In this document: piece after piece, positions 1 to 64,000 of the stretch
How positions within the stretch are numbered: position 1 is the first letter of the stretch
Layout of the letters: each line of letters starts with the position of its first letter
Source of the DNA: Cloeon dipterum
Lineage: Eukaryota; Arthropoda; Insecta; Ephemeroptera; Baetidae
DNA: 64,000 nt
Direction of reading: 5' to 3'
Assembly: GCF_949628265.1 (NCBI RefSeq)
Contig: NC_088789.1
Location: forward strand, 1,364,001-1,428,000
Notes under the pieces: model-generated
Seen by the model: the letters and a program-made list of their open reading frames with translations, nothing else
Told to the model about the DNA's origin: nothing
Database searches by the model: none
Made by a program: the position numbers and the translations under genes

Positions 1-837
1 TTGTTTCTTGATAATTACAGCCAATTAAATAATGTTGGCGCCCCCACTCAGGTATATGATAACATACATATATATTATGTACCTTTTGCAGCCTTCGTGT
101 GTCAGCAATGAAGGTTCTTTTAACTGCGAATTGTTGCGTTCAGTCAAACATTAACCCCTCGTGGTCAAGAAAAGATTGGTTGGACGAGGCTCAGTTTTTC
201 TAACTCATTCTACGTCGAAAACGAATAAAAGAAAACGTTAAATTGGACTTAATAAAAGAAACACAACCCCAAGACATAACTCCCAAAATATAATAGAGTT
301 GTAACCATGAGAAATGTGCTTGCCGCGTGTAATTAAAGAGGATTGATGCTGGAAATTGTTGAGAAGGCATGAAGTGATCCCTTAGGATTCATTTAAAGCC
401 AAAATTTACCAAAGCAGCACTGAAAATTTTTGAGAAAAGTGGCTGCAAAGTTAAAACTGTCTCCCTACTTAAAATCCTATTTTTATTTCACGATAAAGAG
501 TTTCCCTAATACGCAGTTGGACAAATCTCGATGAAAGGAATCAAAATCTGCATCGAAAATGTGCTCTAGCGCTCAAAATGAGGAGAATTTTGAAATTTTC
601 CCGTATTTTTTGCAAATTGTGTCCAACAATTCAAATAATTTTCAATTGACACCCTGAATCAATCCACTTTAGAAAGAGGAACAGGGACAGGGATTACGGG
701 ATTCCCTGAGGGATGGGACGAATTTTCTATTTCGGGACAGGAACAATTTGCAGCGGGACGAGGGACAGTTTTACTGGCAGTAATAAAACCCAAGGGATTC
801 TCAGTTTGTCAGTTCGAGGAGGAAAGGAAGCAATCAG

Positions 838-1310
838 GGTTCGCCAATTTTGCAATACGCAAAAATGCACCACTGTTTTTTGTGCATAAAACAGCTGGAA
901 AAAACACTTTTAGTTTTATCCGCATTTTTCCGAATTTAACCCCCAAAAAGTTAGAAATTTCGGGAAAATTACGTTAAGTTAAAATTTTCGGTCGGTTGGT
1001 TAAACCAGTGCAGAATTCGCAAAAAAACCGCATGTTTTTGGAAAATCCTACTGCATTGCAAAAAACATTTTATCGGGGTTTCCTGCAATTTTGCGCATTT
1101 TTCCGAAACATGCATTAAAAAAAATTAAAAATTCTCATGATGGATGACCAAAAATAGGGATTTTTATAAAGCCACTGGTTACTTGTATAGCGCCAAATTT
1201 AAAGTGACCTTTTCGGGGTTAAATTCGGAAAAATGGGTTTTCCCAGCTGGTTTTTTACTCAAAAAACCAGTAGTGCATTTTTTCGCGTACCAAAATTAGC
1301 GAAACCTGAA
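838..1310. repeat. inverted-repeat (MITE-like) element, family 1
   Basis: The left arm around 838-935 reads in reverse complement as the right arm around 1217-1310. Shared pieces include the GTTAAATTCGGAAAAATG segment, the CCAGCTG segment and the terminal TTCGC/GCGAA with neighbouring bases. A second, partial copy lies at 43020-43345 and matches the middle and right arm. No coding capacity was seen. Ends are approximate because the arms are diverged. Confidence 0.65.
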
Positions 1311-1422
1311 CAACAGTTGATCTGAAGTTTAAACATTTGGCTCTCGCGCTAGTTCACAGCGCAATGCGCCTCTCGTTGCGTAGGGACATTTAAATAAGAC
1401 TACAAACTGGATTTAAAGCCTG

Positions 1423-1450
1423 GGTGTGTGTGTGTGTGTGTGTGTGTGTG
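1423..1450. repeat. (GT)n microsatellite
   Basis: An uninterrupted GT dinucleotide run of about 28 bp inside the Utx intron. The 62-codon open frame through it is an artefact of the repeat. Confidence 0.95.
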
Positions 1451-1982
1451 CAGCAGGGCTGTTGTACTGCTGACCTTGTACTGAGCAACCAACTCCTCGC
1501 CCGACGCGCCCCTCCTCCTCCTCCTCCACTTTCAAACCCAACTAAACACAAATTCACAACGGCGTGCTGGCTGGCTGGCGAACAGAGCCAAAGGAAAAGA
1601 AAAAAAAAATAACAACCCGTCTACTCCCACTTGCTTTGCGGCGTGCAGCAGGTTCAGCCTCTCGTCTGCAATAATTGCGTAACGAGCGGTGGTGCTCCCT
1701 CCCTCGGTTGATAAGGAAGCGAATTTGGCCGGTCAGCGCTCCATTGTGTCAAATCAAAGGGACTTTCAGACTTTGTTCTCCAAAAGATAAACAAAGCGGC
1801 CTAGCTGACCTATTTTATCTCGCTTGAGTTTACCTTGTAGCATGTCTCTCTAACTCCAACTCCCGCCAAAGAATTAAATAAATAAGCTTGTTTGCTCGCG
1901 CCTAATTAGACGCCAGTGCAACTGGGGCACCGGCTCGTTTAATTCAATCTAATTTTTTTATATGAACTAATAAGGTACTCAC

Positions 1983-2699
1983 CACTGGAAAGCGTTGAAA
2001 TGGAAATAGACCAGCCCAAGACCATAGAGAAACGGCGTGTCCTTCCAGTGGTCTGTTCTCAAATTGTGGAATTTCTGATATGCGGACATTGCTGCAAATT
2101 TAAATTTTATTAATGATTTTCATCCGTAATTTTCCAGATGCGTACCTTTGGCATAATTATCGAGTAACAAATGGAAGTGGCCTAGTTTGCAAAACGTTTT
2201 GGGGTCTATGCTAATCTCTTTGCTGTCCAGCAGCTGTGGCGTCAAGCAAGTTGAGGAGGGCTTTTCTTGCGGCTCGGTGTCCGGCACCGTGCTCGATGGT
2301 GTGCTATCCGACGTCGAGGAAGGCATTTCGGGTTTCCGGCTGCGCTCCTTCTGCCGCTGAGAGGCCATCACCAGTTCTTCCAAACATTTTACAGCCTGAA
2401 ATTGAAAGTTGCGTCATAAATCACAGTTTAGCAAGCCGCGGAGCCGGTCTCCATTTTCGCGAATTCGCCGAGAGAGTGTTTGTTTACGAAAATACACATA
2501 CCTTAAGCAGCAAAGCCTTCTTTTTGAGCTGCTCCGGTGTGTTGAGCTTCAGGAAACCGAATTGTCGGCTGCAAGAGAATAGCGTCAGATTAGCGATCGT
2601 TCCGTTCTGGGTTCGAGTGAGAGGTTACCTGTCCAATTCGGAGAGCACCTGAAGCTCTTGGGGGGTAAGGTTGGTTTGGTCGTCTGGTTCGGGGTTCAT
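1983..2699 (-). CDS. Utx: Utx/KDM6A histone H3K27 demethylase, 5' end (first four coding exons, continues off left edge)
   Basis: N-terminal TPR part of the Jumonji-C H3K27me2/3 demethylase UTX, a nuclear Trithorax-side enzyme. Coding exons on the minus strand are 2699-2629 (start ATG at 2699), 2568-2502, 2395-2146 and 2091-1983. Every junction is GT-AG and the phases join without a break (71, 67, 250, 109 nt). The joined protein contains [12 protein letters not shown], then [20 protein letters not shown], then [17 protein letters not shown]. These match the first TPRs of UTX/UTY in order. Between the first helix and the first TPR lies a Ser/Thr/Pro-rich insert of about 45 residues that I do not expect in vertebrate UTX. 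The next exon was not found in 1-1980, so that intron is at least 1.9 kb. The catalytic JmjC domain is outside the window. Recognition is strong because of the ordered TPR motifs. Confidence 0.93.
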
Positions 2700-3540
2700 A
2701 CCGACAACTTTGAGAACCAACTCTTGGCGCACCGAGTTTCAAGAAGCCATCAGCACATATTTCACAGACCACTTTCACTGGTATCTAGTAACGAGTGTGT
2801 AACTGTAACGTAAATAACTTTCACTGCGGCTGCGGCACTGGCCACCAAACGATGCAGACACTCCTCTTTGCTGCCGAGCTGCGCTCGCTGCTCTTGCTCT
2901 TGTCGCTCGTGGGCGCCGAATAATTTTTTTGCATCGGCATCGAGGAGGCGTATTCACTTTAGCGAGACATGCTACAGCCATCAGCGGCTTGCTGCTGCAC
3001 AGCCTGTTAATGGTCAGACCGACCAATGAGAGAGCGCGAATTTTCTTAGCAGTTACCAACCAGAGACGACAACGACGCTAAATGATTTTGGCATTATTCT
3101 TCTGCTAAATTCATAGTTCTCATGCCACTCGCAATTTTATTCTAATAATAATTGATTTTGTTAAAACAATCTATTGGTATTTTTCCTTTGAGTGGTTATT
3201 GATTTAATTAAAATTGAAAGAGCCCTAATGAGTAAGGTTGAAGAATTTGGCGCAATTATTTAAAAGATAGGAACCTCTCATTGGTGATTATTGTGCAGAT
3301 TATACGCAAGCGTGACCACAAGGCACAAAAGAGAAGGAGGACAAAAGACGGTAGATGGAGTGAAGTTAACTCCCCCGAAGCACCCAAATTGGGCAAGGGC
3401 AAACCAGCCGCCAAAGAAGGGGGCGTAACCGGTGGACACGGCAAGCAAGAGTGCAGTGAGTGCACTAGTGCAGCTGCAGCGAGTATATGAGTGCACTGCT
3501 CCCCGCGAATAGGGGTCATGGTGCACCGCAATGTTTAATT
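2700..3540. other. Utx upstream region
   Basis: This is the 5' flank of Utx. It is moderately GC-rich from 2820 to 3010 and AT-rich beyond. No TATA box stands out. Short open frames occur on both strands but none has family features. The Utx 5' UTR and promoter most likely lie within 2700-3060. Confidence 0.4.
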
Positions 3541-3544
3541 CCCT

Positions 3545-4560
3545 CGGTTACGCCCCCCTCTTCGGCGGCCGATTTCGGCTGTTTCGACGGCCAAAAATTT
3601 AAGTATTTTTAATAAAAAAAAGTCCGGTGAAAGGATATAAAAGGCTAAATTCACGCTGGTCGCCTCTTTTTGATTTGCGTTAGCTTGACTCCTAAATTTG
3701 CACTCCTCCTCCCCCTCCCTGATTGAACTAAACTGCAGCACGACTTCTCTATCATTAGCCACCGGCGTCTTTCAGTGCACACATTGCATTTATATCATAT
3801 CGCTTTTTCTATTATACTATTATGGCTATTATGTTTTAATCATACAATTTTTTTACCATGAAAAAGGGATTCATAATTGGAGGAATAAAAAATCGATCAC
3901 ACCACACGTATATACTCTTATTCGCGACAAGCGTTAACATGTCAGTTATTTTATTATTATGTGCGCAGTTCTCTTTTACCAAATAATAAATAGGCTGGGG
4001 TAGTATAATTATAACAAGATATTTTTCTTACGTTCGTTAAAAAAATAGAAATACAACTAAAAATATATCATTTTTTGGAAAATTCAAACAAAATATTCTT
4101 TTCCAGCACTTCTTGTGACGAACGGAAGAAGCCGTCGCGGAAAACAAATACTTTTAAAATTGTTTAAAAAGGAAATTTTTACTCCACGTGGAGTTTGCAC
4201 CGTGAAATAGGGCTGAAAATACCAAAAGATGAGGAATGTCAGGCATTCTTTTCTTGCATTGACAATTTTTGACACATTTCAAGCTGAGGGTACAAAATCA
4301 TTCGAAAACTAACCCCCTCTACACAAAAGCTCTGACCCTGCTTTTTTCTGTGAATTGAATAAACACGAAAGCTGTGTTATACCTGCTACTCCTTTTTTGG
4401 AACCTGCATGCTGTTTTGTTGAATAAAAGCATTCTTGCTTTTGAATAGGTTTGACAAAGAACCGCATTTTTATTTTAATATAAATTTTTACCATGAAGAA
4501 GGGATTCATAATTGGAGAAATAAATCGATCATACACGTATACTCTTAGGTACAGTATATG
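3545..4560. repeat. ~620-640 bp repeat block, copy A (two units)
   Basis: Two units in tandem: the landmark beginning ACCATGAARAAGGGATTCAT occurs at about 3856 and 4491. The block continues with a TTTTCTTACGTT stretch and a palindromic CTCCACGTGGAG at about 4180. The upstream part (3545-3850) carries a TATA-like GATATAAAAGGC at about 3635. The block is repeated at 7505-8507 plus 11415-11836, and partly at 12262-12742. It is AT-rich with no convincing ORF. Gene 1 of the small-protein pair starts 160 bp after its end. Confidence 0.8.
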
Positions 4561-4718
4561 ACATGATGTTTTTCTTACGTTACAAAAATAGAAATACAAC
4601 TAAAAATATATTATTATTATTATTTGGAAAATTGCTTCACTCGTCGTCAACAAAGAGTGGAGTTTACTTGACAAGAAATTACTATGAAGTGTCACTTTTA
4701 AACAGACACGGTTTCAAT

Positions 4719-5219
4719 ATGGGAAAATTCTTGGTAAAAACACATTTACTCTTCATGTACGTGAACTTTTTATTATGTTTTTTCTTCTTTGGTGAGCTTT
4801 ATTATCTATTATATAAGTTTCTATAGTTATCAATTTTATTTTTAAAATTTAAATGTTGTAGCTATTCTAACCTATAATCCCCGGCCTGAAGAGAGGGACG
4901 ATGAGTGTCTAACACCTGAGGAATTCTGCAAGATTGTTCAGAGCGCCAAGAGATGTTACGAATATTTATCTTTGATCAAGACGAAGATGGACATGTTAGT
5001 GGATTGTGGGGACAGATGCAATACGTAAAATTTCGCCACTTATTAATAATGAGAGATTATTAAAAATATTTTCTCATTTTTTCCAGGCCTTGGTACCAAA
5101 CGATAACTAGTCAGACGAATGAAAAATATTTTCTTTTTACTAATGCTAGTGCAGTCCTTAATATTATAGTGATTCTACTTCATTTAATTTTAAAACCTCT
5201 GATTGATGATGATTTGTGA
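4719..5219 (+). CDS. small secreted or GPI/membrane-anchored protein, unrecognised (gene 1 of a convergent pair)
   Basis: Three exons: 4719-4791, 4862-5024 and 5087-5219 (TGA at 5217-5219). Donors are GGTGAGC and ACGTAAAA; acceptors are TTGTAG and TTCCAG. Phases are 1 and 2 and the frame stays open, giving about 122 residues. The N-terminus MGKFLVKTHLLFMYVNFLLC runs into a Phe-rich stretch and looks like a signal peptide. Exon 2 is acidic, then Cys-bearing and helical (ECLTPEEFCKIVQSAKRC, then LVDCGDRCN), spacing C-x6-C-x8-C-x17-C-x3-C. Exon 3 has an N-glycosylation-type NAS followed by a hydrophobic segment (VLNIIVILLHLIL) near the end, as in GPI-anchored or tail-anchored proteins. An AATAAA lies at 5258-5263. 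I do not recognise a family. The minus-strand gene at 6362-6942 has the same exon layout and intron phases. Confidence 0.5.
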
Positions 5220-5435
5220 CGACCGAATTAATTAAGAGGGCGAGATGATTGTGGAAAAATAAAAAGAGTTTTAGAAAATATTTTGATTTTATTTTCAATC
5301 CTCCTAGCTGCATAATAACATTTTGATCATTGCGTAAAACAAATTGTTGATTGCATTCAACGATGATTAAAATAATAATATTCAATTGTCACCCTGTATA
5401 TCAATCCGCACTTTTAACTGAAAAAAGTTAAACAG
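5203..5435. repeat. dispersed repeat overlapping the 3' end of the small gene
   Basis: From GATGATTTGTG to the tail TTCAATTGTCACCCTGTAT this segment is repeated at 13330-13395 plus 15278-15447, where it is split by a GC-rich insertion. Its last ~45 bp recur near 600-655. The copies differ by scattered substitutions and small indels. Confidence 0.75.
5258..5263 (+). promoter_or_regulatory. polyadenylation signal AATAAA for the small gene at 4719-5219
   Basis: AATAAA about 40 bp after the TGA stop. It lies at the start of a segment repeated at 13330-13395 and 15278-15447. Confidence 0.45.
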
Positions 5436-6232
5436 AGCTCGTCTAACGTTTTCAATAGAAATGATAATTCTGTAAATTATGCGGTGCTCTTGACTGTCGA
5501 TACTGGCGCCTGTAAGGTCAGTAACAGGCCAAAGAGTGCCACATTAAAACAGTGCCCTAAATCTATCTACGAAAAATAAACACTAATAAAACACCAATGT
5601 GGTAAACCTTTCTGCAACACCAAATTAAGAAAATTCATCATTACAATATCCACGCAGAGCTGGGAAGGCTCACCGACGTGCCGAGTTCTCACTGCTGCCG
5701 TATAGCCATGCACGCGGTTTTAACTCACTCGATCTCTGCTCGTTATTCTTGCTGGGCCAACTCGCGCTCCAAATGCGTCTCTCGATATTTATCAAATTTG
5801 TCTTTGTAATATTTATTTTTGTTCCTCTTTAATTATGCTTCCTCATTCAATTATTATTCCTTTGATCTCTTAGTTAACTGAGCCAATATTCAACTCGGCC
5901 AAATAATAACGCCACCAATCGGTCATAATTATTCACAACTCGTCTACTCATGCACTGCAGCGAGTTGTAATAATTATGAGATTCTGGAACTATTATTTGC
6001 CTTTATTGCCTTTGAGCAGTTAGAAATTCTCAATACTGAAAGTTAATAAAAACTAATAAATCTGTGTGTTGCAATCACACAGGACTAGATAGTTCTCAAG
6101 TTATTTCTCAACCACTCACAAATTAAATAACTTCCCAGTATATTATTCCTTTAAATATGCCTTGAAAATCTAACGCTGTTTAATATTTTATAATCAGAGC
6201 ATGGACATGCAAAAGAAATGAAAAGTGGAGGC
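5436..6232. other. intergenic, no feature seen
   Basis: AT-rich DNA between the two small convergent genes. No exon-like stretch with usable splice sites was found. A 60 bp segment near 5490-5555 is loosely similar to 6330-6400. Confidence 0.5.
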
Positions 6233-6238
6233 TTTATT
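6233..6238 (-). promoter_or_regulatory. polyadenylation signal AATAAA (minus) for the small gene at 6362-6942
   Basis: The plus strand reads TTTATT, giving AATAAA on the minus strand about 125 bp past the stop of the minus-strand small gene. Confidence 0.45.
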
Positions 6239-6361
6239 AGCTTAAAACTGATCAAAACAGTAGTACGGTTTACTGAAAACATCATGTCGTTTAGAGAAAA
6301 AATAAAGTGCCAATTCATAGGTGGTTGGTTACGGTGCTATTTGTCAGCCTGGGCGCCTTTG

Positions 6362-6942
6362 TCATAATGGCACCCCTAAGATCCGTAGCAGGCCAGAACG
6401 TTGTGCAACAACAAACAACAAAAGAAGGCAGAAACCGCAAAGTTTTGTGGTCTCTGCGTCTTTAGTATACTCCCTAAAAAATATTTTTTAGTAAAAGACG
6501 GAAATTATTTTGATGCCGAAAGCCCGAAACTTACTCTACCAGCCTTTTTAGCCTTCTTTTCATGATGTAATGGTCCACTTCCATAATATTTTCAAGCATG
6601 GTGCATGATGAGCGTTTCTTTCCGTCGCTCAATTGCGCCAGACAGGCATTCGAATCGAGAACGAGTGATGTAGCCGATTCCACGGACACTGCAACGTTAT
6701 TCAATTTTATGATATTCGTCTCTGGTGAATAAATTCTCTGCTTTTTGTAAAATAGTTTTGGTTTCTGTATGGATTTTTGTGAAATTTATGAAACATAAAA
6801 TGAAATTTAAATTCTATAGTAATAAGACCTTTACAACTTGATAAGAAATTTTACCACAGAGACACCAGCCGAAAAAAAGATGGACGGATATAAAAACCAC
6901 GTATTTGCGAAATCCCGAGCATGTCGATTGATCCAGATCCAT
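6362..6942 (-). CDS. small secreted or membrane-anchored protein, unrecognised (gene 2 of a convergent pair)
   Basis: Minus-strand exons are 6942-6855 (ATG at 6942), 6688-6535 and 6473-6362 (TGA). The donors are G|GTAAAA and AGA|GTAAGT; the acceptors are TTGCAG and TTTTAG. Intron phases are 1 and 2, exactly as in the plus-strand gene at 4719-5219, and the joined frame is open for about 117 residues. The N-terminal exon encodes a hydrophobic signal-anchor-like stretch (YVVFISVHLFFGWCLC). The middle exon encodes a Cys-containing, then basic helical part (NACLAQLSDGKKRSSC, then IMKRRLKRLVE). The last exon encodes a hydrophobic segment (LCGFCLLLLFVVA) close to the C-terminus. Sequence similarity to gene 1 is weak, so common descent rests on architecture. 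No known domain was recognised. The start ATG is the first in frame before the hydrophobic stretch. Confidence 0.45.
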
Positions 6943-7504
6943 TTCACGCGTGACCTATTTTTCGAATCAATTAAAACTTTTGCTATAGTTCTTTACGGTA
7001 TGCGAGCTATTTTCAGACTACCTCAAATAAATATTAGTTGCATTGCACCATATAGTGACTTTGTTCATAACATGTGTTTCAGTAATTTAATAGCTTTTTT
7101 ATTTATTCTTAAATCGTTTTTTATTTCATGATTGCTTCAGAAACACTTAATAATTTTTTTCATAATTTAATAATAACGCTTAAAACAATGGAAAGTTTGA
7201 ATAAAAGATTTTTGTATATGAGTCATCCTGATAAATAATATCATCATTTTCCTGTCCAAATACAACAATCCCGCCAAAAGTAATCCCGCTCCTATTGAAA
7301 TCACACTCCAGCCACTAGATGGCTCTAGCAAACACACGTAATCAGCCCCTGTTCACTCATAAAATATGGCGCGTAAATGCGCCAGCTAAGAAGTTCTGCG
7401 GCCACACACAGGAGGCAGGTCGATAGCTTTTTCAGCCAATCAGAGGCCGTCTCGGAGTTTGTTGGCTGTTACGCCCACGAAAAACTCCGCACACACACCA
7501 CTCT
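6943..7504. other. intergenic, no feature seen
   Basis: AT-rich up to 7250, then a more GC-balanced stretch (7260-7505). A plus-strand 97-codon open frame begins at 6838 but has no coding features and overlaps exon 1 of the minus-strand small gene. A promoter for that gene should lie here but no motif is clear. Confidence 0.4.
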
Positions 7505-8507
7505 TCGTCCCCCTCTTCGGCGGCAGATTTCGGCTGTTTCGACGGCCAAAAATTAAGTATTTTTAATACAAAAAATCCGGTCAAAGGATGTAAGAGGCTA
7601 AATTCACACTGGTTGCCTCTTTTTGATTTGCGTTAGCTTGACTCCTAAATTTGCACTCCTCCTCCCCCTCCCTGATTGAACTAAACTGCTCTATACTTCT
7701 CTATCACAAGCCACCGGCGTCTTTCAGTGCACACATTGCATTTATATCATATCGCTTTTTCTATTATACTATTATGGCTATTATGTTTTAATCATACAAT
7801 TTTTTACCATGAAAAAGGGATTCATAATTGGAGGAATAAAAAATCGATCACACCTCACGTACACTCTTATTCGCAACAAGCGTTAACATGTCAGTTATTT
7901 TATTATTATGTGCGCAGTTCTCTTTTACCAAATAATACATAATAGGTCCAGTAACATGACGTTTTTCTTACGTTACAAAAATAGAAATAGAACTAAAAAT
8001 ATATCATTTTTTGGAAAATTCAAACAAAACATTATTTTCCAGCACTTCTTGTGACGAACGGAAGAAGCCGTCGCGGAAAATAAATACTTTTAAATTGCGT
8101 TTAATAAGGATATTTTTACTCCACGTGGAGTTTGCACCGTGAAATAAGGCTGAAAATACCAAACATTGAGGAATTCCAGGCATTTATTTTCTTGCATTGA
8201 CAATTTTTGACACATTTCAAGCTGAGGGTAAAAATCATTAGAAGTAACCCCCCTCTACACAAAAGCTCTGACCCTGCTTTTTTCTGTGAATTGAATAAAC
8301 ACGAAAGCTGTGTTATACCTGCTACTCCTTTTTGGAACCTGCATGCTGTTTTGTTGAATAAAAGCATTCTTGCTTCTGAATAGGTTTGACAAAGACCGCA
8401 TTTTTATTTTATATAATTTTTTACCATGAAAAAGGGATTCATAATTGGAGGAACAATAAATCGATCACACCACACGTATACTCTTATTCGCAACAAGCGT
8501 TAACATA
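7505..8507. repeat. ~620-640 bp repeat block, copy B (left part)
   Basis: Near-colinear copy of 3545-4560, same orientation. The unit landmark occurs at about 7808 and 8427. The TATA-like site of copy A is changed here to GGATGTAAGAGGC. The block stops at about 8507 in the middle of a unit, and the sequence that should follow (GTCAGTTATTTTATTATTA) resumes at 11415. The interruption is the element at 8507-11417. Confidence 0.85.
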
Positions 8508-8526
8508 TATTATATATGAGGGTGCT

Positions 8527-8824
8527 GCAATAACTGTGACCCGCGGCAACTGTGCCCTAAGTTAAAATGGTGGGAAGAGGAGGGGTGTGGCATCAGGGTT
8601 TCGTCTTTAGGGAGGGTCTTTCGAGGGTGGTTGTGGCCTAAATATAATGCTACTTTAAATAAATAAATTTGCTTACAATATCGTTGAATTCCTGCTTAAT
8701 TCGCATCGTATATATTTAAAATGTGTGTTGATATCAAGATAATAACATGACAATCGAGTCTGCTCTTAGATAATTAAATTCTAAAAATTTTACTTAGGGC
8801 ACGATTGCCGCGAGTCACAGTAAT
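8527..8824. repeat. short TIR element forming the outer part of the left arm
   Basis: The segment has its own terminal inverted repeats of about 33 bp: CTGTGACCCGCGGCAACTGT at the left, and its reverse complement with few changes at the right (GCGAGTCACAG end). The mirrored copy is at 10980-11395. Confidence 0.75.
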
Positions 8825-9057
8825 TATTGCCGTTCACTCGCTTCAACTTTGACCGCGAGACGAGCTTGCTTGCAACGCAGCACCCTCCGAGGGTGTTTAG
8901 CCCGTGCACATATTTAGGCTGCCTGTGCATCAAAAGGGGGCGCGCTGCTTCACAATTAAAAAAGTCGCTCGCAGGTCAAACTTTTCCTTTGCAGCCGACC
9001 GCTTTTGTGTGCTTGACAATGTGTATTGACTGGCGGGATGCTGGGGGTGCGTGAAAA

Positions 9058-10746
9058 GTCACGAAAGAATAAATAAAATATACGTGTGCTGAAAAAGATA
9101 ATTCATCTTACCAGAATGAGAATAATTGACAAAATTAAGTACCCTGTCGAAACATTGAAAAATAATAACGATAAATGAATAAAAAATGTGGTTTTCTTGT
9201 CAAAAATATAATTTGTTGAATTTTCCAATTCAACGTCCTTCAAATATACAGGAATCCTTGAAAGAGACACCTTGACCGATACTTCATGTTAATAATATCA
9301 TAAAATTGCCATAACATGATAGTTAAATTAATGCATCAATCACGATACAATGAGTAAGTGAGTAATGCAACATAATTTCTGGAAACTAGTAATACTTATC
9401 TGATCTAAATCAAGATTTCTAAAAGTTTCAATTCAATTATTCTCTTCCTGGAGACTTAAATGTCATAAATTAAATTAGAATTAAGTTCATTACAGATATT
9501 TTTTTTAGATTTATTATTCATTTAAAGAAATAAATAATTTCTCTATAGTGCGTTAACCGCTGCAATGGGTCCGTGTCTATAATTAATGATTTTTCCGATT
9601 AAACTCGCGAAAATTTCGACCAGAGTATCGTTTTTGGAAAGAACGAAAAATTGTCTTTAACTAGGTGCTAGTTTAGATCGAGAGCGTTAATTATGCCAAG
9701 AGGGCAGCGGCTGACCTTGACCTCTTTGAGGGCTTTAAAATACATTAAGTCCAAACTACTCGTGAAATCGTACATAAACTGACCTCAATGGTGTCAATCT
9801 TTCTATTCGTTGCAAAATTCTAAAGACCAAAAGCTACACGTCTATTTGTAACGTTTTTAGTACATTTTAAATTTATTTAAATTCAACCAACAACTGAGGG
9901 GGAAAATCAACAGTTGAACAAACTTCCAGAATTTTTGAGCTGCGTGCAGTATTTTTCATTAGCTATTGCATCAACAAAAACGACTAATTAAATACACATA
10001 TATTATAATATTGTAGTCTAAGTCTAGATCTTTGCTTTTTTCGGCAAACTCGTAATGAACTTTTGTATCAAGAATTGTTATTTTTATCTTGTGTAAAATA
10101 ATCATTGCTTTAATTGTATAAGGCAGCGAAATAATGAGAAAAAAATGAAATTTTATACCGACTTTGGTCTTCTCGTACAAGCCCGCGTCGATTCATTCAA
10201 GAGTGCGGCCGTATTTTATTTTGCGCCAGATATCGATCTATTTTTTTCAGTTCTAATTGGCGTAAACGCTTTGGTCTTGAAAAAATATAGTTCAATTCTT
10301 AGTTTAGAAATTAATTGGTCATTAACAATTTTCCGCTAAACTTACTATAAACCGAGATATTAATTAAAAACACCAATTTTACAATATTTAAAATATTAAA
10401 TCAACTATAAATACGACAGTTGTTTAACTAGTAAAATATATTGCCTTCATTGATCTGGAAATTACCAATGTCAAAAGAAAATTTTGATCTATAAATATTT
10501 CCATTTTTAATTTTTTATTTAAACTTCGAACGCAAGAATATCAGTTCCTTCCTGATATTTTTACGGTTCAGATGTCGCCATTCCACTGCGTTTTACAAAT
10601 ATAAATAAATGTATACTCAATTATCGTTTCGTTTGATTGCTAACTTTTTAAAAACGATTTTAATTTAGAATACTGGGTGTACGGCACCAATTTTCCCGCG
10701 CTTGATATTCGATTTTTGTGGATGAGAATCCAAGAGAGGTTCTTTC
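9058..10746. other. non-coding spacer of the long-inverted-repeat element
   Basis: About 1.7 kb of AT-rich DNA between the arms. No exon, RNA gene or repeat shared with the rest of the window was seen. Confidence 0.5.
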
Positions 10747-10979
10747 GTGATTTTCCACGCACCCCCAGCATCCCGCCAGTCAATACACATTATTGTCAAG
10801 CACACAAAAGCGGTCGGCTGCAAAGGAAAAGTTTGACCTGCGAGCGACTTTTTTCATTGTGAAGCAGCCCCCCCTTTTGATGCACAGGCAGCCTAAATAT
10901 GTGCACGGGCTAAACACCCTCGGAGGGTGCTGCGTTGCAAGCAAGCTCGTCTCGCGGTCACAGTTGTAGCGAGTGAACG

Positions 10980-11395
10980 ACAACTGTGACTCGCGGCAAT
11001 CGTGCCCTAAGTAAAATTTTTAGAATTTAATTAACTAAGAGCAGACTCGATTGTCATGTTATTATCTTGATATCAACACACATTTTAAATATATACGATG
11101 CGAATTAAGCAGGAAATCAACGAACACAACGGTGCAAGCAAATAAATTAGAAGAGTGGGGAAAGACAGGAAAGAAATATTAAAAAAACAAAAATAAAGGA
11201 AATATTTAACACAATTACGTTTATGCCAACCTGCCAATTTATTGTCACATTGTAAGCAAATTTTTTTATTTAAAGTAGCATTATATTAAGGCCACAACCA
11301 CCCTCGAAAGACCCTCCCTAAAGACGAAACCCTGATGCCACACCCCTCCTCTTCCCACCATTTTAACTTAGGGCACAGTTGCCGCAGGTCACAGT
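10980..11395. repeat. short TIR element forming the outer part of the right arm
   Basis: Reverse-oriented copy of 8527-8824 with the same ~33 bp termini (ACTGTGACTCGCGGCAATCG at the left) and an extra ~120 bp inserted at about 11124-11245. Confidence 0.75.
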
Positions 11396-11414
11396 TCCCT
11401 GTCACTCATATTAT

Positions 11415-11836
11415 ATATGTCAGTTATTTTATTATTATGTGCGCAGTTATCTTTTACCAAATAATAAATAGTTCCAGTAACATGACTTTTTTCTTACGTT
11501 ACAAAAATAGAAATACAACTAAAAATATATCATTTTTTTTTGGAAAATTTAAACAAAACATTATTTTCCAGCACTTCTTGTGACGAACGGAAGAAGCCGT
11601 CGTGGAAAACAAAAACCTTAAATACTTTTAAAAATGTTTAAAAAGGAAATTTTTACTCCACGTGGAGTTTGCACCGTGAAATAGGGCTGAAAATACCAAA
11701 AGATGAGAAAAGTCAGGCATTCTTTTCTTGCATTGACAATTTTTGACACATTTCAAGCTGAGGGTACAAAATCGTGAGAACTAATCCCCCTACACAAAAG
11801 CTCTGACCTTTTGCTTTTTCTATGAATTGAAAATAA
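11415..11836. repeat. ~620-640 bp repeat block, copy B (right part)
   Basis: Continues the unit broken at 8507, from GTCAGTTATTTTATTATTA through the CTCCACGTGGAG palindrome to the GTGAATTGAA-type end. It is cut again by a GC-richer insertion. Confidence 0.8.
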
Positions 11837-12262
11837 AACCAGCCCGCTGGTTCGCATTGTTAAGGCACTCCCAGGAGAGTGTCAAAAGCAATGGGAGGTA
11901 TTTGAGCAGTTGGGAGGTCTAATACTGGCTACCCAATGTCAGATGTGGCAAAAAGTGGTTAGTTTATAGTGACTCGAAATTCTCAAATTGCTCAACGGGC
12001 TGGGAGGCGACTCGCTACTTGCTGCTTTGCACCTTTCCAGCATGCGTGATTTGGCTTCACGGGAGGAATGTCTAGCGTTTCAATGCAGTCCTCGGTGCGG
12101 AGGCATGCAAGTGGCCCTTGAGTGGGCTGGGTCCCTGTGCGGCCTGGTGCGCCCATTCAATCCGTTCGCGGTAATATTGGGACCAGGGTTTCAGCATTCG
12201 TGCCAGCGCAGTGCGCGCCCTTCCCGCTCCGAGAGGACAAGGATAAAAAGAGCAAAAAAAAA
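11837..12262 (+). mobile_element. SINE-like or retroposed insertion with A-rich tail
   Basis: About 425 bp of GC-richer DNA interrupts the repeat unit between GAATTGAAAATAAAA and CATGAAAGC, where other copies read GAATTGAATAAACACGAAAGC. It ends in a run of about ten A. Near its start is GGTTCGCATT, a loose match to a tRNA B-box. No conserved protein is encoded: the 112-codon frame at 11988 and the opposing 78-codon frame look random. It could also be a 5'-truncated LINE tail. Confidence 0.5.
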
Positions 12263-12742
12263 ACATGAAAGCTCCCTGTGTTACCTCTGCTACTCCTTTT
12301 TGGAACATTTTGTTTTATTCTATTAAAGTATTCTTGCTTTTAAATGATATTGACAAAGAGCTGCATTTCAAACACGTTATATTTCAATTTTTTTGCAAGC
12401 AGGCGGAAAGAAATACTTTTAAAAATATTTAAAAATGAAATCTTATTACTCCACGTGTAGTTTGCACCGTGAAATAGGGCTGAAAACACCAAAAGATGAG
12501 GAATTTCAGGCATTCTTTTCTTGCATTGACAATTTTTGACACAATTCAAGCTGAGGTTACAAAATCGTGAGAACTAATCCCCCTACACAAAAGCTCTGAC
12601 CTTTTGCTTTTTTCTGTGAATTGAATAAACACGAAAGCTGTGTTACTTGCTACTCCTTTTTGGAACCTGCATGCTGTTTTGTTGAATAAAAAGCATTCTT
12701 GCTTTTGAATAGGTTTGACAAAGACCGCATTTCAAAAACTTC
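12263..12742. repeat. ~620-640 bp repeat block, copy C (partial)
   Basis: Repeats the second half of the unit: the CCACGTG-containing stretch at about 12452, TTGCATTGACAATTTTTGAC, and the GGAACCTGCATGCTGTTTTG end. A diverged piece precedes it at 12263-12400. Confidence 0.75.
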
Positions 12743-13329
12743 GCTTGTTCTCTTGGAATAAGTGAAATAAGATGTTCTGGGAAAATGATGTTTCAGAAAA
12801 TAATTTGTTGGGATAATCTTAGCATGTTCTTGGGATGTCCTCAAATATTTTCAAAAACTTTCTTACAAAAGATTGTTCAAAGGATGTTTCTAAGGAATAA
12901 TTTTCGTTTCGATCGAACGATTATTCCAAAATTAATCCAGATTAATCTGAATTAGCCCAGAATTGATTTTAAATTAATTTTTTAGAATAATTTTTCCCGA
13001 CAAATATGAAATGTTCTAAGATTAACCGGAATATTTTTGGAATAAAAATTTCTACGCGGGTTTCGCATCGCCTAGAGTCTAGGTATAAAGAGTTCACTGC
13101 AGCGCTGCACAAGTTTGTTTATCAAATGAAATTTTAGATGTTAATGCATTACTTGAAATACGTAAAAAATTTGTAAAATCGCTTGATATTTTTTTGTAAT
13201 TTATTTTGTTAATGTGTAATCTTGAATTGTGTGTATTTATATAAATGGATAGCTTGCATTTTGGAGGAGAGTTACATCATGTATGACTTATTATGCCATA
13301 AAATAAATAAAGTTTGAATTTAAACCCTT
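12743..13329. other. intergenic, no feature seen
   Basis: AT-rich DNA between repeat copy C and the split repeat at 13330. If the repeat-plus-small-gene unit was duplicated, a gene copy would be expected here, but no exon similar to 4719-5219 is visible. Confidence 0.45.
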
Positions 13330-15447
13330 GATTTGGTGATGATTTGTGGATTTGTGACGACCAAATTAACTAAGAGGATGAGAAGATAAACAACTATAAT
13401 AATTTGTTTTTTTGGACCCTATTTTTTGTTTTTTTGTTTTTTTGTTTTTTTTTGGACCCTACTTATACGATACCGACTTGGAACGGACTTTTTTGGACGC
13501 AAGGGACGGGGGCGGGGTGGGGGGGCCGAGGGAGAAAGTTGGGCCGGAGGTTGTTCCACTGGGGCCCGTAGGGCCCCAGTGGGCCCCGCTTTGTAAACCG
13601 CTTCCCTATACATCTGGGAAAAAAATCGCCAAAACGGGGCCGATCGGGCCGAAACCCGGATGGCCGACGCAGGGTCGGCCACAAACGCGGAAACAACCGT
13701 GAAACCCGAGATTCCTCCCATAGGCGAATTTAAAAAAAAAATAAAACGAAAAAGGCCTTTTTGGAGGGTCCCACGGGGGCAGCGGGGGTTGAAATAGGGA
13801 TGGGGGGTTGAAACCGGCGCCATCGGAAGCAGAATTTAACCCTGAGTTCGGCCATCACCGGTTTTGGGCCGCAAGTTCCATAGGAGCCGAGATATAAAAT
13901 TCCAAAGCCGCAAAAACGTGGTTTGGACAAGAATTATTTTTTTTGAGGGGCTCCAGCAAGGTCCCAGGACGTCCGACGGCCCGCCGCGACCCCTCATTCG
14001 AAAGAGGCCGCAATTAGCTTCATTTTGATGTGCGGGTTTGTCATCCTGCTCGAACCGCGCGGAAGGTGGAAGTGCCGAAAGGGTAAGGGTAAAAAACAGG
14101 AAAAAGTCGAAGCTCCCATAAGGTTAACACTGCCCGAGACATGGAAACCTAAAAATCCAAAAACCCCATCAAAATCAAAAATCAATTTTGCCCATCCTAA
14201 GACCTCCCACCGAGTTTTAGCCCTGTGCGACCTCCTCAGGGTCAACGGTGACCCTTCAAAGGTACAAAACGCCATTTTTCGGTACTCGCCGCCCCCCCGC
14301 GGAGTCCCTATGGGCTTCAGCGCCCCCAAACTCGAGATTCGGGCAGGCGACGACTGGAGGAGGCCAACGGTGTGCGGAAAAGATTTTTCCGCCCCATACC
14401 GAAAAAGTTATTAACTGGGCAAATTTTGCCCATTTTCCGGTCCGCACCTTTCGGCAGGCATAACGTCGGACCTGAGAAAAAATTAAAAAAAAACGGCTCT
14501 AGAGTCGACGCGGAATTTATCGACGAGCATTTTAAGACCAAATTCGACCTGATCGGACCAAGATCCCCGGAGGAGTAGTCTTTGGCGCGCGGCGTGAAAG
14601 GGTTTTTCGCCGCCCATAAGGTTAACATGGGAAATTGGAATTCGGATTTCGGGCCGAAAAAAATTCTTTTCGGCCGCGATTACTGTGCTATACTCTTCCG
14701 CCCGGCCAACAGTCCCTGCAAACCGAATTTGGCGGAAATCCGGCCCATAGGCGAATCACGGCGGCGCATCGAAAATCCGCGATTTACCCAGCACGGAAAT
14801 GAACAGGCTGAAAAAACGCGCATCGGCGCCGCGGAGCCGCCGGGCGCTGAATCTCGAATTTGACTATAGCACACCCACGGCTGAGTGCGCGGGGGTCTGA
14901 AACCGAATTATGACCGGTCTAACTCTTCCCAAATTCGTTTTATAGGCGATTTTCGGTTTTTGGTGTGCAAATCGCGTGCACGGCAGAAGGAGCGTGCGGA
15001 GCGATTTTCGCGCGCGACCCCTCCCCGGAGCCGTCTCGCCGGCGCGCGCACCCCCCAACCACCCCCGCTGACCTTTCTCAGGGTGGCTGCCCTGAAATCT
15101 CTCAGCGAGCATGAATTCTCGTCGTTTCTGGCGCCGAAGGCGCCGTCGGCCCCCTCCGGTGCTCGCGGGGGCCCCGGAGCGCCCTCGATCGGGATTTGGG
15201 GGGGTTGCAACTGCCGCCCACATCGACGCGAAGCGCTACAGCGCTTGTTTAACTCGTCAATATTAAATATTCAAACAATTTTGTTGAAAAATAAAGAGAG
15301 TTTTAGAAAATATTTTTATTTTATTTTTAAACCTCCTAAGCTATATGTCATAAAATATCATTGCGTAAAACAAATTGTTTATTGCAATCAATGATGATTT
15401 AAATAATATTCAATTGTCACCCTCTGTATCGATCCGCACTTTAACTG
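13330..15447. repeat. second copy of the 5203-5435 repeat, split by a GC-rich insertion
   Basis: 13330-13395 matches the start, and 15278-15447 the remainder, of the repeat at 5203-5435. The intervening ~1.85 kb is the GC-rich element described separately. Confidence 0.75.
13400..15250 (+). mobile_element. GC-rich insertion (GC-rich dispersed family, longest copy)
   Basis: Strongly GC-rich DNA with abrupt edges, inserted in an AT-rich repeat. It begins after T-rich tracts at 13405-13455. It shares motifs and order with AT-richer sequence in DHX57 introns: a GACCTGATCGGACCAAGATC-like segment followed by GGAGGAGTAG and a CATGGGAAAT segment at 14540-14640 (compare 27355-27450), plus GGGGCCC/GGGCCCC clusters. 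Several overlapping open frames of 100-170 codons occur on both strands, as expected from GC-rich DNA with few stops. None shows a protein domain. Element type is unknown. Confidence 0.6.
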
Positions 15448-15640
15448 AAGAGCCATGCAGGCCGCGTCTGCTTTATTTGGCCAGTTGCTGAGGATTTAAT
15501 AAATTAAAGTAATTCATAGCTTTTTATATTTGCTGAAAAAACTCGTCTTTTTTCACCGCATGGAAAAGGATAGAAATAGTTTAGAATGCACCACCCAATT
15601 CCCAATGAGTAAGGGAGGGAGGGGGTTCTTTTGTGGGGAG
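15448..15640. other. intergenic leading to the ankyrin gene
   Basis: Short unique stretch with a G-rich run (GGGAGGGAGGGGG near 15611). It is likely upstream flank of the gene whose first exon ends near 15796. Confidence 0.4.
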
Positions 15641-15699
15641 AGGGAGAAGCGCAGGCTGCAAGCAACCTGACTGCTTGCGAGTTGCTAGGCCAGTGGTCA

Positions 15700-15796
15700 G
15701 TCGGCTTTCGTATCTGGACAAGTACACACGTAACGACACTGCGCTCTTATCTGCCGTTTGCCGACACAAAACCTACCTTTTTGCTCTCAAATCACA
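15700..15796 (+). other. putative 5' UTR exon of the ankyrin gene
   Basis: Sequence ending AAATCACA|GTAAGTTTTG has a perfect donor and sits 289 bp upstream of the TTGTAG acceptor before the ankyrin start codon. The 5' limit is unknown. Confidence 0.4.
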
Positions 15797-16087
15797 GTAA
15801 GTTTTGTTTTTTCTCTCTTAAGTCTTTAAAAGATCTCGCCTAGCTCCTAGAAAATTAAGGCGATTATTTAAAAAGCGAATATTCAATGATAAAGACAATA
15901 TTATTGGTAAAATATTATAGCAGAAGTGAACACGTGCTTTTCTTAATATTGTACCGTATGCGTCTTGATATTATATAGATACAGTTATAGTTTTGTAAAA
16001 TAAAAATTTATAAAATATTTTAATTATAAAAAGCTAATGTTTCACATCAAAACTCTTTCAACAAGGAATTGTTTTTCTTTGTAGGCC

Positions 16088-16705
16088 ATGGAAGGAGCAC
16101 TCAACGAGAGGGAGTTTCTGCGAAGGATCCTGCCGTGCCTGTTGGGAAGCAGCCCGTCCGCCGCCATCGCCACCCTGCCGTCGCTTCACGTAGCTGCCAT
16201 GCTGCGGGACGTCGAGGCCGTGCGTCAGCTTATCTGCGCGGGTGCAGACGTGAAAGAAAAGTGTGTGGCTCTGGGCGCGAGTGCTCTACATTTCGGAGCA
16301 ATGAATGTCCACCATGGTCGAGAGATGGTGGACTTCTTGTTCGCGCAAGGACTAGCACTCGAAGCTAAGGATTTGTTAGGCCTTACGGCGGCCGATTACG
16401 CTATTCGGTCGTGGAACTTTGAGTTGTCGGCGCACATCAAAAGTGGCGGGCCGATATTGGCCGCGACCAGCAAAGACATTTCCTCGGCACTCGCCACCGA
16501 AGAAGGCCTGGAGAAGGATCGTGAACTTTTCGCGAAATTCGAGTGCCCCACGAGGTTTGTTTATAGAGTGTTGAAAGGTGTACTTTATTGTATTATTTCA
16601 CGATGTGTTTCATAATCATTTCAGGATATTTATTTGAAGAAAAAACATCCTGGTCTGGTAGAGACCAGCTTCAGGGAAATATCGTCATACCGTGGTTGGT
16701 ATTAA
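16088..16705 (+). CDS. small ankyrin-repeat protein
   Basis: A probable non-coding first exon ends at about 15796 (CACA|GTAAGT). The coding exon opens after TTGTAG at 16085 with ATG at 16088. The frame shows ankyrin-type repeats: LHVAAMLRDVEAVRQLICAG, then ALHFGAMNVHHGREMVDFLF, then GLTAADYAIRSWN. That is two full repeats and a third partial one, at residues ~35-135. After residue ~155 there is a donor at 16554 (ACGAG|GTTTGT), or weaker ones at 16567 and 16577, joining an acceptor at 16624. Only the 16567 donor keeps the good-looking tail frame DIYLKKKHPGLVETSFREIS with TAA at 16703-16705. The 16554 donor gives a stop after three residues, and the 16577 donor gives another open tail ending at 16716. 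Length is therefore ~160-205 residues. Ankyrin repeats mediate protein contacts; the partner is unknown. I could not assign an orthologue. Confidence 0.6.
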
Positions 16706-16739
16706 CAGTAGGATAGCCTTTAAACAGAATAAGAAAGTT

Positions 16740-17783
16740 AACAGTAATGGAACAGCATAGGCAACCAATTTGGTTGTGTTATGGCTCGAAATCTGAGTTG
16801 CGCTTTTTTGTTTTGATTAACAAAAAAGGAGTCCTCGGATTTGGAACGAACACTAACCAAAGCTGGTTGCCAGTTTTGTTCCATTTCTTTTGCCTTCCTT
16901 AGACTGGATAAAGGCTTGCCTCTTCGACCGGCATTCCCGATGATTACAGTAATTTTTCTAAAATGCGTTTTTAGGCATTTTATTTTCTGATGAGGGAGTG
17001 TCGGCATAATTATACGGAACCGAAAAATATAATAGTACCAACTGCGGCGAAGGGTGGTTTCCTGAGCTGATTTACCGTGCTAGGATGTTTTTTTTTTATC
17101 AAATTTATCCTGTTATTTTCACTATTTTTGACGAACACGATTCTGCCTGGTTAAGAAATATTCATGGTTTTAAGTGTGATAATATAAACGTTAATTGTCA
17201 AAGACTGCAAAACTGACTGACTGCATATATTTCAATTTGTATTTTTGTGTTGAACAAAGAGAGAAGCAAAGACTTATTAAAAATTTCCCTGATTATTTTT
17301 ACAAATTGTATTTTGAACAAAGTATTTTGAAATAAGAATGTAATATGATATAATAAAAATATATTAAATAAAAAATAAACTATGATTTTAATCTTCGATA
17401 AAATTCTAACCAAAATGTACCAGCAAACTTTTTTTGACAGTGAAACTTTTAATATATTTGTGTATTTCAAATAAATAACTTCTTCAGGCTCATCCAAATC
17501 TAGAAAAATGTTTAAATTGTTAATGTTCTGTGGAGAATTATTGCAGGAAAATATTTCAGCAAGATTGGCAAATTTCAAAAAAATAGATGTTCACAATTCC
17601 GTAAATCATAAATTTGGAAGAGTATTATCGCGGCGACTGCCCACACATGACCCAAAATGAACCTCTGCCTCGGACTAACTTCCCTGTTCTCAGGCTAAAA
17701 TCTTCAATAATAAAAGCAACATTACACAGCCTTCCTGGTCTATCGATAAAAGAAACAGGGCATATTTTAAGAGAAATGAAGTT
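16740..17783. other. intergenic; a possible RCC1-like remnant, otherwise nothing
   Basis: At 16747 a plus-strand 51-codon frame reads LCYGSKSELRFFVLINKKG followed by VLGFGTNTN, which resembles one blade of an RCC1-like repeat. It is too short and isolated to call a gene. The rest (17030-17780) is AT-rich. The 126-codon minus frame at 17198-17578 is Lys/Ile/Phe-rich low-complexity translation without coding features. Confidence 0.35.
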
Positions 17784-17789
17784 TTTATT
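17784..17789 (-). promoter_or_regulatory. polyadenylation signal AATAAA (minus) for MTPAP
   Basis: The plus strand reads TTTATT 21 bp beyond the MTPAP stop codon, giving AATAAA in the MTPAP transcript. Confidence 0.6.
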
Positions 17790-17809
17790 GCAAATAATAA
17801 CAGTGTTTC

Positions 17810-20369
17810 CTATCTTCTCTTTGGTTTAGACTTGTTAACGTCCCTCAGAAAAGGTCGAGGTTGGCTAAAACCGTTCTCCTGCTCACTAAAAAGGTCCTTC
17901 ACTTGCACTAATCGAAAGGTTTTGGGTTTTGGCACTTTGAAACCAGACGTGTCCGATTTCAGCAACAGTTTGAGCACACCCCAGTTTTGGCTTTCTCTCC
18001 CATTCTGCTCTTCGTCTTGAATTTGCTCCAAGAGCCACGAAGAGTTTCGCAGCTCCACCTGAAGCCTGACTGTTTCTTCTGGGCTGACGTTTTTGCTTAC
18101 ATTCAAATATCTCTCCATTGGATTTTCGATGTAGAGTGGGCAATGTTCTGGTTTGGGCATTTCCTTTCCAGAAACCAGAGACAGGCCTTTAGATGCGAAG
18201 TCAAACCCAGCATAAAAATCAAAGAAGCCAGTAAGGAGTTCAGCCAGTGTCTCTTCATTTTTGGAAATTGATAGGTTGGACAGGTCCCTCAGAAAGGTGC
18301 AATTGATTCCATCAGCAGTCATTCTTTTATCATTCGGACCTGCAATATTTTCATATATTTATTCATATTTCTTGTTTAGGAATTATTTTAAAAATTCCAG
18401 GGATGTGAAAATCGGACAAATTTTATTTGGGAAATTGTCGATTATTTTTAGAAAATCAGAGAATATTATAAAATGAACAAAACAATTTTCCAAGATGATT
18501 GCCACAATTTTGGGTATTTAGCCAAAATGTTTAAAATTTTCTCTAATGGTTCAGTTGAAGTTTTCAAACATATTTTGTTTAAGTCAGCTTTTATAATTTA
18601 GGCAGTTTTGACGCCACTATCCACTCGTGAATTTTAATGATTTCAAACACAGACCCCTTTCGAAAATCTGCAATATTTGAAAAAAAAAATAAACGTTCAA
18701 GACTTAAAAGTAATATTTTACGTTTTCTTACTTTTAAAATTTCATAATTTTTCTCGCCCTGGTAGCAATTAATTTCCTTTGCTAAATAAAGGCGTAATCA
18801 GTAAATATTGAAAATTTTGATTTTTGGGGCCCTTTCGGTCAAAAGTATATGATAAAAAAATTGTTCGATCGTTTTAATTCCACAGCCGTAAAATTCACCA
18901 ACCTGCAAGGTGAATTAGGGTTCCTAGAGAAGGCAGCACCATCTTCTTTTGGAGATAAAAAATGGTGAGCAGTGTTAACGAGAAGTTGGAAATCCATCTT
19001 CCTGGGGTTTGGTTCGTAAGGCCGTTTGATTGGGCCCATTTCCTAACAAAGCACACCAAAGGACGCACTCTACTGTCGATTTCTCCCATCAAGTACAACA
19101 GTTCAGACATATACAGGGCAGTCCTACAAAAGAGAAGCATGAATAAACAATAGTTTATTTACAAATAATTAAAATTGTGCCTTACATATTCGTCATGGAG
19201 AGATCACATTCAACCATGGTCAGATCATGCCTGAATTTTATAATAGGAACCCTGGCGTGTAGTATCCGTTGAATTTTAGAGAAACCGGGCAGCATGTGCT
19301 GGATGAAATCGGCAATGACCTCCATGTGTCTCTGCACCAAAGCTCTTCCATTGCAAGACTGATTGTTTTTTCCATGGTAGACGAGACGACTACCCTGCGA
19401 TTTTATTTCCTAGAAGGAAGGCAGTGAGTCTTCAGTCTTAAGACTCTCTCGTTGGCAAAAATTTAGTCACCTGGCCCTCTTCGAGCCCTCCCAATTGCAA
19501 CACAAGATCCAGGTCACAGCCGGCTTTGCCAAAGCCATTCACAGAAGAGCCAAAAGGCAGAGCTTTAATCAAAGGAAAGGCGCCGGAGAGAGACATCTCC
19601 AGCTGGCGGGCGGTTAAAAATCGCAGTCTTGTCCCGACGTCAGCCATCTTTGTCAAGTTGCGCAAAACAGATATTTGTTGCGAAATCTGAATATACGTAC
19701 AATGATGATGATACATTTAATTTTTAATTTATGTTTTGTTTTTACCGACTGAGCTGATCTCATTTGATGGAGAATTTCTTCAGGCTTGGCTTCCGAGTCC
19801 GAAACGGCCTCAGGACAAGGACAGAGAGTACCTTTTCCAGCCTTTTTTATGTTGTTTGCTCTCATCCACAAGAAAGGGGTGACGCAAGGGACCGCAGGCA
19901 TTTGCTGGCCAAACGTCGCAGAGTCCATCATTTTCCTGGCAGACTCCTTTGACTCGAACTCGACAAGCATGAAGTGCTTTTGTTGACAAAAACATTAGAT
20001 TGTTAATTTATTTCGGTTATTGGAGCATTACCAGTTCTTCATTGGTTGTGTAGTAAAATGTCTCTCTCACTTTGCCAAACTCGTGACACAATTCTGAGAG
20101 ATCACTGTATGAATTGCCAGAGTAAACTTGTACCAACACGCTTCTCTGAGCTTGCCCTCTTCGCATGTCGATCATTTCATCAAATGACTGGAGACTTCTT
20201 GTTTCGGATGAAAATTTTCTCTTTGCTGCAATGAAAGGAAGATAAATAAAATCCTCAGTTAAAAAGTAAAATTACCTAATATTGAGAGTGGTCCAGAAAA
20301 ACACTGGCGTTGTCTTCTCATCGGAAGAGATCGCAATACGGTACAAAATTTGAACATTCTTAGCGCCAT
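17810..20369 (-). CDS. MTPAP: mitochondrial poly(A) RNA polymerase
   Basis: Non-canonical poly(A) polymerase that adds A-tails to mitochondrial mRNAs. Seven exons on the minus strand: 20369-20276, 20225-20032, 19976-19746, 19686-19471, 19409-19186, 19123-18903 and 18339-17810. They total 1710 nt, 569 residues, close to the human protein; all junctions are GT-AG and phases fit. The first exon is Arg/Ser/Phe-rich like a mitochondrial targeting peptide (MALRMFKFCTVLRSLPMRRQ). Residues ~65-120 form the RNA-binding-like domain. The nucleotidyltransferase core has GSSVNGFGKAGCDLDLVLQ at ~219-237 (Gly-Ser plus the Asp-x-Asp metal site), with FRHDLTMVECDLS in exon 5. The PAP/25A-associated domain follows with NGLTNQTPGRWISNFSLTLL and the C-terminal NCTFLRDLSNL. 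Its start lies 544 bp from that of TTC4, so the two genes are divergent. Confidence 0.95.
18485..18830. repeat. dispersed repeat in MTPAP intron 6, shared with two sxc introns
   Basis: The stretch around GACCCCTTTCGAAAATCTGC and the following CTTTGCTAAATAAAGGCGTA region is repeated at 62200-62640 in the same orientation and at about 52440-52750 in reverse complement, both in sxc introns. No coding content. Confidence 0.75.
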
Positions 20370-20791
20370 GTTTACTGCTTTGCAATCAAGTTGTACGAAA
20401 ATGCAAAAGAGCCATGTCGAAAACGTTTCAATCAATGAAAAATCAAATAAATAATTATTATTTTGTATTATTTCTGCCCAGAGCCGGGTGCATGTGAGTG
20501 AACTGAGAAAACAGACCAATGACCAATGAGAACAAGAGTAAAAGTGTATGAGACGCGATTTCAATATGGGCACAGCTGACATTGAGCGCGCTAAAATTTG
20601 AAATATTCTTGGCCGCGCCTATCGAGTTTGAGTACCAGTGAAATATTTCGTACCCTCATTTATATTCTCATCTTTCTGAGGATGGTGATCGATGACTACT
20701 GATTTTACCGACCAGAAATCGGCATCTTTTACTCCTCCCACGCTTCACGCTTCAATCTGACTTTTGCCTCAAGCTGTGGAACCACGAGTCG

Positions 20792-20799
20792 TATAAAAA
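20792..20799 (+). promoter_or_regulatory. TATA box of TTC4
   Basis: TATAAAAA at 20792-20799, about 115 bp before the start codon. Transcription would start near 20820-20826, leaving a ~90 bp 5' UTR. It lies in the 544 bp divergent interval between MTPAP and TTC4. Confidence 0.5.
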
Positions 20800-20912
20800 T
20801 AAAAGCAGAATCGTTTGCTCTTGTCAACAAATAATACAATCGAAGCAAGAAATTCGCACCGTGAATTGACTGAAATTAAATTCATCCTAAATAGCCTATA
20901 TAGCGAGTTAAA

Positions 20913-22906
20913 ATGAACTCTACTCTCCTGTGCTCGGAAAATTCTTCTAACAAGGTAACAGAACTTCTCATATTGAAATGTTTATCTTTTTAATCATATC
21001 ATAAATAACTGATATTGTTCCAATTAAATTCGTGCAGATTTCTTTACTATTATTATTCTGTTATAATAACTAGGCGGTGGACACCGGAGATGATGTGCAG
21101 GTGGAGATAAAGACGAAGAAAACAATGACCCAAGAAGAGAGATTGGAGCTGTGCGAAAGGCTGGACCGAGAACTAGATGACTACATCTCCGGTCTCGAGA
21201 AGAAATCCTACACTGAAGGTTGGCCTGAAGACAGATGGCAAGAGGTATGATACATAAATACTTCATATTTCATGTCTCATCGCTTCTCTACATTCGTAGG
21301 AAATGGAGAAGCACCCATTTTTCATGACAAAGGTGCCCGAGGAAGGTAAACTGCCGCCACTTCTCGAGGGCATCCAGCAATTGAAATACGATCCTGCTGA
21401 AAACACAGCCGAAGGTTTTATTTTAAACCACCGACTAATTTTTATAATGAAGCCTTGATTTTATTTAGAGCTCGCAACAAACTACAAAGAGGATGGGAAC
21501 TTTAATTTCAAGCACAGCAAATACAGAATGGCCATAATGAGCTACACGGAAGGCATCAAAGCGCAATCAGTAAACAACACGCTAAATGCTGAGCTGCATA
21601 ATAACAGGGCGGCCGCACAATTTTTCTTAAAAAATTACAGGTACGGATAATTAAGGTTGGTAAAGACAGCGATTTGTCAGGGAATCCTGTCTGTACTCCA
21701 AATCGTGTGTAACAGTCGTGCAGTAGTCTAAACTATTTTAAAAAATAATAAGAATGAAAAAATCATCAAATGTCAAGCGTTTTTCCAATGTAAAGAAGCT
21801 AGAAGGTTTTGAACTTGTGTAGGAAATTGGTGCGCCAGGTGTTTTGAATTCTGTCCGTACCTGAATATTCTTTGAAATTAGAGAAAAATTATTTTTTAAA
21901 AATGCTCCTGATATTTACAAAGATTTTATATAGTTGTGTGTTGTCATCTATGCTAACAAGTATGATTATTTCAGAATTAATTCCTTATTAATTTTTAAAA
22001 TTTATTTGTAGGTCCTCGTTGCTAGATTGCCAAGCAGCTATAAAGTTGCAGTCAAATTATCTTAAGCCCATTACCAGAGCAGCGAAGTGCTGCTTACAAA
22101 TGAAGAGAGAAGACGAATGCATTTCATATTGTGACCAAGGTCTAGCAATTGCTGGGGAGAATGACAAAGAACTAGTGGATATGCGAAAGAAAGCGATTTA
22201 TCAAAAGGTGAGTGGTTAGGAATTGTTTTTCTAACGAGACTAATGCATAAGTACAGAAAGTGAAAGCCCGGGACGAGAGAAAAGCCACGGTCGCCAAGCG
22301 TTTGGAAGAGCAGTTCCTGGGCAAGATGAAAAAGACGATAAAAGAGAGAGGCATCCAGGTCAAGGGCTGGGCCGACCACGACCATTTGGACATCGCGGCT
22401 CTCGAACCTTGCTTCCCGGCGGCAGCTCATTGCCCGGTGTCATTGGGCGAAGACGGCAGATTAACGTGGCCCGTCTTGTTCCTCTATCCACACTACGGCG
22501 TCACGGACCTTGTTCAGCAGTTCCACGAAGACACCACGTAAGCGCTTCCTCATTGTCACAGCCATAAATACAGAATTCTTTGCATTCAGCTTCAGAGAAC
22601 AGCTGCAAGAGCTCTTCCCGGCCGACTCGCAAGCCGAATGGGACACCGAACGAGTTTTTGTCAACATCGAAGACATGAAAATTTACTTTGAAAGCAGCTG
22701 TAAGGAGGAATTGGTGCCTGTTTCAAAAGACTCGACACTTCTGGAGGTGCTCCAAGATCAAAGGTGCAAACTGCTCGCTCAAAGGTCCGCAGCGTTGATT
22801 TTACTGATGAAATTCTATTTGCAGGTACATCGTGCACAGTGGAACGCCTAGCTTTCTGGTTGTGATTGCTGGTAGTGCAGCAGAAAATAGGATTAAAGCT
22901 TTGTAA
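20913..22906 (+). CDS. TTC4: TPR-domain Hsp90 co-chaperone TTC4/Dpit47
   Basis: Cytosolic/nuclear co-chaperone that links Hsp90 and Hsp70 through a TPR domain; the Drosophila orthologue Dpit47 also contacts DNA polymerase alpha. Eight exons: 20913-20954, 21074-21244, 21300-21414, 21469-21640, 22012-22207, 22257-22537, 22590-22763 and 22825-22906, giving 410 residues. All sites are GT-AG and the frame is unbroken. N-terminal motifs include [20 protein letters not shown] (the conserved HPFFM-P region). The TPR block spans ~110-225 ([60 protein letters not shown]). The C-terminal wheel-like domain runs from about 265, with [20 protein letters not shown], and ends [22 protein letters not shown] box precedes it. 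Recognition is very strong. Confidence 0.95.
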
Positions 22907-22909
22907 ATG

Positions 22910-23950
22910 TTTCCTCTCTTTGCGCAAAATTTGTACTAAATTTTATCTTCAATGTGAAAATAAGACGGACAGCTCGTGATCAATCCACTCTTAATTTCAT
23001 TCATATAAAGAGCCCAATATTCAATGAGAGATGCTAAATTTTAATCAAATATAGAGAGAATTACATTCAAAAGTAACACAGCCGCGCCAGCCGCCGCCTT
23101 AAATCCCGCGGCTGAGACCTCTACTCGGTAATAAAAAATAATTATGATACTAAAAAAACCGTCCGAATTTTTTTTAAAGAATTTTAATTCAAGACTATCT
23201 AGCTAAGCTGCGCCAGCCGCTGGTGAAAAAAGGTAAAAAATTAAAAAATTTTAACAAAATAATATTGTGGTTAAGCAAATACATATTGTCAGCCGCCATT
23301 GAGAATGGTCAGCCGCCTTGAAAAATTAGGCTAACAAGCCGGTCCCGCCTGCTGCCGGTCAAGAATTAAATAAAATCAAAAATTCCGAGAAAAAAAATCA
23401 ATCTCCTACCCTTAGGGCCGTTTTAAGCATACTATCAAGCTTCTTGACGTTTAAAATATTGACAGCCGTCAGCCGCCGGTGAAAATGGCCAGCCGCGGCT
23501 GCTGGGCCAAAATTCGGCTAATCCTGTCCCACCAGCCACCAGCCGTCGCCTTAAATCTCGCAATTCTCGCGTCTGTGAACTTATGGCAAAATCTTGGCGC
23601 CTCTGAGTTTGAAAATTTCACGTGTTTAAAAAAGTGGAAAGGGGCGTGTCATCTTGGTCTCTGACGGTCGAGAAATCGGCTGATGAGACAATAACAATTA
23701 GATATTATACACAATATTATCCTGAATTGCAAGGGAAAATCGTTATTTATCTTAGTTTTCCATTTATATTTTTATTACTTATTCTTTTATTATTTTGTGA
23801 CGTCGAAAACAGCGTTCTCTCGATACGTACACAACAAGAATTCGTCCATGCTGGACCATTTGACTTGTTTGCTCTGCTGAACAGTATTTTTGCTTAGTTA
23901 GGTAATATCTGACAACTTTTCACTTGGTATTTATTGACTATTCATCTTCA
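22910..23950. other. TTC4-DHX57 intergenic region with CAGCCGCC clusters
   Basis: No gene seen. Between 23084 and 23580 the motif CAGCCGC or CAGCCGCCG recurs at irregular spacing, often with CTTAAAT or TGAAAA after it. A related copy (CAGCCGCCGCCTTAAATCTC) lies at about 63925. The last 300 bp should hold the DHX57 promoter and 5' UTR. Confidence 0.5.
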
Positions 23951-23961
23951 TTATCTGTAGA

Positions 23962-26900
23962 ATGGACGGCGTAGTAAAGAAAAAAGGTGCGAGCCGACCT
24001 AACCGCGGTGGCGGTGCGGCAAGCAAAGCTCAGAAGCCTCAGCCCAGTGCTTCGAGAAACGCAGGTTTTAGCAAGAAGGGGGACATGGAGTCTTTCAAGG
24101 ATGGCACCTGTGAAGACACAGTTGTATACGCCAAAGAAACACCGAACCACAGGTTTTTTATTTCTACCCTCTTCCTCTGACGTAATATTAATTTTTTTTT
24201 TAATTTTCAGCGCACCCGAACCTCTGCAGACGTTGAAGGTAGAACTGCAGAAACTGTACATGTCGAAAGACAATGAGAAGCTCGTCATGGATGCTCTAAA
24301 GCACGCTCATGGAGATGTAAGACGGTTAATTTTTGGCCTTATGAAAATCGCTTATTTTGATGCACTAGGAATTTGAGTTGAGTGAAAAGTCTGCTTACAA
24401 AGACCAAGGTGCAGGGGCGCTGAAACAATACTGGATGTCCAGAAGCACACTCATCGTGCAAGGCGGGATCGACTATTCCAACAGAGAAAAAAACCACACG
24501 CTGCAAGGACCAAACCAAATCAGTGCCTTCGCTCTGAAAAAATTAGAAAGGTTTTAAATATTGATTATTATTCTGTGCACGCATCTAAATTAATTTTAAA
24601 ATTCGCAGCTTTGGCTTCCACTCTACCCACTGTGTTGAGGCGCTGAACATTTTCAATGGAGATGTGAGTCAAGCGCTGCAATTACTGTGTTCAGCATATT
24701 TTAGTTCGCCCGAGCCGCAAGAGCCGCTTGAAAAGCTTTCGGACAGCGTAATAGATGCTAGGCAAGAAGAAAAGGAAGCCCTGGAGGCGATTTATGACTC
24801 TGAATTTGCTGAGCGGATTCCGTACAAAGTTTGGTGCTTGAAACTTAATTTACCGTACTTACGAAAGCTCTGTGATAAACCGAAAGTGGTTGTTCCTACG
24901 AAACCTGCCAAGGAGCTGTGTAGATTTTATCTTAAAGGAGTTTGCAGACAGTCTTACAACTGCAAGTTCTCCCACGAAGGCTTGTCCAAAGCCTCGACCG
25001 TGTCGGACGCCCATTTGCGAGACCCGAAAGACGAGAGCACGCTGTTCGAGATGGAAATCCGCTTCCCGGAAGGAAACAACTACCCCACGGACGCTCCTCT
25101 TGTTTGCGTTTCTGCAGAAAGCTCAAAGTTCCCCACGGATTTGTGCTTGAAAATTTCTAAAAAGCTGAACGACGAGGCCAAACTGCTGGCCGAGCAGGGA
25201 TTTCCCGCCATTTTCTCGTTGGTCGGCATTCTGGAGCAAGAGACTGAAATCGCGCCCCTCCTCAACCTACCGAGACCAGGACCGAGGCAGTTGGAGCCCC
25301 TCGTCCCCACTGACCAGGGGGAGGAGCAGGTTCAGGAGACGACTAATAACAAAAACTCCAAGAAACAAAACCCGCAGTCGGCACCTAGAGGAGCGCGCCA
25401 GAAGTCCTCCGACCAGATTGTCCGTGAAAACGAACGCCTGAGAAAACTGCACCTGGAAAAACCGGAGTTCCAACAGTACAAGAAAATGATGCAGGCAAGA
25501 AAAAACCTTCCGGCCTGGAGCGAGCAGAATAAAATCCTGGAAGCGCTTCGTACGAGTCAGGTGGTGGTCGTCAGCGGCGCCACAGGGTGCGGCAAAAGCA
25601 CTCAGGTGCCGCAGTTCATCATGGACGAGTGGCTCGGAGGGGATCGCTTCGACCCCTCCTCAAACGTCGAGATCATCTGCACGCAGCCGCGCCGCTTGTC
25701 CGCCATCGGGGTGGCAGAGCGCGTGGCCGACGAGCGGGCCGAGAAAATCGGCCAGTCGGTCGGCTACCAAATCCGTCTCGAGTCGAAAACCTGCAGCTCG
25801 ACCCGCCTGCTGTTCTGCACGACGGGAATTCTGCTCCGGCGGCTGGAAGGGGACGCCGAACTGGGCGCCGTGTCCCACGTGATCGTGGACGAGGTGCACG
25901 AGAGAAGCGACGAGTCCGACTTCTTGCTCATGATCCTGCGGGACCTGCTGCCAAAGAGACCCGACCTGAAGATCGTCCTGATGAGCGCCACCCTGAACGC
26001 CGACCTTTTCTCGCAGTACTTCGGGCAGGTGCCCGTCATCGAAATTCCCGGCCGGACTTTCCCTGTGGAGCAGCTCTTCCTGGAAGACACCCTTGCCAAA
26101 ATCGGCTACACCGTCGACGAGCACTCGCAGTACGCCAGGCACGTCAAGCTGAACAACCTGAGTGACATCAGGGAGCTGGACACGGCCGGCAGCGACGATT
26201 TGGAGCTGGAGCTGTCCATCGTCGGCGACAACTTCTCGGCAGCCCACGACAGGACTCCCGACGAGAAACTGAGTCCCGCGCAGCTGTTCCACCGATACGA
26301 AGGGTTCGACAAGCAGGTCTGCAAAACCATCCTGTACATGGAGCCTGAGAAGATTAATTACGAACTGATCGAGGCCACCCTGGTCTACATCGCGCAGGGC
26401 GACCACAAATATCCCAAGAAGGGCTCCATTCTAGTCTTCCTGCCGGGGCTGGCCGAGATCACGGCCATGCTGGACCAGATCAAGGACCACAGAGTTTTGG
26501 GCCAGAGGAGAGGGAAATTTGAAATTATTCCGTTGCACTCTTCTCTCAGCAGCGAGGACCAAGCCCTGATATTCAGGAAACCAAAGGAAGGCGTGCGGAA
26601 GATAGTGCTGTCCACGAATCTGGCCGAGACGTCCATCACCATCGACGACTGCGTGTTTGTCGTGGACGCCGGGAAAATGAAAGAGAAGAGGTACGACCCG
26701 AACAAGAACATGGAGTCGCTCGAGCTGTGCTGGGTGTCCCAAGCAAACGCCCTGCAACGCCGGGGACGAGCCGGCAGAGTCATGCCTGGGGTTTGCTTCC
26801 ACCTTTACACCAAACACAGGTTCGAGTGGCAGTTCTTGAAGCAGCCCATTCCTGAATTGCAGAGGGTGCCTTTGGAGCAGCTAGTCTTAAAAATTAAGGT

Positions 26901-29770
26901 TGGTTTCAAGAGTAAACACTTTAATATTTTTAATATTTTGGGGGGCGGAGGCAGGCGCGTGTGGCAATTAAGTCTAAAGGACGGAGAATTTCACGGCACT
27001 TCTGATGAACTTTGGTTTTTTAATCTACGACCCATAGGAGTTGAGTTATTCATTTTTAAAGTAAAATAAACGAGATTTGTGACATTTGAAACTTTTGTTT
27101 TCGGGGCCCAGGTGGGGCCCTATGGGCCGGACGGCGCCGATTAGAATAACAATCGATGCCCCTTAGTAGGGTGCGTCCGCCCGTGTTTGGTTTTCCAAAA
27201 TCTGACCATTATTCGAATTTTTCTCGGCTGAATTTTCGGAAAAGTTGAAAATTTCAAAGACTTTGCCGGCCATATCTTTGGTCCAGGGCAAATATTCGTA
27301 AAATTTCTACTCAGTCGACATTAAATTTATCTGGACTCATATTGATACCAAAGACGACCTGATCTGATCAAAGTCTTGGGAGGAGTAGGTTTTTGAAATT
27401 TAAAAAACGTGATTTTTGCACCTCCTCCATAAGAGTAGCATGGGAAATCGAAAATTCGCGATTTTTACCAAACACAGCAAACTTTAAGACTTTTACTGAC
27501 TCCATCGCACGAATGAGACTGCTTTTGGTCTGGAAACCGTTTTTCAGATTTTTCCCGCCCATAGAAAAATTAAAATTAATTTTTTTCGGTTTTTCGACTT
27601 AACAAACGAAAAAGATTTTATTTTTGTTTAAATTCGGCCGTTTGTCCGATCGTCGACCATCGGACAGGTCTTGGATGGGGCTTTAACCTACGGTACTCAA
27701 ACGACCTTTTCCAGTCCGGTTGTTAATGATTTTCCAATAATTTTGATCATATTTGGCTACGATTTTTCTCCATTGCCTGTCACCGACCTTCCTCAGGTCA
27801 CGCGACCTGCGATCCATCCCCTAACTTTTTTTATAATTTCTGACAGTATGTTTTATATTAATTTTTTTCATTTTCTTGCAGGTTTTGACCTTATTCAAAG
27901 GCAGAGAGCCAATGGAAGTTTTGCTGAACACGCTGGAGCCACCATCTGAGGAATCGGTCAGCACAGCCATACGGCGTCTTCAAGACGTCGGTGCCTTGGA
28001 CAACGCGGGCGCCCTGACTGCCCTGGGGCACCACCTGGCCGCCTTGCCCGTGGACGTGCGAATCGGAAAACTGATCCTGCTCGGGGCCATCTTCAGCTGC
28101 GTCGACTCTGCCCTGACCATGGCGGCGTGTCTCAGCTACAAGTCGCCGTTCGTCAGTCCGTTCTCCAAGAGGGACGAAGCGGACAAGATAAAGCGCCAGT
28201 TTTCAACGTACAACAGCGACCAACTGACCGTCCTGCGCGCGTACAAAGGCTGGCAGAAGGCCAAGGAGGCGGGCTACTCGGCCGGCCAGTCGTTCGCCCA
28301 AGAAAACTTCCTCTCGCACAGGACGCTGCAGATGATCGTGGAAACGAAACTGCAGTTTCTCGAGCTGTTGGTGTCCATTGGATTCGTGCCTTCGGACGAG
28401 TTCGACAGCTTCAGGGTGAAGAAAGCGGCCAAGATGGGCAGGGACGTGACCCTCGATAGCTCAGGCGCCAAGCTGAACGAGCACAACGAAAACTACAAAC
28501 TGCTCTCCTCGATTCTGTGCGCTGCGCTCTATCCAAATGTGGTCAAGGTGCTTTCTCCTCAGCAGCTGTACGCCTTGCAGGCCAGTGGTGCGGTTCCCAG
28601 GACGCCCAAACCAGAGGAGCTTAAGTTTAAAACCAAAGATGACGGATATGTGGCCATGCACCCCTCATCTATCAATTACCAGGTAAATTTGGAGCAAGCG
28701 AACCCGATTTTTCTTTCATGAAAATTTTTAGCGGTTCGGGACGCCCTTTGCAGGGCAGGGGTGGGGTACGAATATGTTCAAAAGACGCACGATTTTACGG
28801 CGAGTCTGATAAGTATTGGTTTTTAACTCTACAACCCATAGGAGTCGAGCTAATAATTTTTAAGGTTCATAAAACGTGATTTGTGACATTTCAAATTTTG
28901 GTTTTCGGGGCCCAGGCGGGGCCCTGTAGGCCACATGGTGCTGATTTTGGCACTAATCGATACCCCTCAGTAGGGTGCGTTCGCCCGTGTGTGGGGTTTT
29001 CAAAATCGGATCATTTTCCGAATTTTAACGAATTTTTTCCGGCCAATTTTTCGAAAAGGTCGAAATTTTCAAAAAATGGTTTTGTTTTTATTTTAAATTC
29101 GGTCGTCTATCCGATCGTTGACAACGAACCCTCACCGGACAGGTCTCAGACGGGGCATTGACCTGCGGTACTTTAACGACCTTTTTCAGGGTACCCCACA
29201 CCCTGAGATCCATTCCCATGCGTGTTTTTAATGCTTTTTAAGTACTTTTGAGCACTCGACGGCGATTTTCATCCTCTCCTGTCATTGACCTTCCTCATTT
29301 TTCGGATCATTTTCGCGGTTTTGCCGGCGACTTGTTTTTTATTAATTATATTTTTCAAAAAGATTATATTTTATCTTCCGTTTCGAGAGAAAATTTCAAT
29401 ATTTTACGTTTTATTGTTCCAGGTCGGCCTATACAGTAGTCCCTATCTTGTGTTCCACGAGAAAATCAAAACGAGCCGCATTTTCATCCGAGAATGCTCG
29501 ATGGTGCCCGCGCTGGCGCTGGTCCTCTTGACGGGCAGTTCACTCAACGTGGAAATCCACTCTGGAATGACCGTGGTCGCTCTCGAGGGCGGCTGGATTC
29601 GATTCGGCGTCGACTCGCACCCGGTTGCCGAGATGTACAAGGGCATCAGGGTCGAGTTGTTCAAACTGATGGATAAGAAAATCGCTGATCCAAGCTACGA
29701 CTTCCAGTCTGAGGTTTTGAGTCAGCACGTGATCAAAGCCATCATTAGATTGCTCACTTCAGAATTGTGA
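23962..29770 (+). CDS. DHX57: DEAH/RHA-family RNA helicase DHX57
   Basis: Putative ATP-dependent RNA helicase of the DEAH/RHA family. Six exons: 23962-24152, 24211-24316, 24369-24550, 24609-26898, 27882-28682 and 29423-29770, giving 1305 residues, near the human length. All introns are GT-AG and in phase. Domains in order: a low-complexity basic N-terminus; a UBA-like helix set around residues 160-190 (FGFHSTHCVEALNIFNGD); an RWD domain interrupted by a CCCH zinc finger at ~263-281 (CRFYLKGVCRQSYNCKFSH); motif I GATGCGKST at ~483; DEVHER at ~586; SAT at ~618; motif V STNLAETSITIDD; motif VI QRRGRAGRV at ~876; then HA2 and OB-fold regions in exons 5-6. UBA, RWD and CCCH ahead of DEVH are diagnostic. 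Introns 4 and 5 (between exons 4-5 and 5-6) each carry a copy of the same GC-rich repeat. Confidence 0.96.
26935..27800 (+). repeat. GC-rich dispersed family, copy in DHX57 (between exons 4 and 5)
   Basis: Shares a long colinear stretch with 28740-29300: the CCCATAGGAGT line, then GGGGCCCAGGTGGGGCCCT and CAGTAGGGTGCGT-type segments, then CGGACAGGTCT. It also matches 13400-15250 at the GACCTGATC/GGAGGAGTAG segment. It is AT-richer than that copy, consistent with decay. Confidence 0.75.
28740..29300 (+). repeat. GC-rich dispersed family, copy in DHX57 (between exons 5 and 6)
   Basis: Same orientation as the copy in the preceding intron, starting near GCAGGGCAGGGGTGGGG and running through GGGGCCCAGGCGGGGCCCT to the CCTCACCGGACAGGTCTC region. 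It is internally shortened relative to the upstream copy. Confidence 0.75.
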
Positions 29771-29844
29771 TCAGATTTAATTTTCAAATATTAATTGCTA
29801 TCCGCACTGGATGGTGTATTTATACTATGACTTAAAGAATCGAG

Positions 29845-29850
29845 ATTAAA
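29845..29850 (+). promoter_or_regulatory. polyadenylation signal ATTAAA for DHX57
   Basis: ATTAAA variant signal 75 bp after the DHX57 stop, just before the boundary of the foldback element at 29905. Confidence 0.45.
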
Positions 29851-29904
29851 GAATGTTGCAACCAAATCGTCTTTTTTATTCCAAATTTTCCACTTTTAAC
29901 ATTT

Positions 29905-30276
29905 AAAGACCGTATTTGACCAAGTTTCTTAGCACACCAATCGATTCTTGAGGGTCAAATTAAGTAAAGCGGATATTTTTCCGAACAAAATGTCCAGCGC
30001 GACGTGCGAAATTTTTTCCTTCCCGCCAAAACAATATGAATGCGAGAAGTGCGCATGCGTCAGAGCTGGCTGGATGTGACAAAGAAGTCATTTGTGCAGG
30101 CGCTCTCTCTGCAAAACCAGCTCTGGCGCACGCGCAGATCTCGTATTCATATTGTTCAGGCGGGAAAAAAATTTCGCACGTCGCGCTAGACTCTGGTCGG
30201 AAAAAATATCCGCTTTACTTAATTCGACCCTCAAGAATCGATTGGTGTAGTCAGAAACTTCGTCAAAGACGGTCTC
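29905..30276. mobile_element. near-complete palindromic foldback element, copy 1
   Basis: The two halves are reverse complements over about 170 bp with a very short centre. Matching blocks include ACACCAATCGATTCTTGAGG, AAGTAAAGCGGATAT, GCGCGACGTGCGAAATTTTT and ACAATATGAAT. It has no coding content. Copies lie at 34190-34495 and, interrupted, at 31562-32235. A transcript across it would fold into one long hairpin. Confidence 0.85.
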
Positions 30277-30299
30277 AAAAAATCATTAACAGCTAGTCT

Positions 30300-31560
30300 G
30301 TGCTCCAACCAATTTTTTTCCTTTAAAGATGCGCAATTTTAGCGGAACCTCGTGGTTTCAGGTTTAGTTATGTCTAGAAGAAAATATGTGTAGGGTTTAT
30401 TTCCCAATGAATCAAATATATATTTCAAAAAATTAGCTTTTATCAGTATCAATAACTACACATGTTTCCAACTCTAAAAATTCTATCAGTATTTCTTCTT
30501 GTTTCAATATTATTGTGTGTATTTGTGTTTACAACTACTGCGACTATGACATTATATGAAGGCATAAATAATATTTACATACACATATAAATATTTTCCT
30601 TGTTACACATGCTTCCGCTTTACTGATACATTTTGTGTGTGTGTTATTTCAGAGAAGCAGTCCACTAGTATTCATTTCTTATTCTTTTTTTGCCGTTTTA
30701 ATTTGAATTGTGTGATTATTAAGAGTATACAACATTACATTCAAACACTCTTTGCTGAGATAATAATTCACAAATTAATGAATGGCCAATGCTTAGGATT
30801 TTTGCTACAATGCGCGTATTTTACGTTTGGCGTGTTTGATGGAATGAGACCTAAATATTGTTCAGTAGTTAATCAACTATAAATGTATAATATATAATAA
30901 TCATCGCATTTGATCAACACCGATCTTACAGCTTTTCCATTAAAAAATGCAGGCAAATGATCAACTGGTTAAAATGCACACCACTATTTTGTAAATTCCT
31001 AAGATAAAAACTGCAGTTTTTACATTTTTTTTTTCAATTATTTTCCACTTCTTTCGTCTCCTCGTCATAAGGCAGGGTTTTGTGTGTGTGTAAATGATGT
31101 GCTCTTATCAGGTAAAGGACCAACTTGCGTGTGTGTGTGTGTCATCAGGAGAGAAACAATCAATCGATTTATTTAAAACATGACGCCTGCACAACTTATT
31201 TGTTTTGCACAGATATATAAACAGTAAAAGGGGTTTTGAACCCTGTTCATTGTACATAAAATGAACATTCATCTCAATACTCTCTAATAGATAACATACG
31301 GTAGTAGAAGAATATACAGTTGTGTGTGTGTGTGTGTTGTGTATTGAGATGGAATTCAATCGAAGGAGCAGATGATTTTCAACTCGGCACACTTCTCTCC
31401 AATAATATAATATAAGTTTGTTTTTTTCTCGATCACGTAAGTGTCCGACTCACAATTTCCAGAAAGTGAATAACAAACAAAACCAAAAAGATTGACAAGA
31501 TTTGAACAGGCTCTGCGAAACCTTCTATTCACAATTTTTAGGGCTCCGCCAATTAAAGGT
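30300..31560. other. intergenic, microsatellites only
   Basis: AT-rich unique DNA with short (GT)n or (CA)n tracts at about 31080-31092, 31128-31144 and 31320-31338. Open frames reach 94 codons but follow the repeats or low-complexity sequence. Confidence 0.55.
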
Positions 31561-31561
31561 T

Positions 31562-32235
31562 GCCCAAGATTTGACCAAATTTTCGTTTACACCAATCGAA
31601 TCCAAGAGGTTTGAATTAGGTTAGGCGACGAAGTTTTCCAACCGGACGTTTGTTTTTGGCGCCAAAAAAGATCGCGCAGATGGCGCATGCGTCAAATCAC
31701 TGGGATCCGTGGATTCACGCGACGCGCAGACATGGCGTCTGGTAGAGTACGGCGGGAAAGTTACAAACGTAAAATGAAATTGACATGGAAAATTTATTAT
31801 GAAAATCCCTTCAGCAAAATTGATATTTTTGTTATTAAAATTTATTTACTAACAGCTATTAGCCGGTTGATTGGCGAATCGACCGTTAGATGGCACATCA
31901 GACTGATGGAAATGTAGCAAAATACGCGGGAATGAAATTATTAGGTCGGCACGCCTCTTTTTCGACGCTTCTGATTGGCCTCCATTATTTCGACGCCATA
32001 TTGACTTCTGACCGTCGGAAATCCGCACACATTAAAACCCAGCCCCCGGTAGGGTAGATGACCGGTCAGTTAGCCGTCACAAAGACACGCGCGCGCCGGG
32101 ATCGACTTATCAGAGCGATCTGTTTTGGCGCCAAACAAATTTGACGTTACGCTGAACTTCCAGTCTCTCAACTTAATTCGAACCTGGGGAATCGATTGGT
32201 GTCGCCGACAACTTCGCCAAAGACCGACTTAAACT
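31562..32235. mobile_element. foldback-family element, copy 2, containing a second element
   Basis: Terminal parts match the foldback family (ACACCAATCGAATCCAAGAG at the left; its counterpart GGAATCGATTGGTGTCG at the right). The interior (about 31712-32055) matches the independent TIR element at 35754-35998, beginning ATTCACGCGACGCGCAGACA with GGCGTCTGGTAGAGTA and ending in AGCCCCCGG. It thus reads as one element inside another. Confidence 0.7.
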
Positions 32236-32239
32236 TATA

Positions 32240-32853
32240 AAAAAGTGTATAAATGGGCAAGCCTAACTACTACAAACAATTAAAAAAGAGTAGTGCGCTT
32301 CTCTAGTGCCAAACACAGAAAAATACATGCCAAAGTGTGCTCGGAACACATTTCCTGAGCTCCACCTCGCATTTCGGGTAATTAAATTATCAATAATTAT
32401 CATATATATTAAATATAAGCCCCGATGGCCCCATCCATGCGAATGCAACAGACAGTTAAAACATAACAACAAAATAATCAACTGTAACAAGATGGGGTGA
32501 ACTGAGTTTTGATTACTGAGGTGCAAATTCTACAGAATCCAGTTTTGTACTGCTCTGCAAACTAATAAAATAATAATATTAACGTAGTATTTGGGAAATC
32601 ACTAACTAGCTGGTAAATAAATAATACTTGCGACCAACAAAATCGATTAATCAAAGAGAATAGGGGTGGAAGGGGGGGTAAACATCAAAGTTCACACTTT
32701 CCATAGTCTGCGTGGTAAAGGAGAAATGGCAACACTTTCTTTGTTTTTGTTTTCGTCAAGTTCAACCCAGGAATAGAGAGAGGAAATGAAAAGAATCTGG
32801 AGTCAATGGCTCTAAAACTGCACAGCCTTTGCACTTTCTGATAATGTGGTGGT
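32240..32853 (-). other. 3' flank of winged eye
   Basis: No gene seen. This is presumably the wge 3' UTR and flank on the minus strand; no clear AATAAA on that strand was found. The G-rich run GGAAGGGGGGG is near 32670. Confidence 0.4.
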
Positions 32854-35800
32854 CTAGGCCCCTGGGTTTTTCAGCATGCGTTTGCAGCGGAAGTCGTACA
32901 CGCGCTGGCAGAAGAAGACCAGGTCGGGCGCGGCCAAGCACAAAGGTTGCCGGCTGCTGCGTTCTGCAAACTCCCCCTCCAGGCTTTGTTGAGGAACAAT
33001 CGAAGTTCGAGGCGAGGCACCAACCTCCATCTGCTTTGCTTTCGCTCGGTATCTGCTCGTTTAAAAAACAGAAATTGCATTAGAACAATTCAAAATTAAT
33101 TTTCAGCAAAGCTTCACAGAAAATTTGACAATTTTTTTCTTGAAGCATTTTTAAATATTGAATTTAAGGAAATTGGCTCCGAAGCGGCGAATACAAATTG
33201 TCTCCTTACGGTAAATCCACGGTTTATTTCACAATTTACGAAATTTTTCCTCAAAACACACACACTATTGGATAGATTGCGAGGAGAGGAATCAAAATTA
33301 TTTAAATTAAAAAAGCTATTAAAAATAAGGAAAACGCTAAAAATATCCAGTGCTACCGTTTGAATTTTTGAGGAAGCTTTAAAGTTAAGCCAATCAAGCA
33401 CTGTCTCCTTATTGTAAAGGGTTTTAACTGTTTACCATCCGGTAATTTCACCACATTTTTAATAATTAAAAAGGGACTTTGCTCAAATTGTTTAAATTTC
33501 ATCAAAATTTGCAGCGGTTGACCACATTTTCTGGGCAGATCTCAATTCCTCTCATTGAGATCTGTCCAACAGCGTATGAAACCTTTTAAGGAAACGCATT
33601 GTTGTGAAATAAAATCAGATTTGTAGTAAGGAGACAGTTAAAAAGCCACTTTTTTCTAAAATTCAAGTCAATTTTGGCATCAACTGGATCCTAAGGGAGG
33701 AGTTCATGCGTTTGTGCTTACCTGCAATACTCGTTAAAAGTGAGAACGTAGCACTTGTCTTCAATGCAAGCAACACTGCTGCTGTCCTTGTGCTTGGAGG
33801 CAAAAATCTCATCCGCCATGTGGTGCGGCTGCCTTCCCTGCTCCGTGTGCTCCGGCCGGTAGAACCACAAAAGGCTCAACATCATTTCGCCTGCAAAAAA
33901 ACATCCAACTTTAGAGTTCAGGAAGCAGAGAGGACAACAAGGACGCCTCACCGTCATCAGGGTTCTCCCACAGAGCAGTAACTTTGGCCACGTACGGGAG
34001 GTCACCTTTGCGGGTCCCGGATTTCAAGAGTATGCAGTCCCTCGGCCGAATTGTGTCGCCCGTCGGGTGTCTCATTGCAGGATAGCAATACCGCAGCACA
34101 GCAGGATCGTCACTCTGGATATGGGGAACACAAAAATTAAATTTACGCACACAGGGTTGAAAAAAAATATTTTAAAAAAATGTTACTTTTATGAAAACCT
34201 CTTAGACGATGTTTCTGAGCACACAAATCGATTTTTGAGGGTCGAATTAGGTAAAGTGGATATTTGTACCGACCAAAGAGTGCAGCGCGAACTTTTTCCC
34301 GCAAAACAATATGAATGCGAGAAGTGCGCATGCGTCAGAGCTGGCTGTATCTTACAAAGAATTCATTCGCACAAGTGGTCTTCCTCTGCAAGTGCTCAAA
34401 CCAGCTATCGCGCGTGCGCAGTTTCTATTTTACCGAATTCGACCCTCAAAAATCGATTGGTGTGCTCAAAAACTTAGTCAAAGACAGTCTTTAAAAATTG
34501 TCAGAAAAAAATTGGGCATAAAATCGCAATTTTAAAGAAAAAACGGAATTTAGACTGCAAATTTAAAGATTTTCACATGTAAAAATAGAAAAATTAATTT
34601 CTCGCTGAAGAATTTGGTAAAAACCCTGAGTGGGACAACAACTCACCCGAAGGAAGACTTTGGCATGATATGGTTCTCCTTCCCAAGTCCAACCGTTCGA
34701 CCACTTTGGTTGAAACGACTTTCTCATTCTCATCAAGTCATTCTGAGCCAACTCTTCGGCCTCCTTCTCGGCAGCCAGGGTCGAGGCTGACGCCGCCCGC
34801 TTGGACCTTTTGAAGTTGGTGTTCTGGCCTGACCTCTTCCTCGCCTTCCTCCCGAGCTCTGGCTTCTCCCGAGTCGTTTCGCAAGAGTCCTTCTGGTTGT
34901 TCTTCGGCGAAGAAGACGATTCGAGAGATCTGCCGAACACCTGGAACTGCTCCTTGGCGGGAGTGCTGCTCTGCGCCTTGCTGGCCTTCTCGGCGCTGCT
35001 TCTGCTGCTGATGGAGGGCGACGTGTCCGACGAGGTCGGCGGCGTCAGCGGCAGCGCGGCGCCGCCGCCGTCCTTGGACATGTCGTCGAACTGGCCGACT
35101 TTCGACGCGTCCGCTAGCATGGTGGTGGTGATGAGCAGCGGCTCGTTCAGGTTCGGCGGCACGGTGGTGCAATTATTGTTGATTTGGTCAAAGGTCTTAG
35201 GCGGAGGAGTGCTCGAGGCGTCCAGCAACTTGGACTTTTTGCCGCCCAGAGGCGTCGAGCTGCTCAAGGCGTGCTTGCGCTTGCGGTTGTAGTTTTGATT
35301 CACGTCAGTGGCGCTGTTGTCCACTTGGTCGTAGAAGTAGCTGGCTCGCGCGGCCGACGAGTCGTCCGAGGGCGGCGGCGTCGGTTCGGCCGCCACCCAC
35401 GCGGGTGGCGTCACCTGCTCCTCCTCCTCCTCATCCTCCTCTTCCTCGGCGAGAGGAGGGGTGCCCTGAGCGGCGGCCGGCCCTCCCGAGCTGCCACGCG
35501 CCGGACTCGGGGGGTGACCTCCCGCCAGCGACTCTCCGGGGAGGGCTGCGGCCGCCGCCGTCGGCAGCACAAAGAGGGACTCCTGCGGTCCCGGCCCCTT
35601 ACTGTCACCAGTAAGGGGCCCAGCATGTACGTTTTTTGAACAGGACTGCATTGGACACGGGCAGGTTTGGTACGGTGAATCTGAAAGAAAAACGGGACCC
35701 ACCATTAGATAGATTGGGCATTTCGTCATTATTAATTTGACATCCTAATGTGTCCGGGGGCCAGATTCATACGACGCGCAGACATGGCGTCTGGTAGAGT

Positions 35801-38800
35801 ATGGCGGTAATGTTATAAAACGTGTATTATTAGAAAATGTATCATGAAAATAATGAATATTTTAGTTGATATTTCTTTACTAACATCTGTAACAAAATGC
35901 GCGGGAATTTAAATTATTAGGTCGGCACTTGGCCGCTGGACTGTCTTTATTATTTCGACGCCTTATTGAACTAACACAGATCGCGACCTGGCCCCCGGTG
36001 CTACAGAATTCCTTTTTTTTTTTAAAAAAAAGTAGTGTTCAAAGTTCAAAGCCTCCAATAGATGGCGTCAGTGGTTTCTTTTGAGTTTAATGAGCTTTCC
36101 GCTGGGATTTAAGACTATAATATATCCCGCTGATGTACATTCTTCTAGAATTATTTCTTTAGACGAGCTGAAAACTAAAATCAGTACAGCCATTTGCCGT
36201 AGAAACATTGGAAGATATTTTTTTTGGATAATAAAATATTGGTGGTTTTCAAGATTCTACGGCGATTTTGGTGTTCAGCAGAAAAAAAATATTGAATGAA
36301 CACTGAAGAATGAACAGTGGAAGGATTGCGTCTCAAATCGAAGCGCAAGAGTGTCTTAAATTCGAAGTACCACGGTGGCGCCATCTGTTGGTGGCTTCAA
36401 AAATAGCAATTTTAAAGTAAATTAGAAAATTAATTTCTTACATTTTTTCGCGCAAGAAAAGGCACGTGACAACCTCGTTATTATTTTTCGTTTCGGTCGG
36501 TTATGCAGTTCCTGCCATTATTTATGCAACTTACTTCAATCTGAACTTTGTAATGCAAATGAATATATAGAAAGAAATTGGTAAAAATTGATTGGGTGGT
36601 GAAACCCAACTCTGAATTCACCTACAGAGAGGGGAGGTGGTGCTGGTGGATGCGAGTCAACTGAGACGAAAACGGTTGAAAAGAAAGCCGGGATGAGCAA
36701 CTCTGTAGTTGCTGGCTGCGAGCGAGCGCTAAATGCAGTGATGATAGCTAGCAATCAGCTTTGAGAAAAGCGTTTTCCTTGTGGGAGTGCACGGCAGCAG
36801 CGGGCACTGCAGCTCGCGCTTACACACACGCTCTTCCAAAGCTGATTGGCCGGCGTTTGCACAATATTGTGCTTGCTCGCTTGCTCACAGTCTACTATCC
36901 AACTAAAAAGTGACTCACTTCCCAGCTCACCAGAAACCGATTAAAATATGGTTTTCATTGAACACTTCGTAATCTCATAATTATCATATTAAAATGTGCT
37001 CATTTTGTAGATTTGTTAGCTCTACTTAGAAGAAAATGCGTTTTTAATCTGCTTAAAGCAAAACAAAGACTATTATTTAAAACAATTTTAAAGCTTAATG
37101 AACTTGTTGAAAATAAATCGTTCTAGTTTTGCTGAGACAACTTTGGGAGCCATTGAAAAATAGACATGCAAAAATTCCAATCCAGACTTGATGGGTATAG
37201 TGTAATTTTTCTAGCGCCCCTCCGAGGCGGCGAAATTGACCAAAATACTCAAATTCTAATTCAAATTCTCTTTATTAGTCTTTCAGCTTATAAGTACACA
37301 AAGGGGTTGAAGTTCTCGTATGATACTCCACCTAATTGAAAAAATAACAAAAATAACTAATTATAAACTAACAATAAATACATACATAATATTTACACGT
37401 CTGCAACGTACGAAAAGTACTCTCTTTGAGTTAAAACTTTCGCAAGCACTAAAAGTGTTTTGAAGCACTAGCAAATTGTTTGTAACGGGGCTCCAGCCGC
37501 AGCGACACCGCGGGCAACGCATATTGCACAAATCAAAGGATTTTGTTTGCAAACGAGCAAACAAAGCGTGGGCAGCGGCAAAACCGTAATAAACAGTCCG
37601 GAGGTGGATCTCAGGTCGCGCGACCTCAAGGAGCAAGGGTAAAAATATCGCCGATTTTTCCCCGATCGCGAGAAGCGAAAATTTTTCAAAAATTTGGAAG
37701 GAAAAAATACGTAAATATTCTAAAAATGGTTCGATTTTGAAAAACCAAACACGGGCGGACGCTCCTTACCAAGGGGCATCTATTGGTACTCGAATGAGCA
37801 CCGTCGGGCCCATAGGGCCCCGCGTGGGCCCTGAACATAAAAATTAAAATGTCACGTTTCGCGTTTTTTTTAATTTCTGCGTCTTTTTACGGGCTGGATC
37901 AAAATTGTGACTTGAAAATACGCCTCCACGCGCCATATTGCGTAGCTTTGCCGATTATTTACAAGGGAGGATAGGGAAAGGGGTTCAGTCGAAGGTGCCC
38001 TGGCACCCCGAAACACACTCAAAATTTTCAGTCCTTGCTTTCCTGTATTTTATGTAGGGAAGAATTTCCATCTTACATAAAAATAGGATATGGAAAAGAG
38101 AACTCACCCATGAAAGCCACTCCTCTGGCAGCCGGATGGGGATAACAAGGCCCGGCAGGTCCCCCCGGACTGTAGCCAGCGTAGAAATGGTAATGAGGCG
38201 GCTCGGGCGGCAAATGCTGCGCCGGGTGGTGGTACATGGAGGTGGGGGCGGCCGAGGAGGAGGGCGCCGGGAGCTTGGAGGCGCTGCTCGAGGGCATCTG
38301 CGGGCCCTGCGGGTGCATGGGGTTGGAGATGGAGGCGGTCGGCGGCGCCGAGTAGATGCTGCCCGAGGTGTGGGGGAAGTAGTGCTGCGTGGGGGGCGCG
38401 TACCTGGGGTGGTACGAGGTCACCTGCGGCTGGTATTTGTAGTGCGGGGGCGCGTAACACGAGTTGTACGCGCAGATCTCGTGGTGGGGCGGCGGCGGGG
38501 GCAGGTGGTGCGTCGCGGCCACCAGTTGGTGGTTGGCCTGCGGGTGGTAGTACTGCGCGCTCGGCGGCACCGCGTACTGCGGCGGCGCAGAGTAGTGCGT
38601 GATGTAGTGCGGCGCGTACTGCGGCTGGTACGAGCTGAACGGCGACACCTGCGACGACACGATGCGCGACGGCAGCGTCGACGACGTCGACGTCACCTCC
38701 GTCGATGAAGAAGACGCGGATGTCGGCGCCCCGGACGACGTGGCGATCAGCAGCGGACTCACGGCCGAGTTCGGCGCCGACGGAGGCGGTGGGGGCGCCG

Positions 38801-41800
38801 CGGGATGGTTGCTCGCCGCTATCTTCGGAGGCACGCAGCACATCTCGGCGCCGGCGTGGATCAGGGGCCCTGCGGGCTGGTAGTAACCTGGGAAAATAGG
38901 CAAGCGCCACGTTAGAATGGGTACACACTGCACTCGACAAACGACAAATAATGATAAAGTCTTATAATATAAGTTCTCACTCAATCGCTCGCTATCTATT
39001 TTAATCGTTAAGTTGGACTTTTACAACTGATAATGTAAATTGATCGCTTCATTGGGCAGCAAACACCAAATTAAAAGTGACTAATTCACCAGTTGCCTAA
39101 ACATTCAGTGTTCGAAGCCGCCAATTGATGGCGCCAGCGGTTACTTTCGATTTTAAGATACTGTGCGTTCGTTGGAGCATTGAGAGGACTGATTTTTGTT
39201 TTGCACTGCAAAAGAAAAGAGCAGAATTTAGTTTTGAATCGCAACTGAAGTGCATTAAAAACTAAAGTAACCTCTGGCGCCATCTGTTGGTCAATTTTTA
39301 CCGATTTCTTGGGCAAAAAATGAGATTTTCTATTTTTCCGCTTTAAAACTCTAAAATTTGCGGTCAGATCAGTGGAAAAAATTTCTTTTAATCTTTCAAA
39401 ATCGATCTTTTTCTCCCTCAATTATTTCTCCAAAAAAAGGGATTAAAAATACAAGATTTTACAGCCGATTTTTTGCTGTGCGGTCAAAGGAAACATTCCT
39501 ATTAAGGCTTTTTTTGCAACTGGAGAATACACAGACATTTTTTTAAATTTCAATTTAATAACAGCAGTTCATCCTACAGTAGAAACGATTAGAACAGATA
39601 TCAAAGAAGGTGTTTAGCACCAAATGCAATAATTTTGAAGTAGAGAAGCAAGCGAGTGATTAGATTTTAAAAAATGTTTAGCCACCCTAAACAAGTTGCA
39701 GGACGTTCCGAAAAAAAACGAAGGTTTTTCAGTAACGGGAGCAACGTTTATAGTTTGATTTTGCTCCAAAATTTGTATAACAGCAAAATTATTTGCCACG
39801 ACAAATCCATCGTTCACGCTCGCTTGGAATTCCGCAAATATGCAGTGACCAACGTCACGTCCAACGGAAAGCAAATAATAACGAGCATACCCATTTCCGG
39901 CTGTGTGCGATAGGTTTCGCCGGTTTCGCGCGGCTGTTTTACATGACGTTCGCGATTTGAGCATATTTCGCCAACGAGAAACACCGACAACTCGATTGCG
40001 TCCATTTTATAGCTACAAGTTTGAGCAGAGCTAGTAATAGGAGCTTTTTATAAGATTAAATGGTTGTTTGGATGAAAAAGGCATTCATGCGTATTTTTTC
40101 CTCAAGGGCAAGCTTCGTGCACCGTGAAGAAGAAAAGGATGAAATAGAACTGATTCTCGCCGAGTTGAACCTAAGACTGACTTATATTTCAATTTGAATT
40201 AAATGCAAAATTATTACTTGTTGATGAGCAATGAAAGAAAAATTTAAGGAGTGCCTCAAGATATTTTTATCTAGGATTTAAAAACGAGATAAAATGGGAA
40301 GAATAGAGACAAGTGCGAGATAAAAGCTTGATTAATTACTTCCATTTTAGATTGAAAATCTGGTGTTATTCTTGATTTCGGCGTTTTAAGAAGATCTGAT
40401 TTCAATGAAATGATTAATTTTCCTTTCAAAAATTAACATATAGTTTGAATTTCATAAATTAATGTTGGCAAACCCACAAATGAGAAACAAAGTGGTTGTT
40501 AATAAAGAGCTCGTTTCACAAAGCGGCAATTTGTGTAATAAAAACAAACAGTGGTGTGGCAACCCGAGGCACACCAACAGACCGACCGACCGGCCTCCCA
40601 ATTCGGCAGTAAACGCTCGCTCACACGTCGAGTGCAAAATTCATTACGAAAGGTGGCAACTAACTGGCCGCATTGAAACGCGTGCGGCTGAAAAATTAAT
40701 TCCCATTTGCTTTGCTTTATGAGCCGTAAAACAAATCCGGCCGTTTATTCGGGGGTGTCTCCTCGTGGCTCGCGCGCGCGTATTGTGCAACAAGTTGCTC
40801 GCACATTCGCGCCCGTGAATTTTGCAGTTGACACTCCAGAAAAGTGCAGGTGGTTTTACTATTTTCCAGCTCGGTTGCATCAAAATAACAGAGCTCGTCT
40901 GAAATTACACGCGGCGTGCGAGGCGTGAATAAATAAACGCCACTTGAGAGTTAATTTGATAGTATTACACGTGATTCAATTAGTCACCGCGGCCGCAATC
41001 AGCAGATCTGATTCTGTTCTCTTTTTTTATTCTTTTTTCGGAGCAAGCGAGCGAGCGAGCGAAAGGCACGAAAGTATTAATTCGGACGGCGCGCGCTTTC
41101 AGACAGAATAGCTGCTAAAATGTGGCCGAGTGTGATGTAGGAGAGCTATTCAGGTCATGCATATGCTCTGGCTGGCTTTCTTTGCCGCATTAAAAATTAC
41201 TCGAGGTCCTGATCAATTATACAAACGGCCGTGTCGGCGCAGCGAGCACGGTTGCAAAATCTCCGCGCCGCGCGCGTTTCCAGGCGAATTTTCCGAGTGA
41301 TAAACCACAACATGTGGTCGCCACGATTGAGCAAGCACGCGCGCTCGCTAAACTCACCGCTGAAAAACATGGCAGTCACCATCATGTCCCTCAAACTCTG
41401 TCTAAAGCCGAAGCTCGATGACATTTTGCGCCGAATCGACGGACGGCTCAGCGCCGCATGGCTCAGGAAGTATCAGTCGCTCGGCACCAAAATAATTCAG
41501 CCAAAACGACGCATTTCGCACATCCACACACGCACGCACGCACGAGGCTGCTGGCCGAATGACAAAAATCCCACGGGGCCGCCGCGCCGCAGATCAATCT
41601 CGCTGGGCGTCGGGAAAATGCGCTGCTACGACGACTCGCAATGAAAATATGGATGCACGAGCGTACGGTACATGGCTGGCTGGCTCTACGTCACCGTGGG
41701 GGCCCCGCGGATCAGCTGACTGCTGGCTGCAACCCTTTCGACGCACTTTGCGGCGCTCGCACCCCGCCAACTGGGCCGCACTCGAGGCGAAAAGCACATT

Positions 41801-44800
41801 ATGGGACGCGCGGACACGCACCGAGATCCCGTCCGTGCCCCAACTCCACCATTAATGACGACAAAGTCCCGCTATAACGACTACGTCAAACTAGCACAAG
41901 AGGGGCAGCAGCAGGCTGCCGCTGCTGCTGCGTCCGCGCCGATGGTGGGAGTATATATACCATACTGAAAAGAAAGAAAGTTTCTCCGCGCGTCCGAGTG
42001 GAGTGGAGTGCCGTGCCGCCGACTGCAACTAGTGCAGCGGCCGAACAGAAAAGCTAAAAGCTGGCTGCGCGCGAGCGGAAATTTATGAATGCTCGATGCA
42101 TGGAATGGATATCGGTATTGGGGCGAGCGCGGAAAAAAGGTGCACAATTAACTGGGTCGATCGAGGGAAAACAGGTCAAGCCGAATAATAATCAAGTGGG
42201 TGGGTTTACCTTGGAGATAGTGAGGCTGGTCGTGGGTCGGCGGCGGCGGCGGCACGGAAGAGATGGGCGCCGAAAAGGCGCTGCCGCTGCTGCCCAGCGG
42301 CGGCGGATGATGCACTCCCATCGGTGGCGGGGGCGGCAGCGGGCCCGGGGGATGGTGCGGAGGCGGCCCTTGCTGCAGTGAGGCGGGCGGCTGCATGCTC
42401 GACAGTGCACCCAGTGGAGTGTAGCTCTGCGGCGGCGCCGGCTTCAGAAACACGCCGGCCGGCTCTCCTCGCTCTCCGCCCGCCGAGTGGTAGACACCCT
42501 GTCGGGGCAGAATCAGCACTCGATTTAGTTTGCCTAACCAACTCGCGGTCGCAGTCGCAATCGCAATCGGCAGGCCGATTGGCTTTGCCTGCTCTGACGC
42601 CTCGCGCCGCCGTAATTATATTAAGCCGCATTGCTTGCTCACTGTTACTGCTTCCACTCGCTTTATCAACAACGCGGCGGCGTTTATCGCAACATTATCT
42701 CACTTTCGGCTGCTGCATTTCAGAATAAAGAACAATTATTCCAGAAGACAACCAGCACGAGTTAGAAAAAATATACAATTTTTAATGATGTGACATATAA
42801 TAATTATCTGATTTATTTAGTGATTTTGTTTCGGCATGAATTGAAAAGAAAACACACAATTTTAGCCAGGGTGGTTAAAAAAAGGCCGGCTTAAATTCAC
42901 TTTTTTTTTAAATCGGTTCAAATTTATGGCTACATTAAGTTAATTTTGATGCTGAAATTATATTCTTAAAATTCAAGACGAAGATGTGTTTGATGCTTGC
43001 ATTATTAATTTTTTTACTTCCCGATATTTAGCTATTTTTGCCAATTTAGCTGAATTAGGGTCGAAATTACTTTTCAGAAGCCGGAATATTTGGAATATTT
43101 GCGAGTTTTTCTGCAATTTGGCGCTATTTCGAAACACATGAATTTTTATTGAAGAACGAAAATCCAAATGATGGATAAGGAATTTAAAAAATCAATTAAA
43201 AAGCCATTAGTTTCACCAAGAGGCCGAAAATTTTTAGCGATAAATTCGGGAAAATGCGGAAAACCCAAAACTTGTGTGTTTTCCAGCTGTTTATTTTTTG
43301 CAAAAAAATTGTGATTTTAAGCGCCTTGCAAAATGAGCGAGCCCTGATTACTGGTCAAGATAAATGGATTATGCAGACTAAGCTGTGCTAAAAGTAGATC
43401 AAATTTATCATGCGGACGTTGATTGACAGCAAAGCTTTGGAACAAAATCCACTCTTCGCCGCAAAATGTAACTGGCTGATAGGACCAAAATAATGGATTT
43501 ATGCAACTTCTTCGCACACGCAACGCGCCGGTTGCCGCACTCCTCAATTGACACATAATGGCTTTCATCTGCGATTGACACGAGAGGTGACCTGATTGAA
43601 TTGATGTTATTATTTCAAAATCAGTAAAATGCTAGAGATAATAAACTCGTCTGGGGTGAGAATTGCGAAATTTACCCTTTCTACGCCGCTCATTGTCAGC
43701 GGAGTGAGACCACTAAAAGCGACGCGTTTGCAGCACTTGGTCGATTAAATAATTAAAAGCCAGATTTAATTAGACGTGTGCCTTTAGAATCGCGACTTCA
43801 AAGGATTTGATAGTCTGCGTCATCCAGTCCAATTAGTAGCAGTTTATTCAGATTCAGACTAAACCAGCGAAAGTCTCGGTTTAACGCATTAAAAACTTTT
43901 AATATGAAGGAAAATAGCAATTTGCCATGTTATGAAACTTGTATTTAATAATATTCTTAGTTAAGACTTTGGGAGTCAAGTGAGAAGAGCATGATTAAAA
44001 ATCACTGGTTCTTACCACTCAATTTTTACCAATTCCTTGCGCGAGAAATACAAAAATTAATTTGAGGTCAAAATTTCCTCTAGAGTTAAGTTAAGGTAGT
44101 TAAAAAATGATTTAAAATTGAATTTCCTGCAAGAAACCGGTAAAAATTGAAATAATGCTTTGAACATTTTTTTAAAAACCCTGAAAATGAATAGTTTAAA
44201 AAATTAACCTCTACAAAAACAAAATTCATACTTGATAACAAGGCGTAGAATTATCTGAAAAGTGAGAAAGCTTGGTAAACTTAGCAAACAAACTTAAAAA
44301 TCAACTAACCGATTCAGCCCCTGAGGCGGGATTGTGGTGGTGGTGGTGGTGGTGCAGGTGGTGGTGCTGTTGGGCCACGTACTCGGACGAGGGGCTGGAC
44401 GCGGCCACCTGCGACGGCGGCTGCACCATGGTCGTCGATTTGGTCTGCGTCGAGGAGATGCGGTACTCCATGCCGGAGATGCAGTAGCCTTCGGTGGTGC
44501 GCGAGTTGACGTAGACGCCGGTGATGGTGACGTCCGTGTCGTTGACGATCAGCGCCACCTTCTTGGGGCTGCGCAGCTTGATCACGTTCGAGAGCGGAAT
44601 GTCTTCGTCAGGGTCGTCGGCCGACGCGTCGTCCGTCGTGCTCTCGTCCTTCTTCTTGCGCTTCTTGTCCGAGGACAGCCGGCCGGCCTTGACCGACTCC
44701 TTCAGCTTCTTCTTGTCGTCGGCCAGCACCTTGTTCTTGCGCACGCGCACCATGTTGATGGAGGAGGTGGAGACGGTGTCGCCGTCGGCCTTCTTGTCGA

Positions 44801-46741
44801 TCGACGTCGACTGCTTCACCTCGACCACCTCCACGGTGGTGGTGCAGTTTTTGCTGGGGGTGCGTTTCTCGAACGAGTAGGTCGCGGCCAGCATGGCCGA
44901 CGCGTTCAGACTGGCCATCCGCTTGCGCACCACCATGTCCTTCAGGTCCATCAGCATGTCGCACTTTTTCTTCTTTCGCTTCACTTGCTTGGGCTGCGGA
45001 GATGGAGCAGATTCCTCGTCGTCGTCGTCGTCTTCATCATCATCCTCCTCCACCACCGGCTTGGTCTGCTGCTTCTTCTTTTTGGTCTTCTTGGCCGGCT
45101 TGGCGCCCCTGCGGTACGGCACCACCGCTCCCTGGATGGACTCTGAGCCGCTGGTGCTGCTCTCGGACGAGCTGTCGTACCACTGACTAGACTTGGTGGT
45201 CCGCGAGATGCTGCGCGTGGTGGTGGTGGTGGTGGTGGCCGACAGGTGGTTGCTCTCGGCGGACGGCCGCGACGCCTCGTTCTCGTACAGGCAGTGCACC
45301 TTGGCCAGCGCGTTCAGACTGGCCACCCGGTGCTTCTTGGGCTCGGCCCAGAAGCGGAACACGTCCAGCTCGGGCTTCTCGTCCTCAGACGACCAGCCGC
45401 TCGACGACTCGGCGGCGGCCTTCTTCGTCGCCTTGGCCGGCTGCAGGCCCAGCAGATTTCTCTTCTTTGGTGGCAGCATCTTCTGCGCGATCGCTTTGGC
45501 CGGCGGCTTGCTCTCCCGCTTCTTCCCCTTTGGTGCTTCTGGCGAGCTGGGCGCCGACGAAGAGGACGGCTCCGTCTTTTTCCCGCCCTTTTTGCCGCTC
45601 GCCGCTGCCGGTGGTTTGGTGTTTTTGGTACCCGTTTTCTTGGCCGGTGGCTCCTTCTCCACTTTAATTTTGTCGAGCGGCAGGGCGGCCTGCGCGAGCA
45701 GCGCCGCCTCGTCGATCGCTGCCCTGGCCACGAGCCGCTTCTTGAGCGGCGCCATGGCCCTCTTCTTGGGCGGGTTCATCGCCTTGCTGACCGGCTGCTT
45801 CTTCACCTCCTTGGCCGCGGCAGGCTCGGCGTCCTTCTTGACGGCGGCGGCCTCCTTGGCCGCGGCCACCGACTTGAGCCGCTTCTCCTCGGCGGCCGCC
45901 TCCTTGGCCTTGGCGGCGGCCTCGCGGGCCTTGGCGGCGGCCGTCTTCTTGGCGTCCGGCGGCTTGGCCTTTGGTTTCTTGGGGGCTTCATCTTTCGCCT
46001 GGGCTACTTTTTTATCTTTGGTCCCTCTGGGTTCTTTGGCTTTGGAGAGGATTTTGGCGATGGCCGAGTCGGTCAGCTCGATGCTCGCCGGCTCGACCTT
46101 GACCCGTTTCTTGTAGGGCGCCCGCTTGCGCACCTTGCCGTCCTTGGTCAGCAGCGGCTCGTCGCCGCCCTTGGGCTTGGCCGGCTTCTCCTCCTTCTGC
46201 TGCTTCTTGGGAGGGGTGCGCGGCGCCGCCGGCGTCGCTTTCGGCGCCTTCACCTTGCGCAGCGGCTTTTTGACGGGCGGCGCCGCCTTCTCCTTCTTCG
46301 GGGCAGCGGCGGCGGCAGCTTTCTTCTTGGCGGGCGGCGGGCTGGCCAGCTTCTTGGCCTTGGACTTGGCGGCCGCGGTGGTCGGAGGCTCCATCTTCTT
46401 GTCGGGCACTTCCGCCTTGGCGGCTGCGTCCGCCTTCTTCAGCTTGCCCTTGGGCAGAGGCTTCTCGCCGGAGGGGGCCCTGCTGCGGCCCAGCTTTGGC
46501 TGCGCCTTAGTTTTGAGCACGGCCGCCGCATTAGTCTTTCCGGTCGCTGTCTGCTGCTTCTTCTTATTACCGAGTATCACAACGGGGCTCTGCGAGTTCT
46601 TGGGAGGTAGTACGCGGGAAGACCTGGCCGTCTTTGAGCGCATCACTGTTGCGCTATGCTGCCTCAGTCGTCTCAGTGCACAGATTCGCTTCGCATCTTG
46701 CGCACGGCTGCTTGGTGGTGCTTCAAGTCGCCTCACAGAAC
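32854..46741 (-). CDS. wge: winged eye: BAH-domain chromatin protein (seven coding exons; first exon not located)
   Basis: Nuclear BAH-domain protein related to vertebrate BAHD1/BAHCC1/TNRC18 and the insect chromatin factor winged eye. Minus-strand exons: 46741-44310, 42498-42210, 38887-38108, 35680-34647, 34114-33952, 33890-33722 and 33052-32854 (TAG). All junctions are GT-AG with consistent phases, at least 1687 residues. The first large exon is Lys/Ala/Pro-rich and H1-like, then carries two conserved ASLNA motifs ([38 protein letters not shown]), an acidic Asp/Glu run, the segment [20 protein letters not shown], and ends with a His run. The next two exons are Pro/Tyr/His-rich low complexity. 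The BAH domain spans the last exons: [58 protein letters not shown], ending [20 protein letters not shown]. The 46741 exon opens at an acceptor in phase 1, so a 5' exon exists further right. Confidence 0.92.
34190..34495. mobile_element. foldback element, copy 3 (wge intron)
   Basis: The left arm matches 29920-30075 (ACACAAATCGATTTTTGAGG, ATATGAATGCGAGAAGTGCG, CATGCGTCAGAGCTGGCTG). The right arm matches in reverse complement but has lost roughly 60 bp. It sits wholly in the wge intron between 34114 and 34647. Confidence 0.8.
35754..35998. mobile_element. 245 bp TIR element (MITE) in a wge intron
   Basis: Perfect 11 bp terminal inverted repeats CCGGGGGCCAG at 35754-35764 and CTGGCCCCCGG at 35988-35998. 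The interior matches 31712-32055. It has no coding capacity. Confidence 0.8.
36034..36400. repeat. GATGGCGCCA-type inverted-repeat element, copy 1 (wge intron)
   Basis: Starts TTCAAAGCCTCCAATAGATG and ends with the reverse-complement counterpart GGTGGCGCCATCTGTTGG. Inner inverted segments include GCCGTAGAA / TTCTACGGC. Other copies: 39106-39295, 46820-47033 and 58947-59304. Confidence 0.75.
37480..37880 (-). repeat. GC-rich dispersed family, reverse copy in a wge intron
   Basis: In reverse complement it matches the DHX57-intron copies: ACACGGGCGGACGCTCCTTA, the ATCTATTGGTACTCG line, and GGGCCCATAGGGCCCCGCG. A CGCGACCTCAAGG segment is at its left. Confidence 0.65.
39106..39295. repeat. GATGGCGCCA-type inverted-repeat element, copy 2 (wge intron)
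   Basis: Ends TTCGAAGCCGCCAATTGATG / CTGGCGCCATCTGTTGGTC in inverted orientation. A shorter internal segment than copy 1. It is followed directly by a TTTTTACCGATTTCTTGGG repeat (to about 39430) of the family also seen in sxc introns. Confidence 0.7.
39440..42200 (-). other. wge intron with a CpG-rich segment and TATATATA site
   Basis: No exon seen. 39440-40540 is AT-rich. From about 40560 to 42100 it is GC/CpG-rich, with TATATATA at about 41951-41958 beside a GAAAGAAAG tract. This could be an internal promoter for a shorter wge transcript. Open frames here (up to 137 codons) have no coding similarity. Confidence 0.4.
42800..44290 (-). other. wge intron
   Basis: Holds the partial family-1 inverted-repeat copy (43020-43345) and, around 43985-44170, a diverged TTTTTACCAATTCCTTGCG element. 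No exon seen. Confidence 0.5.
43020..43345. repeat. family-1 inverted-repeat element, partial copy
   Basis: Matches the middle and right arm of 838-1310, including ATGATGGAT, AAAGCCATTAG/AAAGCCACTGG, AAATTCGGGAAAATG and TTTTCCAGCTG blocks. Confidence 0.6.
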
Positions 46742-46819
46742 CTGCAATCAACACCGACAACCACGGTTTTAATTAAGAATTATTTCAATTTCTTTGTTCA
46801 ATTCACAAAAACTGGTGTT

Positions 46820-47033
46820 TAAAGCCGCCAACAGATGGCGCCACCCTACATTTCGGATTTTAAGACACTTTCTATGCGATTTAGAACGTAATACTTCTGC
46901 TGTACATTCCGCCACAGAATTAAAAACCAAAAGAAATCATTTACAGTGTCAGGGTTGTGTCTGAAATGGCAGCGAAAGTGCCTAAAAATTTGAGGTATAC
47001 GGTGGCGGCATCTGTTTGCGGCTTTGAGCGCTA
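46820..47033. repeat. GATGGCGCCA-type inverted-repeat element, copy 3
   Basis: Left end AAAGCCGCCAACAGATGGCG, right end GGTGGCGGCATCTGTTTGCG in inverted orientation. It lies about 80 bp upstream of the large wge exon, in the intron leading to it. Confidence 0.7.
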
Positions 47034-47039
47034 AGTTTC

Positions 47040-49600
47040 GTAATTTAACAGCGAGTGTTGTTGATTTTCTGTTAAGATTTCGTCAGTGGCAGCATCAAAA
47101 CAAATGTGATTTAAATTACATCGTTCTTATTCTTATCAAAACCACGTGATTAAAAATATGCGTATGCAAGGATAAAATTTATAATCATAATTCACACGAT
47201 TTTAGTGGAAACTCATTGTGCATATCAAATTATCTAATTTAAACTGTGTATCCTCTATAAATTAAGCAGTTAAAATGCACGAAAAAATAGGATTATGAGG
47301 CAGTAATGTCGATATTATTTTATTGGTTCCAAAGCGAATTTATTTTTGAATGGAAGCCATATTTACAAAGCATAATTATTGATCGCATTTAGAAATCGAT
47401 TTGCGGAGGCAATAAAAAAAATGCCCCTGTTTATTTGTTTGTTTGATAAAAAAAGCTGTCATTTAAGAATATTTTGCCTTGTTGACTGAAGCAAGTAGTT
47501 AATTGTTTTTCAAATTTAGCAACGATTAACTCTAGAAGGTGGAAATATGGAATTTGGACCAAGGAACAGTAAAGTTGTTGTTTAATTTCAGAATTTGCCT
47601 TATTTCTCGCAAAATTTGATGTTTTTTCGCTTTATTTCGATCCCTCTCAACGCTAAATTTCTATTTTTTTTAAAATAAATGAAGCTCGCCGCTTGGTTAA
47701 CATTCAAACCTTTGAGCCGATTTTCTCAAAAATTTGTACGGAAACCTGTAAAATGTTTAGCTTTATGCGGTTTTAAAACTGAAAAGTCACAACTAATGAA
47801 CGTCAACAAGCATCATCCTATTCAATCAAATAATTATGCTGTCTCACAATCAGTGCATCGCCGAAATTTTTAACGATTTTACGTTTGGTCAAGGTTTTTA
47901 CCTTCTTAAAATGACGGTGCACTATAATGAAAAGGTCAGCGTTTGAGGCGCATATTTATATGTTAGGACAAATTCGTGGGCATGCCCCGATTACAATTAA
48001 AAATAATGAGCGGAGCAAGGGGCCCATAATATTTTTTTCGACTTATTGATCACGTATAGGGTTGCTAGGTTACTAGCCATTATCTGTATCTGCCTACCGA
48101 CAATTATAGAGAGCAACGCGTTGGTTTTATTCATGTCAGGAAGCTCAAATTGATTTTGAAGTTGGTAATAATGTGCATGTCATCCAATAGGCGAAAAAAT
48201 GAATGAGAGGATGGAACACGCAAACTTGTCTGTTTATTTGGGTGCCAACAAGAAACGACTCAATCACTAGTTTGCTTTAATCCGCCGCCCTTTGATGTGC
48301 GAAATAAAAACGGCGTTTAGCCTCTTGCCACGCCATAAATGAATCAATCCTCCCTGTGCGAAACAAATAACAGTCGCGCGCGCGGTTACAGTTCGCTTCG
48401 CTGCGGAGAGGCGGGATTAACTTCTTGCCTTCTCGCGGCTTATCGCTTAATAATATGTCTTCAAAGGAAACGGGAGAGAGAGGGAAAAAAATCTGCAAGG
48501 CACATTGATTCAATTCGCCTCTTGCGTAAGTTGAGAGTACCGTAATGAAAATTTCAAAATTTTAAACTTTAAATATTACGTCAATAGTAAGTCGGCTATT
48601 TTGACCTTTTATTTGAGTTTTACAGCGGCGAAAACCTAGAAAAAGACACCAAGTTCGATCAAATTCGAAATCTCAGGGTAACGTCAGGGTCAGACCCTGA
48701 AGATCGATTTCAACCTTGCTAGACTCTCTTCACGTGTCTAAGCAAATAGAATGCGAAAAAATGTATTTGAAGATCGAAAGGCAAACTGCGCATGCGCGGG
48801 CGAGGGTCTTGAGCCCGTTTTGAAACTTCAAATTAAAATTGCAGCAAAACTATCGCGATTGCATCTTTGAAACTTGGTGTGCTAGTGCAGAAATTCACGG
48901 GCCACATTGCAGCCTTGAACCCCGAAAAATCGGAGGGAGCTGTCATCCCTTAATTTTGAATTTTCGAAAAAAGGTCACGCAAGGTGATCTTAACCTTCAA
49001 CCTGTGAATTTTTCGTAAATATTAAAGTCGTTCAGGATCGAAAACTAGGTCGGGCAGTGAAAATTTCAAGGTGATATCTCAACCCTGTCAAGAGTTACAG
49101 TTTAGAATTTGATTTTTGGGAATTTTTCGGAAATAAATTGTACATTTAATTTCGTTTTGGTTGCGCCATGCATCTAGATTATAGAATAAAAAATTCCTCT
49201 TGTCCCATAAATTGCACGTGAAATCTGATAATCGCGGAGCTGCAAAGAAAAATTCACGAGGCAAATTGAAAATCAATTTTGCCGTGCTGGCTATCTATAT
49301 TATCAAGGTGGTTACGGAAACTAAATCAATAATGCACCGACACAAACAAATCAGGAACAATCGGACACCTCAGGGTGCTTGGCACGAAAAGTCAACGCTC
49401 ACCAACTTGTGGATTTCGCACGCCACTGCGAGTGGGAAAGAAAATCAAATAATCAAGTCTCGTAGTAAGTAGTGTTGCAGTGAGACCTTATATGTTAGAA
49501 AACTGACCCTGGCAAAGGTACTCGATGGCGAATAAATAAATAGAACGCTATTTATGCAAGCAGGCGCACGCTTCTGTATCTATAATATAAAACGCCCCTC
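47040..49600. other. wge 5' region, no exon identified
   Basis: AT-rich and mostly unique. At 48640-49100 there is a looser repeat-like tract with CTCAGGGT and GGTCAGACCCTGAAG, possibly a decayed relative of the GC-rich dispersed family. The missing first wge exon must lie here or in 49600-50200. Confidence 0.4.
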
Positions 49601-50640
49601 TCACCTCGAGGATAAATAAATATTTACACAATCGGCTGCGCTGTCACAAATCAAACGCATAAACACGCGTCAAAATAAACGCACAATTTTTCTTTCGACT
49701 TCCGACGATCCGCGTGCGACTTCCGCGATGCCTTTGTGGCGTGCGAATTTCGGTGCGAATAACCCTTGGCTAATTGCGCCAGCAGGAGTGAACGAACTCA
49801 CTCGATTCACGTTCTGCATGACTGTGCAAATAGGTATTTACTGACTCGAACAGGCCGAAATAGCGGCCGATTCGGCAGGCGGAGTGGCTGGCGCGGTGGC
49901 CGCTGGCCTTACCTGGCCGCTGCTGCGCGGGACGGCTGGCTTCTCGCGCGACGTGCACCGACCCCTTTGCTTATTTTTTTCCGAATTGGGCTGCAGTGTG
50001 TGTCTGCGTGTGGCGCGAATCGGGCCGAAATCGCCGACGGAGGCGGCCGACTGGGCCTCGGCGGTGCTCGCTGCAGGCTTTGGTCCAACTTCAGCAGAGC
50101 AGCACTGCCAGAGCAGGCTGGGTGATCACATTATTCTTGCCGATGCACTCGGTGTCGAAAACATTACACATCCCTCGAGGAACAACTGTAATGGCGCACC
50201 CATTTTGATCACACTAGTGCAGCTTATTGTCGGCTTTAGGAACTAAAATGTTGCGTAAAAGCGCAACTTTTTGCTGCGTGGCTCAAAGCTGCCCGTCGCT
50301 GCTGCCATCTGTCTTCACCAGCGCCAATCGCGTTGGCCGGCCGTCGATACTCGGATTCTGCCTTTTGGTGCTTTTGGTCGATAATCGGATTAAATGCCCC
50401 TTTACGTCGCCTCTCGCTCTTTTGCTATTAAACCAGGGTAGGCTTGGCAAAAGAGTTTCTCGTTTTCTATGTGGGGCTGGAAGATCCGCCATTTTAATGA
50501 TAGTTAATTTCGTTAATTTTACTATGTTAAACCAGACAAGATGGCGATGCGTCCAGTCTCTCTTTTAGAAAGTTAGAAACTTCTCCGCTTAGCCAACTCT
50601 CATCTGGAACCATGCGATGTTGGTGTGGCAGGGTTGGCAT
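49600..50640. other. wge/sxc divergent upstream region (CpG-rich)
   Basis: GC- and CpG-rich DNA between the minus-strand gene wge and the plus-strand gene sxc. It most likely holds the wge promoter and first exon. Open frames up to 120 codons on both strands have no family features. Confidence 0.45.
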
Positions 50641-50649
50641 TTCACCACA

Positions 50650-50845
50650 GCTGGTTCCGCGTTCTGATTGGCTGGCGGCCTTCGCCATATTTCCGTCGGT
50701 AGGTCCATTTGATGCAGTCACCGAGTCGATAGTTTGAAGACACCATTTCTGCAGCTCGCGGCTTCTATCTGGCTAAAATTTTAGTTATTTCATGAAAATC
50801 GCCAGCGGAGACTCTTGCTTGTCTTGCGAAGACTTGTGTACTTAG
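50650..50845 (+). other. probable 5' UTR exon and promoter of sxc
   Basis: The exon end ACTTAG|GTGAGATG at 50845 is a strong donor, and the next acceptor (TTGCAG at 51607) lies just before the coding start at 51618. The upstream GCCATATTTCCG stretch is promoter-like. The exact transcription start is unknown. Confidence 0.45.
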
Positions 50846-51617
50846 GTGAGATGTCGATGGGTTTTAAATAATTAATTTTCCTCCCTGCTCTGTGTTTATT
50901 GGAGAGCTCGAAGCATGTTTAAGATTTTTAACGTTTCCCCTGACCCTTCGACGTTTCAAGGTCTTCAAGCTGGAATGGAAAATTTCAGTTTCTCAATAGC
51001 TCGATAAACGTAAATTTTTGTATTTTATTTCAACGCGGGTTTCTGTACTCCCTTGACGTTTGTTATGTGTATCATTAAAATACATATTTTGAACGGATGA
51101 TATTCTTGTAATCTGTGTCGATGCATAGTATTTATTTTTTAGTACAACATAGCAACAGCGTAATTAATTGAAGTTTAAATGCAGAATTAAGCAACTGGAT
51201 ATAATGCCTAGAGAATTTAACTATTCGCACCTAAATTCGGTTGAATTATGTAGGATTAGGCAACCCTCTTCGCATATTAATTTAGGTGCTACTCAGAATT
51301 AAAAGGCTCCCTATTTTATAATACACTATATTGAAATATTCTTATAGATTTGTTGACATTATTTTAAAATTTACCGTGTTGCTCTTTTGATAACTAAATG
51401 AAAAACAACACCCAAAAACTGTATTGTCCATTACACTTCTCAACAGAAATTTGTATGTAGACTCGAGGAAATTATATTTTTTCCACTGAGCTATCCTGAG
51501 CAGCTATTAGTGGATACTATAGAATAATAAGCTCTTGCTCAAACCAAATAAAAACAATCGCTTTCAAATCTGTATTAAATTTAAGTTGGTTTTACTTTTT
51601 GTTGCAGCCATTTCCAA

Positions 51618-62862
<11,245 letters not shown>

Positions 62863-62906
62863 ATATCATCTTGTCTGTATGTATTTTCTAATTTAGTTTC
62901 TTTGTA

Positions 62907-62912
62907 TTTATT
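62907..62912 (-). promoter_or_regulatory. polyadenylation signal AATAAA (minus) for the ODAD-like gene
   Basis: The plus strand reads TTTATT 53 bp beyond the minus-strand stop at 62965, inside the sxc 3' UTR. Confidence 0.55.
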
Positions 62913-62928
62913 ATGTGAAAAGACCATC

Positions 62929-62934
62929 AATAAA
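62929..62934 (+). promoter_or_regulatory. polyadenylation signal AATAAA for sxc
   Basis: AATAAA 67 bp past the sxc stop codon; cleavage would fall near 62950, inside the 3' UTR of the convergent ODAD gene. Confidence 0.6.
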
Positions 62935-62964
62935 CCAATGATTATGTAGTTATTGGACAAAAAA

Positions 62965-64000
62965 TTAAACCATTTTCTTAGCTTGCATGCTCATGCGATT
63001 CCTTCCAGGCCTGAAAAACCGCCTCCTGGATTTAGAGTCGACTAGCATCTGCGCTTGGCGTTTGATGAAGTTTCTAGTCGGAATTTCCTCTTCCTCCGAC
63101 TGCACCTCTTTGCTCTTCTGACTGTTCTGTTGAATTTCTGTTCTTTCGCTCGACGACTGGTGAGTGTAGCCGGCTCGACTTCCGAGCCGAGAGTGCGAGG
63201 CCCGCTCTCGCATTCGTTGCTCCTGCAGTGACCAACTGAAATTAATTTAACTGAGATTAAATTAAAATAGGCAAACCTCCTGCTTTTGCTGGGCGAGCTT
63301 GTGGGCCGCCAGCACTGCGTCCTCCACGAATAGCAGAGCAATGTGGTCCAAGTCCTTGCCTTCCGTGTCCAGTTTGTCCTCGTTCAAGTTGAACTCCTGC
63401 CGAATATTTTCAGATTTTCGGTTGCTTTTTTATGGAGTTTTCTTACTCTGAGAGAGTTGTAAATTTCAAGCAAGCATTTCATAATTCTCTCTTTAGTAGA
63501 CTTTCTCTCTTTGGTTTTCTTTATTATGTTGCACAGGTTTTTACCCTCTTGGACAATTTTTTCCTTTAATTCCTCTATTTCTTCTACATTTCTGAAAGAG
63601 AAATAAATTTTTATTATATCTATCAAACGCTTGAGACTCTCTCTGACATCTCCTTGCTCTTGACTTCTGCAGTGAATTTAGACATCTCCAATTTAGAAAT
63701 CAGTTCGCTCCTCTGAGCTTCCATCTTCCTCTTGTCATCTTCAGTCAAGCCCCTCAAATAGGTCAGTCGGTTTCTGGTCTCCTTCTGGCTGACAAACCTG
63801 TGCGTCACCATGCTTGGCTCAACTTCCCCTACAAAATTGTAAAAAGTGTCTATTAATTTAAATCTAGAGGTCAAAAATTAAAAAATGCAGGAAAAAAATG
63901 TCTTTTAGCAATTGGGTCGTTTCAGCCGCCGCCTTAAATCTCTAAAATAAACTGATTTTCATGCCTGTGGCCACCATGAGCTTCTTGTAGGAATCCTCCA
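62965..64000 (-). CDS. outer dynein arm docking coiled-coil protein (ODAD3/CCDC151-like), C-terminal part; continues off right edge
   Basis: Coiled-coil protein of the CCDC63/CCDC114/CCDC151 group, which docks outer dynein arms on axonemal doublets. Minus-strand exons in view: >64000-63965, 63828-63648, 63591-63447, 63396-63277 and 63222-62965. Phases join (the 63648 donor AT|GTCAGA is weak). The first intron uses a GC donor: ACAG|GCATGA joins GGGAAG to give VATGEVEPSMVTHRF, matching the family's ATG-x-V-x-x-F junction. Later segments are Lys/Glu heptad-rich (NVEEIEELKEKIVQEGKNL, ERIMKCLLEIYNSLR), then LDHIALLFVEDAVLAAHKLA. The tail is basic and ends RRRFFRPGRNRMSMQAKKMV. Its stop lies 102 bp from that of sxc. 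Family assignment is good; which of the three paralogues is less certain, CCDC151 being my best guess. Confidence 0.65.

Follow-up and report, generated by a model that had tools for sequence, protein, structure and literature searches.

Two small genes of no known family that stand tail to tail and may have been duplicated together and encode membrane proteins

The stretch of Cloeon dipterum DNA analysed here, which we call the window, is 64,000 nucleotides long and comprises bases 1,364,001-1,428,000 of contig C4 in a 190-Mb genome. Two short three-exon gene models converge within it, and they raise the question of what such a locus encodes and how the two genes came to stand side by side. 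The initial annotation had read them as genuine genes without a recognised family and as old duplicates of each other, encoding a fast-evolving secreted or GPI-anchored protein. Rebuilding both models letter for letter from the sequence bore out the structural part of that reading: the plus-strand gene, A, has 122 codons and a stop, the minus-strand gene, B, has 117 codons and a stop, and both frames are unbroken (Table 1). All four introns are bounded by GT and AG, with phase 1 followed by phase 2 in each gene, and an AATAAA does follow each stop, 39 nt beyond it in A and 124 nt beyond it in B. That this shared layout is unlikely to have arisen by chance is upheld by the same paired architecture found again at C4:780 kb and at C4:25.117 Mb. 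Three copies of one convergent pair provide an internal comparison that backs the gene models without transcripts. We regard A and B as very likely real protein-coding genes; annotation readily overlooks short genes that have several exons and no relatives. Our reading of the locus as a whole, which we consider finely balanced between right and wrong, is that A and B are unrelated genes of no known family, tail to tail and duplicated as a block, whose products are small membrane proteins and perhaps partners.

Table 1. Features of the A and B genes and of related sequences, in window coordinates
Feature	Position	Strand	Evidence or comparison
Upstream region of A	4592..4718	+	78% identity to A2 upstream, 120 aligned bases
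A exon 1, hydrophobic N-terminus	4719..4791	+	Frame, splice and hydrophobicity analysis
A exon 2, Cys-bearing: C40, C47, C56, C73, C77, CLxPEE(F/Y)CK	4862..5024	+	Invariant in 3/3 paralogues
A exon 3, hydrophobic segment and charged tail, stop	5087..5219	+	Frame, paralogue alignment, hydrophobicity
AATAAA of A	5258..5263	+	39 nt past stop
B exon 1, hydrophobic N-terminus	6855..6942	-	Frame and hydrophobicity analysis
B exon 2, ACL...C...ENIMEVD segment	6535..6688	-	ENIMEVD invariant in 3/3 paralogues
B exon 3, hydrophobic segment, stop	6362..6473	-	About the first 19 nt alone align well with B2; whole exon 46%
Dispersed repeat over last 15 B codons, stop and part of 3' region	6285..6410	-	Genome matches on C1 to C5
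Upstream region of B	6943..7097	-	79% identity to B2 upstream, 155 aligned bases
Direct repeat left of pair	3551..4547	+	92% to 7506-8486
Direct repeat right of pair	7506..8486	+	Partner of 3551-4547
Dead A remnant, exon 3 end and 3' UTR start	13313..13393	+	76% over 76 columns to A1, 90% over 49 to A2
Dead A remnant, rest of 3' region	15281..15449	+	85% over 177 columns to 5249-5422; ~1.9 kb insert between the two parts

Genome searches with five queries (A1 and B1 from the window, together with B2, B3 and A3; A2 was left out) placed relatives of A and B together at three loci among the matches listed: C4:780-782 kb, 1.37 Mb and 25.116-25.118 Mb. The only further confident match among them was a broken copy of A at C4:25.1129 Mb (E 6.7e-13). 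Copy numbers from these searches, in which the best candidates were scored, are lower bounds. Degenerate-codon patterns for the conserved cores of the two proteins, CLxPEE(F/Y)CK in A and ENIMEVD in B, each occur at three places in the genome, the same loci as the pairs, and the reversed-pattern control for each returned 0. Two other, weak matches, C5:7223346 (E 1.14) and C3:7661310 (E 0.041), were set aside because neither core pattern occurs at either.

Models built by hand at the other loci gave 127 codons for A2 and 117 for B2 in the second pair, where the first ATG tried was out of frame and downstream ATGs were picked to match the frame of exon 2, and 105 codons for A3 and 125 for B3 in the third. 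All six hand-built models have three exons, GT-AG introns and phases 1 and 2, and at every one of the three loci A lies on the plus strand and B on the minus strand, tail to tail. The proteins have diverged widely, with A1 sharing 45% identity with A2 and 38% with A3, and B1 sharing 53% with B2 and 25% with B3, in agreement with their annotation as fast-evolving. Judged from sequence, duplication has acted on the whole A+B pair rather than on a single gene, and a block of about 2 kb has very likely been copied at least twice on one chromosome. Between the window and the second pair, homology can be detected over about 4592-7097 (3039 to 4874 of L018), the stretch between the genes being mostly unalignable, and none was found beyond these limits. 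The introns of B are more alike between the two loci (about 97 of 115 aligned bases) than those of A (about 81 of 121; Fisher p = 0.002, from rounded percentages), a difference consistent with gene conversion affecting the B half. In the A+B block, the joint evolution of two unrelated genes can be put to the test in a simple setting.

The nucleotide sequences of the copies have diverged by 29-49%, with frames still open. When A1 or B1 was subjected to simulated neutral substitution at distances of 0.29-0.49, the frame stayed stop-free in 0.12-0.68% of cases in all four comparisons. Within exons 1 and 2, 10 of the 12 alignment gaps have lengths divisible by three, and the remaining two (1 and 2 nt) sum to three; the corresponding figure for exon 3 is 3 of 9, and a 4-nt gap between A1 and A2 puts their C-terminal tails in different frames. 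Under a three-sequence GY94 codon model, with 2dlnL calculated against omega = 1, omega in A was 0.42 for the whole frame (2dlnL 10.1), 0.55 for exons 2-3 (4.1) and 0.61 for exon 2 (1.5), and in B it was 0.81 (0.8), 0.63 (3.5) and 0.79 (0.4) for the same partitions. Exon 2 by itself does not depart significantly from omega 1 in either gene. The initial annotation had proposed dN/dS among orthologues as a check on these genes, and among the paralogues the ratio speaks for one of them: on the whole-frame values A is measurably constrained, whereas B, indistinguishable from 1, is without demonstrable constraint. Pairwise counts for A1-A2 (dN 0.37, dS 0.73) are in line with the codon model, but in exon 2 of B1-B2 dN exceeds dS (0.14 and 0.09).

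The ends of both proteins had been described as hydrophobic, and they are. The best 15-residue Kyte-Doolittle means at the N- and C-terminal ends are 2.39 and 2.65 in A and 2.19 and 2.32 in B, and hydrophobic stretches occur at each end of all six proteins. When the window's A and B were compared with stop-free shuffles of the same exons, however, the C-terminal segments exceeded the 95% level and the N-terminal ones fell below it. Part of the impression is thus owed to the T-rich DNA, and the N-terminal signal is less strong than it seems at first sight. In A2 the N-terminus is weakly hydrophobic (best 15-residue mean 1.65); the frame opened there by upstream ATGs is more hydrophobic but does not run in phase with exon 2. 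As for the middle exon, which had been called both Cys-bearing and helical, the cysteines stand: A keeps five in all three copies, and B has an invariant C45 with another cysteine nearby in each copy. A helix appears in the structure model of A exon 2, the one segment modelled. This single-sequence prediction placed one helix over residues 18-52 of 53 (best pLDDT 78.8, pTM 0.44), and the other four models (pLDDT 51.6-57.5) agreed poorly with the best; the predicted helix is of low reliability, and a lone helix from a single sequence says little.

The C-termini differ more among the copies. A1 ends in KPLIDDDL, A2 ends in a charged tail, and A3 is short and stops within its hydrophobic run, while the tails of B2 and B3 are basic or polar, by eye similar to each other and unlike the uncharged, repeat-derived tail of B1. 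A GPI-anchored protein would have a hydrophobic run reaching its very end, with a small-residue site ahead of it. Inspection by eye makes the annotated GPI anchoring unlikely: A does not look GPI-like, since in A1 and A2 charged residues follow the hydrophobic run, and B2 and B3 have their basic or polar tails, whereas A3 and B1 end without such residues. The products are probably small membrane-tethered proteins. Each would begin with a hydrophobic N-terminus serving as a signal peptide or a signal anchor, continue with 50-70 extracytoplasmic residues whose conserved cysteines may form disulphides, and then reach a second hydrophobic segment towards the C-terminus; in most copies a short tail of charged or polar residues comes after it.

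The absence of a recognised family was confirmed across Pfam, NCBIfam (A alone) and the PDB, none of which gave a meaningful match. The best Pfam matches were Orf78 at E 1.9 for the three A proteins and DUF3593 at E 0.059 for the three B proteins, the latter scoring 13.8 bits against a cut-off of 25. DUF3593, Orf78, Alg14 and PCP_red were all rejected as family identities, each being below a meaningful threshold. NCBIfam, a prokaryote library searched with A alone, returned no match, and in the PDB the best match was at E 1.8 for A, with none for B at E <= 10. A single eukaryote genome was searched, so that 'orphan' here means absent from the Pfam, NCBIfam and PDB libraries. A literature search found no account of the A+B pair in the portions of the papers that it returned.

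Several known systems invite comparison. TipE- and KCNMB-type auxiliary subunits of channels have two membrane segments and a Cys-bearing extracellular loop, and A and B would resemble them, if the N-terminal segment is uncleaved, in having two hydrophobic segments around a Cys-bearing loop. The A/B loop is much shorter than the TipE/KCNMB loop, and A and B differ from those subunits in having no significant Pfam or PDB sequence match. In C. elegans, peel-1 and zeel-1 form a linked two-gene selfish element with a membrane component. A and B can be likened to them, from sequence alone, as a linked and fast-evolving pair with hydrophobic segments. Aphid novel secreted proteins are described as products of taxon-restricted genes of no known family (PMC3574423). 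A and B are like them in being small, family-less and probably secreted or signal-bearing, and unlike them in being two unrelated genes that move as a convergent pair, here within the one genome searched, and in that both seem to bear a C-terminal hydrophobic segment.

The threefold co-occurrence of A and B suggests that the two proteins work together, and copies of A that stand alone bear on the same point. One is the dead remnant in the window (Table 1). Another dead copy lies at C4:25.1097 and 25.1129 Mb, in two pieces taken as one copy, and has an in-frame stop in exon 2. Searches of 82 kb of flanks (E 0.01) found no B remnants beside the dead A copies. The A frame is open in three of three copies with a B partner and in none of two without one (Fisher p = 0.1); as a sign of partnership this contrast is suggestive only, the copies being too few to show it. 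Functional partnership between the two products is a tentative proposal, and on balance we find it somewhat doubtful. As partners, A and B would act together in one membrane or as ligand and receptor, which could explain why the pair has remained intact where copies of A on their own have decayed. It is possible to carry the idea further, to a dedicated two-protein membrane system, either a compatibility or recognition pair or a poison with its antidote, in which A is lost when B is missing. We consider this highly improbable; if it were true, each whole-pair duplication would found a new specificity. More generally, if the products are partners, the three pairs amount to a small natural experiment in the duplication and divergence of a two-component system, and if they are not, to no more than a commonplace segmental duplication involving two little-known genes.

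The second of these outcomes is the strongest alternative and stands not far short of even: A and B would be neighbours with unrelated functions, copied together by segmental duplication with no functional link. Neighbouring genes on a chromosome can duplicate together without being linked in function. The homology to the second pair spans both genes and short upstream regions and no more, the local repeats make segmental duplication easy, and B has no measurable constraint. What this alternative has to accommodate is the contrast, in small numbers, between the lone A copies, both dead, and the paired ones, all open.

An alternative of a different kind concerns the state of the genes rather than their relation. 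B, and perhaps parts of A, may be decaying, with B1 recently disabled when a transposable element overwrote its C-terminus. From about residue 103 (window 6410-6362) the C-terminus of B1 does lie inside a dispersed repeat. Among the matches listed for this repeat, 22 of the 25 non-self matches, on C1 to C5, overlap the exon tail, from which we infer that the last 15 codons of B1 and its stop are repeat-derived. Exon 3 can be aligned only poorly with B2 after about 19 nt, and, besides an omega in B that cannot be told from 1, the B1 branch is longer than the B2 branch. Against decay, the B1 frame is open, its splice sites are intact, its C-terminal hydrophobic segment is present, and its exon 2 is 88% identical to that of B2 with no gaps. 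We think it unlikely that B1 has been disabled.

The proposal of the initial annotation that A and B are old tandem or inverted duplicates of one ancestral gene was not borne out. The two genes agree in exon number, in intron phases and in the order of their hydrophobic and Cys-bearing parts, but their sequences are no more similar than shuffled ones: comparison of the A and B profiles with hhalign gave a probability of 0.4%, and the similarity of the middle exons was equalled in 589 of 2000 shuffles of residues and in 639 of 2000 shuffles of columns. The conserved cysteines also differ, A having five and B one invariant column with a second cysteine nearby. Upstream of A and B, the observed similarity score was reached by none of 500 mononucleotide shuffles, but against real composition-matched sequence one comparison of nine stood out (3 of 400, followed by 14, 34 and 37 of 400), and this likeness was dropped because it is clear in that one alone. 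Descent of A and B from a single gene is improbable, and we treat them as unrelated.

That the pair is the cargo, or constitutes the genes, of a mobile element is scarcely credible: 1-kb direct repeats flank the window's pair, copies lie at three places, and in L018 an inverted match of 14 nt (93%) lies close to the two ends of the block, at 3069-3082 and 4845-4858, but the 1-kb repeats are local and were not found at the other two pairs, an inverted match of the L018 type was not reported at the other two pairs, no terminal repeats are common to the copies, and there are just three copies, all with introns and all on one chromosome.

The surroundings of the pairs are rich in other repeated sequence. 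Further pieces of the ~1-kb repeat lie at 11417-11831, 12258-12368 and 12403-12732 in the window and at C4:1358640-1359017; among the scored matches its long copies occur at C4:1.358-1.377 Mb only, and its first ~50 bases are dispersed through the genome. The window also contains a foldback element (8532-9069 and 10740-11396) with arms of about 0.55-0.65 kb, pieces of which are 96-99% complementary. The match to the dead A copy at C4:25.1129 Mb stops about 50 bases before sequence common to this element, and foldback-related sequence (L019 1121-1576) comes directly after a dead A copy. The second pair is immediately preceded by long open frames that exist in many copies, on opposite strands, at L040 5864-6748 (+) and L018 494-1318 (-) and at L040 7524-8069 and 9348-9914; for two of them, L018 494-1318 and L040 7524-8069, Pfam gave no match at E 0.001. 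Vps35 exons (L038 2955-3413 and 5892-6479) precede the third pair by some 7.5 to 11 kb.

Elsewhere in the window, the minus strand at 44301-46772 carries an 823-aa open frame rich in Lys, Ala and Pro, with no Pfam match at E 0.001. Recognisable domains are encoded at 16085-16615 (ankyrin repeats) and 17810-18358 (a Cid1-type PAP-associated domain), with a sub-cut-off match to the TTC4 Wheel at 22465-22851, and TPR repeats, which by eye only resemble those of OGT, are found at 58080-58649.
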